Positions 1 to 64,000 of a stretch of DNA of 64,000 nt are shown here, piece after piece (the first letter of the stretch is position 1; each line of letters begins with the position of its first letter). The stretch comes from Anaerobaca lacustris. GTDB lineage: Bacteria; Planctomycetota; Phycisphaerae; Sedimentisphaerales; Anaerobacaceae. Under the pieces are notes generated by a model, which saw only the letters and a program-made list of their open reading frames with translations, did no database searches and was not told the DNA's origin. The DNA is taken from NCBI RefSeq assembly GCF_030012215.1, contig NZ_JASCXX010000012.1:1-64000 (forward strand), read 5' to 3'. Made by a program: the position numbers and the translations under genes.

Positions 1-1
1 G

Positions 2-61
2 GTTCGCCTCTACGACAGGGCACTGTCGGCCGAGGAGGTCGCAGCGCTGGCCGGTCTGTAA
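2..61 (+). CDS. C-terminal end of a LamG (concanavalin A-like) domain protein, cut by the window edge
   Basis: Only the last 19 codons are present, ending VRLYDRALSAEEVAALAGL and TAA. The phrase YDRALSAEEV is the usual last strand of LamG/concanavalin A-like domains in planctomycete secreted proteins, where it follows the sugar-binding beta sandwich. A similar phrase (WNRARTEAEI) closes the LamG domain of the gene at 7316. A strong hairpin terminator follows 50 bases downstream. Nothing can be said about the rest of the protein. Confidence 0.6.
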   Translation, partial: VRLYDRALSAEEVAALAGL

Positions 62-111
62 CGGCATCGGCACGAGCCGTTCAAGACAGGCGAAACGTGT
101 ATGCAGTACTG

Positions 112-147
112 CGGGGCCCACGCCATATTGGCATGGGCCCCGTTTTT
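112..147 (+). terminator. Rho-independent terminator after the LamG gene
   Basis: A perfect 9-bp stem CGGGGCCCA/TGGGCCCCG (112-120 with 134-142) is followed directly by five T residues (143-147). It lies between the end of the partial LamG gene and the convergent plsY gene. Confidence 0.8.
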
Positions 148-194
148 CGTGGAGACCTCGACGTTGCCCCGGAGGCGCGCGTCGGGTTGCCGCT

Positions 195-875
195 TCAGAT
201 CGAGCGATCCTTCTTGCCGCCGATCCTGCTTTCGGTTCCGGCCAGAAGTCTCCGGATATTTTGCCGATGCAGGACAATGACCAGCAAGGGGATGGCGGTC
301 GCGGCGATCAGCAGGGGCCACAAGGTTGCGAGGGGCCAGTCGGGCTTGGCCGCGACGGCGATAGCCAGCGTTACGGGGAAGGTGATCGACGCGCAGATGG
401 AAGCCAGCGAGACGTAGCGCCAGGTCGCGGCGCACAGCAGCCAGACCAGCAGGGCGATCAGGGCCGCAACAGTGAAGTATGGCCACAACCCCAGGCCCAC
501 GCCGAAGCTGGTGGAGACGCCCTTGCCCCCCTTGAATCGCAGATAGACCGGGAAGACGTGGCCCAGAATGGCGGCCACGCCCACGGCCAGCCACAAGGCC
601 AAAAAGCCGGGGCCGACCGTTGCCGCATCGGTCTCCGGCAGGCTCCCGGCGGCCGCTCTCGCCGCCACCATCGGCACGAGGCCCTTCAGCACGTCCAGGG
701 CGAAGCACGTATAGCCCCGCCTGCGCCCGCACGCCCGCGCCAGATTCGTTGCGCCGATGTTGCCCGATCCGACCGTTCGCAGGTCCTGGCCGTGCATCCG
801 GGCGATGATCTGGGCGAACGGGATCGCGCCGACCAGATAGGCGACTACAATGGCTGGAACGAACACACCGAGCAT
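195..875 (-). CDS. plsY: Glycerol-3-phosphate acyltransferase PlsY
   Basis: PlsY is the integral membrane enzyme that transfers an acyl group from acyl-phosphate to sn-glycerol-3-phosphate, the first step of phospholipid synthesis in most bacteria. The 226-residue protein has the family's usual length and several membrane helices (about 4-22, 86-104, 130-160 and 170-205). The two diagnostic motifs are intact: GSGNIGATN at 36-44 and GHVFPVYLRFKGGKGV at 105-120, the latter forming the phosphate and glycerol-phosphate binding sites. The gene stands alone, convergent with the partial LamG gene. Only a weak ribosome binding site (GCAGG) precedes the ATG. Confidence 0.95.
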   Translation of the reverse strand: MLGVFVPAIVVAYLVGAIPFAQIIARMHGQDLRTVGSGNIGATNLARACGRRRGYTCFALDVLKGLVPMVAARAAAGSLPETDAATVGPGFLALWLAVGVAAILGHVFPVYLRFKGGKGVSTSFGVGLGLWPYFTVAALIALLVWLLCAATWRYVSLASICASITFPVTLAIAVAAKPDWPLATLWPLLIAATAIPLLVIVLHRQNIRRLLAGTESRIGGKKDRSI

Positions 876-1444
876 CTTGACCTGCGTCTCAAATCACTCT
901 GGATTCCTTGAGGCGGCGATTCGTTGACCCCGCCGCCGACCATGAGGGGAGATTCTATTCGCTGCCGCGTCCGCAGGCAAGCGGAGACGGAAGATGGCGA
1001 GAATTGGCTTGCATCGAGCTCGTCGGATATGGTACAAATAGTGTAGGCCGGTTGCGAGGGGTCTGGGCACGCGCGACAGGTCGGATGTGGTGATTTCAAG
1101 ATTCTGTGGTGATACGGACCGTCGCTCGTATCGGTGGTCGCGTTGTACGGTCAGGATCGGAGGCCCTGATGGAGTGTGTGGTGTTACGCACGTGGTCAGG
1201 GGGGCTGGGTGCTCATTTCTGGGCTGCGGTTGTGCCCATCTCACGGCATGGTATGGTCCCTCATGCGGCCGGGGGAGCACGACCGCTCATTCATTCAACG
1301 ATTCCATTCGAGAAAACGTTCCGAGGTCGAGGACGGCGGTTATGGTCTGCGCGTCCGGGCGGAATGATTCGATATCGCGGAGGGAAGCGACCCGGCGCGT
1401 GGCCGGAGCGAACCTGTTACGACCCTGTTTGAAGGAGGATTGTC
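876..1444. other. Intergenic region between plsY and the first modular gene
   Basis: This 570-base stretch holds no convincing gene; the short open frames have no family signature. It contains a possible promoter pointing right, TTGCAT (1009-1014), 18 bases, TACAAA (1033-1038), which is weak and far from the next start. Its last 84 bases are the duplicated leader described separately. Confidence 0.5.
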
Positions 1445-1447
1445 ATG
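1361..1447 (+). repeat. Duplicated 87-bp leader, copy A
   Basis: From GGAATGATTC to the ATG of the gene at 1445 the sequence matches 4389-4475 at 86 of 87 positions (one T/C change). It contains two small potential hairpins, GGG-AAGCGA-CCC and CCGGC-GCGTG-GCCGG, and the ribosome binding site GAAGGAGG. Such identity in a noncoding leader, when the coding sequence right after it differs, suggests recent duplication or a conserved regulatory role. I could not match it to a known riboswitch class. Confidence 0.85.
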
Positions 1448-4138
1448 AGTAGAAAGTGCATTGGATTGATTGCCGCTGTTCTGGTCTCACTGGTTTTGGT
1501 GGGATCGGTGCATGGACAGTCGGTGAAGGTCAGTTTTGAAATGGCCGCCACGGCGACGGAGGAAGGGTATCTCAAGGACAGCGGATTGCCGTTTGGGGAC
1601 CGTGGGAACGGCTGGAGTTACGGCTGGAGCCGGGACATCAGCGCCGATGGCCGCGAGCGAAATGCTGGGAATTCTCCAAACAAGGCATGGGACACCCTGA
1701 TGCATCTCCAGAAGGGCGCCGCCGCCGTCTGGGAGATCGAGATCGCCAACGGTGTGTACAACATCTACATCGTTGCCGGCGATCCCGGCTACACCGATCA
1801 GACCAACAACTTCGACGTCGAAGGCGTGATCATCGAGGACCCGGACGGACAAGCGGGCAATTTCGATGAAATGACCGCGACGGTCACGGTGTCTGACGGT
1901 CGGCTGACCCTTCAGCCGGCCGCTGGAGCGGCGAACTCCAAGATTTGCCTGATCGAAATCACGCTGGCCATGGCGCCGGAGTCGGCCCGTTCGCCGAGTC
2001 CCGCCACGGAGGTGACTGATGTGCCCCGCGACGTCATCCTGGGTTGGGAGCCGGGCGAGGGCGTCTCGGCACACGATGTCTATTTCGGGACCAGTCTCGA
2101 TGACGTCAGCAGTGCCAGCCGAGCCGACCCGATGGGGGTCCTGGTCAGCCAGGGCCAGACCGCGTTGACCTACGATTCGGCAGATCTGCTCGACTTCGAT
2201 ACGACGTACTACTGGCGAATCGACGAGGTCCTCACCGCCGGCGGCATCTTCGAGGGCGAGGTCTGGAGCTTCACCACCGAGCCGTTTGCCTATGCGATTC
2301 AGAACGTGATCGCGACTGCGTCCAGCTCTTCGGCCGATACGACGCCGGGGAATACTGTCGACGGCTCCGGACTCAACGAGAACGACCAGCACTCGACCGA
2401 GAGTTCAGACATGTGGCTCACAGCCGCCGATGCGGAAAGACCCGCCTGGATCCAGTACGAGTTCGATCGCGTCTACAAGATGCACGAGTTGTTGGTTTGG
2501 AACTACAACGTGCAGTTCGAGCCGGTGCTCGGTTTCGGGGCCAAGGACGTCACCGTGGAGTACTCGGTGGATGGCGCGGAGTGGGCCGTTCTGGGCGATG
2601 TCGAATTCGCCCGGGCCGCGGCCACGGCCAGTTACGTCGCCAACACGACGGTGGATATGGCGGGCGTTGGCGCCAGGTATGTCCGGCTGGTCATCCAGAA
2701 CAACTGGGGCGTCCTGCCGCAGATCGGTCTGAGCGAAGTCCGCTTCCTGTACATTCCCGCCCAGGCCCGAGAGCCGCAACCGGCCGACGGGGTTATGGAT
2801 GTCGATCCCGAGACCGTGCTGAGCTGGCGCGCGGGGCGCGATGCAGCATCGCATGATGTGTATCTCGGCACCGATGCAGAAGACGTGCCGCTGGTCGACA
2901 GTGTCGCGGGAGCCTCTCTTGTACCAGATGAGCTGATCTTTGGGACCACCTACTACTGGCAGGTCGACGCGGTCAGTGATGAAGTCTGGGCCGGCGCTCT
3001 GTGGAGCTTTGTGACGCAGGAGTACCGATTGATCGACGGGTTTGAGACGTATACCGACGACATCGAAGCGGGCGAGGCGATCTTCGACACGTGGCTCGAC
3101 GGCTGGGTCAACGACACCGGCTCGACGGTTGGCTACCTCGAAACTCCGTTCGCCGAGCGGACGATTGTCCGCAATGGCTCTCAGTCGATGCCGCTGCAGT
3201 ATGACAATACGGTCTCGCCGTTCTACTCAGAAACCGAGCGAACGTTCGATTCGCCACAGAACTGGACGGTCAACGGGGCTGATACGCTGCATCTGTTCGT
3301 CGCCGGGCAGGGTGCGGCCTTCGCCGAGACCGCCGAGGGCACGATACTCGTTACCGGCGGCGGGGCCGATATCTGGAATACGGCCGACGAGTTCCGCTAC
3401 GTGTACAAGACGCTCACCGGCAATGGCTCGATGACCGTCCGGGTGCTCAGCAACGGCACGGGGACCAACGCCTGGGCCAAGGGCGGCCCGATGATCCGCC
3501 AGAGTCTCGACGCCGGTGCGATCAATGTGATGGGCGCGGTCACCGGCGGCGATGGCGACGGCGGGACGTTCCAGTGGCGTCCGACGGCGGGTGGTGTCTC
3601 GGAATCGAGCCGAACGCTGACCGGCATTGCGCCGCCCTACTGGGTCCGGATGACACGCCAGGGCAACACGTTTACGGTCGAGATGTCGGCCGACGGCGAG
3701 CAGTGGGAGCAGCAGGGTGCCACTCCCGTTGACATCACGATGCAGGACCCGGTCCTGATCGGCCTGGCAGTCACGTCGCACGTTGCCGGTGAGTTGCGGA
3801 CGTACGAGTTCGATAGCGTTTCGACGACGGGCAACGTCACGGGCAATTGGCAGGTGGCGGCGGTCGGCGCCGAGCAGGGCGAAGGCAACGCCCCGGCATC
3901 GCTGTATGTGGCGTTGGAGGACGCGACGGGCAAGGTGGCGGTGGTGAGCCATCCGGACCTGGTGACCCGTGGCGACTGGAACGCGTGGGTGATTCCGCTG
4001 AGTGATTTCGTGGGCGTCAATGCCAGCCGTATCCAAACGATGTACATCGGTGTCGGCGATCGCAATGCGCCGACCGCCGGCGGCACCGGCATCGTCTACA
4101 TCGACGACATCGGTTTCGGCCGACCCATGACGGAATAG
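1445..4138 (+). CDS. Secreted modular protein, paralogue 1 (galactose-binding-like N-module, Fn3-like, F5/8C, split C-terminal domain)
   Basis: The 897-residue protein starts with a signal peptide (1-25, ending VHGQ). Modules in order: a malectin-like or other galactose-binding-type beta sandwich (about 28-175, with YGW and VYNIYIVAGDP), an Fn3-like domain (178-280), an F5/8-type-C discoidin domain (281-440), a second Fn3-like domain (441-527), then a 120-residue segment starting with DGFETYTDD (528-650). A DUF1349-like sandwich follows (about 652-796, with WVRMTRQGNTF), and then a final segment ending YIDDIGFGRP. The two outer C-terminal segments read like halves of one jelly-roll domain split by the DUF1349-like insertion. 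No catalytic motif or sorting signal is visible. An extracellular glycan-binding role is inferred. Paralogues lie at 4473, 7316 and 22856. Confidence 0.85.
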   Translation: MSRKCIGLIAAVLVSLVLVGSVHGQSVKVSFEMAATATEEGYLKDSGLPFGDRGNGWSYGWSRDISADGRERNAGNSPNKAWDTLMHLQKGAAAVWEIEIANGVYNIYIVAGDPGYTDQTNNFDVEGVIIEDPDGQAGNFDEMTATVTVSDGRLTLQPAAGAANSKICLIEITLAMAPESARSPSPATEVTDVPRDVILGWEPGEGVSAHDVYFGTSLDDVSSASRADPMGVLVSQGQTALTYDSADLLDFDTTYYWRIDEVLTAGGIFEGEVWSFTTEPFAYAIQNVIATASSSSADTTPGNTVDGSGLNENDQHSTESSDMWLTAADAERPAWIQYEFDRVYKMHELLVWNYNVQFEPVLGFGAKDVTVEYSVDGAEWAVLGDVEFARAAATASYVANTTVDMAGVGARYVRLVIQNNWGVLPQIGLSEVRFLYIPAQAREPQPADGVMDVDPETVLSWRAGRDAASHDVYLGTDAEDVPLVDSVAGASLVPDELIFGTTYYWQVDAVSDEVWAGALWSFVTQEYRLIDGFETYTDDIEAGEAIFDTWLDGWVNDTGSTVGYLETPFAERTIVRNGSQSMPLQYDNTVSPFYSETERTFDSPQNWTVNGADTLHLFVAGQGAAFAETAEGTILVTGGGADIWNTADEFRYVYKTLTGNGSMTVRVLSNGTGTNAWAKGGPMIRQSLDAGAINVMGAVTGGDGDGGTFQWRPTAGGVSESSRTLTGIAPPYWVRMTRQGNTFTVEMSADGEQWEQQGATPVDITMQDPVLIGLAVTSHVAGELRTYEFDSVSTTGNVTGNWQVAAVGAEQGEGNAPASLYVALEDATGKVAVVSHPDLVTRGDWNAWVIPLSDFVGVNASRIQTMYIGVGDRNAPTAGGTGIVYIDDIGFGRPMTE

Positions 4139-4170
4139 CGTCATCTGTCGAACGGAAGGGATGTACCGTG

Positions 4171-4201
4171 CGTAGCTCCAACGCCTTCGGTTGGAGCTAC
4201 G
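4171..4201 (+). terminator. Hairpin after paralogue 1, copy 1 of a duplicated element
   Basis: A perfect 12-bp stem CGTAGCTCCAAC/GTTGGAGCTACG (4171-4182 with 4190-4201) encloses the loop GCCTTCG. It is followed by CCTTCTTGTATAGT rather than a clean T tract. The same element occurs at 7244-7274 after paralogue 2. It probably terminates transcription. The conserved TATAGT just downstream looks like a -10 box, so terminator and promoter may be fused. Confidence 0.65.
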
Positions 4202-4297
4202 CCTTCTTGTATAGTTCTGTATCAGACGAAAGGGGATTCTCGGCGTTCAGAGAACGAAGTGTCGTGTTGTGGCGGTATTCCTTCTTCGGCGGGATGC
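4202..4297 (+). pseudogene. Decayed 5' end of a further paralogue (promoter, RBS, lost start codon)
   Basis: This stretch aligns with 7275-7380, the promoter, RBS and signal-peptide coding start of paralogue 3. Matching landmarks: GTATAGT, then AAAGGGGATTC against AAAGGAGATTC, then GCGTTCAGA against ATGTTCAGA, then GCGGTATTCCTTCTTCG against GCGGTGTTCCTCTTCG. The start codon has become GCG and small indels break the frame. Together with the preceding hairpin it looks like the remnant of a gene start left between paralogues 1 and 2. The alignment was made by eye. Confidence 0.5.
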
Positions 4298-4388
4298 CCA
4301 GATGATGTGGCAATTCAACAGTTCGACGTGGTTCTCGATAGAGTGTTCCGCGCCAGAATGGCGGCGGCCGGAGTGTCCCCGGACCGCA

Positions 4389-4475
4389 GGAACGATTCGA
4401 TATCGCGGAGGGAAGCGACCCGGCGCGTGGCCGGAGCGAACCTGTTACGACCCTGTTTGAAGGAGGATTGTCATG
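4389..4475 (+). repeat. Duplicated 87-bp leader, copy B
   Basis: It matches copy A (1361-1447) at 86 of 87 positions and ends in the start codon of the gene at 4473, with RBS GAAGGAGG. The first coding residues are also similar (MGRK against MSRK), after which the two genes' N-terminal modules are unrelated. Confidence 0.85.
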
Positions 4476-7211
4476 GGTAGAAAATGTACTTGGCTCATGG
4501 TGTTGCTTGGCGTTGTGCTCTTTGTCGCAGGCACGGTCCAGGCGCAGTTGATTACTGGTGTCGAACGGCGGGGCAGCACCTTTGCTCCACCTCAGGTGGC
4601 CCCTGACCCACTTGCCGACAATTCCCCTTGTTATGTCGATCGTGTCCATCAATACACCGATATCCCCGAGTTTCTTCTTGGGGCTGAGTACGTCATGGTG
4701 GCCAACGACGACAAGAACCCGGCCACCTACGAGTTGGACGTGACGTTGTCCGGCAATGCGATCTTGTATCTGATCCTCGACAATCGTCTCGGTGGTGGCA
4801 GCATGACCGCGCCCGGTCCGGTTGGCAACCCCATGCCCTGGGTGCTGGAGATGGGGTTCGTCAACCTGGAGGTGGACCTCGGTATCGACGAGGGCGCCGA
4901 TGGAACGATCAACCAACGGTCCACCATTTGGGCTCTGGAAGTCAAGAGGGGGACCATTACGTTGTTTGCGCAGAACGACGGCGGCAGCCGAAACATGTAC
5001 GGCGTGGCAGCGCTGCCGAGCACGCCGGCGGGTGTTGCCTCCGCGCCTGCGCCCGAGGACGAGGCCGACGACGTCCCGCGCGAGGTCGTGTTGAGTTGGA
5101 CAGCCGGCGAATTTGCCGCGACCCATGATGTGTATCTTGGAACGGCGTTCGACGATGTCAACGACGCCAGCCGGGCCGATCCGAGAGGTGTGCTTGTCAG
5201 TCAGGGTCAGACGGCCACCAGTTACGATCCGCCGGACCTGCTGGAATTCGGTGCGACCTATTACTGGCGGATCGATGAGGTCAACGCCGCGCCCGACAAC
5301 ACGATCTTCAAGGGCACGGTGTGGAGCTTCGCGACCGAGCCGTTCGCCTATGCGATTCAGAACGTGATCGCGACCGCGTCCAGCTCCTCGGCCGATACAG
5401 CGCCGGCGAATACCGTCGACGGCTCCGGACTCAACGAGGACGATCAGCACTCAACGGCGGCCTCGGACATGTGGCTCACAGCCGCCGATGCGGAACTGCC
5501 GATCTGGATCCAGTACGAGTTCGATCGCGTCTACAAGATGCACGAGTTGTTGGTCTGGAACTACAACGTGCAGTTCGAGCCGGTGCTCGGCTTCGGGGCC
5601 AAGGACGTCACCGTGGAGTACTCGGTGGATGGCGCCGAGTGGGCCGTTCTGGGCGATGTCGAATTCGCCCGGGCCGCGGCCACGGCCAGTTACGTCGCCA
5701 ACACGGCGGTGGATATGGCGGGCGTTGGCGCCAGGTATGTCCGGCTGGTCATCCAGAACAACTGGGGCGTCCTGCCGCAGATCGGTCTGAGCGAAGTCCG
5801 CTTCCTGTACATTCCCGCCCAGGCCCGCGAGCCGCAACCGGCCTCCGGCGGGACCGACGCAAGCGTCGATTCGGTTCTGACCTGGCGGGCCGGGCGAGAC
5901 GCCGTCTCACATGAGGTCTACTTCGGCACGGACGCCGATGAGTTGCCGCTGGCCGGCAGCCCCGCCCAGGCCGCGTTCGCGGCGTCGCTCGAGTTCGGCA
6001 CAACGTACTACTGGCAGGTGGACGAAGTTGGCGACGATGCCGTCTGGCCCGGCGAGCTCTGGAGCTTCGCGACCCAGGAGTATCGGTTGATCGACGGCTT
6101 CGAAACCTACACCGACGACATCGACGCCGGCGAGGCGATCTTCGACACGTGGCTCGACGGCTGGGTCAACAGCACCGGCTCGACGGTGGGCCACCTCGAA
6201 ACCCCGTTTGCCGAGCGGACCATTGTCCACAGCGGCTCTCAGTCGATGCCGCTGCAGTATGACAATACGGTCTCGCCGTTCTATTCGGAGGCCGAGCGCA
6301 CGTTTGCCTCACCGCAGAACTGGACCGGCAACGGGGCCGACACGCTGGTGGTGTACTTCCAGGGGCTTCCGGCGTCGTTCCTGGAGTTGGCGGACGGCAA
6401 GATCATTCTTGGCGCGGCCGGGGCCGACATCTGGGGTACGGCCGACGAGTTCCGTTTCGCCTACAAGAATCTCAACGGGGATGGCTCGCTTATTGCCTAT
6501 GTGGAGAGCGTGTCGCGCGCGAACGAATGGACCAAGGCCGGCGTGATGATCCGTGAGACGCTGCAGCCTGGTTCGAAGTTTGCAGCGGTGTATTCGACGC
6601 CGGACTACGGGTGCCGTTATCAGGCCCGTTTGACCATGGGCGTGGATGCTGTCAGCGACAGCTCGATTGCCACGGCCGAGCAGATTGCCTTGCGTGCGCC
6701 CCACTGGGTGAAAATCGAGCGCGTGGGCAACGCCTTCAACGGCTACTACTCGACGGACGGTGAGAACTGGACCGCCATGGCGTGGAATCCGCAGACGATC
6801 GTGATGGGAGCGAACGCGTACATCGGCCTGGCGTTGACCAGCCACGTCACGGGGGTCCTGGCCAGCGCCGAGTTCTCGGGGATGACCACGACGGGCAACG
6901 TCAGCGGTCAGTGGACGGTCGAGACGATCGGTCCGGCGCAGCCGGAGGGCAACAGCGCGGCGCCGCTCTACGTGCGCGTGGAAGACGCGACGGGCAAGGC
7001 GGCGAGCGTGACTCATCCGGCCGGCAACGGAGCCGTCTTCCTGGCCGGGTGGAACGAGTGGCAGATCCCGCTGAGCGAGTTTGCCGGCGTGAATCTGAGC
7101 CGGGTGGACACGATGACCATCGGCGTTGGCAATCGGACCAGCCCGGCCGCCGGCGGCACCGGCATCGTCTACATCGACGACATCGGTTTCGGCAGGCCCG
7201 CTGCACAATAG
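4473..7211 (+). CDS. Secreted modular protein, paralogue 2 (unique N-module, Fn3-like, F5/8C, split C-terminal domain)
   Basis: The protein has 912 residues with a signal peptide (1-24, ending VQAQ). The N-terminal module (about 25-183) has no similarity I recognise to paralogue 1 and no LamG signature; it may be another beta-sandwich. From residue 184 the layout repeats paralogue 1: Fn3-like (184-290), F5/8C (291-451), Fn3-like (452-538), DGFETYTDD segment (539-655), DUF1349-like (660-805) and the closing segment ending YIDDIGFGRP. The F5/8C coding stretch (about 5505-5840) is nearly identical in bases to that of paralogue 1, including silent positions. No enzyme motif is seen, and extracellular binding is inferred. 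Confidence 0.85.
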   Translation: MGRKCTWLMVLLGVVLFVAGTVQAQLITGVERRGSTFAPPQVAPDPLADNSPCYVDRVHQYTDIPEFLLGAEYVMVANDDKNPATYELDVTLSGNAILYLILDNRLGGGSMTAPGPVGNPMPWVLEMGFVNLEVDLGIDEGADGTINQRSTIWALEVKRGTITLFAQNDGGSRNMYGVAALPSTPAGVASAPAPEDEADDVPREVVLSWTAGEFAATHDVYLGTAFDDVNDASRADPRGVLVSQGQTATSYDPPDLLEFGATYYWRIDEVNAAPDNTIFKGTVWSFATEPFAYAIQNVIATASSSSADTAPANTVDGSGLNEDDQHSTAASDMWLTAADAELPIWIQYEFDRVYKMHELLVWNYNVQFEPVLGFGAKDVTVEYSVDGAEWAVLGDVEFARAAATASYVANTAVDMAGVGARYVRLVIQNNWGVLPQIGLSEVRFLYIPAQAREPQPASGGTDASVDSVLTWRAGRDAVSHEVYFGTDADELPLAGSPAQAAFAASLEFGTTYYWQVDEVGDDAVWPGELWSFATQEYRLIDGFETYTDDIDAGEAIFDTWLDGWVNSTGSTVGHLETPFAERTIVHSGSQSMPLQYDNTVSPFYSEAERTFASPQNWTGNGADTLVVYFQGLPASFLELADGKIILGAAGADIWGTADEFRFAYKNLNGDGSLIAYVESVSRANEWTKAGVMIRETLQPGSKFAAVYSTPDYGCRYQARLTMGVDAVSDSSIATAEQIALRAPHWVKIERVGNAFNGYYSTDGENWTAMAWNPQTIVMGANAYIGLALTSHVTGVLASAEFSGMTTTGNVSGQWTVETIGPAQPEGNSAAPLYVRVEDATGKAASVTHPAGNGAVFLAGWNEWQIPLSEFAGVNLSRVDTMTIGVGNRTSPAAGGTGIVYIDDIGFGRPAAQ

Positions 7212-7243
7212 CGTTATTTGTCGGATCGAGAAGATGTATCGTG

Positions 7244-7274
7244 CGTAGCTCCAACGCCTTCGGTTGGAGCTACG
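7244..7274 (+). terminator. Hairpin after paralogue 2, copy 2 of the duplicated element
   Basis: The same 12-bp stem and GCCTTCG loop as 4171-4201 (stem 7244-7255 with 7263-7274) stands 33 bases after the stop codon of paralogue 2. TATAGT follows at about 7282-7287, and the RBS AAAAGGAG and ATG of paralogue 3 follow within 45 bases, so it probably also lies in the promoter region of that gene. Confidence 0.65.
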
Positions 7275-7315
7275 CCTTCGTGTATAGTGCCGTACCAGGT
7301 AAAAGGAGATTCCCT

Positions 7316-10210
7316 ATGTTCAGAAGACCGAAACAGCATGTCGCAGCGGTGTTCCTCTTCGCGGTGTGTTCACTGCTGCCGGCGATGCCCGTTTCCGGGC
7401 AGAACTTCGCTTTGGACTTCAACAACAACCGCGTCGATATTCCCTACATCGGGGCCGGGGTCGATTTCTCCGAGATATCCTTGGAGGCGTATGTGTATTG
7501 GAGGGGGCACATCAATACGGACGCAGCGGGTCTTATCGAGGGACGAGGCAGCACGCTGCACTGGCAGATCAACCAGAACAACAACGTGCGAATCCGGTTC
7601 GAAGGGGTGGATCAGAACGCCAACGCAGATGTTCAGCAAGACGAGTGGTTCCATCTTGCGGTCACCTACAACAGGGCCACCGGCGAACTGCGCCTCTACA
7701 AGAACGGCGAAGTCTTCCACTCCTTCTCCGGAGACAGTGGGACCAACAGCTATTGGACGTCAGGCAGTGCCCAGATCGGGAACAGTCTTATGTCGGGGGA
7801 TCGCCACTGGAACGGCCTGATCGACGAGTTCCGCGTCTGGAACAGGGCGCGCACGGAGGCCGAGATCCGGGAGGCAATGAACGTGGAACTGCTCGGGGAC
7901 GAGCAAGGGCTGATTGCCTACTGGAAGTTCAACGAGGGTGAGGGGACGACGGCCTTCGACAGCTCGCCCAATGAGCATCACGGGACGATCGTCGGCGCGA
8001 CCTGGACGACGGCCGCCGCGCCGGTGATGCCGGCGGGATTCGCCTACGCCCCGGTCCCGGCCAATCGAGCCACCGATGTGCCACTGGATGCGGTCCTGCG
8101 CTGGACGTCCGCCAGGGACGTCGTGAGCCACGACGTGTATTTCGGCACAGACTTCGCTGAGGTCGAGGCCGCCGATGCGGGCAATCCGATGGGTGTTCTC
8201 GTCAGCCAGCGTCAGAGCGGCAACACCTTCGATCTGCCGGGCCTTCTGGCGTTCGGCCAGATCTACTATTGGCGAGTGGACAGTTTCGAGGCCGACGGCG
8301 TCACCATGTACAAGGGCAACGTCTGGAGCTTCACCGCCGAGCCTTTGGCGTATGCCGTCGAGAACATCGTAGCCACCGCCTCCGCGGCCGACGCCGGCGC
8401 GGGTCCTGAGAATACGGTCAACGGTTCCGGGCTCGATGCGGATGACTTGCACTCGGTCGAGGCAGCCGACATGTGGCTGGCTACAAGTGACGGCGTGTCG
8501 CCGATCTGGATTCAGTATGAGTTCGACCGCATCTACAAGCTGTATGAGCTTTGGGTCTGGAACTACAACGTACAGTTCGAGCCGGTGCTCGGTTTCGGGG
8601 TCAAAGACGTCACCGTGGAGTACTCGCAGGACGGCGAGGAGTGGGTGACTCTGGGCGACTACGAGTTCGCCAGAGCGACGGCCAGGACCGGCTACGCGCA
8701 CAACACGACCGTGGATCTCGAAGGCATCGCTGCCAGGTACGTCCGGTTCACCGTCAACGACAACTGGGGTATGCTGTCCCAGTATGGTCTCAGTGAGGTT
8801 CGTTTCCTGTATATTCCCGCCCAGACGCGCGAACCTCAGCCGGCCGACGGAGCGACGGACGTCGATCCGGCGACGTCGCTGAACTGGCGGGCCGGCCGCG
8901 ATGCAGCCTCGCATGAGGTGTACTTCGGCACCGACCAGGAGGATCTGCCGCTGGTCGGCAGTGTTTCCGAGGCGGCCTTTGCTCCCGATGCTCTGAACTT
9001 CGGCACCACCTATTACTGGAGAGTCGATGCCGTCGGCGACGACGTTTGGGCCGGTGAACTCTGGAGCTTCGCGACGGCCGAATACGCGTTGATCGACGGG
9101 TTCGAGACCTACACCGACGACATCGAGGCGGGCGAAGCCATCTTCGACACGTGGCTCGACGGCTGGGTCAACAACACCGGCTCGACGGTCGGCTACTTCG
9201 ACGCCCCGTTCGCCGAGAAGACCATCGTCTACAGCGGCGCCCAGTCGATGCCGTTGCTGTATGACAACAGCACCTCGCCGTTCTACTCCGAGGCGGAGCG
9301 GACGTTTGACTCGCCGCGAAATTGGACCCTCAATGGCGCCGACACGCTGCGGCTGTTCGTTGCCGGACGGGCGCCGGCCTTCCTCGAGAGCGCCGATGGT
9401 ACGATCCTGATGAACGCGATCGGCAACGACATCTGGAACAACGCCGATCAGTTCCGCTATGTGTACAAGAACCTCAGCGGCAACGGCTCGATCACGGCCC
9501 GCATCGATACGCTTGACGTCAGTCCCGACATCTGGGTCAAGGGCGGCGTGATGATCCGCCAGAATGCCGACGCCGGGGCCGTCAACGTGTTCATGGCGAT
9601 GACCGGCAGCGGGGGCGGCGGGTCAACATTCCAGCAGCGCATGATCGCCACCGGCGTCTCGGTCTCGCAGCACACCTACGCCGATGGGCCGTTCACCGCG
9701 CCATACTGGGTGCGAGTCACGCGCGAAGGCAACACGCTCACGGGATACACTTCGCCTGACGGCGAGAACTGGACCCAGCGTGGCGACACGATCACGCTGG
9801 CGATGACCGATCCGGTGTTGATCGGCCTGGCACTGACCAGCCACAACGCCAATCAGGCGACCAGCGCACAGTTCTCGAACGTGGCCTTCACGGGCAACGT
9901 CACGGGCGCCTGGCAGGTGGCCGAGGTTGGTATCGCGCAGCCGCAAGGCAACGCCGTCGCGCCGCTGTACGTGGCGCTCGAGGACGCAACCGGCAGATCG
10001 GCGGTGGTGACGCATCCTGACGCGAACATCGTCGGCCGCTCCGGCTGGAACGAATGGCAGATTTCGCTGAGCGAATTCGCCGGCGTGAACCTGAGCCGGG
10101 TGGACACGATGGTCATCGGCGTCGGCAGCCGGACCACCCCGACCGCCGGCGGCACCGGCACCATCTACATCGACGACATCTCGTTTGGAAAGCCGGCTAT
10201 TGCAGAATGA
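7316..10210 (+). CDS. Secreted modular protein, paralogue 3 (LamG, Fn3-like, F5/8C, split C-terminal domain)
   Basis: The reading frame stays open 534 bases upstream, but the start is taken at 7316 because AAAAGGAG precedes it and a signal peptide follows (MFRRPKQHV to PVSGQ). The product has 964 residues: LamG (about 30-232, with WHWNGLIDEFRVWNRA-type ending and LIAYWKFNEGEG), Fn3-like (241-343), F5/8C (344-503), Fn3-like (504-589), DGFETYTDD segment (590-705), DUF1349-like (712-859, with FTAPYWVRVTREGNTL) and the closing segment. LamG domains bind sugars or proteins, so a surface or extracellular glycan-binding role fits. Its last third is nearly identical to paralogue 4 at 22856, on the opposite strand. 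Confidence 0.85.
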   Translation: MFRRPKQHVAAVFLFAVCSLLPAMPVSGQNFALDFNNNRVDIPYIGAGVDFSEISLEAYVYWRGHINTDAAGLIEGRGSTLHWQINQNNNVRIRFEGVDQNANADVQQDEWFHLAVTYNRATGELRLYKNGEVFHSFSGDSGTNSYWTSGSAQIGNSLMSGDRHWNGLIDEFRVWNRARTEAEIREAMNVELLGDEQGLIAYWKFNEGEGTTAFDSSPNEHHGTIVGATWTTAAAPVMPAGFAYAPVPANRATDVPLDAVLRWTSARDVVSHDVYFGTDFAEVEAADAGNPMGVLVSQRQSGNTFDLPGLLAFGQIYYWRVDSFEADGVTMYKGNVWSFTAEPLAYAVENIVATASAADAGAGPENTVNGSGLDADDLHSVEAADMWLATSDGVSPIWIQYEFDRIYKLYELWVWNYNVQFEPVLGFGVKDVTVEYSQDGEEWVTLGDYEFARATARTGYAHNTTVDLEGIAARYVRFTVNDNWGMLSQYGLSEVRFLYIPAQTREPQPADGATDVDPATSLNWRAGRDAASHEVYFGTDQEDLPLVGSVSEAAFAPDALNFGTTYYWRVDAVGDDVWAGELWSFATAEYALIDGFETYTDDIEAGEAIFDTWLDGWVNNTGSTVGYFDAPFAEKTIVYSGAQSMPLLYDNSTSPFYSEAERTFDSPRNWTLNGADTLRLFVAGRAPAFLESADGTILMNAIGNDIWNNADQFRYVYKNLSGNGSITARIDTLDVSPDIWVKGGVMIRQNADAGAVNVFMAMTGSGGGGSTFQQRMIATGVSVSQHTYADGPFTAPYWVRVTREGNTLTGYTSPDGENWTQRGDTITLAMTDPVLIGLALTSHNANQATSAQFSNVAFTGNVTGAWQVAEVGIAQPQGNAVAPLYVALEDATGRSAVVTHPDANIVGRSGWNEWQISLSEFAGVNLSRVDTMVIGVGSRTTPTAGGTGTIYIDDISFGKPAIAE

Positions 10211-10258
10211 TCCGACACTGCTTCTCTGACGATGAGTAGCGGCAAGAACAGTACCTCT

Positions 10259-10296
10259 CGGGGCCTGTGTCCGTGCGACGCAGGCCCCGGTCTCTT
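10259..10296 (+). terminator. Terminator after paralogue 3
   Basis: A 9-bp perfect stem CGGGGCCTG/CAGGCCCCG (10259-10267 with 10281-10289) is followed by GTCTCTTT. Confidence 0.7.
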
Positions 10297-10327
10297 TCGG
10301 CGGCTGGGGCCGAATCGCGTTTTTGCA

Positions 10328-10357
10328 TGACACGCCGTTCGCATTTGCGATAGAATG
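10328..10357 (+). promoter_or_regulatory. Promoter of the glycosyltransferase gene
   Basis: ATGACA (10328-10333), an 18-base spacer, then TAGAAT (10352-10357). The inferred transcript start near 10364 rules out the upstream ATG at 10355 as the start codon. Confidence 0.65.
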
Positions 10358-10435
10358 CTCGTCGATTCCGGCCTTGTTCCGCACGTCGTTTGTCGCGCGG
10401 GTGGACACGGCTGGTCCATCGTTCGAAGAGGATCT

Positions 10436-11554
10436 ATGACAGAGACCGGGCTTTCGGACACGACGGGTGTGAGGAAGGCGCTGCGTCCGGTCCTGGTCGC
10501 ATCGCGGCGGGAGATCACCGACCACGCCCCGTTTCTGTGGCGTCTGCTGGTCGGGCTGGTGGATGAGTCGATCCCCACCGCCCTGATCTGTCCGCCGAGC
10601 TGCGATGCGGCATGTGTTGTGCCGGGGCCGGTTGAGGTCTTCACGTATCCGACGATCGACTTGCCGCTCATGGAGCGGATGGGCCTCGAGTCGCTCGCTG
10701 CGCCGTTGGAGAGGTTCAAGCCGACCCTCCTGCATTGCCTGTGCCAGAGCAGGGCGGCCCTGACCCGGCGACTGGCCCGCCGGCTGAACGTCCCGTACGT
10801 GCTTGCCGTCAACTCCCTTTTCGGGCGGCGGCAAAGGCTCAACGTCTCCTCGGCGCGTTGTGCGAAGATCGTGGTGCCGGCCGAGACGATCGGTTCCAGC
10901 ATTGCCCGGGCGCACAGCCGCTTCGCCGACCGGATCACACGGATTCCCATGCCGACATTCGCCGAGGCCGATCCCGCCTGTTTCTCCGATCCTTCACGTC
11001 TGAGCAGCATGGTTGTGGCGCATCCGATCGATCGCGCGTCGGATTTCGAGCCCCTCCTGGAGGCCGCCAAAGCACTTCTCGCCGAAGGCCGTGAGTTCGT
11101 GATTGCGATCATGGGCAGCGGCCGGGCGGAGCATCGATTGCGGAAGGCGCTGACCGAACACGGTCTGTCCCGCGTTGTGACCCTCGTTCCGGTGCTCGAT
11201 CCATGGCGATCCGTTCTGGCGGCAGGGGACCTCTTCATCCACCTTCGGCCCGCTGTGACGTTCAGCGGCTTCCTGCTGGAAGCGATGGGCCTGGGGCTGG
11301 CGGTGGTGGCCTGTAAGGGGGGCGTCGACGATCTCATCATTCATCAGGAGACGGCGCTGGTCTACGAGCGAAACGATGCGGTGACCCTGCAACGGGCGAT
11401 CGCCCGTCTTCTGGACGACCATGACGCCGCCCGCCGGTTGGCCGCTTCCGCTCAGAACCACGTCCGTGCGCACTATTCTGTTGGCGGCCACGTTGCGGCC
11501 ACTCTGGAGACGTATATCGAGGCCCAGCGACAGTACCGTGAGACGGCACCGTAG
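10436..11554 (+). CDS. GT4-like glycosyltransferase
   Basis: The 372-residue protein begins at the ATG at 10436, preceded by GAAGAGG. The frame is open from 10355, but that ATG lies inside the promoter. The C-terminal half has the GT4 donor-binding signature: FSGFLLEAMGLGLAVVACKG, with the EX7E-type region followed by GGVDDLI, and the typical ending ARRLAASAQNHVRAHYS. The N-terminal half (LVASRREITDHAPFLWRLL) is poorly conserved, as usual for acceptor domains. It probably adds a sugar to a lipid-linked or surface glycan, but donor and acceptor cannot be read from the sequence. It is a monocistronic gene. Confidence 0.75.
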   Translation: MTETGLSDTTGVRKALRPVLVASRREITDHAPFLWRLLVGLVDESIPTALICPPSCDAACVVPGPVEVFTYPTIDLPLMERMGLESLAAPLERFKPTLLHCLCQSRAALTRRLARRLNVPYVLAVNSLFGRRQRLNVSSARCAKIVVPAETIGSSIARAHSRFADRITRIPMPTFAEADPACFSDPSRLSSMVVAHPIDRASDFEPLLEAAKALLAEGREFVIAIMGSGRAEHRLRKALTEHGLSRVVTLVPVLDPWRSVLAAGDLFIHLRPAVTFSGFLLEAMGLGLAVVACKGGVDDLIIHQETALVYERNDAVTLQRAIARLLDDHDAARRLAASAQNHVRAHYSVGGHVAATLETYIEAQRQYRETAP

Positions 11555-11591
11555 AAAGATGGTGGATCGCATCGCTCCGGTCTTTGGGTTC

Positions 11592-11621
11592 TTGGCGCGA
11601 TGTGGCGTGTTTCTGTAGAAT
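11592..11621 (+). promoter_or_regulatory. Promoter of the Gfo/Idh/MocA gene at 11697
   Basis: TTGGCG (11592-11597), an 18-base spacer, then TAGAAT (11616-11621), about 75 bases before the start codon. Confidence 0.65.
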
Positions 11622-11696
11622 GGACAGTTCAGACTGCGGTTCGCTCGTGCGCTGCGGCTGTCCCCGGATGCTGCTTGGAATGAAGGAGGCCGATAG

Positions 11697-12887
11697 ATGT
11701 CAACCGATCGATTCAGGCCGATGGACCGACGTGATTTTCTCGGGAATTTGGGCCGATTCTCGCTCGGCGCGGCGGCGGTGGCGAGTCTTTCAGCCGGCAC
11801 TGCCCGGAGCAACCAACGATCTGCCGAGAAGACCTGGACGCCGGTTTCGGATCGGAGGGTGCGCGTCGGGATCGTCGGTTACGGCGTGTGCCGGTTCGGG
11901 GCCGACTTCGGTTTCCAGGACCATCCCAATGTCGAGATCGTGGCGGTCAGCGACCTGATTCCGGAGCGGCGCGAGGGACTGATGCAGGCGTGCCGCTGCG
12001 AGACGTCGTATGAATCGCTGGAGGTGCTGGTCAAGGACCCGAAAATCGAAGCGGTCTTCGTGGCCACGGATGCCCCGAACCACGCCAGGCATTGCATCGA
12101 GGTGCTCAACCACGGCAAGCACGTGATGACGGCGGTGCCGGCGGTGTGGGGCTCGATCGAGGATGCCGAGCGGCTGCTGGAGACCGTCCGCAAGACCGGC
12201 CTGAAATACATGATGGCTGAGACGAGCTACTATCGGCCCGACTGCTATGCGATGCGGCAGATCTACCGGGCCGGAGGCTTCGGCAAACTCGTGTACTCCG
12301 AAGGCGAGTATTTTCATTTCAGCCCCACACCGATCCCGTCGTTCAAGGGCTGGCGCGTGGGCATGCCGCCGCTGTGGTATCCGACGCACTCGACCGCCTA
12401 CTATGTCGGTGTCACCGGCGGGCGGTTCACCTCCGTCTCCTGTGGCGGGTTCGACGCCGGGCTGCCGGCCAACAAACCCGGCGCCAACCCGTACGACAAT
12501 CCGTACAGCGACGAGATCGCCTTGTTTCAGACCAGCGAGGGGGGCGCCTCGCGCATGCTCATGTGCAAGGGCGTACAGGGCGTCATCGTCGAGACCGGTC
12601 GCGTCTATGGCCAGCAAGGGTGGATGCAGGACACCAACTACCACGGGCTGCTGAAGGACCTGCCCGATATCACGCGTCCACCGCTGCCGCCCGGCATGCC
12701 CGCCGGCGGACACGGCGGCTCGCATGGGCCGCTGACCAACGAGTTTGTCACGGCGATCCTCGAAGACCGCGAGCCGCTCGTGGACATCTATGAGTCGTTG
12801 GCGATGACCGTGCCGGGGATCGTTGCGCACCAGTCGGCGCTCAAGGACGGCGAAACGCTCCCGATCCCGCAATACGACAAGGCATAG
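11697..12887 (+). CDS. Tat-exported Gfo/Idh/MocA family oxidoreductase
   Basis: The 396-residue protein carries a twin-arginine signal (DRRDFLGNLGRFSLGAAAVA, residues 9-28), then a Rossmann NAD(P)-binding fold starting VRVGIVGYGVCRFGADFG. The family's lysine region appears as HGKHVMTAVPAVWGSIEDAE, where the usual E-K-P is replaced by A-V-P, so catalysis may be altered or lost. Planctomycetes carry many such exported paralogues, which are thought to oxidise or bind sugar derivatives outside the cytoplasm. The RBS GAAGGAGG stands 6 bases before the ATG. There is no operon partner. Confidence 0.85.
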   Translation: MSTDRFRPMDRRDFLGNLGRFSLGAAAVASLSAGTARSNQRSAEKTWTPVSDRRVRVGIVGYGVCRFGADFGFQDHPNVEIVAVSDLIPERREGLMQACRCETSYESLEVLVKDPKIEAVFVATDAPNHARHCIEVLNHGKHVMTAVPAVWGSIEDAERLLETVRKTGLKYMMAETSYYRPDCYAMRQIYRAGGFGKLVYSEGEYFHFSPTPIPSFKGWRVGMPPLWYPTHSTAYYVGVTGGRFTSVSCGGFDAGLPANKPGANPYDNPYSDEIALFQTSEGGASRMLMCKGVQGVIVETGRVYGQQGWMQDTNYHGLLKDLPDITRPPLPPGMPAGGHGGSHGPLTNEFVTAILEDREPLVDIYESLAMTVPGIVAHQSALKDGETLPIPQYDKA

Positions 12888-12919
12888 GCTGCCACCCAGC
12901 AGTCAGTCCAAACACGCAC

Positions 12920-12948
12920 TTGACGTCGATGCCGGCTTTCGTTATCAG
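12920..12948 (+). promoter_or_regulatory. Promoter of the Topo VI operon
   Basis: TTGACG (12920-12925), a 17-base spacer, then TATCAG (12943-12948), 47 bases before the top6B start codon. Confidence 0.6.
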
Positions 12949-12994
12949 GTGATGCCTTTGAATGGGCTGAACTTTCGAGGAAAGAACGGAGCCG

Positions 12995-14773
12995 ATGGGA
13001 AGAGCCAGGAAGAAGGCCGCCGCGTCGAAGACCAAGGCGGTTCACGCGAAGAAGGCGAAGGCCGCGGGGAAGGCCGTCAAAAAGGCGGTAAAGAAGGCGA
13101 CGAAGAAAACCGCGAAGAAGGCCGTGCGCACGAGCAAGAAGGCGCCGGCCGAAGCGGTCCCGCTGCCGTTGCCTGAACCACAAGTCCCGAGCGACGAACG
13201 ACGAGCGACGGACCGGCCGGTCCGGCACGCGACCGCCGAGGACATGGCGCGCGGACAGCGCGAGATTTCCGTGGCCGAGTTCTTTACCAAGAACCGCCAC
13301 CTGCTCGGCTTCGATAACCCGCGAAAGGCGCTGCTGACGACGATCAAGGAGGGTGTGGACAACTCGCTCGACGCCTGCGAGGAGGCGGGTATTCTGCCCG
13401 AAGTCAAGGTGGTGGTCGCTCCCGGCTCGGAGGAGGATCGCTTTCGCGTGACGATCGAGGACAACGGGCCGGGCATCGTCAAGGCCCAGATCCCCAAGAT
13501 TTTCGCCAAGCTGCTCTATGGCTCGAAGTTTCACCGGCTCAAGATGTCACGCGGCCAGCAGGGGATCGGCATCTCGGCAGCGGGGATGTACGGCCAGCTC
13601 ACCACGGGCAAGCCCGTCTCCATCACGTCAAAGACCAGTCGCAATAAGCCGGCCCACCACTATGAGCTGGAGATCGATACGAAGAAGAACGAGCCGCGGA
13701 TCATCGTCGACGAGACGATCGACTGGCCCGTCGATCGCGGCACCAGAGTCGAGATCGAGCTCGAGGCCAAGTACCAGAAGGGCCGCCAGTCGGTGGAGGA
13801 GTACCTCGAACAGACCGCCATCGCCAACCCGCACGTCTCGCTCCAGTTCGTCACGCCCGAAGGCGAGGTGAAGGACTACAAACGAGCCACGGACCAATTG
13901 CCAGCCGAGACGCGGGAGATCAAGCCGCACCCCTACGGCGTTGAGTTGGGCGTGCTCATCAAGATGCTCCACGACACCAAGGCGCAAACGCTCCAGTCGT
14001 TTCTGCACACGGATTTCTCACGCGTCAGCATGCGGGTGGCCAAGCAGATCAGCGATGCGGCCAAGCTCTACGAGCGGGCCCGGCCGTCACGAATCGCCCG
14101 CCAGGAAGCGGACAACCTCTTCAAGGCGATCAACCGCACGAAGATCATGAACCCGCCCACCGATTGCCTCAGCCCGATCGGCGAGGAGCTGATCCTTGCG
14201 GGCCTCAAGACCCAGATCGAGGCCGATTTCTACACCGCCGTGACGCGTCCGCCCTCTGTCTATCGCGGCAATCCGTTTCAGATCGAGGCCGGGCTCGCCT
14301 ACGGCGGCTCGCTCCAGTCCGATGGGCTCGCGCGCGTGCTGCGCTATGCCAATCGCGTGCCACTGCTCTATCAGCAGTCGGCCTGCGCGATGACCAAATC
14401 GGTGATCTCGACGGACTGGCGCAATTATGCCCTTCAGCAGTCCAACGGCGCTCTGCCGTCGGGCCCGCTGATCGTGATGGTGCACATGGCGTCGGTCTGG
14501 GTGCCGTTCACCAGTGAGAGCAAGGAGGCGGTGGCGCACTATCCCGAGATCATCAAGGAGGTCCGGCTGGCGCTGCAGGAGTGCGGCCGACGGCTGGCCG
14601 TGTTCATCCGTCGGCGGCGCAAGGCGGCCGAATCGGAGAAGAAGAAGGCCTATATCCAGAAATACATCCCTCACGTCGCCATCGCCTTGCGCGAGATGCT
14701 GAACCTCTCCGAGCGTCAGGAACAGAGCTTGGTGACCCAGTTGACCGACGTCCTCGAAAGGAGCCGATCGTGA
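12995..14773 (+). CDS. top6B: DNA topoisomerase VI subunit B with a histone H1-like N-terminal tail
   Basis: This is the ATPase subunit of the type IIB topoisomerase that relaxes and decatenates DNA with its partner encoded next door. The GHKL ATP-binding motifs are intact: E119 and N123 in [11 protein letters not shown] (N box), D156 to G160 in EDNGPGI, and GQQGIGIS at 187-194 (ATP lid). The transducer region follows, with the switch lysine region near [11 protein letters not shown]. The 592-residue protein has about 80 extra residues at its N terminus, dominated by Lys and Ala ([15 protein letters not shown]), unlike archaeal Top6B, which begins around the AEFF segment (94-97). The tail resembles bacterial histone H1-like proteins and probably binds DNA. 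Stop and next start overlap (GTGA). Confidence 0.93.
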
Positions 14774-15852
14774 GCAAGTTGGCCAATCGCATCAAGGATA
14801 CCGCGGCCGGCGTCCGGGACAAGATCCAGCGGAAGGGCAAGCCCACGCTGTCGTTCCCGCTGCGCGCGCTGAGCAACGTGAAGTACCTTCCCAAGACGGG
14901 CTTCCTCGAACTGCGGGGCAAGCGGAAGACCCGCACGCTGACGGTCGCGACCGTCAAGACGTTCGCGCAGACGCTTCGCATGATGTCCACCGCGAAGACG
15001 CTCGTCGAGGACGACGAGATCATGACCAAGCGAGAGGCCTACTACGTCTCGAAGAACTGGGACGACGCGCGGTTCGACGAACAGCCCGAATCGGACACCG
15101 TGCTCGACGACATCGAGGCGCTGTTCGAGGTCAACCGCGAGCAGCTCGGCTTCATCCCGGAAGAGAAGGGCGGCGAGATTGCCGGCCAGCTCGTGGTCTT
15201 CGACCGCCAGCCCGATACGGGCAAACCCCTGCGGATCGACTGCACGCAGTTCGGCTCGGGCGCCTATTCGATCCCGATCTCGGTCGAACACCTGAAGTTC
15301 GAGACGAAGGCCAAGTTCATTCTGGCCATCGAAACGGCCGGCATGTTCCAGCGGCTTGTCAAGCACAGCTACTGGCGCAAGGCCAACTGCATTCTCGTCT
15401 CGATGGGAGGCGTGCCAACGCGGGCGTGCCGGCGCTTCATCCGGCGGCTGGCCGACGAGCTGAAGCTGCCGGTCTATGCCTTTGTCGACTGCGACCCGTA
15501 CGGCATGTTCAACATCTACCGCACGCTCAAGGTCGGCTCGGGCAACGCCGCACACATCAACCGCTATTTCTGCGTCCCGAATGCGAGATTTCTCGGAGTC
15601 ACGCCGCAGGACATCGTCGACTACAAGCTGCCGACCCATCCCCTCAAGGACGTCGATATCAAGCGGGCCAAGGACGCGCTGAAGAACGATCCGTTCGTTC
15701 AGCACTACAAGCCCTGGCAGCAAGCGATTCAGCAGTTGCTCGACATGGGGGTTAGGGCCGAGCAGCAGGCATTCGCCGTCCACGATCTCAACTACGTGAT
15801 CGAACACTACCTGCCCGAAAAGCTGGCCGCCGCCAAGTCCTTTCTGCCATAG
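14770..15852 (+). CDS. top6A: DNA topoisomerase VI subunit A (Spo11-like)
   Basis: This is the DNA-cleaving subunit, 360 residues, starting with GTG at 14770. The start overlaps the top6B stop (GTGA), with AAAGGAG upstream; the frame is open from 14581 but that part lies inside top6B. The catalytic tyrosine is in [12 protein letters not shown] (Y91 or Y92), in the winged-helix CAP domain. The Toprim metal site has E188 (AIETAGMF) and D240/D242 (FVDCDPYG). Both key sites are intact, so an active A2B2 enzyme is expected. Topo VI is typical of archaea and plants and scattered in bacteria, which suggests old horizontal transfer. Confidence 0.95.
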
Positions 15853-16100
15853 GATTTAGCATGATATCGGACGCTCTGGTCTCTCCCCGTTCCGCCCGGG
15901 CGGCGCGGAAGGGCCCCCGAGGTATTCGGTGTGGCGATCCAATTCGCGGAAATATGCCTGTTTCGGGCTCGCCCGCGGGGGAAAAGGCGGGTAAAATGTG
16001 GTGCCGCAGGGAAAGGACTTCCGATATTAACATGCGACTGTCTTCTCAGTAGGTCTGTGTGTGGAAAGGTCAACGTGAGTCCTTGTTCAGGAGGTAAGCC

Positions 16101-16997
16101 ATGAAATGCTCTCAGTTGTCGATGCTCGGGGCGAGCCTGTTGCTCGCGTCCCTGCTGGCTGTGCCTGTTGCGGCGTACGATCAGCCGGCGGTCAATCTCG
16201 GTTTCACCAGTTTCATGGACGGCGGTCCGCCGGCCGGACCCGGCTTCTATTTCGCTCAGTACCTTCAGTACTATACGTCCGACAAGCTGGTCGATGGTCC
16301 GCCGATGGACCCAAAGCTGGATGTCTGGGTCAGTCTGAGCCAGTTCATCTATCAGTCCGATCGTCCGATCCTGTTCGGCGGCAAGTGGGGCATCGACGTG
16401 ATCGTCCCGGTCGTCCATTTCGATGCCGCCAGCTTTCTCAACGACAATGGGACGGGCGTGGGCGACATTCTGGTCGGCCCGTATCTCCAGTGGGACCCGA
16501 TCATGGGCCCGAACGGCCCGAAGTTCATGCACCGCATCGAGCTGCAGACCATCTGGCCCACCGGCAAATACGACGACGACAAGGGGCTCAACCCGGGCAG
16601 CAACCATTTCTCGTTCAATCCGTACTGGGCGGGCACCTACTTCTTCACGCCGAAGCTCACCGGTTCCTGGCGTCTGCATTATCTCTGGAACGACGAGAAC
16701 GACGACACGAAGGTTCAGCCGGGCCAGGCGGTTCACTGCAATTTCGCCGCGTCCTATGAACTGATCCCCAACAAGTTGCGGGCCGGCGTCAACGGCTACT
16801 ACTTCAAACAGGTGACCGACTCCGAAGTCGACGGTGACAAGGTTTCGGGCCACGAACAGGTTCTGGGGATCGGGCCCGGCGCCATGTATAGCTTCTCGCA
16901 GAACGATCATCTGTTCTTCAACGCCTACTTCGAGACCAGTGTCAAGAACCGCCCCGAAGGCCAGCGATTCCAGGTCCGCTGGGTGCATCACTTCTAA
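16101..16997 (+). CDS. Outer-membrane transporter-like protein (SphA / phenol-degradation MetA-type)
   Basis: The 298-residue protein has a signal peptide (1-25, ending PVAAYD) and alternating beta-strand patterns through to an aromatic C-terminus ([10 protein letters not shown]), as in outer-membrane barrels. The order of phrases ([23 protein letters not shown] near the start, [15 protein letters not shown], and a closing [18 protein letters not shown]) matches the Phenol_MetA_deg family, putative channels for hydrophobic or aromatic compounds. The substrate cannot be read. The RBS GGAGG precedes the ATG by 6 bases. It is monocistronic with a strong terminator. Confidence 0.75.
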
Positions 16998-17014
16998 ACC
17001 GATTGCCTTGATTC

Positions 17015-17085
17015 CGGGGACATCCGCCCCTGTCTCGCGCGGACAGACAGACGCGAGCGACGGGCGCGATGTCCCCGTGTTGTTT
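17015..17085 (+). terminator. Terminator after the outer-membrane protein gene
   Basis: The outer stem CGGGGACATC/GATGTCCCCG (17015-17024 with 17068-17077) encloses an inner CTCGCG/CGCGAG stem and is followed by TGTTGTTTC. Confidence 0.75.
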
Positions 17086-17143
17086 CTGCTCTGAATGCGA
17101 AGAGCCACCCACCGCAATTGAGTCTCTTGGAAGGACCTGCATT

Positions 17144-18508
17144 ATGCAGGCTGCAGGCAATGGTTGCGCGATAGCACGTCGTACGTTTCTGAAGATGGCC
17201 GCTATGGGAGCGGCGGCTTGCTCTGCGGCTGTTTGGGGTCGATCCATCGGTCACGGCCCGACGAAGAAACCCAACATCCTCTTCATCCTGGCCGACGACA
17301 TGGGCTGGGCCGACGTCGGCTATCACGGCTCGATCATCCGCACGCCAAACATCGACCGTTTGGCGCAAGAAGGGGTCCGCTTCGACCGGCACTACGTGAT
17401 GCCCACGTGCACACCGACGCGCGTCGGGTTCCTTAGCGGCCGCTATCCGAGCCGGTTCGGCGTGACCTCGCCCGCCTATGGCAAGATATTCGACGACGAC
17501 ACGATCACACTGGCCCAGGCCCTTCGCGACAGCGGCTACGCTACGTCCATCGTGGGCAAGTGGCACATGGGTTCTCCGCCCGACCATACGCCGCTGAAGT
17601 ACGGCTTCGACACCTCGTATGGCTATTTCCACGGCCAGATCGATCCCTATACGCACCACTACAAGACGGGTGTCCCGTCCTGGCACCGAAACGATGAATA
17701 TCTCGACGAGACAGGCCATGCGACCGACCTGATCACCGACGAGGCCGTCCGCATTGTCACGTCGAAGCACGACAAGCCGTTCTTTCTCTACCTGAACTAC
17801 AGCGTGCCGCACTATCCGCTCGATGAGCCGGCCGAGTGGACGTCGATGTACGAGGACACAATCGCCGAGCCGTCGCGCCGGCTCTTCGCGGCCAGCATCA
17901 CCCACATGGACCACGGGATCGGCCGCATTGTCGAAGCCCTCGACGAAAAGGGGCTTCGCAAGAATACGCTGATCGTCTTCGTCAGCGACAACGGGGGCCA
18001 GCAGAGCTGGCGCAGCGACACCGAATACAAGGGCCGCTACGCCGACAAGCCGCACACGGTCCTGGGCGACAATCGCCCGCTGCGAGGCTGGAAGGGCCAG
18101 GTCTACGAGGGAGGCATTCGCGTGCCCGCCCTGGCCAACTGGCCCGGCGTCCTCAAGCCCGGTCCCTCGGAGACCCTCGTCCATATCGTCGACTGGATGC
18201 CCACGCTCTGCGGGCTGGTCGGTCACAAGCCGCCGAGAGACCTGCGATGGGACGGTCGTGACGTCTGGCCTGCGATCCGCGGCGATGCAAAGCCTTCCGA
18301 ACGGCGACTGCTGTATTGGAAGACCCCGAACACCTCGGCTGTGCGCTCGGGCGACTGGAAGCTCATCCTGGCCAACGACGGCCGCAACGCCCAGCTCTAC
18401 GACCTGGCGTCCGATCCATACGAGACGAACGACCTGGCTGCCCGGCACCCCGCCCGCGTCGCCGAACTCCGCCTCGCCTGGACAAAACTCACCGCTGCCG
18501 ACCGATAG
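17144..18508 (+). CDS. Tat-exported type I sulfatase
   Basis: This arylsulfatase-family hydrolase removes sulfate esters from glycans or other substrates in the cell envelope. The protein has 454 residues from the ATG at 17144 (RBS GGAAGGA). A Tat signal is seen at ARRTFLKMAAMGAAAC. The metal site DD (51-52 in FILADDMGWADVGY) and the active-site motif CTPTRVGFLSGR are present. C89 is the residue that an anaerobic or aerobic maturase converts to formylglycine, and R93 is conserved. HMDHGIGRIVEAL and FVSDNGGQ are further family blocks. It probably acts with the glycan-binding and glycosidase genes nearby. Its substrate is unknown. Confidence 0.93.
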   Translation: MQAAGNGCAIARRTFLKMAAMGAAACSAAVWGRSIGHGPTKKPNILFILADDMGWADVGYHGSIIRTPNIDRLAQEGVRFDRHYVMPTCTPTRVGFLSGRYPSRFGVTSPAYGKIFDDDTITLAQALRDSGYATSIVGKWHMGSPPDHTPLKYGFDTSYGYFHGQIDPYTHHYKTGVPSWHRNDEYLDETGHATDLITDEAVRIVTSKHDKPFFLYLNYSVPHYPLDEPAEWTSMYEDTIAEPSRRLFAASITHMDHGIGRIVEALDEKGLRKNTLIVFVSDNGGQQSWRSDTEYKGRYADKPHTVLGDNRPLRGWKGQVYEGGIRVPALANWPGVLKPGPSETLVHIVDWMPTLCGLVGHKPPRDLRWDGRDVWPAIRGDAKPSERRLLYWKTPNTSAVRSGDWKLILANDGRNAQLYDLASDPYETNDLAARHPARVAELRLAWTKLTAADR

Positions 18509-18520
18509 AGGTTTGTTACC

Positions 18521-18549
18521 TTTTCTCCGGCTGAAGCCTTATGTAGAAT
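18521..18549 (+). promoter_or_regulatory. Promoter of the ankyrin lipoprotein gene
   Basis: TTTTCT (18521-18526), a 17-base spacer, then TAGAAT (18544-18549). The -35 box is weak, and the -10 box is identical to five others in the window. Confidence 0.5.
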
Positions 18550-18582
18550 GGGCAGTGTGCATTTTGTTTCAAGGAGTCGGAG

Positions 18583-19821
18583 ATGAGAACTGCGGGATTT
18601 GTCTGGTTGGTCCTTCTGGTCACGCTCTGCGGCTGTAAGCGACAGCGGGTGGATGTCGATGCGGCGCTCCATGAAGCGGTGGGCAGCGGCAGTCTCTCAC
18701 AGGTCCGCGCGCTGCTTGCCCGTGGCGCGGATCCTGATGTGCGGAACCGACATGGATGGACGCCGCTTCAGAGGGCTGCTGAACAGGGGCACGCCGCAAT
18801 GGTCGAGCTGCTGATGAAATACGGCGCCGATCCCGACGTTGACGGTCCATGGGGCCCGGCCCTGCACATCGCTATTGTTAGAGGCCATGCCGCCGTGGTT
18901 CGCAAGCTGATCGATGGCGGGGCCCACGTCAACGTCAGAGACAAGCGCATTGAGTCGCGTACAGCTCTCGATCGTGCTCTATCAGGCGCTCCGCGCGTGT
19001 GGCGCGACGAGGTGATCGATATCCTGCTCGCTGCCGGCGCCGATCCCAGGCTCTCGGCGGATAGTGGTCGCACCGTTTTGCACGGAGCGGCCTCCGAAGG
19101 TCTGACGAAGCTGGCGAGCCTTCTTCTCGCCCATGGGGCAGATGTCAATGCGCAAACCGCAGGGGGCTCTACGCCTCTGCATAGCGCCGTCTGGGAAAAT
19201 CACCTTGAAACAGCAACTCTCCTTCTGGATCATGGCGCAGACATCAACCGGGCCGACCAAGTGGGCGACACACCTTTGCACGTCGCGGCCGTCAACGGCT
19301 ATGCGGCCCTATTTGATCTGCTGCGGGATCGTCAGGCGAACCTCCACGCACGAGACGATCTTGGGCAGACGCCTTTGGATTGCCTCCGCTCGCCCGACGA
19401 GCCGAACATGGTGATTCTGCATGCCGATGGGCAGCGCCCCTACGAAGTCATCCTCACCCTGCCGACCACGGTGCGCAGTTTTCTCATCGGCTACGGTGTT
19501 GAGTTCGACCGGGTCTGGACCCCCGATGGCAATGATATTGCGGCGCTGGACCTGGAGGCGGCGATCAAGGCTGCCGATCACATTGCGACCAGGAGCTGGT
19601 TCAGCATCAATTACGTCCTTGAACACCTTTCGCGATATCATCGCGAGTATGGTGGTTTCCTCGCGGCGGGCCGAAGATATCTCCTGTGCAATATGAACTA
19701 CACCCATGTAGACAAAACGCCGACTGACAAGTTCACATGGGGAATGGACGGAGCCTGCGCTTTGGTGCGAATCGTGGTTGACCTCGAGAACAATGTCGTG
19801 GTTCGGATCGACTGCAACTGA
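18583..19821 (+). CDS. Ankyrin-repeat lipoprotein with an unknown C-terminal domain
   Basis: The 412-residue protein has a lipoprotein signal (MRTAGFVWLVLLVTLCGC, lipid-modified Cys at 18). Residues about 25-270 form seven ankyrin repeats, with the landmarks GADPDVRNRHGWTPLQRAA, GGSTPLHSAVWENH and GDTPLHVAAVNG. The last 140 residues (from about 275) form a separate domain I do not recognise, rich in aromatic residues. The Cys in YLLCNMNYTHVDK and the ending VDLENNVVVRIDC are notable. Ankyrin repeats bind proteins, so a periplasmic scaffold or inhibitor role is possible. RBS AAGGAG. It is convergent with the radical SAM gene. Confidence 0.8.
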   Translation: MRTAGFVWLVLLVTLCGCKRQRVDVDAALHEAVGSGSLSQVRALLARGADPDVRNRHGWTPLQRAAEQGHAAMVELLMKYGADPDVDGPWGPALHIAIVRGHAAVVRKLIDGGAHVNVRDKRIESRTALDRALSGAPRVWRDEVIDILLAAGADPRLSADSGRTVLHGAASEGLTKLASLLLAHGADVNAQTAGGSTPLHSAVWENHLETATLLLDHGADINRADQVGDTPLHVAAVNGYAALFDLLRDRQANLHARDDLGQTPLDCLRSPDEPNMVILHADGQRPYEVILTLPTTVRSFLIGYGVEFDRVWTPDGNDIAALDLEAAIKAADHIATRSWFSINYVLEHLSRYHREYGGFLAAGRRYLLCNMNYTHVDKTPTDKFTWGMDGACALVRIVVDLENNVVVRIDCN

Positions 19822-19847
19822 AGCAATGTGAATCTGGCCGGGGCGAG

Positions 19848-20915
19848 TCAGGAGTTCAGGTGCAGGACGGTGGTCGGGCCTCCCTTGGTGTCCATCAGGT
19901 GGGAGAAGCCGGCGGCGGCGAGCATGGTGCGGCAGTCCGCGGTGGTGATCTCGTTGCTTTGGCGCCACAGGGCGGTGGTGAATCCCTCCGGTCCGGCGAC
20001 GTGGTCCTGGGGACGATCTTCTGCCAGTGGCTCGCCGGCCTCGGGGAAGAACGCGTTGGCGCCGCTGAACAGTCCCACGATGTTCGAGACGTTCACAGCG
20101 ATACTGGTGGTCTCCTTCTTGTGGGCGGTGGCCAGCGCGACGACCGCGACGATCTGACTGAGCCGCGCCAGCGAGATCTGTCCGTGGGCATAGAGCGGCG
20201 AGCCGGGAACGGGGAACCGCTGCATCGCTCCGTGCTGTCGGCAGGGCAGTTCGACGCCCAGCCAGATCTGCTCGGCCAGTTCTTCAGCGGTGTGCTCCGG
20301 CCCGATCGGCTCGCACAGGTTGTACCACGCCATGCCGGACTCGATGATCCGCTCGATTGTCGCCCGCCGCTGCGCCGCCGGCATGCAGGAGTCGACACCC
20401 TCGCGGAGCCGGCAGACGTGATAGGCGCCGGCCACGCCCACGTCGCGTAGCTCACCCAGTTGCGAGGCAGTCACGTCGCCGACGTTGGCGAGGATCTCCA
20501 GTTGAGCCGGGATCGAGCGACGCAGCGTTACGCACAGATCGCGGAACCACTCGAACCCGAATCGGTGCATCGTCATCAGGAACACGCCCTGGGCGCCGCC
20601 GGCGGCGAACCGCTCGCAGCGGGCGATGACCTCCTCGGTCGGCAGGACCGACGCCTGAATGCTCGTGTGCGATTTGGCGAAGAAGCAGAAGGCGCAATCG
20701 CCGTCGCACGGCTCCATGTCCACGCCGATCTGTCCGAGCAGCAGGCCGCGGTTGCCGAAACGCCGGCGCGACACGATGTTCGCGGTCGACCGCAGCAGGG
20801 CGGCTTCGAGCGAGTTGTCCGGCAGCGACAGGAGCATCCGGGCTTCGGCTCTTGTGATTGCGCGCCCATTGGCGGCCTCTTTCAGCATCCCTTCAATTTG
20901 CTCGTCTGCTGACAT
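19848..20915 (-). CDS. BioB-like radical SAM enzyme, paired with a PadR regulator
   Basis: The 355-residue protein carries the radical SAM cluster motif CDGDCAFC (C70, C74, C77; CX3CX2C). The surrounding layout is that of the biotin synthase-like family (BioB, HydE, PylB and HmdB are relatives). It is not a recognisable biotin synthase, and no biotin gene is near. The frame is open to 21053, but the ATG at 20915 has the RBS GGAGAG and a sensible family length. It overlaps the end of the upstream padR gene by 34 bases, so the two are translated together and PadR probably controls it. The substrate is unknown. Confidence 0.8.
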   Translation of the reverse strand: MSADEQIEGMLKEAANGRAITRAEARMLLSLPDNSLEAALLRSTANIVSRRRFGNRGLLLGQIGVDMEPCDGDCAFCFFAKSHTSIQASVLPTEEVIARCERFAAGGAQGVFLMTMHRFGFEWFRDLCVTLRRSIPAQLEILANVGDVTASQLGELRDVGVAGAYHVCRLREGVDSCMPAAQRRATIERIIESGMAWYNLCEPIGPEHTAEELAEQIWLGVELPCRQHGAMQRFPVPGSPLYAHGQISLARLSQIVAVVALATAHKKETTSIAVNVSNIVGLFSGANAFFPEAGEPLAEDRPQDHVAGPEGFTTALWRQSNEITTADCRTMLAAAGFSHLMDTKGGPTTVLHLNS

Positions 20916-21349
20916 CGCGTCTCTCCTGGCGACACAGGATCGATCGTGCCTTTCGCCTGCGCCGTGGCGCCTCTGCTGTTGCCAATGTGTTCCAGCAGGT
21001 CGTCGAGCATTCTGCGATACTCGGTCAGGCTCTCGAACCACCGTGACAGGCACCTCCGGCCCCGATCCGTCAGACGGTATACGCGTCTGGAGGGTCCGGC
21101 CTGAGAATCACATTCTGTCGAAGAGAGCAGACCCTCGGCTTCCATCCGTTTCAGGAGCCGATAGAGCCCGGCGTAGTCGGGCAACTGCTCTCGGAAGAAC
21201 GCGAAGACCTGCAAGTGCTTCTCGATGGCGTATCCGTGCAGGCCCCGGCTTTGGTCATACAAGACCGTCAGGATCGCCGGACGCAGCATGCGGTCCAGCG
21301 AACGACCCGTGCAGATGCAGTGACCGAGCTGTGAGCTACTATTCGACAT
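20882..21349 (-). CDS. PadR-family transcriptional regulator
   Basis: The 155-residue protein has the PadR winged-helix signature: AILTVLYDQSRGLHGYAIEKHL, LYRLLKRMEAEGLLSS, and the wing YRLTDRGRRCL at about 90-100. A short C-terminal helical part (SLTEYRRMLDDLLEHI) would mediate dimerisation. PadR proteins are usually repressors that respond to a small ligand and control an adjacent gene. It overlaps the radical SAM gene by 34 bases. The start codon lies inside a perfect inverted repeat and directly after a good -10 box, so the mRNA is probably leaderless and self-regulated. An N-terminal stretch with Cys-Ile-Cys-Thr is unusual for the family. Confidence 0.88.
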   Translation of the reverse strand: MSNSSSQLGHCICTGRSLDRMLRPAILTVLYDQSRGLHGYAIEKHLQVFAFFREQLPDYAGLYRLLKRMEAEGLLSSTECDSQAGPSRRVYRLTDRGRRCLSRWFESLTEYRRMLDDLLEHIGNSRGATAQAKGTIDPVSPGETRCQQTSKLKGC

Positions 21350-21383
21350 GGTCTAATAGTAGCCGCTACTCGAACAAAGTCAA
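21335..21383 (-). promoter_or_regulatory. padR promoter with operator covering the -10 box and start codon
   Basis: On the minus strand TTGACT (21383-21378), a 16-base spacer, then TACTAT (21361-21356), followed after six bases by the ATG (21349). The inverted repeat GCTACTATT N11 AATAGTAGC (21335-21343 and 21355-21363) is perfect over 9 bp per arm and covers the -10 box, transcript start and start codon. A further half-site GCTACT lies at 21365-21370. No Shine-Dalgarno sequence is present. This reads as an autorepressed leaderless promoter. Confidence 0.75.
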
Positions 21384-21400
21384 CCCCGCAATCGGACGAC

Positions 21401-22654
21401 TTACTGCGATTCTTTGAGGGCGTAGAGGTTCTCGTCGCTGCGGAGGATGAGCATGCCGTTGTGAACGATCGGGCTGCCGTTGAAGGTGCTGCGGTCGGCG
21501 AGTTGGTTGTGGGCCAGTTGCTCGAACTGGGACCGGGCTGCGAGGACAAGCGTGCCGCCGTTGCGCATCACGACGTAGAGCCGGCCGTCGGCCAGGAGGG
21601 TCGAGGCGTACGGCTGCATCCGCACCCGCTCGGCATATATGACCTCGCCGTCGGCCATGCGGAGGCAATAGGCCACCTGGTTGCGGTCGCTGACCCAGTA
21701 GAGATGGCCGTCGTGGACGACGGGCGACGAGACGTTGGCCCCGACGTCGGCCTGCCAGAGCTTGTGGGTGTCGGTGACGTCGCCCCGGCCGCCGCTGCGG
21801 ATGGCGAATGCTTTCGACGCGCGTCCTCCGATGGCATAGAGGATACTCTCGTGCGAGACAATGCTCGGGCAGACGTAGTCCGGGATCGCGGCGCATCGCC
21901 ATAGCTCTTTTCCGGTCTTCGGGTCGAAGGCCATGACCCAGCCTCGGATGCTGACGGCCAGTTCGTGCCGGCCGTCGGAGGTCCGGACCAGGTGCGGCGT
22001 GTTCCACGACTCGCGGATGCCGCCGGCTCGCCAGACCTCTTTGCCCGTCTCTTTGTCCATCGCCATGAGCGATTCGCTCTCAACGCTGGCGTTGACGATG
22101 ACCAGGTCCTCGTACAGTACCGGCGAGGTGCCCGATCCCCAGCCGTGGATGCCCGTGCCGACGTTGGTGCGCCAGAGCTGCCGGCCGTCGAGGTCGAACT
22201 TGAACACGCCGCTCTTGCCGAAGAAGACGTACAGGTGCTCGCCATCCGTCGCCGGCGTCGCGGCGGCGTATCCGTGGTCGCGCACGCGCGGCGATTCGGG
22301 CAGCGTCGGCTCGATCTGCCGATCCCAGAGGATCGCTCCATTCTCGCCGTCGACGCAGACCACGTGGAGCGCCAGGTCCTCCATCGTCTGGTCTCGCTCG
22401 GTGCCGTATCCGCTGTGACAGGTCACGTACAGCCGGCCGGCCAGGGCGATGGGGCTCGACGCCCCGTAGCCGGGCAGGGGGGTTTTCCAGGCGACGTTCT
22501 CCGTCTCGCTCCAGGTGATGGGCAGGTTCTCAGTCTGTGAGACGCCCAGCCCGCCGGGGCCGCGAAACTGGGGCCAGTTCTCGCCGCGAGAGGCGGCGCA
22601 CAGGAACAAGACGAGACATGCGGATACCGTGCGACTGAGACTGAGCTGCAACAT
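21401..22654 (-). CDS. Secreted PQQ-type beta-propeller repeat protein
   Basis: The 417-residue protein starts at the ATG at 22654 (RBS GAAAGG, 7 bases). An in-frame TTG five codons upstream is less likely. A signal peptide (about 1-24, SACLVLFLCAASRGE) precedes the typical planctomycete phrase NWPQFRGPGGLGVSQTENLP, and then seven or so propeller blades with phrases such as GRLYVTCHSG, DLDGRQLWRTNVG and DKETGKEVWRAGG. Such proteins resemble BamB or PQQ-enzyme propellers. PQQ-binding and metal residues of true dehydrogenases are not evident, so a binding or scaffold role is more likely. It is monocistronic. Confidence 0.85.
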   Translation of the reverse strand: MLQLSLSRTVSACLVLFLCAASRGENWPQFRGPGGLGVSQTENLPITWSETENVAWKTPLPGYGASSPIALAGRLYVTCHSGYGTERDQTMEDLALHVVCVDGENGAILWDRQIEPTLPESPRVRDHGYAAATPATDGEHLYVFFGKSGVFKFDLDGRQLWRTNVGTGIHGWGSGTSPVLYEDLVIVNASVESESLMAMDKETGKEVWRAGGIRESWNTPHLVRTSDGRHELAVSIRGWVMAFDPKTGKELWRCAAIPDYVCPSIVSHESILYAIGGRASKAFAIRSGGRGDVTDTHKLWQADVGANVSSPVVHDGHLYWVSDRNQVAYCLRMADGEVIYAERVRMQPYASTLLADGRLYVVMRNGGTLVLAARSQFEQLAHNQLADRSTFNGSPIVHNGMLILRSDENLYALKESQ

Positions 22655-22792
22655 CAGGCTGCCTTTCAAGCGAATTCATCGAGATTCGACCACGATCGCC
22701 CACCCATGAGCGGCGCCCCATCGTAGCAAACAACCGGCGCAGAACTCAAGCCCATTTCCCACGCCTTGCACAAGGCCATGTGAATATGAAAT

Positions 22793-22819
22793 GGGCCCGC
22801 ACCATTCCGGTACGGGCCC
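22793..22819 (-). terminator. Terminator after paralogue 4
   Basis: Stem GGGCCCG/CGGGCCC (22793-22799 with 22813-22819), followed on the minus strand by ATTTCATATT. Its sequence resembles the terminator at 112-147. Confidence 0.6.
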
Positions 22820-22855
22820 CGTGTTGTGCTGTATCAGAGGTGATGTTCCCAAACG

Positions 22856-25756
22856 CTATTCCGTCCCCGCAGGGCGGCCGAATCCGATGTCATCGATGAA
22901 GACCATGCCCGTGCCGCCGGCGACGGGGTTGGTTCGGCTACCGACGCCGATCGCTATCGTACTGACTCGGCTCAGGTTCACGCCGGCGAATTCGCTCAGC
23001 GAAATCTGCCATTCGTTCCAGCCGGAGCGGCCGACGATGTTTGCGTCCGGATGCGTCACAACCGCCGATTTGCCGGTTGCGTCCTCCAGCGCTACGTAGA
23101 GCGGCGCGACGGCATTGCCCGCCGGCTGCGCGACGCCGACTTCGGCCACCTGCCAGGCGCCCGTGACGTTGCCCGTGAAGGCCACGTTCGAGAACTGTGC
23201 GCTGGTCGCCTGATTGGCGTTGTGGCTGGTCAGCGCCAAGCCGATCAACACCGGATCGGTCATCGCCAGCGTGATCGTGTCGCCACGCTGGATCCAGTTC
23301 TCGCCGTCAGGCGAAGTGTATCCGCGAAGCGTGTTGCCTTCGCGCGTGACTCGCACCCAGTACGGCGCGGTGAACGGCCCGTCGGCATAGGTGTGCTGCG
23401 AGACCGAAGCGCCGCCGGCGGTCATACGCTGCTGGAACGTTGACCCACCGCCACCGGTCCCGGTCATCGCCATGAACGTGTTGATTGCCCCGGCCTCGGC
23501 GTTCTGTCGGATCATCACGCCGGCTTTGACCCAGATGTCGGGACTGATGTCGAGCATATCGACGCGAGCGGTAACGGAGCCGTTGCCGCTGAGGTTCTTG
23601 TACACATAGCGGAACTGATCGGCGTTGCCCCAGATGTCGTTGCCGATGGCGTTCATCAGGATCGTACCGTCGGCTGCCTCGAAGAACGCCGGCCCCTGTC
23701 CGGCGACGAACAGCCGTAACGTATCGGCGCCGTTGCCGGTCCAGTTCTGCGGCGTCGCGAACGTCCGCTCGGTCTCCGAGTAGAACGGCGAGGTGGTGTT
23801 GTCGTAGAACAGCGGCATGGATTGACGGCCACTGCGGACGATCGTCCGTTCGGCGAACGGGGTCTCAAGGTAGCCGACCGTCGATCCGGTATTGTTGACC
23901 CAGCCGTCGATCCAGGTGTCGAAGATCGCTTCGCCGGCGTCGATATCGTCGGTGTAGCTCTCGAACCCGTCGATCGGCGCGTATTCCTGCGTCGAGAAAC
24001 TCCAGAGATCGCCGGCCCAAGCCGCGACGGCCTCGGCCTCGTTGACCTCGACGACCTGCCAGTAGTACGTCGTTCCAAAAATCAGATTGGCCGACGCCAG
24101 AATCGCCTGGTCAATCGTCCCAACCAGATCGACGGACTGCGGGTCGGTCCCGAGGTAGACCTCGTGCGACGCGGCATTGCGACCGCTGCGCCAGCTCAGG
24201 GCGGCACCGACATCGACGCCGACGGCTCCGTCAGCCGGGTGCGGCTCGCGGGCCTGCGCCGGAACGAACAGGAAGCGGACCTCGCTGAGGCCGTACTGGC
24301 CCGTTCCACCGAACCCGCTGTTGACGGTCAGGCGAACGTACCGGGCCGCTGCGCCACCGAAGGCGACCGTTGTGTCGGCCGCATATGTGGCCGTTCCCGT
24401 GGCCCTGGCGAATTCCACGTCGCCGAGCACGGTCCAGTCCTCGCCGTCTTCGGAATATGCCACAGTGACATCCTTGAGCCCGAACCCGAGGATCATCTCG
24501 AACTGGACGTTGTAGTTCCAGACGAGCATCTCGTGGAGCTTGTAGACGCGGTCGAACTCGTACTGGATGTGCAGGGGCTCGTCCGCCGGGGCCCTGGCCA
24601 GCCACATGGCCGCGCTGTCGGTCGAGTGCTGATCGGCGGCGTCGAGGCCCGAACCGTCGATCGTCTTCTCCGGTCCGGCGGTCGCATCCGAGGTTCCATT
24701 CGTCGTGGCGACGATGTTCTCGATGGGATAGGCGAACGGCTCGGTGGTGAAGCTCCAGACGTCGCCCGCAAAGACCGTACGATCCGGGGCGGCATTGACC
24801 TCATCAACCCGCCAGTAGTACGTCCGGCCGTAGTCCAGACGCTCGATCTCGACGCGCGTGACATCCTGGGCCAGGCTGTCGGCAATCAGTGTAGCCGGGG
24901 CCGCCCCATCGACGTCTGCCCAGGAAGAGCCGAAGTAGACATTATGCGTCGCGGCGTACTCGCCCGCCGTCCAGGTCAGATCGGTGGTGATGGGCACATC
25001 GTCGGCGCCGTCGGTCGGGATCGGATCGAACGCGCGCTTGCGGCGGAAGAAGCTGTCACCGGCCTGCCCCATCGCGGCGATCTCCGTTGCACTGAGGGGA
25101 CGATCCCAGATCGCCACCGTCGAGACGTTCATCGGGGCGTCGTCACGGTCCTGGTTGTTGCCGGCGCAGAACAGCAGGATGACGTCGGCAAGACTGAACC
25201 GACCGTCGATGCCCTGCTGGTTGCCCTTGAAGATCTCGACACCGTCGACGTAAAGGTCCTGCCGGACACCATTCTCGACCACGAGGACCATGCGGTACCA
25301 TGTGCTGCCCTGCGTGGTGTAGCCGTAGGCGCTGGAGTAGCCCACCGCGCCGATCCCGATCGCGCCGGACGAGTTGATGGTCCAGTCGGAATCGTCGGCG
25401 TTGGTCGGGTCGAGCTGGAACAGGTCGTTGTACCCGCTCGGTGGATCGGACAGACTGCTGGGCGGGTAGCTGAAGTCGATCAGCAGGGTCCACTGATTGA
25501 CCTTGGCGCCGCCGCCGTTGGGAGCGATCCCATGCGTGCAGACGTAGTAACTTCCCTCGCCGATCTGAACGGCGCCGTCGGCCGCATGGACGCCGGGTAC
25601 ATTCTCGACAGTGCCGACGAGTTGCAGCGGTTCACCGATCGTCGCCCGATTGGTGTCCGGCTGATTGAACTCCCACGCGCCTTTCGGTTCGGGGACGGCC
25701 GCCTGCACCGGCGCCGTCAGGGCGGCGATCAGCAGCAGCAACATGAGTCTTTTCAT
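22856..25756 (-). CDS. Secreted modular protein, paralogue 4 (LamG, Fn3-like, F5/8C, split C-terminal domain), inverted
   Basis: The frame opens at 25984, but the ATG at 25756 has GGAGAA before it and a signal peptide after it (MKRLMLLLLIAALTAPVQA). The 966-residue protein has LamG (about 25-215, with IWDRPLSATEIAAM), Fn3-like (242-339), F5/8C (340-503), Fn3-like (504-593), DGFESYTDD segment (594-708), DUF1349-like (715-863) and the closing segment ending FIDDIGFGRP. The tail is nearly identical to paralogue 3; for example 65 bases around 22975-23038 match about 10031-10095 exactly. It is the only copy on the minus strand and stands 12.6 kb from the tandem set. Confidence 0.85.
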   Translation of the reverse strand: MKRLMLLLLIAALTAPVQAAVPEPKGAWEFNQPDTNRATIGEPLQLVGTVENVPGVHAADGAVQIGEGSYYVCTHGIAPNGGGAKVNQWTLLIDFSYPPSSLSDPPSGYNDLFQLDPTNADDSDWTINSSGAIGIGAVGYSSAYGYTTQGSTWYRMVLVVENGVRQDLYVDGVEIFKGNQQGIDGRFSLADVILLFCAGNNQDRDDAPMNVSTVAIWDRPLSATEIAAMGQAGDSFFRRKRAFDPIPTDGADDVPITTDLTWTAGEYAATHNVYFGSSWADVDGAAPATLIADSLAQDVTRVEIERLDYGRTYYWRVDEVNAAPDRTVFAGDVWSFTTEPFAYPIENIVATTNGTSDATAGPEKTIDGSGLDAADQHSTDSAAMWLARAPADEPLHIQYEFDRVYKLHEMLVWNYNVQFEMILGFGLKDVTVAYSEDGEDWTVLGDVEFARATGTATYAADTTVAFGGAAARYVRLTVNSGFGGTGQYGLSEVRFLFVPAQAREPHPADGAVGVDVGAALSWRSGRNAASHEVYLGTDPQSVDLVGTIDQAILASANLIFGTTYYWQVVEVNEAEAVAAWAGDLWSFSTQEYAPIDGFESYTDDIDAGEAIFDTWIDGWVNNTGSTVGYLETPFAERTIVRSGRQSMPLFYDNTTSPFYSETERTFATPQNWTGNGADTLRLFVAGQGPAFFEAADGTILMNAIGNDIWGNADQFRYVYKNLSGNGSVTARVDMLDISPDIWVKAGVMIRQNAEAGAINTFMAMTGTGGGGSTFQQRMTAGGASVSQHTYADGPFTAPYWVRVTREGNTLRGYTSPDGENWIQRGDTITLAMTDPVLIGLALTSHNANQATSAQFSNVAFTGNVTGAWQVAEVGVAQPAGNAVAPLYVALEDATGKSAVVTHPDANIVGRSGWNEWQISLSEFAGVNLSRVSTIAIGVGSRTNPVAGGTGMVFIDDIGFGRPAGTE

Positions 25757-26142
25757 ACCGTTCTCCTTTCCTCCCAACACCTGATTGCCGGCGGCGTGCA
25801 GCGCACACCCCGGAACTCTGCCGACCGCCGGACTCGCCGCACTGAAAACGCCCGTGGGATCAGCGGCCGCCGGTCCATTGTAGAGCGCCGACGGCGAACA
25901 GGGAAGAAAAAACACGCTCCAACCGGGCAACCGGGCTGTGGGTGTGCTGCCCCTTGCCAGATGGAGTGCCTGTTCGGCGAGCATTTCCCTGGTGCAGATG
26001 CCGTCTTTCTCCTATCCGTTCCATCCGCACCGGCAGGATCGCAGGGCCGTAGGGCACAAGTGGCTTCGCCAAACGGAATGGTGTTGCCCACAAGTCAGGG
26101 CGTGTGGCGTGGGTAACGCATGGATGGCATGGAGGTCATGCG
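25757..26142. other. Divergent intergenic region between paralogue 4 and the lysozyme-like gene
   Basis: Apart from the possible minus-strand promoter at 25877-25905 and the two ribosome binding sites at its ends, I see no gene or repeat here. Confidence 0.5.
25877..25905 (-). promoter_or_regulatory. Possible promoter of paralogue 4
   Basis: On the minus strand TTCCCT (25905-25900), a 17-base spacer, then TACAAT (25882-25877), about 120 bases before the start codon. Confidence 0.45.
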
Positions 26143-26577
26143 ATGAAGCCGTGTATGATATTGGGGGCTGTCGTTTTCGGGCTTCTTGCCGGAATAGAAG
26201 GCGCAGAAGCCCGGGCGAGCCAGGAGGGCAGGCTGGAGCAGCTTCTGGACGCGATCGCCAAGGTGGAAAGCCGGGCGAATCCGAATGCGGTTGGAGACGG
26301 TGGCCGGGCCATCGGTTCGTACCAGATCCACAAACGCTACTGGCTCGACGGGACTCGGATTCTGGGTGTCGATTGGAGTTATCAGGAGGCCAAAGACCCA
26401 GTCAAGGCCAGAGAGGTGGTCCGGGCCTACCTGATGCACTACGGCCGCGACCGGAGCATTCTGGAGAAGGCGCGAATACACAATGGCGGCCCGCAAGGCT
26501 ACAGGAGGAAGGCCACCGTTCCCTATGCCCGGAAGATCGCCCGGATCCTGGGGGATTCAGCGTCTCGCCCGGAATGA
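26143..26577 (+). CDS. Small secreted lysozyme-like / lytic transglycosylase-like protein
   Basis: The 144-residue protein starts at the ATG at 26143 (RBS GGAGG, 8 bases) with a signal peptide (about 1-24, ending GAEARA). The mature part has the lysozyme-fold signature: IAKVESRANPNAVGDGGRAIGSYQI, where E in VES is the expected catalytic acid, followed by HNGG (R-I-HNGGP), as in the N-x-G-G region of transglycosylases. It is far shorter than housekeeping lytic transglycosylases and lacks LysM or lipobox. It may remodel the thin planctomycete peptidoglycan, or act on another cell's wall. It has no operon partner. Confidence 0.7.
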   Translation: MKPCMILGAVVFGLLAGIEGAEARASQEGRLEQLLDAIAKVESRANPNAVGDGGRAIGSYQIHKRYWLDGTRILGVDWSYQEAKDPVKAREVVRAYLMHYGRDRSILEKARIHNGGPQGYRRKATVPYARKIARILGDSASRPE

Positions 26578-26635
26578 GCTGTCGGAAGGTTGATCTCCTG
26601 CGATCGCTGGCGGGTGCGCCTGTCACAGCCCGCCG

Positions 26636-28036
26636 TTATGGCTCAGGATGGAAGTGCACGTTCTCAGCGTGCCTGCCAATGCGCATGCGCTCGGATTCTC
26701 GAGTCAGCCTCTGGCCGTTGATCGATATATTCTCGAACGTCACGTCGCGCACGTTGTGTTCCTCATCCGCTCCCTCGATCTGCACGAGATACTCGCCGGG
26801 CTGCCCTTCGATCGTGATGTTCCTGAACCGTATGTTCCGGATGAAGCCGGGCACTTTCTTGCGCATGTACTGGTTCACGACCGGGCGCAGGCGGATGAAT
26901 TCCCGCTGACCTTCTCCAACCATCCGAATGTCCTCCACGGTGACGTTCTCCAGACGCATGTCCTCGCCGGGCTCGAACAGAAACGGCGTCATGGTGAAAT
27001 GGATGATGTCGAGATTGCGCAGCGTGATGTCCCGCATGAATGCGGCCCGGCTCTCGTGCCCGAGCAGGAAGATGCGGGCGCGGTCGCACCAGAGGATCGA
27101 ATTCTCCACGGTGATGCGCTCGACGTTGCTGTTGGCGCCGGCGAAGTCGAGTCCCTTCATGGCGACGCAGTCGTCGTCGCTTCGGATGAAGCAGTCGGTA
27201 ATCAGCACGTCCTGGGAGTTGCAGGGATTGATGCCGTCGTCGTTCTGGACGCGGGAGTTGCACAGCTTGACGTTTCGGACCGTCACGTGCCGGCTGTTCC
27301 TGGCGACGATGGTCCAGTGGGATGAGCCGCGAAGCGTGATGCCGTCGATCTCGACGTCGCGGCTGTTGCGGATGGCGATCAGGTTGCCCACCGGGCCTTT
27401 GCGCCATTCCCATTCAGAGCCGTCCAGGATGCCGCGACCGCAGATTCGGATGTCGGACCCCTGGACCAGGACCTCGGCCTTGACGACCGCTCCACCGGCC
27501 AGATAGAGGGTCTGGCCGCTCGCAACGACGATCTTCTCCGGTCTGTGTACGCCCGGACCATAGTAGATCACATTTTCGTCGTTGCTCTTGGGGGCTTTCG
27601 TTTCCAGAGGATTGGCGAACAGCAGCAGAGGGCCTCGTTTGCCGTCCGGCTCGATGCTGAGCTTGCGCGGGCGGTCGAGCGTCAGGGTCATCGTGTGGTC
27701 GTCCTCAAGGGTGGGGACGATGCCGGACGACTGCGGCCGGATCACAACATTGCGAAGGGACCGCTTGGACACGATGCGAACGGTGACGGGGCCGGCCATG
27801 TCGAAGTTCGCGAACGAATACGGACCGCCGAAGTCCCACTGCTTGTCGGCAAACGGTGGGTCCAGCGTCCGGGCGCCGTATACGTCCACCTTCAGGTTCT
27901 CTACACGGACCTCGTAGTCGGTTGGCAATATCTCTCCCGCCGGGGCAGGATAAACCACAACGCGGGGGCCGGCCGCCCGGATCGGGGCAATCGACAGCAG
28001 GATGGATAACAGCGCGATGGTAAAGGTCTTCGGCAT
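26636..28036 (-). CDS. Secreted GH28-type glycoside hydrolase (polygalacturonase-like)
   Basis: The 466-residue protein has a signal peptide (1-21, ending IRAA) and a long run of right-handed beta-helix rungs (about 180-450, e.g. RNVKLCNSRV, RDITLRNLDIIHF, RNIRFRNITIEG). The GH28 landmarks are NDDGIN (265-270), DDDC (287-290) and GHES (326-329), matching the family's NxD, DD and GHG positions with small changes. GH28 enzymes cut galacturonan-type pectins or rhamnogalacturonan; the exact substrate is unknown. It is transcribed divergently from the Gfo/Idh/MocA gene at 28258, suggesting shared control. Confidence 0.82.
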   Translation of the reverse strand: MPKTFTIALLSILLSIAPIRAAGPRVVVYPAPAGEILPTDYEVRVENLKVDVYGARTLDPPFADKQWDFGGPYSFANFDMAGPVTVRIVSKRSLRNVVIRPQSSGIVPTLEDDHTMTLTLDRPRKLSIEPDGKRGPLLLFANPLETKAPKSNDENVIYYGPGVHRPEKIVVASGQTLYLAGGAVVKAEVLVQGSDIRICGRGILDGSEWEWRKGPVGNLIAIRNSRDVEIDGITLRGSSHWTIVARNSRHVTVRNVKLCNSRVQNDDGINPCNSQDVLITDCFIRSDDDCVAMKGLDFAGANSNVERITVENSILWCDRARIFLLGHESRAAFMRDITLRNLDIIHFTMTPFLFEPGEDMRLENVTVEDIRMVGEGQREFIRLRPVVNQYMRKKVPGFIRNIRFRNITIEGQPGEYLVQIEGADEEHNVRDVTFENISINGQRLTRESERMRIGRHAENVHFHPEP

Positions 28037-28257
28037 CAGAGGCTCCTTGTGTCAGGGCAGGCAGTTCTTCCATTCGTATTGCGTACCAAAACGCACACCA
28101 TCATAGCATGGATGTATGGAATCTCAAGCCTTCGTGGGGCAACGACTCCTTGTACATGGCGGAGCTACAGGTTAGCATAGAGACAATCCCACAAGGACCC
28201 GTTCCGTTCTTGCGTGCCTGGATGACTGTTCAATCCACCTGGTCAAGGAGACAAGCA

Positions 28258-29784
28258 ATGGCATCTGACATGAACCGTCGTAAGTTTCTGGGGTACGCCG
28301 CCGCCTCGGCCGGCGCCGTCACCATCGTTCCACGTCACGTGCTGGGAGGGGCCGGGTATGTCGCTCCGAGCGAGAAGATCACCGTCGCCAACATCGGCTG
28401 TGGCACGCAGGGCCTGACGGAAATGTTCGGCATGCTGACTGCTCCGGAGGTGCAGGTCGTGGCGGTTTGCGATCCGAACAAGGACAGCAGCGACTATGTG
28501 GAGTGGGGCAAGGACAGCGTCCGAAGCACGATCGCCGCGGGCTTGGGCAGGCCGCAATGGAGGAAGGGCGCCGGCAGGGTCCCCGGCGGTCGGGACGTCG
28601 GCAAGGAGGTCGTGGAGCTGTATTACTCGGACAAGACCCCGTCGGGTGGGTATCGCGGCTGCGCCTCCTACGCGGACTTCCGCGAGCTGCTGGAGAACGC
28701 CAAGGACATCGACGCGGTCAAGGTGATGACACCCGACCACCTTCATGCGATTGTCTCGATTGCCGCGATGAAGAAGGGCAAACACGTCGTGATGCACAAG
28801 CCGCTGGCCAACCGCGTGCGCGAGGCCCGGATCGTCATCGAGACCGTCCGCAAGACAAAGGTCTCGACGCATTTCCTGGCGGCCAGCGCCGGCGACAACG
28901 TTCGCACGGTCGCCGGCTGGATTGCCGACGGCGCCATCGGGACCCTGCGGGAGATTCACAACTGGTCGAACCGGCCCGTATGGCCCCAGTACGCGACGAT
29001 CCCGACCGACCGGCCTCCGGTCCCCAAAGGGTTCGACTGGGACCTTTGGCTTGGCCCGTCGCTGCCTCGGCCTTATCATCCGCACTACACGCACGCGGTG
29101 TTCCGGGGTTGGTATGAGTTCGGAGGCGGAGCGGTGGCCGACATGGGGCACTACAGCCTGTGGCCCGTCTTCCAGGAATTCGATCTGGATGCTCCGATCT
29201 CCGTCGAATCGACGCCGAGCCACGTCTGCACGATCGACGACGGCGTCAGCAGGAAGATCCACAACGACTACGCCTTCCCCTTTGCCTGCACCATTCGGTT
29301 CAAGTTCGCGGCCAAGGGCGACCGGCCCGCTGTCGATCTGTTCTGGCACGATGGAGGGATGAAACCCCCAACGCCCTCGGAGGCGGAAGAGGACAACATC
29401 GAACTGCCCGCCGAGGGCATGATGTTCGTGGGTGACAAGGGCAAGGTCCTTGCCGGCTTTCTCTGTGAGAACCCGCGGATCATTCCCGAGCGGAAGGCCC
29501 GCGCGTTCGAGGCCGCCAGAGACACCGCCGCATCGGACGCGCGTCGGCGCGACCGGCGCGCTCGGACCGCTGCCTGGATCGAGGCATTTCGGACGGGCAA
29601 GCCCTCGTATGGCGATTTCCTGTTGGCCGGGCCAATCTCTGAGGCCTTCAATCTTGGCGCCGTCTCGCTGAGACTCGGAGGCCGGCGGTTACTATGGGAT
29701 GCCGCGAACATGAAGGTGACGAATGTGCCGGAGGCGAACAAGTACTTGGATCGTGAATGCCGAAAGGGGTGGGAACTGACGTAG
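28258..29784 (+). CDS. Tat-exported Gfo/Idh/MocA family oxidoreductase
   Basis: The 508-residue protein starts at the ATG at 28258 (RBS AAGGAG). The frame is open from 28108, but that would bury the Tat signal MNRRKFLGYAAASAGAVTIV. The Rossmann fold reads ITVANIGCGTQGLTEMFG, and the catalytic-lysine region is KKGKHVVMHKPLANRVREA, so K-P is intact. The C-terminal beta domain is large for the family. Cofactor and substrate are unknown. Family members in this phylum are thought to modify sugars outside the cytoplasm. It is divergent from the GH28 gene. Confidence 0.87.
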   Translation: MASDMNRRKFLGYAAASAGAVTIVPRHVLGGAGYVAPSEKITVANIGCGTQGLTEMFGMLTAPEVQVVAVCDPNKDSSDYVEWGKDSVRSTIAAGLGRPQWRKGAGRVPGGRDVGKEVVELYYSDKTPSGGYRGCASYADFRELLENAKDIDAVKVMTPDHLHAIVSIAAMKKGKHVVMHKPLANRVREARIVIETVRKTKVSTHFLAASAGDNVRTVAGWIADGAIGTLREIHNWSNRPVWPQYATIPTDRPPVPKGFDWDLWLGPSLPRPYHPHYTHAVFRGWYEFGGGAVADMGHYSLWPVFQEFDLDAPISVESTPSHVCTIDDGVSRKIHNDYAFPFACTIRFKFAAKGDRPAVDLFWHDGGMKPPTPSEAEEDNIELPAEGMMFVGDKGKVLAGFLCENPRIIPERKARAFEAARDTAASDARRRDRRARTAAWIEAFRTGKPSYGDFLLAGPISEAFNLGAVSLRLGGRRLLWDAANMKVTNVPEANKYLDRECRKGWELT

Positions 29785-29799
29785 CGGCGATGCATGCGT

Positions 29800-32772
29800 C
29801 TATGGCACGATGACTCGATCAACAGGCATGCCACGCCGGTCGGTCAGTTCAAGGATTATGCCCGAGGCCGGAAGGGCCCGCGTACAGTCGCCGACGACGA
29901 ACAGGGCCCGCCCTTTGGTGGGGTAATGAAGGCGCGAATCGAAGCCGGCTCGGCTGACGGCCACATAGAGCGTTCCATCGGCCGGGATGACGGTGCCGCC
30001 TCGGAAGGCGAACAGCGGAAGCGGCGGTTCGGCGTCGTCATTGAGGGTCCAGCCTGAGACGTCCACCGCAAAGCGATTGGGATTGAGCAGTTGGATATAA
30101 CTCTCATCGGGGTTGCCGTCGACAAGGGCGTTCTCGATGATGCCGAACGAGATGATCGTCTCGGTCGGCTGAGGACCGGGGATCTCTCTCGCCCCTGAGG
30201 CCAGGCCATCGTATAACTGCCGCCTTCGCTCGGGCAGATAGAAGTCCTTTAGTTCGGCGACCGCTTGTGGCAGTGACTGTGGGCAACAGGGGGCCGTCGA
30301 GCCGTTGCCCCACGAGTCGGAGCCCCACCTGGCGGCGTCCAGTGCGGCGTCGGGTGCGAGCATCGACGCCAGTTCATCGATTCGCGGCTCGTAGTGCAGT
30401 TCGTCCGGCGGCGTGCCGGGCGGCTTGAGCAGCTCGTCCATGAGCGTCCGCAAACGCCGCAGATACATCTGCCGCATCTCCGGCGTGTCGAAGATCGCCT
30501 GGGGCAGACGGTTGCCGCTGCCGATGAACAGTGGTGTGTTCGCAATCAGACGCTGGTCCCAGTACGTCAGCGAGCTGATCCACCGGCGTCCGAAACTCAG
30601 ATCGACGTCCCACGGCCACATCTCCCAGAGGTCGGTTCGGTCGGTGTCGCGGTAGAAATAGTAGTTCTTGTGACAGCAGTCGGTGTCCCCCGTGAGCGTC
30701 CGGGCCGCCAGGAAGTTGACGACCTGGGCGACGTCTACGTTGTCGTACATATACCGCCGGCGCGTCTCCCCAGAGGCGCTCAGCCCGTGATAAAGGGCCA
30801 GCAGATCGTCGTTCTCCTCGTCCTTTCGCGTCTTCTTCTCGGCGCCATAACCAGCGTCGGCCGGACTGGAGAACGAGTTGTACATTTTGTAGAGAGCGCC
30901 CTGCGAATTCAGCCCCATTCGAATCAGCCAATCCTCATCGCCGTTTTCCATCAGGTGGGCCGTGCCCCAGAACTGTCCGTTCTGTTGGACGCGCACGGGG
31001 ATGACCCAGTGATAGGGGCAGTCGGCATCGCGATAGGTCTCATAGGCCAGGATGTTGCGCATCTGGGCCTTGTCGGGATAGGTCGTCATGAGGTTGATGT
31101 CATCGGCTCGCGGGCGGCCCCGGGCCCACCGGAAGTTGTGGCCTGGATGCAGATCGATGTTGTAGCTTTTCTTGGGAAAGCCCCGACTCGACTGGCCGTG
31201 GATATAGATCCAGAGGTTGTCGTAGAACAGCCCGTCGTAGAACAGGGCGCATCGCGTGCCCTGGTCGGTGTTGGCCGCCTGCGGGTCCTCGATGAACCAG
31301 TGCAGAATCGGCAGGGCGGTTGCGATGCTGCGGTCGGTTGCCACGGTGCCGCAGTATTGCGGGCTGTTCAGCGGATCGAGAAAGCGTGGAAATCGCGACA
31401 GGCGCCCGACGGCGTCCATAGCCGTGATGTACCAGCGGACCATCTGGGCGGCCTCGAAGCTTCCGGCCGGAATCCTGGCGGTGAAGATGCCGTCGCCCGC
31501 GACAGCATCCGGGCCGTTTCCATCGTCGAGCAATGGGACCGAGGTTTCCGGGCCGAACATGACTCGGTAGTGCAGGTGTGCGGAAACCAGCGGATCGCAG
31601 CTTTCGGCGATTCGAGCGGTGATCTGCAATGGCTGCCGTACCGATGGAGTCTCGGGCGAATGCTCGACGTCGTCGATGACCGGGCCGATCGCCTCTACGC
31701 CGCCACGGTTCGGCCTGCCCGGCGTCGGGATCGGGAAATAGTGCAACGGCGGATCGACCGCGACGACCTCGGCCAGCAGTTCCGGCAAGACCAGCAGGTC
31801 CTGATTCGACAACCCGTGGTTCAGTCCCTGGATCGCCAGCATGTTCACTCCCTCGCCGAGCAGATCGAGCTGCGGGATTGCGAAGTCAACCGGTGCGGGG
31901 ATTCGGTCGGTCGGCCAACTCGCGGACGCCCCGGAGTTCCACGTCTCGGTCCCCGGCGCGGGGGCGTTGTGCCGGGCCACCTCATGCCCGTTGAGGTAGG
32001 CGATGATTCCATCGTCGAACCAGACCCGTAAGGTCAGGCCCCGAATCTCCTCCAGATCGTGCACGACGAAGGGGATGCGGACGTACACCGTCTTGTTGAC
32101 ATTCTGCATCGCCGAGACGTCGGTGCCGATGAGGTGGGAATAGCCGTAGCCGACCCCCGTCTCGCCGGATGGCCATGCGGAATCGTCGAAGTCCGGCAGC
32201 GTCCAGGGACGCGGCGCATCCGACAGGGGGCGACCTTCCAGCCTGCCGTCCAGTGGCACCAGGGCACGCGCGGGCGCTCCCTGCGGCAGCAGCACCTTCT
32301 CGGACGTGACCGCGGCCAGTCCGTAGGAGACGTCCGGCGCCTGGATCGGAAACGAGGGGGCGAACTGCGAGGTTGCGGTGACGCCGTCCGGGCGGACCAG
32401 CGCCAGATACTCGCCATCGCCACTGAGTTTGAAGTTGGTGTGCAGTTCGCCCGCCGGATCGCGCCGGTTCTTTCCCGACGCGAAGACGATCAGGTACTCA
32501 CCCGGCCCCAACGTTACGGGCGGAAACTCCCACTTGGTCGGGTTCTTCCCGCTGTCGGTAAGGAACCAGCCTTCCAGGCTCACTTCGCTCGTCTCGGCGT
32601 TGTGGATCTCGATCCAGTCCGACTCGTCGCGGTCCTCATCGTCAAGACCACGGTCGTTGATCGCCAGGAACTCGGTGATCCGCACCAGTTCGGTGGCCGG
32701 CACCGCGCGGACCGTACACGAGAGGAGGACAGCGGCGATCAGAGTGTGCCAGTAGTTCGTGTGAGGAATCAC
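29800..32772 (-). CDS. Secreted CotH kinase-domain protein flanked by two lamin-tail domains
   Basis: The 990-residue protein starts at GTG (32772) with a signal sequence (about 8-27). Residues about 30-150 form a lamin-tail domain (LVRITEFLAIND, DWIEIHN). Residues about 200-300 look like a galactose-binding-type sandwich (TVYVRIPFVV, LTLRVWFDDG). Residues about 503-785 form a CotH kinase domain, with IHGQSSRGFPKKSYNI, HKNYYFYRD and the metal-binding WPWDVDLSFG. Residues about 869-985 form a second lamin-tail domain (YIQLLNPNRFAVDVSGWTL). CotH of Bacillus is an atypical protein kinase for spore-coat proteins. A secreted homologue here could phosphorylate surface proteins, but that is inference. 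Confidence 0.85.
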   Translation of the reverse strand: MIPHTNYWHTLIAAVLLSCTVRAVPATELVRITEFLAINDRGLDDEDRDESDWIEIHNAETSEVSLEGWFLTDSGKNPTKWEFPPVTLGPGEYLIVFASGKNRRDPAGELHTNFKLSGDGEYLALVRPDGVTATSQFAPSFPIQAPDVSYGLAAVTSEKVLLPQGAPARALVPLDGRLEGRPLSDAPRPWTLPDFDDSAWPSGETGVGYGYSHLIGTDVSAMQNVNKTVYVRIPFVVHDLEEIRGLTLRVWFDDGIIAYLNGHEVARHNAPAPGTETWNSGASASWPTDRIPAPVDFAIPQLDLLGEGVNMLAIQGLNHGLSNQDLLVLPELLAEVVAVDPPLHYFPIPTPGRPNRGGVEAIGPVIDDVEHSPETPSVRQPLQITARIAESCDPLVSAHLHYRVMFGPETSVPLLDDGNGPDAVAGDGIFTARIPAGSFEAAQMVRWYITAMDAVGRLSRFPRFLDPLNSPQYCGTVATDRSIATALPILHWFIEDPQAANTDQGTRCALFYDGLFYDNLWIYIHGQSSRGFPKKSYNIDLHPGHNFRWARGRPRADDINLMTTYPDKAQMRNILAYETYRDADCPYHWVIPVRVQQNGQFWGTAHLMENGDEDWLIRMGLNSQGALYKMYNSFSSPADAGYGAEKKTRKDEENDDLLALYHGLSASGETRRRYMYDNVDVAQVVNFLAARTLTGDTDCCHKNYYFYRDTDRTDLWEMWPWDVDLSFGRRWISSLTYWDQRLIANTPLFIGSGNRLPQAIFDTPEMRQMYLRRLRTLMDELLKPPGTPPDELHYEPRIDELASMLAPDAALDAARWGSDSWGNGSTAPCCPQSLPQAVAELKDFYLPERRRQLYDGLASGAREIPGPQPTETIISFGIIENALVDGNPDESYIQLLNPNRFAVDVSGWTLNDDAEPPLPLFAFRGGTVIPADGTLYVAVSRAGFDSRLHYPTKGRALFVVGDCTRALPASGIILELTDRRGMPVDRVIVP

Positions 32773-32911
32773 CCTGTGCTGCCCCCAATCGGCAGACGCA
32801 CCGAGAACGATGGCGGGCGGAAACGCGCATTTCCTTCAGACCCACATCTGAGTATAGCACAACAGGCCGTCTGGATCAACCCACGAGAGGCTCGGCGAAC
32901 GAGCGTGGGGC

Positions 32912-32940
32912 TTGCCCATGGCCCGGCGGTGCGGTATTCT
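32912..32940 (+). promoter_or_regulatory. Promoter giving a nearly leaderless transcript
   Basis: TTGCCC (32912-32917), a 17-base spacer, then TATTCT (32935-32940), only 8 bases before the ATG at 32949. No Shine-Dalgarno sequence can fit. Confidence 0.55.
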
Positions 32941-32948
32941 GTCACGCC

Positions 32949-34379
32949 ATGCTGACCCTGATCAATACGAACCGGATGATGCCGCCCATCGGGCCGATCG
33001 GTCTCGAATACGTCGCCGAGGCGGCCCAGGACCAGGGGCTCGAAGTCGAGGTGCTGGACCTGTGCCTTTGCGACGATCCGGACGCGGCCCTGACGGCACA
33101 CTTCTCGGACCACGCGCCGGCGCTGATTGGTCTGTCATTTCGCAACGTGGACGACTGCTTCTGGCCCAGCGCCCAGTGGTTCGTTCCCGATCTGACGCGC
33201 CTGGTGCAGCGTCTGCGATCGCTCAGCGACACGCCGATCGTCGCAGGCGGAGTGGGTTTCAGCACCTTCGCCCGACGGGTCATCGAGGCGACCGGCGTCG
33301 ACTTCGGCGTCCACGGCGACGGCGAGCAGGCAACCGTGGCGCTGTACCGCCAGTTGCACAACGGACGGGCGTTTGAGACGGTTGATGGGCTCCTCTGGCG
33401 GCGTGACGGGCAGATCATCTGCAATCGGCCTGCCTGGCCTTCGAGTCTGTCCCTGCCGACGCGGCGGCGCGCGGTGGACAACGCGACGTATTTCGCGCGG
33501 GGCGGTCAGTGCGGCATCGAGACCAAGCGGGGCTGCAACCGCCGGTGCCTGTACTGCGCCGATCCGTTGGCCAAGGGCGCGCACAGCCGACTGCGGGCGC
33601 CGCGCGAGGTGGCCGACGAGGTCGAGTCGCTGCTGGCACAGGGGATCGATGTCCTGCACACCTGCGATGCGGAGTTCAACATCCCGCGAAGTCACGCGTT
33701 AGCGGTTTGTGAGGAGCTTCTCCGGCGCGGCTTGGGCGAGAAGATACAGTGGTACACGTATCTGGCGGTGACGCCGTTCGATGCCGAGCTGGCGCGGGCC
33801 ATGAAGCGGGCCGGCTGCGTCGGGATCAACTTCACGGGCGACTCCGCCAGTGAGACGATGCTGCGGACGTATCGCCAGCCGCACCGTGCCGCCGATCTGG
33901 CCGACGCAGTACGGTTGTGCCGCGACAATGGAATCAAGGTGATGATCGATCTGTTGCTCGGCGGGCCGGGAGAGACGCCCGAGACGGCCGCCACGACGAT
34001 TGAGTTCGTCAAGAAGATCGGCCCCGATTGTGCGGGGGCGTCGGTGGGGATTCGCATCTATCCCGGCACCGGCATGGTCGAAATGGTCGCGAGCGAAGGG
34101 CCCCTGGAGACGAACCCCGCCATTCGCCGCAAGTATGCCGGTCCGTGCGATTTCTTCCAGCCGACGTTCTATATCGCTCCCGGTCTCGGGCCCGAGCCGG
34201 CTCGTCTCGTCAAGGACCTTATCGCCGGCGACCAGCGGTTCTTCGAGCCGACCGAAGAGCGTCCTGACGCCGCCACGACCGACCACAACTACAACGACAA
34301 CGCTGAGTTGGTCGACGCCATCGCCCAAGGCGCCCGAGGCGCCTACTGGGACATCCTGCACCGCCTTCGCGCGATGTGA
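32949..34379 (+). CDS. B12-binding-domain radical SAM enzyme
   Basis: The 476-residue protein has an N-terminal cobalamin-binding-type fold (about 1-150: MMPPIGPIGLEYVAEAA, then TPIVAGGVGFSTF and GDGEQA). The B12 DxHxxG motif is not seen, so binding may be base-on independent or degenerate. A radical SAM domain follows with the cluster motif CNRRCLYC (C196, C200, C203) and LLLGGPGETPETAATTIEFV. Class B radical SAM enzymes of this build methylate or rearrange unreactive carbons. Neither substrate nor partner is evident, and the neighbours are unrelated. Confidence 0.82.
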   Translation: MLTLINTNRMMPPIGPIGLEYVAEAAQDQGLEVEVLDLCLCDDPDAALTAHFSDHAPALIGLSFRNVDDCFWPSAQWFVPDLTRLVQRLRSLSDTPIVAGGVGFSTFARRVIEATGVDFGVHGDGEQATVALYRQLHNGRAFETVDGLLWRRDGQIICNRPAWPSSLSLPTRRRAVDNATYFARGGQCGIETKRGCNRRCLYCADPLAKGAHSRLRAPREVADEVESLLAQGIDVLHTCDAEFNIPRSHALAVCEELLRRGLGEKIQWYTYLAVTPFDAELARAMKRAGCVGINFTGDSASETMLRTYRQPHRAADLADAVRLCRDNGIKVMIDLLLGGPGETPETAATTIEFVKKIGPDCAGASVGIRIYPGTGMVEMVASEGPLETNPAIRRKYAGPCDFFQPTFYIAPGLGPEPARLVKDLIAGDQRFFEPTEERPDAATTDHNYNDNAELVDAIAQGARGAYWDILHRLRAM

Positions 34380-34395
34380 GTCGGCCGCAAAAGGC

Positions 34396-34424
34396 GTGAC
34401 GGAGGGAGATTCTCGTGGTATGAT
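34396..34424 (+). promoter_or_regulatory. Promoter of the tricorn protease gene
   Basis: GTGACG (34396-34401), a 17-base spacer, then TATGAT (34419-34424), about 65 bases before the start codon. Confidence 0.55.
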
Positions 34425-34487
34425 CTCGGTGTGTCGTCGCGGCAGCGGCCGAAGGATCGAATAGGACCGTATTAGCGAGGAAACGGA

Positions 34488-37400
34488 ATGAATCGAGTAC
34501 TTGCCTTCTGCGTCGCCATCATCGTGGGTCTTGCGAGCGTTTCTTTCGGCAGTGAAGCACGTCTGCTGCGTTTTCCGGCCATCCATGGGGACCAGATCGT
34601 CTTCACGTATGCCGGCGATCTGTACACGGTCAGCGCCGACGGCGGCATCGCGCGGAGGCTGACGAGCCACGAGGGATTCGAGATGTTCGCACGGTTCTCG
34701 CCCGACGGCAAGTCCATTGCCTTCACCGGCCAATACGATGGCAACACGGAAGTATACCTGATGCCCGCCAGTGGGGGGGTGCCACAGCGACTGAGCTATA
34801 CCGCGACGCTCGACCGGGACGATGTATCCGACCGGATGGGGCCGAACAACATCGTGATGGCCTGGACGCCCGACGGGCAGCGGATCGTCTTTCGTTCGCG
34901 CCGGCGGTCGTTCAACAGCTTCCAGGGGCACCTGTGCACGGTTCCGGTGGCCGGTGGGCCGGTCGAAGAGTTGCCCTTGCCGCGCGGCGGCTTCTGCTCG
35001 TTCTCGCCCGACGGGAAGAGACTTGCCTACAACCGCGTCTTCCGCGAGTTCCGCACGTGGAAGCGCTATCGTGGCGGGATGGCCGACGACATCTGGATCT
35101 ACGATTTCGAAGCCAAGACCACCGAGAACATCACGAACCATCCGGCTCAGGACATCATCCCGATGTGGAAGGGCGAGCGAATCTACTTCCTTTCCGATCG
35201 GGATGAGAACGCGCGCATGAACCTGTTCGTGTACGATCTCAACACGAAGCAGACGCGCAAGCTGACGGAGTTTGTCGAGTTCGACATCAAGTTCCCCTCG
35301 CTGGGCGACCGTGCGATCGTTTTCGAGAACGGCGGGTACATCTACCGCTTCGACCTCGAAACGGAAGAGTGCAAAAAAGTGGACATTTCGATCCGGGAGG
35401 ACCTCGCGGGCGGGCGAGGGGGCCTGGCCGGCGTGGCTGACAAGGTGACGAGCTACGACGTTGCCCGCGATGGCAAGCGGGCGGTCTTCGGCGCGCGGGG
35501 CGACGTCTTCACCGTCCCGGTCAAGTACGGCGAGATTCGCAATCTGACGGCCACGCCCGGCGTGCACGAACGCAACGCGACATGGTCGCCCGACGGCCGG
35601 TGGATCGCCTACGTCTCCGACACCACCGGTGAGGACGAGATCTGGGTCGTTGCCCAGGACGGCCGCGAGCCGGCCCGGCAGGTCACGCGGAACGCCGAGA
35701 CGTACAAGTACCGCCTTGTCTGGTCGCCGGACAGCAAGAAGATCCTCTGGGCCGACAAGCGACTGCGACTGCGATATGTCCAGGTCGAGAGCGGGCATGT
35801 CAATGAGGTGGATCGGTCGGACCGATGGGAGTTTGGCGACTATGCCTGGTCCCCCGACAGCCAGTGGGTTGCCTACGCCCGGGCGGAGATGGAGGGCATG
35901 AACAAGGTCCGCCTCTATTCGCTGCGAGACAAGACGTCCCACGATGTGACCGACGGTTGGTACGACTCGTCCGATCCGGTTTTCAGTTCCGACGGCAAGT
36001 TCCTCTTCTTCGTCTCGGATCGCGATTTCAACCCGATCTACGGACGCACCGAGTGGAACCACATCTATCGCGACATGTCCCGCATCTATCTCGTCACACT
36101 GGCGAAAGGGACGGAGTCGCCGTTCAAGCCGCTCAGCGACGAGGTTGAAATCGAGGAGGCTGAGAAGGACACGAAGGACGAGAAGGCAAAGGATGCCAAC
36201 GAGCCCGCCACGGAAGCCGAGGCGAAGGAGGACAAGGACCACGAGGCGATCCGGGTGGACCTCGACGGGATCAAGGGCCGCATCGCCGTTCTGCCGATCT
36301 CTGTATCGAACTACGGCAATCTTCAGGCGGCTGAGGACCAACTCTATTACATCCGGCGGGGCAGCAATGACGGCAGGGCGCAGTTGTTCCTGTACGACTT
36401 GAAGGATCGCAAGGAAACGGAACTCGGCGCCGTCAACGGATACCGGCTGTCGGCCGATGGCAAGAAGATGCTGGTCGCTTCCGGCGGCAACTATGCGATC
36501 ATCGACCGGCCCAAGGGCAAGATCGACATCAAGGACACGCTCGATCTGTCGGGAATGGAGGTGTTCCTCGACAGGCGGGCTGAGTGGAAGCAGATCTTCG
36601 ACGAGTGCTGGCGGCAGATGCGCGAATTCTTCTACGTGCCGAACATGCACGGCGTGAACTGGGCGGCCATGCGGCATCGCTACGCACCGCTCGTTCGGCA
36701 CGTCAACCATCGGGCCGACCTGACGTACGTTCTCGGCGAGATGATCGGTGAACTGAACGTCGGACACACCTACGTCGGTGGGGGCGAGTCCCCCACGCCC
36801 AAACGAGTCCCGCTGGGCCTGCTCGGCGCCGAATTGGAGCGGGACGCGGATTCGGGCTACTATCGGATCGCCAGGGTGCTTCGCGGGAAGAACTGGGACC
36901 GAGGCGTGCGGTCGCCGCTGACGGAGATCGGCGTGGACGCCGGCGAAGGCGATTACATTCTCGCGGTGGACGGGGCCTCGACGGCGGAGGCGACGGATAT
37001 CTATGAGTTGTTGGTGAACAAAGCGGGCCGACAGGTGACGCTGGAGCTCAATTCGCAGCCGACGCCCGAGGGCAGCCGCAAGGTGGTTGTCGTCCCGACG
37101 GCCGATGAAGCGGACCTGTACTACCACGAATGGGTCCAGGGCAATATTGAGCAGGTCTCGCAGGCCACCGACGGCAAGGTCGGTTACATCCACGTCCCCG
37201 ACATGGGGCCGAACGGCCTGAACAAGTTCGTCGAGCACTTCTATCCGCAGATTCGTAAGAAGGCCCTGATCATCGACGTGCGAGGCAACGGCGGCGGCAA
37301 CGTCTCCCCGATGCTCATCGAGCGGCTGCGTCGCGAGATCGTCATGATTTCTTTCGCGCGCAATACCGGATCTTGGCCGGACCCGGAAGCCATGATTTAT

Positions 37401-37775
37401 GGGCCGATGGTCTGCCTGTGCGACGAGTTCTCCGCCTCGGATGGCGACCTGTTCACCTATCGATTCAAGCACTACAAGCTGGGCACGGTGATCGGCAAAC
37501 GCACCTGGGGCGGTGTGGTCGGCATTCGCGGCACGTTGCCGCTGCTGGACGGCGGCTATCTCAACAAGCCGGAGTTCGCGCGGTACGACGTGGAAGGACG
37601 CGAGTGGATCATCGAAGGCTACGGTGTTGAGCCCGACATCGTGGTGGACAACGATCCGGCCAAGGAATACGCCGGGATCGACGAACAGCTTGAGAAGGCC
37701 ATCGAGGTGATTCTCGATCAGCTCAAGACCCAGGAAAAGGAGGTCCCGCCGCTGCCCCAGTACCCGGTCAGGTAG
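34488..37775 (+). CDS. Exported tricorn protease homologue
   Basis: The 1095-residue protein has the full tricorn layout: a signal peptide (about 1-21), a beta-propeller with repeated FSPDGK and WSPDGR blades (to about 540), a C1 domain (EWKQIFDECWRQMREFFYV), a PDZ domain (about 775-860) and a C2 alpha/beta S41 domain. Catalytic residues line up: H721 in NMHGVNW, and S984-D985 in EFSASDGD. Thermoplasma tricorn degrades peptides of 6-12 residues as a huge capsid. Here export suggests periplasmic peptide digestion. A Lys/Glu/Asp-rich insert (about 548-585, EEAEKDTKDEKAKDANEP) joins the two halves, an unusual charged linker. RBS GCGAGGAAACGG. Confidence 0.93.
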   Translation: MNRVLAFCVAIIVGLASVSFGSEARLLRFPAIHGDQIVFTYAGDLYTVSADGGIARRLTSHEGFEMFARFSPDGKSIAFTGQYDGNTEVYLMPASGGVPQRLSYTATLDRDDVSDRMGPNNIVMAWTPDGQRIVFRSRRRSFNSFQGHLCTVPVAGGPVEELPLPRGGFCSFSPDGKRLAYNRVFREFRTWKRYRGGMADDIWIYDFEAKTTENITNHPAQDIIPMWKGERIYFLSDRDENARMNLFVYDLNTKQTRKLTEFVEFDIKFPSLGDRAIVFENGGYIYRFDLETEECKKVDISIREDLAGGRGGLAGVADKVTSYDVARDGKRAVFGARGDVFTVPVKYGEIRNLTATPGVHERNATWSPDGRWIAYVSDTTGEDEIWVVAQDGREPARQVTRNAETYKYRLVWSPDSKKILWADKRLRLRYVQVESGHVNEVDRSDRWEFGDYAWSPDSQWVAYARAEMEGMNKVRLYSLRDKTSHDVTDGWYDSSDPVFSSDGKFLFFVSDRDFNPIYGRTEWNHIYRDMSRIYLVTLAKGTESPFKPLSDEVEIEEAEKDTKDEKAKDANEPATEAEAKEDKDHEAIRVDLDGIKGRIAVLPISVSNYGNLQAAEDQLYYIRRGSNDGRAQLFLYDLKDRKETELGAVNGYRLSADGKKMLVASGGNYAIIDRPKGKIDIKDTLDLSGMEVFLDRRAEWKQIFDECWRQMREFFYVPNMHGVNWAAMRHRYAPLVRHVNHRADLTYVLGEMIGELNVGHTYVGGGESPTPKRVPLGLLGAELERDADSGYYRIARVLRGKNWDRGVRSPLTEIGVDAGEGDYILAVDGASTAEATDIYELLVNKAGRQVTLELNSQPTPEGSRKVVVVPTADEADLYYHEWVQGNIEQVSQATDGKVGYIHVPDMGPNGLNKFVEHFYPQIRKKALIIDVRGNGGGNVSPMLIERLRREIVMISFARNTGSWPDPEAMIYGPMVCLCDEFSASDGDLFTYRFKHYKLGTVIGKRTWGGVVGIRGTLPLLDGGYLNKPEFARYDVEGREWIIEGYGVEPDIVVDNDPAKEYAGIDEQLEKAIEVILDQLKTQEKEVPPLPQYPVR

Positions 37776-37878
37776 GTTGTCCCATCGCGAATCCCGACGG
37801 GGAGCCCGTTTCGGCGAACCTGGTGCGGTCGTGTCGCGTACGCCAAGGGATTGCGGTCACGGAAGGTCAGGAGTCCCT

Positions 37879-39009
37879 ATGAAGCTATTCATTGCCAAAG
37901 AGCCCGGCCGTCAGGAAACGCGGGCGGCCATGTTGCCGAGCGATGCAGGCAAGCTGATCCAGCTTGGCGCAGAGGTCGAGGTCGCCGCCGGAATCGGCCG
38001 GGCGATCAATGTCACGGACGAGGAGTACGAGAAGGCCGGTGCGAAGGTCTCAAGCGATTCCAAGGCTTCTCTTGTGGCCGAGATGGTCCTTCGCGTGGGT
38101 GTCCCCGATACCGACGATGTCGAGCAAATCGGCGAAGGAGCCATCCACGTCAGTCTGCTCGACCCCTTCAACAACACCGAGGTGGTCCAGGCCCTTGCCG
38201 CTCGCAGGGTCAGTGCGATCAGCCTGGAGATGATCCCGCGCACGACCATTGCCCAGAAGATGGACGTGCTCAGCTCGCAGGCGAATCTGGCGGGCTATGT
38301 GGCGGTGATCCTGGCGGCGTCGCGGCAGAACAAGATCCTGCCGATGATGATGACTCCTGCCGGGACGATCGCGCCGGCCCGCGTGTTTGTCATCGGCGCC
38401 GGCGTGGCGGGCTTGCAGGCCATCGCGACCGCCAAGCGTCTCGGCGCCCGCGTCGACGCCTTCGACGTGCGCCCCGACGCCCAGGAGCAGATCCTCTCGC
38501 TGGGCGCCAAGCCACTGAAGGTCGATCTGGGCGAAACGGGGCAGACCAAGGACGGCTATGCCAAGAAGCTGACCGACGAGCAACTGGCCAAACAGCGCGA
38601 GGCGATGGCCCGGCAATGCGCCCTGTCCGATATCGTGATCACGACCGCCAAGGTCTTCGGCAAGAAGGCCCCGCTGATCGTGACCAATGAGATGATCGAC
38701 GGGATGCAGCCCGGCAGCGTGATCGTCGATCTGGCGGTCGAGACGGGCGGCAACGTCGAGGGCTCCAAGCCCGAAAAGGAGGTCCAGCGGCATGGGGTGA
38801 CGATCATCGGGCGGGTGGAACTGCCCCGTCGCGTCCCCGTGGCGGCCAGCCAGATGTTCAGCAGCAATCTGTACAACTTCGTCGAGCACTTCTGGCACAA
38901 GGAAACCAAGCGATTCATCCTCAATCGGGAGGATGCCATCATTCAAGGATGCCTGATCACGCACGCAGGCGAAATCGTCCATCCGGCCATCCAGGAGGCC
39001 ATTGCGTAG
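37879..39009 (+). CDS. pntAA: NAD(P) transhydrogenase subunit alpha part 1 (NAD-binding)
   Basis: This is the soluble NAD(H)-binding domain (dI) of proton-translocating transhydrogenase. The start is the ATG at 37879 (RBS CAGGAG), giving 376 residues beginning MKLFIAKEPGRQETR. The open frame from 37777 lacks an RBS. The NAD fold reads VFVIGAGVAGLQAIATAKRLGARVDAFDVR, and the mobile loop and the R-Q-D-type contacts are in TTIAQKMDVLSSQANLAGY. It heads the pntAA-pntAB-pntB operon, the split three-gene form common outside the enterics. The enzyme uses the proton gradient to make NADPH from NADH. Confidence 0.95.
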   Translation: MKLFIAKEPGRQETRAAMLPSDAGKLIQLGAEVEVAAGIGRAINVTDEEYEKAGAKVSSDSKASLVAEMVLRVGVPDTDDVEQIGEGAIHVSLLDPFNNTEVVQALAARRVSAISLEMIPRTTIAQKMDVLSSQANLAGYVAVILAASRQNKILPMMMTPAGTIAPARVFVIGAGVAGLQAIATAKRLGARVDAFDVRPDAQEQILSLGAKPLKVDLGETGQTKDGYAKKLTDEQLAKQREAMARQCALSDIVITTAKVFGKKAPLIVTNEMIDGMQPGSVIVDLAVETGGNVEGSKPEKEVQRHGVTIIGRVELPRRVPVAASQMFSSNLYNFVEHFWHKETKRFILNREDAIIQGCLITHAGEIVHPAIQEAIA

Positions 39010-39021
39010 AAGGAGTCGGCT

Positions 39022-39332
<311 letters not shown>

Positions 39333-39336
<4 letters not shown>

Positions 39337-40745
39337 ATCCACAGCTCATCAGGGGCCTCGGATACATTACGGCCTCGATCTTCTTCATCTTCGGCCTCAA
39401 GATGCTCAGCTCGCAGGCCACGGCCCGGCGGGGCAACCGGGTCTCGGCCGTCGGGATGCTGATCGCCGTTGTCACGACGCTGACGGCGATGGAGGACATC
39501 CGGTGGTTCTGGATCGTGTTCGGTGCGGTTCTCGGCTGCGTGGTGGGTGTGCTGGCCGCCCGGCTGGTGAAGATGACCGCCATGCCGGAGATGGTCGGCC
39601 TGTTCAACGGGTTCGGCGGTCTGGCCAGCCTGCTCGTCGGCTGGTCGGAGTATCACGGCAAGTGGGCGGCCGCCGACCCGGTGAGTCTGTTCACGACGGT
39701 TGCCATCTTTCTGACGGTCCTGATCGGGGCCATGACGTTCTCCGGCTCTCTGGTGGCGTACGGGAAGCTCTCTGCGCTGATCGACGGCCGGCCCATCCTG
39801 TACAAGAAGCAGAATCTCGTCAATGCCTTTGTGCTCGGCGCGATTGCGGCCCTGGGCATTCTGTTCTGTGCGCAGAAGCTCGATCAGCTCAGTAGCGGCG
39901 GCTCCGCTCTGGTTTACCTGGAGCTGATCGGCATCATCGCCTTGGCTCTGGTTCTGGGCGTGCTCTCGACGATCCCGATCGGGGGGGCGGATATGCCGGT
40001 GGTTATCTGCCTTTTGAACAGCTATTCCGGGCTGGCGGCCTGCGCGGCCGGTTTCGTCATCGGCAACAACGTCCTGATTGTCTCCGGTTCGCTCGTGGGC
40101 GCCTCCGGCCTGATCCTTACGCGGATCATGTGCAAGGCCATGAATCGCTCGCTGGCCAACGTCCTGTTCAGCGGTTTTGGCTCGGCCACCAGCGCGAAGG
40201 GGGCCGGGTATCAGGGGCAGGCCAATCCCATCGCCCCGGCCGATGCCTATCTCATCCTTGAAGCGGCGCACAACGTCGTGTTCGTGCCAGGCTATGGCAT
40301 GGCCGCGGCTCAAGCCCAACACGTCGTCCGCGAGCTGGGCGAATTGCTGCACGACAACGGAGCCGAGGTCCGCTACTGCATCCATCCGGTGGCCGGACGC
40401 ATGCCGGGACACATGAATGTGCTGCTGGCTGAGGCGAACGTTCCGTACGAGATGCTGGTCGAGCCGCAGGACGTCAATCCGACGATGGAGATGGTGGACG
40501 TGGCGATTGTCATCGGCGCCAACGATGTGGTCAACCCGGCCGCCAAGGAGGACCAGACCAGTCCGCTCTGGGGCATGCCGATCATCGAGGTCGATCGGGC
40601 GCGGACCTGCATCGTCCTGAAGCGATCCCTGAATCCCGGCTTTGCCGGCGTGGACAACCCGCTGTTCTTCAAGGACAACACCCGGATGCTGTTCGGCGAC
40701 GCCAAGGCCTCGATCGCATCACTGGTGTCCGAGTTCAAGCAGTAG
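39333..40745 (+). CDS. pntB: NAD(P) transhydrogenase subunit beta (NADP-binding)
   Basis: The 470-residue protein starts at the ATG at 39333, which overlaps the pntAB stop (ATGA). The frame is open from 38949, but that part lies over pntAA and pntAB. The N-terminal part has eight or so membrane helices, and the C-terminal domain binds NADP(H) (VPGYGMAAAQAQHVVREL, GRMPGHMNVLLAEA, IGANDVVNPAA, SLNPGFAGVDNPLF). All family blocks are present, so the enzyme should be active with the two alpha parts. Confidence 0.96.
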
Positions 40746-40754
40746 AGTCTCCTG

Positions 40755-40770
40755 GCCTTGCCGGCAAGGC
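40755..40770. terminator. Perfect palindrome between convergent genes
   Basis: GCCTTGCCGGCAAGGC is a perfect 16-base palindrome in the 44-base gap between pntB and the convergent Gfo/Idh/MocA gene. It could act as a bidirectional terminator, although no T tract follows. Confidence 0.4.
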
Positions 40771-40789
40771 TGTTGGCGGCGGATGAGGC

Positions 40790-42088
40790 TTACAGTCGCC
40801 AGGGGCTGCGCATGGCCCGGGCCATCATACCGTTGGCCTGCGCGTCATTGACGAATCGCTCGGCCCCCACATCCCATGTCAGTTTGCGGCCCAATCGAAG
40901 GCAGATGTTCGCGATGTGGCATGTGGTCGTCGAGCGGTGAGCCACTTCGGGCGGGGCGATGGGTTTCGCCCTGGTCTTGACGCAATCGAGGAAGTTGCGG
41001 TGGTGGCCCATCATGTACTCGTAGCCGCGCTGCGCGCCGCTGAGCCTGCGCATGATCTCATCGTTCGACGCGGTGACTTTGCCCGTATCGTCGACGCTGA
41101 CCCAGCCGTCGGTGCCGACGAACTTGTTGCCTCGCGGACCTCGGCCGGGCTCGGTCTCGTCGTGGATGATCATCCTGACGCCGTCGGGATACGTCGCGAC
41201 GACGCCGAACCGCACGGGTGTGTCGAACAGGCCGTCCTTGGGGAACTCGGCCCACCCCTCGTATTCCGTCGGGCCGGACTCCTGTGTGCCGTTGGCCCAC
41301 TGGGCCAGGTCGTTGAAGTGAGCGCCGAGGTCGGTGAGCTGGCCGCCTGAATAGTCGTAAAGCCAGCGGAAGGTGCCGTGGCATCGCCTGGGAGTGTATG
41401 GCTCGTAGGGGGCCGGCCCAAGCCAGAGGTCGTAATCGAAGCCGTCCGGGACGGGCTCCGGTTTCTGGGGCGGGCAGGTCGGACCGTTGTGGTAGTAGCA
41501 GTGCAGTTCGCGAAGCCGCCCGAGCAGGCCGCTCTGGGCGATCTCTACCCCGAACCGGAAACAGGCGTTGCTCCGCCTCTGCGTGCCACTCTGGTAGACC
41601 GTCCCGTATCGCTGCATCACATCCGCCACCGCGCGGCCTTCGGCAATCGTCAGCGAGATCGGCTTTTCGCAGTAGATGTCCTTGCCGGCCTTGGCGGCCT
41701 CGATGGCGAGGATGGCGTGCCAATGGTCCGGCGTGGCGATCAGCACGGTATCGATGTCGTCGCGGGCCAGAACCTCTCGGAAATCCCTGGACACGTTACA
41801 GTCCTGGTTGCCGTAGGCGGCGTCAACGGTCTGTTTGGCACGCTGAAGGTGGTTGGCATCCACGTCGCAGACCGCCAGCACGCGCAAGTCCTCACAAGTC
41901 AGAAAGCTCTTGAGGTTGTGCATGCCCTGGCCGCCCAGGCCGATGGCGCCCATCGTCAGCCGCTCGCCGGCCGTGGTGCCGGCCCGCGTCGCCCGAAGAC
42001 ACGGGGTGAAGCAAGGCACGGCAATCGCCGCCGCCAGTCCGGCCCCGCGCTGCAACACATTTCGTCGTGACACTCTCTTCATGGCCAT
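40790..42088 (-). CDS. Tat-exported Gfo/Idh/MocA family oxidoreductase
   Basis: The 432-residue protein has a Tat-like signal (VSRRNVLQRGAGLAAAIAV), then a Rossmann start LTMGAIGLGGQGMHNLKSF. The E-K-P motif is present in DIYCEKPISLTIAEG, so the catalytic lysine is intact. The phrases WLGPAPYEPYTPRRCHGTFRW and GGQLTDLGAHFNDLAQW are typical of the planctomycete exported subfamily. Two ATGs compete (42088 and 42082); the first has GGAGG only 4 bases away. The promoter lies very close. Confidence 0.88.
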   Translation of the reverse strand: MAMKRVSRRNVLQRGAGLAAAIAVPCFTPCLRATRAGTTAGERLTMGAIGLGGQGMHNLKSFLTCEDLRVLAVCDVDANHLQRAKQTVDAAYGNQDCNVSRDFREVLARDDIDTVLIATPDHWHAILAIEAAKAGKDIYCEKPISLTIAEGRAVADVMQRYGTVYQSGTQRRSNACFRFGVEIAQSGLLGRLRELHCYYHNGPTCPPQKPEPVPDGFDYDLWLGPAPYEPYTPRRCHGTFRWLYDYSGGQLTDLGAHFNDLAQWANGTQESGPTEYEGWAEFPKDGLFDTPVRFGVVATYPDGVRMIIHDETEPGRGPRGNKFVGTDGWVSVDDTGKVTASNDEIMRRLSGAQRGYEYMMGHHRNFLDCVKTRAKPIAPPEVAHRSTTTCHIANICLRLGRKLTWDVGAERFVNDAQANGMMARAMRSPWRL

Positions 42089-42103
42089 GTTACCTCCTGA
42101 CCT

Positions 42104-42133
42104 ATATTACACCGATGCGGACCTGTCCGCCAA
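42104..42133 (-). promoter_or_regulatory. Promoter of the Gfo/Idh/MocA gene
   Basis: On the minus strand TTGGCG (42133-42128), an 18-base spacer, then TAATAT (42109-42104). The expected transcript start is near 42097, so the Shine-Dalgarno sequence would sit at the very 5' end of the mRNA. Confidence 0.6.
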
Positions 42134-42305
42134 GGGATTTGCGCGGACTGTCTTCGGGACTCCAGGGGCAAGGCTGGGCGCGTGTCCGGAGGATATCTGT
42201 ATGGCGTCGGGGCGGCCGAGGCCGGCTGGAAATGGAGCGGCGGCCATGCGTCGTGCATGACCGCCGCCATCAGGATACCCAGGTCGGGTTCGTTGTCGTC
42301 GGAAT

Positions 42306-45188
42306 CTACTGGGTCGTGGGCCATCCATTTTCCCACCAGAAGACGATGCTCGTTCCGGTTCCGGTGGGGGGATCGACGACCTCGGCCGGGAATTCGGGCG
42401 TCGAGCCCGATGACCCGCCGCTGCTGCCGCTCTTGCTGCTGCGCTTCTTCTTGTTGTCGAGTTCATCGAGCATCTTGTCCACGGCACGGTACACGAGGAA
42501 TGTGGAGCCGCCGAACTCGATCACCGAACCGATGACGCCCTTGTCGGCGAACGCGGTCTTGTAGTCGTCCATGTTGGTGATGCCCTTCATCTGCACCGCG
42601 TTGCTGGCCATCTCCAGTGGGACAAGCAAGACCCAGTCGAGGGCCTCGTCGGCCTTCTCGTTGTTGCCGGAGATCAGCCGGACCGGAACTCTCGCGAGAT
42701 TCGTTACCGCCTGCCCGGTGTGCTTCAGCGCTTCGATCAGGCTCTCGATGCACATTCCGATCGAGCCGGTTACGTTGTCGAAGTAACCCCAGGTCAGGGC
42801 ATTTCCGATTTCTTCGGTCGTCTTCCACACCCCGCCGATGGTCTGCCCCGTGAAGACGAGAGGTCGGACGAGCGGATGGTTGTCGAGATAGGCGTCCTTC
42901 TGACTGTCCGGCAGGGCGTTGAACGTGACCAGATCGGCTATGGAATACAGCCCGTGGCCGAAACTGTCGATCGTGGTCCCCGCCTGCTGCGGCACGCGGC
43001 CGGGCTCTTCGAGGAGGCCCTTGCCGTCGTTCGCTCGGAACGGCTTGGCACGATCCGATGCGTACCCCAGCGTGATGATGTTGGTCGTGTCCTCGATGGC
43101 CAGACCGATGCCGCCCAAGGCCTTCTTGAGGCTCTCGCCGGAGTCACGAGAACCCTCTTTGACTGCGTGGGCCCTGTACTTGTCGAGGTCGGCGCCGAGG
43201 GACCAGGCCGGCTCTTTCTCCTCATAGAAATGTCTGGCCTGCGACCCGTTGACCACTGTGCGCGCCGCTTGGCCGCCCGGAGTCGGTCCTCTTTCGGGCG
43301 CAGGAACGGGCATGGCCGGTGCGGCTGGCACGACTGATGCGGCCGGTGCGGTCGATGCGCTCGGTGCAGGCGCTGCGGCGCCCACGCTCTGAGGTTGGTT
43401 CAGCGTGCCCATTTCGTCCAGTGCCGCCTGGGCCGCCCGGTTCTTGGACGACAGCCAGGTCTGCTTGAGGTCGGCCTGCGACGGTGTCGGCGCGGTCTCT
43501 GTCGGTGCGGCTGCTGCCGGCATGTACGGATCCTGTGCGACAGTGCCGCCGGGTCGGCTGCCCCAGCCGCCTGCCGCTGGATACGTTGGAGCGGGCTGTG
43601 TCGATGCCGGCTGTGGTGCCGGTCCACCGGGGTAGATCGTCTCTAACTCGCCCATTGCTCCATAGGCGGTTTGTCTGCCAGGCGACGGAACGGTCGGTGC
43701 CGTTGCGGCAGGCCATGAGGGGCCCGCTTGTGCCGCATAGGGATCTTGCGCCGGCATGGCCGTTCCATTCGGTGCCGTTGGCATCGTCTGGTTCTGTGGT
43801 GTCTGCCACGCCTGGCTCTGGGTGGCGGGCCACTGCTGCGGGGCCGGCTGCGCCGCGTAGGGGCCCTGTGCGGGCACGGCCATTCCGTTCGGCGCCGTTG
43901 GCATCGTCTGGTTCTGTGGTGTCTGCCACGCCTGGTTCTGGGTGGCGGGCCACTGCTGCGGGGCCGGCTGCGCCGCGTAGGGGCCCTGCGTCGGCATGGC
44001 CGTTCCGGTCGGCGCCGTTGGCATCGTCTGGTTCTGTGGTGTCTGCCACGCTTGGTTCTGGGTGGCGGGCCACTGCTGCGGGGCCGGCTGCGCCGCGTAG
44101 GGACCCTGCGTCGGCATGGCCGTTCCGGTCGGCGCTGTTGGCATCGTCTGGTTCTGTGGCGTTTGCCACGCCTGGTTCTGGGTGGCGGGCCACTGCTGCG
44201 GGGCCGGCTGTGCTGCATAGGGGCCCTGTGCGGGCATGGCCGTTCCATTCGGTGCCGTTGGCATCACTTGGTTCTGCGGGGGCTGCGACGTCTGCCTCGG
44301 GGTGGCGTATTGCCACGGCTCTTTCCTGGCGGACGACGATTGGCCTCCCAGCAGTCGCGCGCTATCAAGGCTCGGCTGCGACATGCGATCCTGCGGCGGC
44401 ATCCACGTGCGCGAATCCACACTCGGGATCGATGTATCCTGCCCGAGCACTCTGGTCCCTTCCGAAGGCGGCAACGACACCTGGTCGTTGGCCGGAACTG
44501 AGGGCTGAGGCATTGCTGGGACTTCGCGCGGCGCCGGTTGAGCGCTCTCGGGGCTTCGCGTCTCCGAGGCGGCCAGAGGGTCGAGTTGCCTGGCTCGTTC
44601 GCTCGGGCTCATCCAGGTCGGGTAGCCTGCCCCTGTCTGTGCCCTGAGCCGGGCCATTTCCTCGGCGGCTGTTGTGGCCGGACCGCTGCCCGGGCTCCAG
44701 CCGAATCTCGTCTGGGTTGGCGCCGGGCTAAGGCCACGACTGGGACCATCGGCCAAGGGCGTCTCGTTGCTCGAATCGTTGCCAAGCGGGGTCGGCGCGC
44801 CGCCTGCGGCCGGGGCTGGCGTCGCCTGAGAGCTCGAAGGACGCCATCCCTGCCTGGGCATTCCTCTCTGGAGCAACTGCTGGCCGCCCGGCGAATTCAG
44901 TCGGCCGGCGAAATCCCTCATGTAGGCCTCTGGATCGTCGAGGTTCTGGGAGAGCCTGCCCAGTCCCGGATCGGGGTTGGAGCGTGCCTTCTTCTCGCTC
45001 TCCTTCGTCGCACACATCCCGACGTGCATTGGGATTGCACCTGCCCAGAGAATCAGGCAGGCCAGTCCGATTGCGGCAGGTCGTGCCGGAGAGACGGACC
45101 TTGGAACACCGAGGATTCGTGGGGCCCCCGCGCCACGGCGGCCGCCGGAATCGAACTGATCCCTCATGTCTGCGCTTTTCACTTTCAT
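42306..45188 (-). CDS. Large Pro/Gln/Ala-rich repeat protein with a conserved-looking C-terminal part, unknown function
   Basis: The 960-residue protein starts at the ATG at 45188; a TTG 14 codons upstream is in frame. A single hydrophobic segment (about 38-60, IGLACLILWAGAIPMHVGM) follows a positively charged N-terminus, suggesting export or anchoring. Residues about 75-650 are of low complexity, rich in Pro, Gln, Ala and Ser. They include about four and a half 40-residue repeats (303-486) of the type PQNQTMPTAP-PYAAQPAPQQWP. The last 310 residues (from FYEEKEPAW) look folded, with Gly-rich amphipathic stretches (GGIGLAIEDTTNIITLGYA, FTGQTIGGVWKTTEEIGNAL), and end in a Lys/Ser/Gly linker. 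I do not recognise a family. Confidence 0.8.
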   Translation of the reverse strand: MKVKSADMRDQFDSGGRRGAGAPRILGVPRSVSPARPAAIGLACLILWAGAIPMHVGMCATKESEKKARSNPDPGLGRLSQNLDDPEAYMRDFAGRLNSPGGQQLLQRGMPRQGWRPSSSQATPAPAAGGAPTPLGNDSSNETPLADGPSRGLSPAPTQTRFGWSPGSGPATTAAEEMARLRAQTGAGYPTWMSPSERARQLDPLAASETRSPESAQPAPREVPAMPQPSVPANDQVSLPPSEGTRVLGQDTSIPSVDSRTWMPPQDRMSQPSLDSARLLGGQSSSARKEPWQYATPRQTSQPPQNQVMPTAPNGTAMPAQGPYAAQPAPQQWPATQNQAWQTPQNQTMPTAPTGTAMPTQGPYAAQPAPQQWPATQNQAWQTPQNQTMPTAPTGTAMPTQGPYAAQPAPQQWPATQNQAWQTPQNQTMPTAPNGMAVPAQGPYAAQPAPQQWPATQSQAWQTPQNQTMPTAPNGTAMPAQDPYAAQAGPSWPAATAPTVPSPGRQTAYGAMGELETIYPGGPAPQPASTQPAPTYPAAGGWGSRPGGTVAQDPYMPAAAAPTETAPTPSQADLKQTWLSSKNRAAQAALDEMGTLNQPQSVGAAAPAPSASTAPAASVVPAAPAMPVPAPERGPTPGGQAARTVVNGSQARHFYEEKEPAWSLGADLDKYRAHAVKEGSRDSGESLKKALGGIGLAIEDTTNIITLGYASDRAKPFRANDGKGLLEEPGRVPQQAGTTIDSFGHGLYSIADLVTFNALPDSQKDAYLDNHPLVRPLVFTGQTIGGVWKTTEEIGNALTWGYFDNVTGSIGMCIESLIEALKHTGQAVTNLARVPVRLISGNNEKADEALDWVLLVPLEMASNAVQMKGITNMDDYKTAFADKGVIGSVIEFGGSTFLVYRAVDKMLDELDNKKKRSSKSGSSGGSSGSTPEFPAEVVDPPTGTGTSIVFWWENGWPTTQ
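43729..44280 (-). repeat. Tandem 120-bp coding repeats
   Basis: About four and a half units of exactly 120 bp (in-frame 40 residues) lie in the gene at 42306. The units at 43861-43980, 43981-44100 and 44101-44220 differ at only a few bases each, and the outer units are more diverged. Such near-identical repeats are prone to copy-number change. Confidence 0.9.
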
Positions 45189-45433
45189 CACCCCCAATTC
45201 AGAATCTTTCCACCTGGCGAATTCCGCCAAGGCTTGAGATACTGTGCAACCAGGAACTCGTGCGGCTTGGAACGACGGCCCCCGTATATGGCTGCTCGGG
45301 CCGTTCTACGGTGCATCGTCACTCCGGGGTCTGCGCCTGCATGCGCCAATAGACCCTTGCCGTCCTGCGCCATCCGTGGAAAATACCGTATCCGGTAGAA
45401 GGGTTACCTTTCCTTGCCCCCAGCTCGACTCGT

Positions 45434-45462
45434 ATTCTACCAAAAACGAATGGCCGGGTCAA
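45434..45462 (-). promoter_or_regulatory. Promoter of the repeat-protein gene
   Basis: On the minus strand TTGACC (45462-45457), a 17-base spacer, then TAGAAT (45439-45434). It is the best sigma-70-type match in the window and would give a leader of about 240 bases. Confidence 0.7.
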
Positions 45463-45540
45463 GCACTCTTTTTCCGAGAATCGGCTCAGACGCCGCAAAC
45501 GGAGTTATCGGAACCGTCGCCGGTCGGGGGGATGCTGCGT

Positions 45541-45578
45541 CCTCGGGACCGGGGATGGGCGATCCACCGGTCCCGAGG
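45541..45578 (-). terminator. Hairpin after the PIG-L gene
   Basis: A perfect 12-bp stem CCTCGGGACCGG/CCGGTCCCGAGG (45541-45552 with 45567-45578) stands 24 bases beyond the stop codon of the PIG-L gene. There is no T tract, so it is either a Rho-assisted terminator or an mRNA end stabiliser. Confidence 0.55.
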
Positions 45579-45601
45579 GATGGTCTTGTCGGCTTGAACG
45601 G

Positions 45602-46549
45602 CTACTTCCCGCTCGCGATCGGGAAGAGGGCCTTCAGTTCTTCGGGCGATGGTTGGCGGCCGTATTCGCACAGTTCGAACGCCTCGGCGTGTACGATGCG
45701 GGCGCCCTTTTCCGGACCGTAACATTCGATCAACTTGTCACGGTATTTGTCGGCAACGCGCCGGTCGCGGGCGGCGATGCGCTCACGGACCTGTAGGCGC
45801 CGCTGCTCGCGTGCGACCGGATCGGCAGGCACGGGGACAATCGTCTCGAAATTGCCGGTGGCCCACAGCGATTCGATCTGGGATTGGAGCGTCCAGATGG
45901 CGTCGGCCTTCTTGTCATAGACCGAATCGATGCCGACGACGACGGCCGGTTCGAACGGATTGGGCTTCTGGAAGTTATCGGACAGATACAGAAACACGGG
46001 GTTCTTCGCAAGCTGGGGTACGTCCGGGCAGAAGAAGGCGACCGTGACCATGAAGGCGGCGTCCTGCATCAGGATGCCGGTGTACCGGTGGTCGGGATGA
46101 TAATCGTTCGGCCGGTGTCCGATGACGATGTCGGCCTTCCACTCTCGAATCAGCCGGACAAACGTTCGGCGGTTCTCCAGCGTCGGCATAAGCTCGCCGT
46201 CGTGAATGTCGAGGACTTCGGTCTCGATGCCGAGCACCTTGGCTGCCGCCTGGACCTCAGCGATCCGCCGCCGGGCCAGCGGCCCACCGGCTGTCTCGGC
46301 GTGACCGATGTCCCCGTTGGTGGTGGAAACGAACTTGACGTGATGGCCCTGTGCCGCCCACAGGGCGGCCGTGCCGCCGGCCTTCAGTTCGCAGTCGTCC
46401 GGATGGGCCCCGAAGACGATGATCCGCAGTTTGCCGTCGCCGGCCGGACCGCCGGCCTGTGCCGCGAGCAGGGCCCTTGGATTCCCAGCCAGTACCACCA
46501 TCAGAGCACAGAACAGCCCCGTTATCGCAACGCTTCTTCCGATCCGCAT
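45602..46549 (-). CDS. Exported PIG-L family deacetylase
   Basis: The 315-residue protein has a signal peptide (about 1-30, ending LLAAQA) and the zinc-site motifs AHPDDCELKAGG and NDYHPDHRYTG. The PIG-L (LmbE) family removes N-acetyl groups from amino sugars such as GlcNAc linked to lipids or thiols. Export and length suggest action on extracellular N-acetylated glycans. The RBS AGGAGG is clear. It is divergent from the MFS gene. A second, cytoplasmic PIG-L protein lies in the sugar operon at 61716. Confidence 0.88.
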   Translation of the reverse strand: MRIGRSVAITGLFCALMVVLAGNPRALLAAQAGGPAGDGKLRIIVFGAHPDDCELKAGGTAALWAAQGHHVKFVSTTNGDIGHAETAGGPLARRRIAEVQAAAKVLGIETEVLDIHDGELMPTLENRRTFVRLIREWKADIVIGHRPNDYHPDHRYTGILMQDAAFMVTVAFFCPDVPQLAKNPVFLYLSDNFQKPNPFEPAVVVGIDSVYDKKADAIWTLQSQIESLWATGNFETIVPVPADPVAREQRRLQVRERIAARDRRVADKYRDKLIECYGPEKGARIVHAEAFELCEYGRQPSPEELKALFPIASGK

Positions 46550-46674
46550 CGTACACCTCCTGGCTTCGTATGTGGTTGTATTGTCCAGACCGATGTTTCT
46601 GTCCGACCAGACTAACCGAGACGCGCGTTCGGTTCAACACTGTGATTTCGGCCGACAAGCGGTCGAATGGACTA

Positions 46675-46702
46675 TTGTCTCCGGCCGTGAATTCGCTATG
46701 CT
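46675..46702 (+). promoter_or_regulatory. Possible promoter of the MFS gene
   Basis: TTGTCT (46675-46680), a 16-base spacer, then TATGCT (46697-46702), about 50 bases before the start codon. Confidence 0.45.
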
Positions 46703-46750
46703 TCTGGGATTCCGGCAGGCCGAGGTCTGCCGATCCCTTTCGGAGCGTGT

Positions 46751-47977
46751 ATGCGTAGCAGTTCTCTCAGAGTGCAATGGGCCCAGTTGATTGTCCTGTC
46801 CGGCGTTCACTTCCTCGTGGACATGTTCGGCAATATGCTGCCGGCGATCCTCCCGGTCGTTCGTGAACGTTTCACTCTGAGCCTGTCGCTGGCAGGTTTC
46901 GTTCTGGCCGCGCTAACCCTGACGGCCAACGGCGTCCAGATGCTCACCGGACACATGCGGGCGGACAGGGACAGACCGCTCTTTCTGCATCTGGGGCTTC
47001 TCCTGGCCGCTGCCATCTGTACGATGGCCTTGGCGCCTCGGTCGGGCCTCGGCGTCGCGACGGTCGTGGCGCTGGGGATTGTCAGCGGCTGCGGGATCGC
47101 GATTGTCCACCCCGAGGGTTTGCGCGCCGTCCACATGCTGAACGGCATCCCAGCCGCGACCAGCACGGCGGTCTTCATGACGTCGGGTTTTCTCGGCTTT
47201 GCCAGTGGGGGCGTGATTGCCGCCTCGCTCGTTTCCCGATTCGGCCTGCCTGGGCTGTATCCCCTGGTCCTGCTGCCGGCGGTCGGCATGGCGGCTGTCG
47301 CGCTGTCACGCGTGACGCTTGCGGTGGAGAGCCGGGCCGGTCGCGAAGGTGTACCGGTCAGGGTCTCGCACCAATTGCCGTTCGGGTTGCTCCTGGCGAT
47401 TGGCGTGCCGGCGGCGGTTTCGACAACCGTGATCCTGCTTCTGGTCCCCACCCATCTGCATACGCTGGGCTTTGCATTGACGTTCGGAGGGTTCTCCGTC
47501 GCGGTGTTCGGCTGGGGCGGTGCCATCGGGCCGTTTGCCTGGGCCGCAATCGCGCGCCGCAAGGGCGACCTGCCATGCTCGACGCTGGCGTTCCTGTTGT
47601 CCGTGCCCTCTGCCGTCCTCTACCTGCTGTTCATCGAGAGCCGGACGGCGGTGGGATTGCTGTTCGCCGCCGGCTTCTTCTCCATGTCTGCTTACATCCT
47701 GACCATTACGCTCGCCCGCTATGCCCAAGGCCTGAAACTCGGCCAGCGCATGGCGGCGATCGTGGGTGGCACCTGGGGCATCGCCTATGTCGCGTTCATG
47801 GGCCTTGGCGTGCTGGCCGATCACGTCGGTACCGGCGCCGTCCTGAAGCTGACGCCTCTGGGCTACGCCGCGTCGGGCCTGCTCGGTCTCTGGGCCCTCT
47901 GGAAGTACCCTGATACTCGACGCCGGGCCGGCGCGTCTGTGGCCGAGGTGGCCGCTCACGAGCACCCGCCCGTATAG
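46751..47977 (+). CDS. MFS transporter, fosmidomycin-resistance (Fsr)-like
   Basis: The 408-residue protein has about twelve membrane helices and the N-terminal phrase VHFLVDMFGNMLPAILPVV, typical of Fsr-type exporters in the major facilitator superfamily. The sequence GIAIVHPEGL in the first half matches the conserved charged motif of this subfamily, and the central cytoplasmic loop is short. Relatives export fosmidomycin or similar small phosphonates, but the true substrate here is unknown. RBS GGAGCG. It is a stand-alone gene, divergent from the PIG-L gene. Confidence 0.82.
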   Translation: MRSSSLRVQWAQLIVLSGVHFLVDMFGNMLPAILPVVRERFTLSLSLAGFVLAALTLTANGVQMLTGHMRADRDRPLFLHLGLLLAAAICTMALAPRSGLGVATVVALGIVSGCGIAIVHPEGLRAVHMLNGIPAATSTAVFMTSGFLGFASGGVIAASLVSRFGLPGLYPLVLLPAVGMAAVALSRVTLAVESRAGREGVPVRVSHQLPFGLLLAIGVPAAVSTTVILLLVPTHLHTLGFALTFGGFSVAVFGWGGAIGPFAWAAIARRKGDLPCSTLAFLLSVPSAVLYLLFIESRTAVGLLFAAGFFSMSAYILTITLARYAQGLKLGQRMAAIVGGTWGIAYVAFMGLGVLADHVGTGAVLKLTPLGYAASGLLGLWALWKYPDTRRRAGASVAEVAAHEHPPV

Positions 47978-47999
47978 GCCCGTTCGGACAAGTCGGACG

Positions 48000-48028
48000 T
48001 TGCGGATCGGTCCGCCCGGCCATAGAAT
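48000..48028 (+). promoter_or_regulatory. Promoter of the DUF1080 gene
   Basis: TTGCGG (48000-48005), a 17-base spacer, then TAGAAT (48023-48028), about 50 bases before the start codon. Confidence 0.65.
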
Positions 48029-48080
48029 GACGGAGGGTATCGAAACAGGTTTCGAAGAATAGCGTATGGGAGGTCGAATC

Positions 48081-48794
48081 ATGGTAAGGCGAATTGGCGT
48101 GCGACGCGTGGTGCTGGCGGTTCTTGTGATCGGGGCAGTGGCGCCGGTGGCGCAGTCCTCTGAGGATGGATTCGTTCCCCTGTTCCAGAACGAAGGGGCA
48201 CCGGAAGGCTGGCTGGTGCGCGCCTGGAACGACGTGAGCAGACCGGTCGATTCCAACGTCAAGTGGCTCGTGAAGGACGGCATCCTTCACGGCAGTCCGA
48301 TGCGAGGGACCTGGCTGGTGAGCGAGCGGCAGTACGGCGATTTCATCTTGAAATACGACTTCAAGCTTGGCGAGACGGGCAACAGCGGCTGCGCGCTGCG
48401 GGCGCCGCTCTTCGGCGACCCGGCCTTCGACGGGATGGAACTCCAGATGGCCGACTACCGCTACAACACCAGCGCCGCCGACTCGGAGCTGACCGGGGGC
48501 ATCTACCGGGCGATCGCGCCGAAAAAGCAGGTCTACAAGCCCACCGAATGGAACAGCTATCTGATCGTTTTGGCCGGGGCACACATGCACGTCGTCCTCA
48601 ACGGGGAGCTGATCCTCGACGTAGACCTGAACGAGCAGACCCAGGCCGTCAAACGGCACGATGGCTCGGCGGCCTCGCCCATCAAGGATCGGCCTCGCAA
48701 GGGCCACATCGGTTTCCAGGAACTCAGTCGCGGCGGCAGCCACGTGCAGATTCGCAACGCCTACATCAAGGTCCTCAACGAGTCGGGCTCGTAA
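48081..48794 (+). CDS. Secreted DUF1080 (3-keto-disaccharide hydrolase-type) protein
   Basis: The start is the ATG at 48081, preceded by GGGAGG at 7 bases; the in-frame ATG at 48066 lacks an RBS. The 237-residue protein has a signal peptide (about 1-23) and a concanavalin A-like fold with the DUF1080 blocks WLVKDGILHGSP, DFILKYDFKL, NSGCALRAPLFGDP and GHIGFQELSRGG. Characterised relatives hydrolyse 3-keto-glycosides, the products made by Gfo/Idh/MocA-type oxidoreductases, three of which are encoded in this window. A pathway link by 3-keto sugars is plausible but inferred. It is monocistronic. Confidence 0.87.
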   Translation: MVRRIGVRRVVLAVLVIGAVAPVAQSSEDGFVPLFQNEGAPEGWLVRAWNDVSRPVDSNVKWLVKDGILHGSPMRGTWLVSERQYGDFILKYDFKLGETGNSGCALRAPLFGDPAFDGMELQMADYRYNTSAADSELTGGIYRAIAPKKQVYKPTEWNSYLIVLAGAHMHVVLNGELILDVDLNEQTQAVKRHDGSAASPIKDRPRKGHIGFQELSRGGSHVQIRNAYIKVLNESGS

Positions 48795-48812
48795 CAGCCT
48801 CTGCTGGCTGTT
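48793..48812 (+). terminator. Weak hairpin after the DUF1080 gene
   Basis: Stem AACAGCC/GGCTGTT (48793-48799 with 48806-48812), overlapping the stop codon region and without a T tract. Confidence 0.4.
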
Positions 48813-48827
48813 CCCGTAGGATAAGGG

Positions 48828-48884
48828 TTGAACGAATGCCGGACTCTTGCGTAGAATAGGTCATATAGGTCCTGTGCGACCTAT
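48828..48884 (+). promoter_or_regulatory. Promoter and palindromic operator of the metal-efflux operon
   Basis: TTGAAC (48828-48833), an 18-base spacer, then TAGAAT (48852-48857). Directly downstream lies the perfect inverted repeat ATAGGTC N6 GACCTAT (48865-48884), which covers the expected transcript start. A metal-sensing repressor of the ArsR or similar type is a reasonable binder. No regulator gene lies next to the operon. Confidence 0.65.
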
Positions 48885-48915
48885 GCAATCTCGCTCTGAG
48901 CACAGAACGCGGTTC

Positions 48916-49350
48916 ATGAATCGAAAACGCCGACAATATGGCAACGGGAAGTCCTTGGGTGTGGTTTTGGTCTGCCTCATCGCGGCGGTCAACGCATCGC
49001 AGGGGATCGTTCTGTGTTCCGGCTCCCACGGACACGTTGCCATCGAGCCGGCGGACCACAGCCACTGTGACCATGCGGCGCATCACCATGATGTCAATGC
49101 TGAGCCATGCGATGACAATGAGGCTCAGTATCTCGGCGCAGAGCGTTGCGTTCCCTGCGTGGATATCGCACTGCCGATTGGACCTCTCGATGGGAGGCCT
49201 TTGTCCGGCGGGCTGAAGGCCGTCGTCGCCGTAGTCGCCGGTGAATCATCTGCTGCGTGTCAGAATCTCCTCGTCCTTGACGCCGGGTCTGAAGAAGTCC
49301 CTCTTCCCGCCTTCCACGATCCGCTGCGCAGCATCGTGCTGCAACTGTAG
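48916..49350 (+). CDS. Small exported His/Cys-rich protein heading the metal-efflux operon
   Basis: The 144-residue protein (ATG at 48916) has a basic start, a hydrophobic segment (about 14-30, SLGVVLVCLIAAVNA) and a mature part full of metal ligands: SGSHGHVAIE, HSHCDHAAHHHDVNAEPC and RCVPCVDIALP. The in-frame ATG at 48883 is also possible, and neither has a good RBS. Position and ligand density suggest a periplasmic metal carrier or buffer feeding the efflux pump, by analogy with CusF or CzcI, although no sequence match to those families is seen. Confidence 0.65.
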   Translation: MNRKRRQYGNGKSLGVVLVCLIAAVNASQGIVLCSGSHGHVAIEPADHSHCDHAAHHHDVNAEPCDDNEAQYLGAERCVPCVDIALPIGPLDGRPLSGGLKAVVAVVAGESSAACQNLLVLDAGSEEVPLPAFHDPLRSIVLQL

Positions 49351-49464
49351 ACTCCCCCTTCCTTGGTGATTGGGCCGATTCGCGTCTTGCCGAACGGCCG
49401 ATTGCAGAATCCCTGCGCCCGTGAACACAGGGCGATCGAGAAGCTTGTGGTGGGAGTCATTCTC

Positions 49465-50835
49465 ATGTGCCATAGTCTCTACACGTTGCCCGTTGTGACG
49501 ATCTTCGTTGTCCTGACCGGCTGCCGGGCGACCCGGAATCCGCCTCCGCCGCCTCCAAGCGGTGTTTCCAGACCCGCCTCGGTGACCGCTGAGGCGCCGC
49601 CGGTGTCTCCTGAGCCGACAGGCCGTATCACCCTGCGCGAGGCGGCCTCTCTGGCTCTGATGCACAACCCTCGACTCGGAGCCGTTTCAATGGAGCGACG
49701 CGCGGCAGAAGCGCGAAGGCTCCAGGCGTCGCTGCCGCCGAATCCCGAACTCGACATTGAGGTCGAATCGCTGGGCGGAAGCGGTGAGCGAAGCGGTTTC
49801 GACGCCGCCGAGATCACCATCTCTCTTGGCCAGCTCATCGAGTTGCGTGGCAAACGCGACAAGCGAAGGCGCGTCGCATCGCTGGAGACGGAACTGGCGG
49901 AGTGGGACTTCGAATCGCAGCGTCTCGACATGCTCAGAGACATTACGCAGGCGTTTGTCGCCGTGCTCGTGGCCCAGGAGCGTCTGTCGCTGGCCGAACA
50001 ACTGCGTGACTTATCGGGCCAGGCCCAATCCGCCGTGGCCCAACGGGTCGAGGCGGGCAAGGACTCGGCGGTCGAGAACCTGCGGGCGGACGTGGCTTTC
50101 TCCATGAGCCGGATCGAGTTCCAGAACGCGTCGCGTGCGCTGACAGCCGCAAGGCGGAATCTGGCGGCCACCTGGGGCGCTCGCGCTGCGTCGTTCGAGG
50201 AGGCGGCAGGGGATTTCTATGCGGTGACGCCCGCTCCATCGGCCTTGGACGCCGATGAGATGATCGCTGCCAATCCCGATCTGGCGCGTTGGGCGATTGA
50301 GCAACGACAGCGCCAGGCGGCATTGGATCTGGAGAGGGCCAAGGCCACGTCGGATATCACCGTCGCAGCCGGCGTGCAGCATTTTCGGGAAAGCGACGAC
50401 TCGGCGTTCATGGTGGGCTTGGCGCTGCCGATTCCCCTGTTCGACCGGAACCAGGGAGGCATCGAAGAGGCCACGGCAAACCTTGCCAAAGCCAGAAAGC
50501 AACACCTGGCGGCTGAGATCGAAATCGCCGCGATGCTCGCCGAAGCAGTGAACGGTCTGGCCGCGGCGTACGATGAGGTGCAGATCCTCCGTGCCGACGT
50601 GCTGCCCAGGGCACAACAGGCCTTCGAGGCCGCCCAACAGGGATATCGCGAGGGCAAGTTCGACTATCTCTACGTGCTGGACACGCAGCGCACGTTTTTC
50701 GAGACCAAGGTTCAATACATCGACGCCGTCGAGGCGTGCCATCGCGCGCGCGTGGACGTGGAGAGGTTGACGGGACGGCCTCTCGATCCAAGTCGGGCAG
50801 ACGACGAACGCCAGTCGAAAGGGGCAGAACAATGA
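49465..50835 (+). CDS. czcC-like: Heavy-metal efflux outer-membrane factor, TolC/CzcC family lipoprotein
   Basis: The start is taken at the ATG at 49465 (GTGGGAG upstream), giving 456 residues with a lipoprotein signal (VVTIFVVLTGC). The frame is open from 49363 without an RBS. Two long alpha-helical repeats typical of outer-membrane efflux proteins follow, with landmarks LREAASLALMHNPRLGAV, ITISLGQLIELRGKRDKRR, VGLALPIPLFDRNQGG and EGKFDYLYVLDTQRTFFE. The family forms the trimeric tunnel across the outer membrane for the RND pump. The stop codon overlaps the next start (ATGA). Confidence 0.9.
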   Translation: MCHSLYTLPVVTIFVVLTGCRATRNPPPPPPSGVSRPASVTAEAPPVSPEPTGRITLREAASLALMHNPRLGAVSMERRAAEARRLQASLPPNPELDIEVESLGGSGERSGFDAAEITISLGQLIELRGKRDKRRRVASLETELAEWDFESQRLDMLRDITQAFVAVLVAQERLSLAEQLRDLSGQAQSAVAQRVEAGKDSAVENLRADVAFSMSRIEFQNASRALTAARRNLAATWGARAASFEEAAGDFYAVTPAPSALDADEMIAANPDLARWAIEQRQRQAALDLERAKATSDITVAAGVQHFRESDDSAFMVGLALPIPLFDRNQGGIEEATANLAKARKQHLAAEIEIAAMLAEAVNGLAAAYDEVQILRADVLPRAQQAFEAAQQGYREGKFDYLYVLDTQRTFFETKVQYIDAVEACHRARVDVERLTGRPLDPSRADDERQSKGAEQ

Positions 50836-52064
50836 AATACAGCCGATTGCCATTGGCCTTGGCCATCCTTGCCATCGGCCTGATCGCAGGGATTGTGCTG
50901 GAAGGGAAACTCGACGTGCTCGTCCGTCTCGTGCCGCAAGGTCAGACGTGCGACCATGCAAACCATGAGGAGCACGATGTGCACGAGCACGAAGACGAGC
51001 ACATCGTCGAGCTGAGCGACGAGCAGATCGCGGAACTCGGAATCGAGACGGCCATCGCTCAGGCCGGGTCGTTGCGCCGGACCCTGTCTTTGCCGGGCCG
51101 GATTGGTGCCGACGCCGATCGGCTTGCCCACATCGTGACGCGGGTTGCCGGCGTAGCCACCGAGGTCCGAAAGACCCTCGGCGACAACGTCGCCCAAGGC
51201 GAGGTCATGGCGGTGGTCGAAAGCCGCGAGCTGGCCGATGTCAAGGCGGCCTATCTGGCCGCGTGGCGCAGGCTGGAACTGGCCCGGGCCAGGTTTGACC
51301 GTGAGCAGAGCCTCTGGGATAAGCGAATCTCCTCCGAGCAGGAATTCCTCGATGCCAGGCAGGCGGTGGCCGAAACGCAGATTGAATTGCGCGCGGCCGA
51401 GCAGAAGCTCCATGCGCTGGGGTTCAGCGACGAATACGTCCGTACGTTGCCGGAGCAGTCGGATCAGTCTCTGACGCGATACGAAATCCTCGCTCCCTTC
51501 GATGCGACGGTGATCGCCAAGCACATCACGATTGGAGAGGCCCTGAAGGACGACTCGGAACTCTTTGCGATCGCCGATCTGTCCACGGTTTGGGTTCAGC
51601 TCGACGTACATCAGCACGACCTTCCCTATGTCGAAGAAGGTCAGGAGGCCGTCGTCACGGTGGGACCGGGCGTGCCTCAGGCCACCGGGCGGATCGGCTA
51701 TGTGGCCCCGATTGCAGCCGAAGACACGCGCACGGTGCAGGCCCGCGTCGTGCTGCCCAACACTCGTGGCCGGTACCGCCCCGGCCTGTTCGCCAGGGCC
51801 GAGATCCTCACCGAGGCGACAACGGTCGACGTGCTGGTGCCCAGGTCGGCCGTGCAATCGCTCGAAGGTCGGCCGTGCGTCTTCGTCCCGTCCGAGCACG
51901 GTTTCGAGGCTCGGTTCGTATCGGTCGGCCGGTCGAGCCAGGGGGCCGTGGAGATCACGTCCGGCCTGGTGGCCGGCGAGCCATTCGCGATCCAAGGCGC
52001 CTTCGAACTGAAAGCGGCCATCGTTACCGCCGGCCTCGGCAGCCACGCCGGTCACGGTCACTGA
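50832..52064 (+). CDS. czcB-like: Heavy-metal efflux periplasmic adaptor (CzcB/CusB family)
   Basis: The ATG at 50832 overlaps the previous stop codon (ATGA), giving 410 residues. An N-terminal membrane anchor (about 5-25) is followed by a His/Glu-rich stretch (HANHEEHDVHEHEDEHIVEL). Next come the barrel-sandwich (biotinyl-lipoyl-like) halves, a helical hairpin (VKAAYLAAWRRLELARARF), and a beta-barrel (VWVQLDVHQHDLPYVEEGQ). The C-terminus is again His-rich (SHAGHGH). The His-rich ends suggest direct metal handling. The adaptor links the RND pump to the outer-membrane factor. Confidence 0.92.
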   Translation: MKYSRLPLALAILAIGLIAGIVLEGKLDVLVRLVPQGQTCDHANHEEHDVHEHEDEHIVELSDEQIAELGIETAIAQAGSLRRTLSLPGRIGADADRLAHIVTRVAGVATEVRKTLGDNVAQGEVMAVVESRELADVKAAYLAAWRRLELARARFDREQSLWDKRISSEQEFLDARQAVAETQIELRAAEQKLHALGFSDEYVRTLPEQSDQSLTRYEILAPFDATVIAKHITIGEALKDDSELFAIADLSTVWVQLDVHQHDLPYVEEGQEAVVTVGPGVPQATGRIGYVAPIAAEDTRTVQARVVLPNTRGRYRPGLFARAEILTEATTVDVLVPRSAVQSLEGRPCVFVPSEHGFEARFVSVGRSSQGAVEITSGLVAGEPFAIQGAFELKAAIVTAGLGSHAGHGH

Positions 52065-52077
52065 AAGGAGCCTGCGA

Positions 52078-55000
52078 ATGTCCGCGAGAATCATGGACAT
52101 CTCATTACGCTATCGATTCCTCGTCGTTGTCGCCATCGCTGGGATCGTCGGATTCGGCTCGTACGCCTATACGCAGTTGCCCATCGACGCCTTCCCGGAC
52201 ATCTCGCCCGTGATGGTGCCGGTCTTTGCCGACGTACACGGCATGGCCCCGGAAGAGATTGAACGCCTGATCGCGTTTCCCATTGAGTCGGCCATGAACG
52301 GCCTGCCCGGCGTCACGCAGATCAAGTCCACCTCCGCGTTCGGCCTGGCGGCCGTCTACGTCTATTTCAAGGACGACGTGGACATCTACTTCGCGCGGAC
52401 GATCGTGGCCGAGCGTCTCAATCGGGCCCTGGCCGAGCTGCCCCCGATGCACGAGCCGCCTCAACTGGGGCCGATCTCCACCGGCCTCGGTCAGATCTTC
52501 ATCTATTACCTGACGCTCGACGAGGGGGCCGACACGGAAGGCAAGGCTCCCGACATCTACCTGCGCGAGGTCAACGATTGGGTAGTCAAGCGGCAGCTCC
52601 AGACGGTGCCCGGTGTCACGGACATCCTCTCGATCGGTGGACACGTCCTGCAGTATCAGATTCAGGTCGATCCGCACGCCATGAACCAGTACCACGTATC
52701 CCTGAGCGATCTCGTGCGCGCCGTGAAGGCCAACAACGCCAACGCGGGCGGCCAGTTCATGGTCCTGGGCCAGGAAGAGCACCTCGTACGCGGCATCGGT
52801 CTGCTGCGCGATCTTGAAGACATCGGCAGCGTTCCCATCGCCGTCCGCAACGGTGTCCCGATCCGGGTCGCCGACGTCGCCGCCGTCCGCTATGGTCCGG
52901 AAGTCCGTCGAGGCGTGGTTTCCCGAAACGGAACCGCCGAGGTCGTCTCCGGCATGGTCCTCCAGCTCTACGGCGAGAACACCTACAGGGTCATCGAGCG
53001 GCTGTACGTGAAGATCGCCGACGTCCAGGCGTCCCTGCCCGCCGGCGTGCGTCTGGTGCCGTATTATGAACAGGCCGAACTTGTCCGCCGGGCGACCGGG
53101 ACCGTCAAAAAGGCCCTGCTGTTGGGCGCTGTGATGGTGGTCGTGACGCTCTTCGTCTTCCTGGGCAACGTGCGCAGCGCGCTGATCGTGTCGTTGTCGC
53201 TTCCGCTGTGTGCATTGATCAGCGTAATCCTCATGCGTTTGACGGGCATCTCGGCGAACCTGATGTCGCTCGGCGGGATCGCGATCGGCATCGGCATGTT
53301 GGCCGACGGCGCGATCGTCATGGTCGAAAACATCTTTCGACACCTCAATATGGACGTGAAGGACACGGCTCGGGAGAAGGCACAGATCGTGTTCGACGCG
53401 GCGAGCCAGGTCAGCCGACCGATCGTTTTCTCCATTCTGATCATCGTGACGGTCTTCCTGCCGATCTTCGCTTTGCAGGACGTTGAAGGCAAAATGTTCG
53501 CGCCAATGGCCGCGACGTTGTGCTTCGCGCTGGCCGGTTCGTTGGTCGTGGTCGTGGCCGTGGCCGTCGCGCCGGCGCTATGCACGTATTTCCTGAAAGA
53601 ACGTCGGCACCGGGAATTCAGCCTGGTCAACTGGCTCATGTTGCTCTACCACCGGCCGCTTCGCTGGGCGATCCGGCACAGGGCCGTGGTGCTTGCGGCC
53701 GTGCTCGTCGCGTTCTTCGGCAGCCTCCTGGCGGTACCGCATCTGGGGACCGAGTTCATCCCGACACTCGAAGAAGGCTCGATCCTGATCGGTGTGACCA
53801 TGGCGCCGTCGATCTCGCTCGCGAAGGCCACGGAGACGGTCCAGCTCCTGGAGCGCAAGATCGTGCGATTCGAGGAAGTCGAGGAGGTCGTCTCTCGCAT
53901 CGGACGGCCTGAGAGCGGAAGCCACCCGCACCCGGTCAATTACGCCGAGGTGCACATCGCGCTGCGACCGGCGAATCGCTGGACGCGATTCGCGAACAAG
54001 AAGGAACTGGTCGCCGCCCTGAACGAGACGCTGTCGGTCTATCCCGGTGTGCAACTGAATTTCACCCAGCCGATCCAGAACGCCTTCGACGAGTTGCTCT
54101 CGGGCATCAAGGCCCAGGTGGCGATCAAGCTGTTCGGCGAGGACCTCGACGTCCTCCGCGACAAGGCCGGCGAGATCGCCGAGGCCATCGCCGGCGTCCC
54201 GGGCCTGGTCGACCTGGCCGCCGAGCAGAATTTCGGCCAGCCCCAGGTGCAGGTCATCGCCGACCGGGCGGCGTGTTCCCGTTACGGCATCGACGTCAGC
54301 GACATTCTCGAACTGGTGGAGCTGGCCATCGGCGGTGAAGTCATCGACACGATCTACCTCCAGAACCGGCGGTTTGGCATCCACGTACGCTACCAGGAGC
54401 CGTACCGCGCCGATCCGGAGGCCATCGAGGGCCTTCTCGTGCCCGCGCAGAACGGGATGCTCGTACCGCTCAAGCAGGTCGCCAGAGTCGGTCAGGTCAC
54501 GGGACCCATCCAGATCCATCGGGAGCACAACCAGCGGCGATGGGTCGTCCAGGCCAACATTCGAGGCCGTGACACCGGTGGCGTCATCGCCGACGTCAAA
54601 GAGGCGATCGCCCGGAAGGTGACGCTGCCGCCGGGCTACCACATCGAATACGGCGGGCAATTCGAGAACCAGCAGCGGGCCATGACCCGCCTGTCGATCA
54701 TCGTGCCGATCGTCATCGCAGCGGTCGTGCTCATGCTCTTTCTGGCGTTCGGGTCTCTGCGCCACGCGATGCTGATCGTATCAGGCATCCCACTGGCCCT
54801 GATCGGCGGTGTCTTCGGCTTGCTGCTGATGGGGGAGTACCTGTCCGTTCCCGCCGCCGTCGGGTTCATCGCGCTGTTCGGCATCGCCGTGCAGAACGGG
54901 GTCGTGCTCGTTACGCGGATCAACCAGATGTGCGACGAGGGTATGACGGTCGATGAGGCGGTTATCGCCGGCAGTCTGCAGCGGCTCCGCCCGGTCCTGA

Positions 55001-55182
55001 TGACCGCGACCACGACCGTGCTGGGTCTGCTGCCGCTGTTGCTGTCGCACGGGATCGGCTCGGAGGTCCAGCGGCCGCTGGCGACCGTTGTGGTCTTCGG
55101 CCTGACCTCGGCCACCTTCCTGACCCTGTTCGTGATCCCCGCGCTCTATCCGTGGTTCAGCCGGAAGACGGTCGAATACTGA
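52078..55182 (+). CDS. czcA-like: Heavy-metal RND efflux pump (CzcA/CusA family)
   Basis: The 1034-residue inner-membrane proton/metal antiporter has the typical start (ISLRYRFLVVVAIAGIVGFGSYAYTQLPID), twelve helices and two periplasmic loops. Helix 4 reads GGIAIGIGMLADGAIVMVEN. The Asp of LAD and the Glu of VEN are present, but the extra Asp that Co/Zn/Cd-type CzcA has six residues before (D402) is replaced by a hydrophobic residue. The pattern is therefore closer to monovalent-metal CusA-type pumps, although the metal cannot be fixed. RBS AAAGGAG, 13 bases after the adaptor gene. Confidence 0.93.
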   Translation: MSARIMDISLRYRFLVVVAIAGIVGFGSYAYTQLPIDAFPDISPVMVPVFADVHGMAPEEIERLIAFPIESAMNGLPGVTQIKSTSAFGLAAVYVYFKDDVDIYFARTIVAERLNRALAELPPMHEPPQLGPISTGLGQIFIYYLTLDEGADTEGKAPDIYLREVNDWVVKRQLQTVPGVTDILSIGGHVLQYQIQVDPHAMNQYHVSLSDLVRAVKANNANAGGQFMVLGQEEHLVRGIGLLRDLEDIGSVPIAVRNGVPIRVADVAAVRYGPEVRRGVVSRNGTAEVVSGMVLQLYGENTYRVIERLYVKIADVQASLPAGVRLVPYYEQAELVRRATGTVKKALLLGAVMVVVTLFVFLGNVRSALIVSLSLPLCALISVILMRLTGISANLMSLGGIAIGIGMLADGAIVMVENIFRHLNMDVKDTAREKAQIVFDAASQVSRPIVFSILIIVTVFLPIFALQDVEGKMFAPMAATLCFALAGSLVVVVAVAVAPALCTYFLKERRHREFSLVNWLMLLYHRPLRWAIRHRAVVLAAVLVAFFGSLLAVPHLGTEFIPTLEEGSILIGVTMAPSISLAKATETVQLLERKIVRFEEVEEVVSRIGRPESGSHPHPVNYAEVHIALRPANRWTRFANKKELVAALNETLSVYPGVQLNFTQPIQNAFDELLSGIKAQVAIKLFGEDLDVLRDKAGEIAEAIAGVPGLVDLAAEQNFGQPQVQVIADRAACSRYGIDVSDILELVELAIGGEVIDTIYLQNRRFGIHVRYQEPYRADPEAIEGLLVPAQNGMLVPLKQVARVGQVTGPIQIHREHNQRRWVVQANIRGRDTGGVIADVKEAIARKVTLPPGYHIEYGGQFENQQRAMTRLSIIVPIVIAAVVLMLFLAFGSLRHAMLIVSGIPLALIGGVFGLLLMGEYLSVPAAVGFIALFGIAVQNGVVLVTRINQMCDEGMTVDEAVIAGSLQRLRPVLMTATTTVLGLLPLLLSHGIGSEVQRPLATVVVFGLTSATFLTLFVIPALYPWFSRKTVEY

Positions 55183-55270
55183 CAGTTCCGGCTTGCGGCC
55201 GCCGATGATTCGATAGAAGATATGGCCACGTTCGTGAGATCAACGCTTGGTTGGATCGAAAGGCCCTGTG

Positions 55271-56299
55271 ATGAAGAACGTTGCTGCCGGCGTCGCTGTG
55301 GTCCTGGTGCTGCTGTGGACGAGTGGATCGGCCGCCGGGATTGATGCTGAACGTATTGCCGACGACGTTCGCGCTGCGCAGGTTCGTGACCTGCGGTTCG
55401 GGATGTTCATCTGCTGGTCGTTCAGCACCTTCTCCGGGCGCGAATGGACGCCCACGCAGGGCAAGGACGCCTCGTACTTCCGCGCCACCGGCTGCGACAC
55501 CGACCAGTGGGCGCGGGTCGCCCGCGAGGCCGGCATGCGCTATATCCTCTTTCTCACGAAGCATCACGACGGCTTCTGCCTGTGGGACACCGACACGACC
55601 GACAAGAAGGTGACCAACAGTCCGCTCGGGATGGACGTGCTGGCGGCGCTGCGACGATCGTGCGACAAATACGGCGTCAAGCTGGCGCTGTATTTCTCAG
55701 AGGGGGACTGGAACTGGCCCGGCAGCGTCGATGGCCAGGGCGGCCGGGGCGGAGGCCACGATCCCGAGACCAAGAAGGCACAATTGAAGGAGCTGTGCAC
55801 CCGGTACGGGCCGATCGAGTTCTTCTGGATGGACCACGCCGTCGGCGACGGCGGGCTCAGCCATGCTGAGACCGTCGAGTGGGTGCATCGCTTCCAGCCG
55901 AACTGCTTCGTCGGCTTCAACCACGGCCAGCCCGCCGGCCGGCTGTGCCTGCGCGAGCGGGGTCGGCCCGGTCCCTTGGGCGATGCCGGCGCTTCGCAGT
56001 ACAACAAGCAGGCCGAGCAGGATTACAGAGGCTACCTCGTCGCTGAATTCACCTATCCGATTCTGCCGGCCCACAAGGGCGGCGCCGATTGGTTCTATTC
56101 CTTGCCCGAACACGACGGCCTCTGCCACTCGGCCGAGAAGATCTATCGGGACTATCTCGGCGCCCGCGAGCACGGCAACATCTTCTCGCTCAACATCGGC
56201 CCCGACTACGCCGGAAGGCTCCGCGACATCGATGTCCGCACCCTCCGCCAGGTCGGCGCCATGATTGTGTCGTCTACGCCCAGCGCTTCTGAGCGATGA
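55271..56299 (+). CDS. Secreted GH29-type alpha-L-fucosidase-like protein
   Basis: The start is the ATG at 55271 (GAAAGG upstream), giving 342 residues with a signal peptide (about 1-23). The GH29 barrel blocks are present: LRFGMFICWS, YILFLTKHHDGFCLWDT and FFWMDHAVGDGG, in which D of WMD is the expected nucleophile. HHDGF is the fucose-binding motif. The protein is shorter than usual fucosidases (450+) and lacks the C-terminal beta domain. It probably removes fucose from glycans, but other deoxy-sugar substrates are possible. Its 3' end overlaps the convergent EamA gene by 26 bases. Confidence 0.8.
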   Translation: MKNVAAGVAVVLVLLWTSGSAAGIDAERIADDVRAAQVRDLRFGMFICWSFSTFSGREWTPTQGKDASYFRATGCDTDQWARVAREAGMRYILFLTKHHDGFCLWDTDTTDKKVTNSPLGMDVLAALRRSCDKYGVKLALYFSEGDWNWPGSVDGQGGRGGGHDPETKKAQLKELCTRYGPIEFFWMDHAVGDGGLSHAETVEWVHRFQPNCFVGFNHGQPAGRLCLRERGRPGPLGDAGASQYNKQAEQDYRGYLVAEFTYPILPAHKGGADWFYSLPEHDGLCHSAEKIYRDYLGAREHGNIFSLNIGPDYAGRLRDIDVRTLRQVGAMIVSSTPSASER

Positions 56300-57173
56300 T
56301 GCCGGCAATGATGAGAACCAGGCCGATGACGGTCGAGGGCAGGATCGTCTCGCCCAACACCAGGGCGATGACCAGCAGCGACAGGAAGGGGACCAGGTAG
56401 ATCAGGTTTACGACGTGGGCGGTGGTTGGGGCGGTCTTGAGGGCCTTGAGCCAGGCGAGGAAGGTGATCCCCATCTCGAAAAGACCGACGTAGACGCCGC
56501 CGGCCAGGCCCTGCCACGGCGGCATCTGGAGTCGGCCGGCCAGCAGCAGGGCGATGAGGATGTATCCTGTGGCGAAGGCGAAGTTCACGAAGAGCCGCAC
56601 CGCCTCGTCGCAGCGGTCTTTGGCGTTGTAGATCCAGAACAGGGCCCAGACAATGGTTGTGCTCAGGGCCAGCAGGACGCCGGTGCCGCTACTGAAACGA
56701 AAGCGGAGGATGTCGGCCGGTCCGGTGGCGCGCGTGGCGATGACCACGACGCCGGTGAAGCTGATGAGAATGGCCAGGAAGCTGGCGAATCGGATGCGCT
56801 GGCCGAGCAGAGGGATCGAAAGCAACACCAGCGTCAGCGGCCAGACGAAGTTGATCGGCTGGGCCTCCTGGGCGGGCAGCAGGGAATAGGCCTTGAACAG
56901 CACGACGTAATACAAGAACGGATTGAGAAATCCGAGTCCCGCCGACCACAGATAGTCCTTTCGGGTGAATGCCCGAAGCAGGTTGAGTCTTCTCGTCGCG
57001 AGCAGATAGACACCGAACGCGGCCGTCGACGTGGCGGAGGCGATGAACAGCAGCGGCAGGATCCCCACGTGACGTAGTGAGAGTTTGAACGCCGACGCCG
57101 ATGTCGCCCAGAACAGCACCGCCAGCATCGCATACAGATAGGCGGCGGCAGGGGATCGTCTCTCGTTGCTCAT
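56274..57173 (-). CDS. EamA/DMT-superfamily transporter
   Basis: The 299-residue membrane protein starts at the ATG at 57173, overlapping the stop of the polyol dehydrogenase gene (ATGA), so it is the last gene of the sugar operon. It has ten helices in two EamA repeats, with landmarks YAMLAVLFWATSASAFKLSL, INFVWPLTLVLLSIPLL and VVNLIYLVPFLSLLVIALVLGE. It is probably a carrier for a sugar or sugar derivative handled by the operon. The direction of transport is not known. Confidence 0.85.
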   Translation of the reverse strand: MSNERRSPAAAYLYAMLAVLFWATSASAFKLSLRHVGILPLLFIASATSTAAFGVYLLATRRLNLLRAFTRKDYLWSAGLGFLNPFLYYVVLFKAYSLLPAQEAQPINFVWPLTLVLLSIPLLGQRIRFASFLAILISFTGVVVIATRATGPADILRFRFSSGTGVLLALSTTIVWALFWIYNAKDRCDEAVRLFVNFAFATGYILIALLLAGRLQMPPWQGLAGGVYVGLFEMGITFLAWLKALKTAPTTAHVVNLIYLVPFLSLLVIALVLGETILPSTVIGLVLIIAGIIAQKRWA

Positions 57174-58447
57174 GGCCCGACCAGTTCGGCAAGCCGGTCT
57201 CTGGCCTGCCAGGTACAGTCGATCAGCTCGCAGCGGAAGGGCGGTTCCTCGTTCTTCCAGACCCATCGCAGCAGGCGGTCGAGGCCGGCCCGGTCGAGCT
57301 TTTGCCAGTCCATTCCGTGGAATTCATTGGGGACGTCGTACTGAGCGGCATTGTCCAGAAGCATGGCGACGCCCGCCAGTGCGCCCGTGGCCATGTTGTT
57401 CGGACGAATGTGGTATTCGAACGCCAGAGACATGGTCCCGAAGATGCGGTCGGTGGCGCCGAGCTTGCGGAGGATATCGCGGGCGGCACGGCTCGTTGTG
57501 TCGGCCAGAAACGGATTGGTGATGCGCCGGAGCAAGTCGTCGGCGTATCGCTGATAGCCGGACTCGGTGAACAGCTCGTCACCAAGCGACGCATACCTGG
57601 CGATCAGGGCCCCGCCGGATTCCTCGATGAAGGCCCGACGAGCCGTCTGCATGACGGCCTCGTCATCGGCCAGGTCCGTCATTGCGCCGCAGCCCTTCAG
57701 CGCGCCCAGGAAACCGAGCAGGGCATGGATGGCGTTGTGGCCGTAGAGCTTGGCCTCTTCGAAGGGCAGCAGGTCGTCTTTCTCGACGAACACATCGATG
57801 CCGGGTCGGAAGCCGCAAATGGTGGTCCGGCTGACGAGAATGTGGCTGAACTCCTCGACGAGGAACGCCCGGTCGATCCCCGGGACGATGGGCGTCAGGT
57901 TCAGCGCGGCAATCTCGGCCGGATCGGTCACTACCCGGCTCATCTTGCCGATCACCGTGTTGAGGAACTGCACGCGCTGTGGCAACGGACTGCTCAGACG
58001 CTCCGCGACGGCGTCCCGCAGGATCTCGGCGGCGTGGTTGTTGTTTTCCGCCGTGTAGACGATGGCGGGTTCTTCCTCTCTGTGGACCAGGCCGTCGGCG
58101 ATCATCGCGGCGATGCTGTTGCTCTGGCCCGAAGTGAAGAAGTTCACCGACGGCAGGCAGGTGCAGATTTCCGTCGCCTGAATCAGCGCGATGCGAAGGG
58201 CTTCGTTGTCACTTGTGTCCGTCGGGTCGAACAGTTCGACGTTATCGATCCGCTGCGTTTCGATCCGGTCGGCCCGAGCGACGTTGACGTGGTACGTTCC
58301 ACGGTTGGCCCGAACGGCGTGGACGAGGGCTCGGTCGATTTCTGCGACGGCGATCCGCGAGAATCGACCGCTCTGAAAGGCCTCCTTGGCGAACAGGCCG
58401 CTCTGGATCGGCCCGAATCCGAAACCCACGAGAATGTGATCGGTCAT
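57170..58447 (-). CDS. Mannitol-1-phosphate 5-dehydrogenase-like polyol dehydrogenase
   Basis: The 425-residue protein starts at the ATG at 58447, one base after the stop codon of the DUF4432 gene. The Rossmann motif is ILVGFGFGPIQSGLFAKEAF. The C-terminal half has the mannitol dehydrogenase-family helical blocks (PGIDVFVEKDDLLPFEEAKLYGHNAIHALLGFLG, with the conserved K-x4-N-x2-H active-site pattern KLYGHNAIH). It would interconvert a sugar phosphate and a polyol phosphate with NAD. The exact substrate is uncertain, because the sequence is divergent from MtlD. Confidence 0.82.
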   Translation of the reverse strand: MTDHILVGFGFGPIQSGLFAKEAFQSGRFSRIAVAEIDRALVHAVRANRGTYHVNVARADRIETQRIDNVELFDPTDTSDNEALRIALIQATEICTCLPSVNFFTSGQSNSIAAMIADGLVHREEEPAIVYTAENNNHAAEILRDAVAERLSSPLPQRVQFLNTVIGKMSRVVTDPAEIAALNLTPIVPGIDRAFLVEEFSHILVSRTTICGFRPGIDVFVEKDDLLPFEEAKLYGHNAIHALLGFLGALKGCGAMTDLADDEAVMQTARRAFIEESGGALIARYASLGDELFTESGYQRYADDLLRRITNPFLADTTSRAARDILRKLGATDRIFGTMSLAFEYHIRPNNMATGALAGVAMLLDNAAQYDVPNEFHGMDWQKLDRAGLDRLLRWVWKNEEPPFRCELIDCTWQARDRLAELVGP

Positions 58448-58448
58448 C

Positions 58449-59525
58449 TCACTGCCCGGCTGTCTTGAGGAAGGCATCGATGTCGGCATCCTTCGTGAGC
58501 ACACGGATTTCCAGGTCGTAGGTCCGGCTCTTGCCGGGGGCCAGATGGATCAGCTTCTTCTGCTTGCGGGCGGCACTCTGGCCGATTGGGAAATTGGTGC
58601 CCGGCTCCAGCCCGGTGACGTATTCGCCCGGGCCCCAGTGCTGCCAGTTGGCCATGCAGGGGAACTGCGTCTTCTTATAGCGCGTCGCCACCGCCAGGCC
58701 GAGCTTCTGGTTGTACAGGCCGATCGTGCAGTGCCCGCTCTTGTCGGCGGCCACGTCGATGAACCCGCAGGCCTCGCCGCCGCCGCGATGGGCTTCCAGC
58801 GGCTTGCGGCATGTGTGGAAGTCGTTCTTGTCGTTGAAGATCGCGTTGTCCATGTCCATGCCGCGCGACCGCCAGGCGCCCTTCCACAAAATCTGCGTGC
58901 CCTCGTCGACCAGGGGCCATCCATAGTTGCAGTGGTACAGCAGCATGTGCGGCGTCGGCGTGTTGCCCATATTCGTCACCACGTCGTGGATGCGGATTGC
59001 GGGCTGGCCCAGCGTGCTCGAGATGGTCCGGCGCAGTTGCAGGGTCGGGCCGAAGACGCGGTATTCCTTCACGACGGCCGTGATGCTCATATCGAGCTTG
59101 CCGGTTCGCAGGTCGGGCTGGACGACGGATTCGACCTCGGCCGGGGTGTTGCTGATCCGCCCGTGCAGACCGCGCCGGCCCGATTCATCGTTCTCCGGCC
59201 CCCCGACGTGACTGAGGCCGCAGGTCGTCAGCAGACCGCCGCCGAACGGCCAGAGCCATTCGATGCCTTCGTTGGCGTCCGGGCGCGGGGCAGTTGCCCC
59301 CGCGTGGCTGAGCCATGCGAGACTGTGCTGATTGTGGAACGTATCCACGATGTCCAGCGCCCGGTCGATGACGACCTTGTAGCGCAGACCCGATCCTGTA
59401 TTGATCCACGCGATCCGCGTGCCCTTGCCAAGCCCGTTGTCCAGGACACTCGTCTCGATCCCGCCCACCTGCGCGGGATTGCCCACTCTGTCCTGCCAGT
59501 CGAACGACGTCTTCTTCTGTGCCAT
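58449..59525 (-). CDS. DUF4432 (aldose 1-epimerase-like) protein
   Basis: The 358-residue protein belongs to the galactose mutarotase-like fold group DUF4432. Blocks seen are RYKVVIDRALDIVDTFHNQHSLAWLSHAG, TPHMLLYHCNYGWPLVDEG and HWGPGEYVTGLEPGTNFPIG. The His of YHCNYGWP and Glu of GLEPG align with mutarotase catalytic residues. No signal peptide is seen, so it is cytoplasmic. It is the third-last gene of the operon, 16 bases after the PfkB gene, and probably equilibrates anomers of the operon's sugar. Confidence 0.85.
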   Translation of the reverse strand: MAQKKTSFDWQDRVGNPAQVGGIETSVLDNGLGKGTRIAWINTGSGLRYKVVIDRALDIVDTFHNQHSLAWLSHAGATAPRPDANEGIEWLWPFGGGLLTTCGLSHVGGPENDESGRRGLHGRISNTPAEVESVVQPDLRTGKLDMSITAVVKEYRVFGPTLQLRRTISSTLGQPAIRIHDVVTNMGNTPTPHMLLYHCNYGWPLVDEGTQILWKGAWRSRGMDMDNAIFNDKNDFHTCRKPLEAHRGGGEACGFIDVAADKSGHCTIGLYNQKLGLAVATRYKKTQFPCMANWQHWGPGEYVTGLEPGTNFPIGQSAARKQKKLIHLAPGKSRTYDLEIRVLTKDADIDAFLKTAGQ

Positions 59526-59541
59526 CTCAATCCACTCCCAA

Positions 59542-60747
59542 TCAATTCAGCGCCTGTTGCAGGGCTTCGAAGCTGTCGAAATTCTTGTCGGTTTGCAGGA
59601 CGTGGAGCATCTTGTCGTACGGCTTGATGTTGGCGTAGCGGTCGTCGAGCGGGGCCTTGATGAACAGCGACGCGAAGAGGTTGCCCGCCTGCACGGCCTG
59701 GGCAAAATCGACGTCGCCGGCCCGAAAGGCGTCGAGGTTCTTCGCAAGATAGGTAATCAGCCCGGCTCGGAAGGAATCGCCGGCGCCGACGAGGTCGATG
59801 ACCTCGCCGCTGAGGAACCGCGACGTGATCTTCGTCGGTCCGCCGGCTCGGCCGTCGGGGTAGCGGTGCACTTCATAGGCGCCGTTGCTCACGGTCACGC
59901 CGAAGAGGCGCGTTCGCCCATCATTGTGCCAGTATCTCTTCGTGAGGGACTCTAGGAAATGGGTGTTGTTCCGGCTTTCGTCAAACTGGGTCCACTCGCG
60001 CGGCTCGCCCAGCGTGTTCTCGATCAGCTTGGCCTCGTCCGAGGAGGTGAAGAACACGTCCAGCTCCGGCAGGAGCGGTTCGAGCAGGCGATACTCGGCA
60101 ACGGGTTTGCCCTCGGCGATCAGTCGATGCGGGTCTCCCGTCAGCGTGTGGCTGTCGGCAATGGTCAACGCGCCCCGGCCTCGACACCAGCGGATGAATT
60201 CGGCCAAGTCACGGCCCTCGCTGGCGTCGCCCCGGTCGGACAGGCCTGAGTACATGTAATAGACCACGCGGGGTTCGAGCCGTTCGACGGCCTTCTGGAA
60301 GACCGCGAAGTCGAAATCGTTGTTGGCGTTGGGGAAATACGCGATGCCGCCCCGGTCGTCGCCCTTGGGGTTGTGGATGAACGTCGTGCCCGTCGGCAGG
60401 CTGGGATGGATGTGCGTGGCAGACATATCGACGCCATTGGCGACGAGGGTGTCGTGGAAGAATCGGCCCTGCGCGTCGAGTCCGTCGTAGTCACCCTTTC
60501 CGAGATTGACGCCGACAGCAACCTTCAGGCCGGTCCGAGCGATCAGCGGGGCGGTGTTGCCCGGTCCGCCCGCTGTGGCGCTGCCTTCATCGATCCACTG
60601 CTTGATCTGCTCCTGCGAGTAGTCGGGCATGTCCTCGGTCTTGCACTTGGCCAGGCCGCCTTTGCCCACGAGCCGGTCGGCGAATTCGAAATCGGCCCGG
60701 CGCAGGTCCGCGACCGCTGTGTTGAGAATCAGAACGTCTACCGCCAT
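59542..60747 (-). CDS. PfkB-family sugar kinase
   Basis: The 401-residue protein has the ribokinase/PfkB fold: the glycine-rich substrate site GSATAGGPGNTAPLIARTG near residue 55-72 and the anion-hole and catalytic Asp motif DLVGAGDSFRAGL at about 320-332. PfkB proteins phosphorylate sugars or sugar phosphates with ATP. It is longer than ribokinase (about 300) because of a C-terminal extension. RBS GGAGAT. In the operon it follows the NagB-like gene at 28 bases. It may phosphorylate the free sugar released by the deacetylase or isomerase steps. Confidence 0.88.
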   Translation of the reverse strand: MAVDVLILNTAVADLRRADFEFADRLVGKGGLAKCKTEDMPDYSQEQIKQWIDEGSATAGGPGNTAPLIARTGLKVAVGVNLGKGDYDGLDAQGRFFHDTLVANGVDMSATHIHPSLPTGTTFIHNPKGDDRGGIAYFPNANNDFDFAVFQKAVERLEPRVVYYMYSGLSDRGDASEGRDLAEFIRWCRGRGALTIADSHTLTGDPHRLIAEGKPVAEYRLLEPLLPELDVFFTSSDEAKLIENTLGEPREWTQFDESRNNTHFLESLTKRYWHNDGRTRLFGVTVSNGAYEVHRYPDGRAGGPTKITSRFLSGEVIDLVGAGDSFRAGLITYLAKNLDAFRAGDVDFAQAVQAGNLFASLFIKAPLDDRYANIKPYDKMLHVLQTDKNFDSFEALQQALN

Positions 60748-60775
60748 CGATGGTATCTCCTTCTGCCGTTTGGCC

Positions 60776-61705
60776 TTAGTGCATCTCCGCCTCGCATGTG
60801 CCGATGGCGGGCCGGTAGAAGTTGAACTGCACGTTCGGGTGGTCGGCCAGCAACGACATGGGTACGGCGCTGTCGGGGAGCTTCCTGGCGATCATTAGCG
60901 TAGTCAGCCGCATCCCGAACGGATTGTCGTGCGTGCCCGCCTGCCAGATCGAGACCTTCTCGGCCTTCCACGTCTGAACGGGGCCCACGGTGATCGCCTG
61001 GGTTGGGACGCTCGTTACGACGCCACCGCCGCTGGTGCGCGCGTTCTGCATCACCGTTACCGGATGCAGGTCCACGATGCGCGTTGTCAGTTGCCGGTAC
61101 TCCTGCGGCGTCGGCGGACGGTCCTGGTATGGGCCTTGCCGGCGAACCGGGTCGTTGAAGGCCCAGTGCTTGATGTCGCCCTGGCCGCCCTGCATGACGG
61201 CGCAGCGGACGCCGTCCCAACTCCGAATGTAGGCCGAGGTGTCGGCCTTGGGAAAGTGCAGGTTGGACTCGGGCATCTTCAGTTCGGGGCGAATGCGATC
61301 GAAGCACAGTTCCTTATCGGCCTTGGCAAACGACAGCGGATGCGTTTCCGGCACCTCCGAACCATTCATGTACCACTCGTCCATGCCCCAGAAGTGCGCA
61401 TCGCGGAGTTTCAGCCCCAATTCGTTGACCAGTCGAGCCACAAGCGGCAACTGCTCGGTCGGCCCGATCGGCCCGCAGACGCCGACGGGGTTGTCCGGCG
61501 CCGCCTGTTTCCAGGCGGTGACGTATTCGAGAGCCTCGGCCAGGTAGAAATCCTCCAGCGTCTCGTAGAAGACAACCCGAAATCCTTCCCGGCTCAGGCC
61601 CGCCATGTCTTCAGCGGTGAGCCGGGCCGCGTCGTTGAGGATCGCGTCGTCGAGTGTCGTGTAGTCCCACCAGTCCGGCGCCAGGAGGCTTTGTTTCCTG
61701 CCCAT
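60776..61705 (-). CDS. Glucosamine-6-phosphate deaminase (NagB)-like protein
   Basis: The 309-residue protein matches the glucosamine-6-phosphate isomerase/6-phosphogluconolactonase fold: [19 protein letters not shown] as phosphate-binding loop, [15 protein letters not shown] corresponding to the NagB DEY region, and [17 protein letters not shown] corresponding to the G-x-G-x2-G-H-IAFNEP region, where His is kept. That points to a deaminase acting on a hexosamine or its phosphate. It sits 10 bases after the PIG-L gene. The C-terminal part is divergent from NagB. Confidence 0.83.
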
Positions 61706-61715
61706 GATCGTTCCT

Positions 61716-62477
61716 TTATTTCGTGCGAACCAGATCGCCCAACTCGGCCTTGAGGAGGTTGTCCTGCGGGTAGGCGTGCCCCAGGTGCTGGCGGAACCCC
61801 TCGGCGAACTCGACGCCGATGTCGGCGCCGCGTTTGCGGCCGAGTTTCTTCATCTGTTCGGTGTACTCGTCGATGCCGTGATGCGCCAGCAGCCAGTTGC
61901 GCTGGCTCTCGTGACAGACGAGCATCTTCGTCTTGACGTCCATGACGCCGGTGACGTCCACGATGGTGCCCGGCGGGATCTGGGTGCCGAACTTATCCTT
62001 GCCCTCGACCGGATCGGCGTAGTAAAGGTGGGGGATCGGCTCGAAGGGCTCGGCGCCGGGCGTGTCGATATTGACGATGCCGCAGCAGAAGCACGCCGAC
62101 TGCGTCAGTTTGCTGGCCATGTCATGATCGACCATGTAGTCCGATGGGCTCAGCGTGAAGACGATTTTCGGCCGGACCTTGCGTATCAACGCGATCGCTT
62201 TGACCAGAGTCGGCCGGTCGTACATGATAAAGGCGTCGTCGCACTCCAGGCAGTGATACTGACCGTCGAGCAGGGCGACGGCTTTGGCCGCCTCGCTCTT
62301 GCGAATCCGGCTGATTTCCTCCCGGCTGTACTCGATGGTGCCGCAGTCACCCGGCGTGAACGTCGCGATGTGGACCTGCCAGCCCCGCTCGCGGAGCAGG
62401 GCCAGGGTCCCGGCGCACATGAACTCGGCGTCGTCCGGATGGGCGCCGAGACTCAAGACAACTTTGTCGTCACTCAT
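61716..62477 (-). CDS. Cytoplasmic PIG-L family deacetylase
   Basis: The 253-residue protein has the zinc motif [14 protein letters not shown] (residues 12-25) and the second motif YMVDHDMAS, but no signal peptide, unlike the homologue at 45602. The family removes N-acetyl groups from GlcNAc-like sugars. It is placed between the XylA-like and NagB-like genes, so it is a good candidate for deacetylating the sugar on which the NagB-like enzyme acts. RBS and spacing (27 bases after the xylA-like gene) fit co-transcription. Confidence 0.87.
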
Positions 62478-62504
62478 GGTTCCTCACGTTCAGGTTCGGC
62501 CGGT

Positions 62505-63539
62505 TCACTTGCCGAGCAGATGGTTCATGATGAGCAGGTCCAGCTCTTCGTAGTCGCGTTCGGCGATCAGGCTCTCGACCTGGCCTTCGTCGAGGCTTCG
62601 GGCCAACTCGACCAGCCGCAGGAAGATCGTCCGGCTGTTGCTGAGGTGTTTGGTCGCGACCTTCTGCTTCTGTGTCCGCACGGCCTTGACGTCGAGGCCC
62701 ACGAACTCGCCTTTCTTGCCGTAATCGTATTTGTCGAGGATGCGAACCTGGTTGAACGCCCGGCGCAGGTTGACCGAGCCGAAGCTCTTGTCCTCGTCGA
62801 ACTTCAGGCCGTTCTGGTCGTTCAAATGCACCGTGTAGAGCTTGTCGTAGGCCAGGGCAAAGCCCATCTCGTCCGACGGGTCGAGGCCCGCCAGGATGGC
62901 GTGGGCGGTCTCGATGTTCACGCCGACGCGGCCGGCGTCCCTGGTCAGGTAGCCCAGCGCCATGGCGTGCCCCGTCGTCGGGATATAGGCCTGGTCCATC
63001 GGCTCGTTGGGTTTGGGCTCGATGGCGATCTTGATGTCCTTGTTGTAGGCGAGCATGTCGTCGATCGCCTTGACGAGGCGGTCCACCGCGACCTTGCTGT
63101 CCTTGGCCTCGCGCATGTACGTGCCTTCGCGCGCCAGCCAGAGGACGATCAGGTCGGTCTTCAGGGCCGCGGCGATGTCGATGGCCCGGCGGCTGCGGTC
63201 GCGCGCGTACTTGCGGCACTCGGGGTCGTTGGAAGTGTAGCCGCCGTCGATCGTGCGCGGGTCTTCCCACAGGCGGGGGGCCACGAATTCGGCGACCAGG
63301 CCCTCGTTGGCGAGCATCTTCCGCACTTCCTTGGCCTTCTTGACGATCTCCTTGGGGCTGAGCTTGTCCATCTCGGGCACGGCGTCATCGTCGTGGAACT
63401 GCACGCCCTCGAAGCCGAGCTTCTTGAAGAGCTTGAGCTTCTTGGCGAACTTGACGGTGGTCCGGACCGTCGGACCGAACGGATCGCCGCCTTCATGAAT
63501 GTTCCACGGCCCAAACGAAAACCGATATTCTCCTGCCAT
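62505..63539 (-). CDS. xylA-like: Xylose isomerase-like protein (XylA fold)
   Basis: The start is the ATG at 63539 behind AAAGGAGG, giving 344 residues. The frame is open to 63680 without an RBS. Xylose isomerase blocks are clear: FSFGPWNIHEGGDPFG near the N-terminus, FHDDDAVPEMD, IEPKPNEPMDQAYIP (a metal ligand Glu and the conserved Lys), VGVNIETAHAILAG and TVHLNDQNGLKFDED. The metal-binding Glu, His and Asp residues are present. In this operon the substrate may be another aldose rather than xylose. The protein is shorter than class II XylA (about 440), like the class I enzymes. Confidence 0.88.
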   Translation of the reverse strand: MAGEYRFSFGPWNIHEGGDPFGPTVRTTVKFAKKLKLFKKLGFEGVQFHDDDAVPEMDKLSPKEIVKKAKEVRKMLANEGLVAEFVAPRLWEDPRTIDGGYTSNDPECRKYARDRSRRAIDIAAALKTDLIVLWLAREGTYMREAKDSKVAVDRLVKAIDDMLAYNKDIKIAIEPKPNEPMDQAYIPTTGHAMALGYLTRDAGRVGVNIETAHAILAGLDPSDEMGFALAYDKLYTVHLNDQNGLKFDEDKSFGSVNLRRAFNQVRILDKYDYGKKGEFVGLDVKAVRTQKQKVATKHLSNSRTIFLRLVELARSLDEGQVESLIAERDYEELDLLIMNHLLGK

Positions 63540-63609
63540 CTGTTGCCTCCTTTGCGGTTTCAGCGGTTGTATGTCTTCTTCCGTCCATATCTTCGGTGCG
63601 ACGGACGTC

Positions 63610-64000
63610 TCACATGCGGCGCCCGGGTTGCTCGTTGAGTACGGCCAATGCGTGACGGGCGTAGTGGCCGCGCATGTCACGAGCGTACTGCCTCAGGATG
63701 CGCTCGCCAAGGCCGTTGTCGTCGCCGCAGCGATAGAGCGCGCGGGCCAGGATCAGTTCCCGCAACGAAACCTCGCGGGTGGAGGTATCGACGGGACTGG
63801 CCGGGATGTTTGCCGTGACGGCATGGATGTCCGTAAAGGCGTGTCCGGTCATGCCGTCCTTGCGGAGCAGGTCCGCCAGCGCCTGGGCGGTCGATGGTTC
63901 GCGCTGGGCCTCCAGCGCCATCGCCACGGCCCGGTGGTGCGACAGGGCATGATCGGGGCCGAGCTGGGCGATCTTCTCGATGATGGGATCGAGCGCCTCC
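63610..64000 (-). CDS. C-terminal part of an unidentified protein, cut by the window edge
   Basis: At least 129 residues are present, and the frame is open to the window edge (a GTG at 63927 is internal). It is rich in Ala and Leu helices with the phrases AMALEAQREPSTAQALADLLRK, SLRELILARALYRCGDDNG and ARDMRGHYARHALAVLNE. The helix-loop-helix pattern resembles HEAT-like C-terminal regions of planctomycete FAD-dependent oxidoreductases, but no cofactor motif is inside the window. It ends 70 bases before the XylA-like gene and is probably the first gene of the operon seen here. Confidence 0.5.
   Translation of the reverse strand, partial: EALDPIIEKIAQLGPDHALSHHRAVAMALEAQREPSTAQALADLLRKDGMTGHAFTDIHAVTANIPASPVDTSTREVSLRELILARALYRCGDDNGLGERILRQYARDMRGHYARHALAVLNEQPGRRM

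Follow-up and report, generated by a model that had tools for sequence, protein, structure and literature searches.

The window analysed here, a stretch of 64,000 nucleotides from the metagenome-assembled genome (MAG) of an uncultured planctomycete, contains four related genes, G1 to G4, the last of which is an inverted copy (Table 1; genomes carry three-digit handles such as G000). A preliminary description gave these genes a common tail, and this is corroborated. Relative to G1, tail similarity is far above chance for G2 (E 0), G3 (E 6.5e-302) and G4 (E 2.5e-273), and the F5/8 type C profile PF00754 scores 33.3-42.9 bits in all four (cut-off 28.2). However, what was described as a shared tail of 700 residues is not uniformly constant. 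About 445 residues form a constant core, and the remainder is a C-terminal module that comes in several kinds across the family. An Rfam scan of the window gave zero matches. A hairpin-like element was noted upstream.

Table 1. Genes G1 to G4 of the window and the features recognised in them
Feature	Position	Strand	Remarks
G1	1445..4138	+	897 aa; signal peptide, unrecognised head, core, DUF1349-like insert, split-domain end
G1 5' leader	1361..1465	+	97-98% identical to that of G2; its end lies a few codons inside the signal peptide
G1 head with signal peptide	1445..1978	+	
G1 constant core	1979..3310	+	Fn3-like, F5/8C, Fn3-like, first part of split domain
F5/8C (CBM32-like) in G1 core	about 2282-2761	+	
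G1 near-identical core tract	2465..2707	+	~80 codons; 98-99% DNA identity to G2 at about 5517-5759
DUF1349-like insert in G1 split domain	3311..3835	+	residues 623-797; fold match 3mep; below Pfam cut-off
G1 split C-terminal domain, second part	3836..4135	+	
G2	4473..7211	+	912 aa; G1-type core and insert, different unrecognised head
G2 5' leader	4389..4494	+	counterpart of 1361-1465
G2 head with signal peptide	4473..5030	+	
G3	about 7316..10210	+	964 aa from that start; LamG head, same core and insert
G3 LamG head with signal peptide	7316..8035	+	
G4	22856..25756	-	966 aa; inverted copy
G4 LamG-type head with signal peptide	25040..25756	-	weak Pfam match

The core comprises an Fn3-like domain, a CBM32/F5-8C domain, another Fn3-like domain and the start of a split domain. 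In the tail layout proposed earlier (Fn3-F5/8C-Fn3-split), the F5/8C part holds by Pfam, whereas "Fn3" is a label by form. A Pfam fn3 match is absent from all four window genes, and the segments flanking F5/8C in the G1 model (180-280 and 440-530) are strand-rich with high pLDDT. The CBM32 fold of the core matches 2bzd (Z 18.8, rmsd 1.6 over 135 residues), and the core is a putative lectin. The insert scores 26.4-30.6 bits against the DUF1349 profile, below its cut-off of 32.4, and its fold matches 3mep, which we take to be a DUF1349 protein (Z 19.8 over 163 residues). Some members have no insert and others have a different C-terminal module. PDB sequence searches gave no match for the F5/8C part or the G1 tail. 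The profile of alignment A1 gave four weak PDB matches (E 0.0025-0.0074), all in its head part, to pentraxin and botulinum-complex NTNH proteins, which we read as a resemblance to the concanavalin fold. The top Foldseek rows were uninformative, most of them stringing several domains across 600-800 columns with an rmsd near 28.

The heads sort into 24 sequence clusters, and the majority are LamG or another carbohydrate-binding type, with matches to the Pfam families LamG, CBM_4_9, CBM9, PA14 and CBM96. Laminin_G_3 (PF13385) is present at E<=0.001 in 39 of 67 heads, and of 20 heads scanned one at a time 12 have no Pfam match at E<=0.01. The sole toxin-named match is PF07953, present in two of 67 heads and, going by its name, a receptor-binding module. 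Two of the window genes had been assigned LamG heads. The assignment is clear for G3 (76.5 bits to PF13385), whereas the G4 head passes the cut-off of 27.6 only when scanned alone (31.4 bits, against 26.8 in the full protein); the two heads belong to different phmmer clusters. The G1 head, earlier described as galactose-binding-like, and the G2 head match zero Pfam families at E<=0.01. Structural models were uninformative for both, the G1 head being of low confidence in the full-protein model and the G2 head region, predicted without an alignment, having a pLDDT of 35. Relatives of the G1 head occur in G005:C125 (60%), G001:C219 (59%) and G000:C27 (53%). The G2 head has a single match per genome in five of eight genomes searched, with 46-53% identity outside the window's genome; its relatives lie in G005:C16, G001:C418, G003 and G029.

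The idea that these four genes constitute the family is ruled out by the size of the set to which they belong. By the search criteria of this analysis the window's genome has 67 core members, accounting for about 3% of its bases. A congener has 61 members, admitted under a looser rule (a profile match over 150 positions) than the stricter one behind the 67. The core is found at E<=1e-20 in 30 of 61 genomes (the 60 nearest relatives and the window's own), and at a strict E of 1e-40 in one of 294 phylum-wide genomes, the window's own, with at most five candidates scored per genome. Searches of open-access PMC papers gave no prior description of the family. Members are laid out as a head, the constant core and a C-terminal module, and they are probably secreted, glycan-binding proteins.

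Comparison with relatives reveals that heads have been exchanged on this common core. The preliminary description held that fixed head-tail pairs lacking any trace of exchange would refute its idea, and the relatives do not show this pattern. Two loci placed by their flanks have swapped heads reciprocally between species. C26_55522 of G000 is colinear with C139_225980 of G005, with 9 anchor ORFs upstream and 14 downstream (anchors are mechanical ORFs of at least 60% identity, often overlapping on both strands, and outnumber genes), and the cores are 81% identical. However, in its head it corresponds to G005 C109_213914 (82%). The other locus, G000 C23_103305, is cut by a contig end but is colinear upstream with C109_213914 (12 anchor ORFs). 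These cores are 76% identical over 384 residues, and the nearest head within G005 is that of C139_225980 (67%). Head and core trees conflict for the swapped loci. In the core tree the two G002 cores form a group of their own (99/96) instead of joining their supposed loci, and therefore cores do not stay with the locus in every case. At one swap locus G001 C271 has the G005 arrangement, and at the other G002 C85 has the G000 head type. The two G005 genes have a mid-core DNA tract in common (90-98%). Further replacements are weaker. C14_4932 has a replaced head, positioned by two anchors, downstream only. C62_1 is a probable but less sure case, with a core tie at 75%. A third candidate, C15_105074, was rejected when direct alignment revealed the same head (89%).

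Exchange extends to the final third of the tail. The C-terminal module is of a different kind in six of 31 head-orthologous pairs; two of these changes are positional, C31_7163 (both flanks) and C19_70034 (one flank), and the other four sit in pairs without positional partnership. The earlier view of the tail as the fixed part is thus not supported, and heads show higher conservation than cores (median identity 88% vs 81% among orthologues). Nevertheless, most pairings are stable. For 33 of 41 orthologous heads the reciprocal-best core lies in the same gene, the head is retained in 33 of the 51 genes that have a positional partner, and some tandem arrays keep their order (C7 vs G005 C144, C4 vs G005 C16). 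Another 11 of the 51, C62_1 among them, differ from the partner in head and have a core for which the partner is not the closest match; array neighbours or insertions account for many of the 11, and all are counted neither as swapped nor as fixed. Two further positional partners lacking a head are likewise uncounted. In the window, both the head (89%) and the core (83% over 418 residues) of G4 are reciprocal best matches of G005 C58_3m. The G1 head and the head of its positional orthologue have only 57-60% identity, whereas the cores have 77%. G2 and G3 are classed as having a different head with the core nearest the partner purely on account of their position in the G1 array.

At the DNA level, G1 and G2 are a patchwork. 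Their leaders are 97% identical over 98 nt, and blastn at 1e-3 gives nothing between the heads. Nine of eleven 40-residue blocks of the core have 74-99% identity and the other two 59% and 63%, while the inserted domain has merely 44-68%. The near-identical core tract is probably the product of gene conversion; the longest identical run between the genes is 121 nt. Few paralogue pairs have more than about 40 nt of common leader, and therefore a 5' homology arm is clear only for G1/G2. In the wider family, identical DNA runs of a length unmatched in 200 codon shuffles, with a maximum of 296 nt, occur in 100 of 2211 paralogue pairs. This is an upper figure because the null takes conservation as even. 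Same-contig pairs make up five of the 100, compared with 52 of 2211 overall, and the identical tracts join dispersed paralogues of one genome. Among LamG-headed paralogues the correlation between head and core is nearly lost (r 0.05-0.20), whereas the two halves of the core correlate with r 0.54. Core homogenisation alone could produce this low head-core correlation.

We consider it probable (roughly 0.7) that dispersed modular paralogues recombine homologously, moving heads and C-terminal modules among loci over evolutionary time. With proteins built as head, constant core and C-terminal module, the route of ectopic exchange would be gene conversion or homologous recombination of the ordinary kind. 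Homology arms would be provided by the core and, at the 5' end, by the leader together with the signal-peptide region. Heads and C-terminal modules would occasionally pass from locus to locus, with partial homogenisation of the core, and selection would maintain a stable repertoire of head types that probably differ in the glycan they read. The CBM32-containing core probably makes a common second contact, with the cell envelope, matrix or polysaccharide; the term "adhesion" applied earlier to the tail is suggested only by domain types. A more specific proposal, tentative at present, is that heads are conserved heritable units moving reciprocally as intact cassettes, with the set of heads preserved while their pairings with cores, C-terminal modules and neighbourhoods are reshuffled, and with no dedicated recombinase. 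Heads might be viewed as units because genomes with the G2-type head have one copy of it and because conservation among orthologues is higher for heads than for cores.

What if head-core pairs were simply fixed long ago? An old multigene family, formed by ancient duplication and domain accretion with only minor later exchange, would account for the retained pairings and array orders described above. It is quite improbable given the reciprocal swap with conflicting trees, the six changed C-terminal modules and the identical tracts among dispersed paralogues. Heads might instead arrive by recombination with the DNA of other strains or species. Heads and cores are common across the genus, and the divergence of the G1 head from that of its positional orthologue is what such an origin would suggest. 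However, the swap is reciprocal, G000 and G005 each retaining both heads as intragenome exchange predicts, and the identical tracts connect paralogues of the same genome. We consider this unlikely in place of recombination between paralogues, although it is compatible with it as an extra route.

The preliminary description envisaged a diversification system, but the best reading of the evidence is that this is not a programmed one. A dedicated mechanism (an invertase or shufflon, a retroelement or targeted cassette conversion) would fit with the many head types and with heads that act as cassettes between leader and core. However, the 93 neighbour proteins include no linked partner, and their 115 Pfam families are heterogeneous; the 25 commonest do not include a recombinase. 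The genome has three RVT_1 matches (C68, C38 and C1:150416), and no reverse transcriptase is present in the fetched family regions. In addition, breakpoints vary by pair, at a resolution of 30-40-residue blocks, and most pairs are fixed between species. Such a mechanism is accordingly very improbable. We give equally little credence to the swaps being metagenome-assembly chimeras at repeated cores, even though every one of the listed named relatives is a MAG, the window's genome has ten contig ends inside family-matching stretches, and identical tracts can approach 300 nt. Because C26_55522 and C139_225980 are colinear on both sides, a single wrong join is insufficient. Head-border blocks between the two genes of one genome have 59-89% DNA identity without a long identical tract, the separate assemblies G001 and G002 each back one head placement, and C31_7163 has its changed module between two colinear flanks.

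According to the positional evidence, reshuffling in this environmental bacterium affects entire domains, at the front as well as the back of the members of a large and probably secreted family. This could explain the wide recognition repertoires of polysaccharide degraders, with the constant core as a candidate shared attachment module. Several known systems offer parallels. In cellulosomes, dockerin-bearing proteins have a common module on many secreted proteins with different partners. The family resembles them in this respect, but its shared core is itself a putative lectin, and 14 members scanned in full have zero dockerin or cohesin matches. Surface-protein families of expression-site systems are also shaped by recombination between loci. 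Borrelia lipoproteins are reported as a surface-protein family shaped by interlocus recombination (PMC11389397). There too, host-interacting or surface paralogues recombine and diversify; here, by contrast, the exchange concerns entire, unrelated domains, and different species mostly retain the same pairs. Polymorphic toxin systems have a constant trafficking part and a variable end swapped by recombination (PMC3482391). One constant part, many unrelated exchangeable ends and several paralogues per genome are features in common with these systems. However, the heads here are mostly carbohydrate-binding types (LamG, CBM and PA14-type where matched), both ends are exchangeable, and no immunity partner was seen in the general Pfam tally of neighbours. 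Finally, Sedimentisphaerales have been noted for the largest number of unique combinations of CAZyme modules (PMC11131199). The family is modular with carbohydrate-binding modules, like the multimodular secreted CBM proteins and CAZymes of Planctomycetota (PMC11131199). It differs from them in that a catalytic domain above the Pfam cut-off is absent in the 14 members scanned in full, and in that a single conserved core is carried by more than 60 paralogues.

The probably secreted protein family to which four genes of the window belong (G1 to G4; see the table) is large. A G1 query gave 105 matching stretches (E<=1e-5) in the window's own genome (G000; 5.73 Mb, 117 contigs), and the fetched regions hold 67 core members, each with a best blastp score above 400 bits and a length above 500 aa. 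Their stop-to-stop frames sum to 189,021 nt (3.3% of the genome), which slightly overestimates the family coding length. With G2 as query, each of five congeneric genomes (G001-G005) gave 75-135 matching stretches, and a looser rule than that used for G000 yielded 61 members in G005. Named relatives are MAGs of Phycisphaerae, Phycisphaerales, Sedimentisphaerales and unclassified Planctomycetota. Ten G000 contig ends (C4, C45, C24, C62, C57, C23, C21, C19, C35, C16) fall inside family-matching stretches, so the family probably limits assembly of this genome.

Family genes, array flanks and nearby genes in the window
Feature	Position	Strand
G1	1445-4138	+
G2	4473-7211	+
G3	about 7316-10210	+
G4	22856-25756	- (inverted)
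Glycerol-3-phosphate acyltransferase gene (array flank)	195-875	-
Glycosyltransferase gene (array flank)	10355-11554	+
DNA topoisomerase VI, both subunits in adjacent genes	12995-15849	
CotH kinase and lamin-tail domain protein	29803-32769	

The preliminary description proposed a constant adhesion tail combined with variable recognition heads. A core of ~445 residues (G1 residues about 179-622) is indeed common to the members and is their best-conserved part, followed by the end of the split domain. However, the C-terminal module is not constant. It carries a DUF1349-like insert in 28 G000 members (274-284 aa in most), belongs to a second class in 19 (236-300 aa), lacks the insert in 10 (86-93 aa) and is unique in 4; a contig end cuts it off in 6 more. 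Eight members of the second class were scanned in full, and a C-terminal LamG match was found in 6 and none in 2. In an AlphaFold2 model of G1 (55 rows), block pLDDT is mostly >88 at residues 181-530, falls at 530-580 and does not exceed 60 in the head. The F5/8C part of the modelled core resembles CBM32 structures that bind galactose (2bzd; Z 18.8, rmsd 1.6, 135 residues); for the insert the match is 3mep (Z 19.8, rmsd 2.3, 163 residues).

The 67 heads form 24 clusters (phmmer E<1e-4), the largest being the LamG cluster with 35. Pfam matches at E<=0.001 are LamG in 39 heads, CBM_4_9 in 4, CBM9 and PA14 in 2 each, and CBM96, DUF1349 and 3-keto-disaccharide hydrolase in one each. Because LamG extends past the LamG cluster, 24 overstates the number of head folds. 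Among 20 heads outside that cluster scanned singly, 12 had no Pfam match at 0.01.

How stable are the combinations? Between G000 and G005 there are 45 reciprocal best head matches, 41 of them with at least 65% identity; the core, too, is a reciprocal best match in 33 of the 41. Heads are more conserved than cores in 35/41 (medians 88% and 81%); the median for the 436 flanking anchor ORFs, which were taken at >=60% identity and include some antisense ORFs, is 81%. A G005 family gene sharing at least two flanking anchors was found for 51 of the 67 G000 genes. The head is the same in 33 of these positional pairs; it differs while the core is nearest in 5, including G2 and G3, which are array neighbours of G1. 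Neither holds in 11, and the partner head is missing in 2. Stable inheritance of head-core pairs is therefore the rule. The head swaps anticipated across related genomes do occur at loci placed by their flanks, but most pairs are fixed.

The clearest exchange involves two loci. C26_55522 of G000 is colinear with G005 C139_225980 both upstream (9 anchor ORFs) and downstream (14), and their cores are 81% identical, yet its head is that of G005 C109_213914 (82%), unlike that of its positional partner. Conversely, C23_103305, which is cut by a contig end, is colinear upstream with G005 C109_213914 (12 anchor ORFs; cores 76% identical), and its head corresponds within G005 to that of C139_225980 (67%). 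The head tree joins C26_55522 with G001_C271 and G005_C109 (100/99), and C23_103305 with G005_C139, G002_C71, G004_C439 and a G003 gene (99/99). The core tree instead places C23_103305 with G001_C271, G005_C109 and C20_57976 (96/93), and C26_55522 with G005_C139 (93/92) within another group, of 15 rows (98/95). An observation that runs counter to a simple swap is that the two G002 cores group together (99/96); thus homogenisation within a genome affects cores as well. The G005 C139 and C109 genes have a 90-98% DNA tract in common in the core despite their different heads. At the C26/C139 locus the colinear G002 C85 has the head type of G000, and at the C23/C109 locus the colinear G001 C271 has the G005 arrangement, so G001/G005 is more likely to be the side that changed; a single locus gives this polarity. 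Unrelated heads on similar cores were also found for C14_4932 and G005 C109_162043 (two downstream anchors; cores 70% identical) and, less surely, for C62_1 and G005 C122_2 (eleven upstream anchors; 75%). LamG relatives of the C26_55522 head (57-58%) lie in frames of ~260 aa at G002:C71:15507-16079 and G002:C96:4431-5003; these are possibly heads without a core, although the C71 frame runs to the contig end.

In the window array, the 5' leaders of G1 and G2 are 97% identical over 98 nt, up to a point a few codons inside the signal peptide. The DNA of the two heads shows no blastn match, and beyond the heads 9 of 11 core blocks are at 74-99% DNA identity, including a 98-99% tract. The simplest account of these alignments would be a tandem copy with its head replaced. 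In G001 a gene with a CBM9-type head comes after the G1 orthologue. In G005, where gene order is inferred from two contigs, one contig end carries the acyltransferase with the G1 orthologue next to it, and another carries the glycosyltransferase next to the CBM9-headed gene. G000 has the CBM9-headed gene in a different array (C19_73193), and in its window array G2 and G3 stand between G1 and the glycosyltransferase. The partner of G4 is G005 C58_3m (head 89%, core 83%). Relatives of the glycosyltransferase next to G3 contain TGA codons inside the matched stretch at G002:C63:19929-21068 (2), G003:C1:6382174-6383286 (1) and G004:C390:1-363 (1), which may reflect decay, a sequencing error or an alignment that runs beyond the true end; those of G001 and G005 contain none.

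The C-terminal module is exchanged as well. Its kind differs in 6 of the 31 head-orthologous pairs for which both C-terminal ends are available. Two of these are positional, namely C31_7163 (head 96%), colinear on both flanks, and C19_70034, colinear on one, whereas C26_55522, C5_190467, C19_64002 and C19_73193 are not. Beyond the six, the C25_34776 pair has a C-terminal identity of just 43% and the C27_2867 pair about 160 additional C-terminal residues. Identical DNA runs of at least 40 nt occur in 119 of 2211 core-to-end pairs of G000, the longest being 296 nt (C11_166102 with C1_49257); others join G3 with C1_11020 (188 nt), G4 with C26_55522 (131 nt) and G1 with G2 (121 nt). In 100 of the 119 the run was never reached in 200 codon shuffles, but this null ignores uneven conservation, so the long runs are strong and 100 is an upper figure. 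Of these 100 pairs 5 have both members on the same contig, compared with 52 of all 2211 pairs.

What drives the exchange? A dedicated diversification system, as first suggested, is not the favoured reading. Head distances hardly track core distances among the 35 LamG-cluster members (r 0.20 for the first core half, 0.05 for the second, 0.15 for the whole; 60, 532 and 134 of 2000 permutations as high), whereas the core halves track each other across all 67 members (r 0.54; 0 of 500 permutations). Neighbours are mixed: 115 Pfam families occur in 93 proteins, and among the 25 families listed the commonest is sulfatase (n=4). None of three reverse-transcriptase matches in the genome lies inside a fetched family region. 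These findings favour ordinary ectopic recombination between paralogues, which would reshuffle modules under selection for a glycan-binding repertoire. Glycan binding, secretion and core function are suggested by domain types and by signal-peptide-like N-termini recognised by eye.

Families of modular paralogues that ectopic recombination has reshaped, to which this one would belong, are already a known type of phenomenon. According to PMC11131199, Sedimentisphaerales have the most unique CAZyme module combinations, which fits the present family. Words sought in PMC11266412 and PMC11929135 do not occur there, and a search of open-access PMC papers found no description of the family.

A hairpin-like element, GG-N(1-2)-NTG[TA]R-N-CC, occurs in the 130 nt preceding 8 of the 67 members, for example C19_73193 (L036), C4_1m (L054) and C67_533p (L063), compared with 1.2% of 5000 random windows, and is a possible regulator site. 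In the window, a CotH kinase and lamin-tail domain protein is encoded near the family genes. DNA topoisomerase VI, best known from archaea and plants, is also encoded there, in this case by a bacterium (Topo-VIb transducer 2.9e-62; TOP6A/Spo11 Toprim 2.7e-61).
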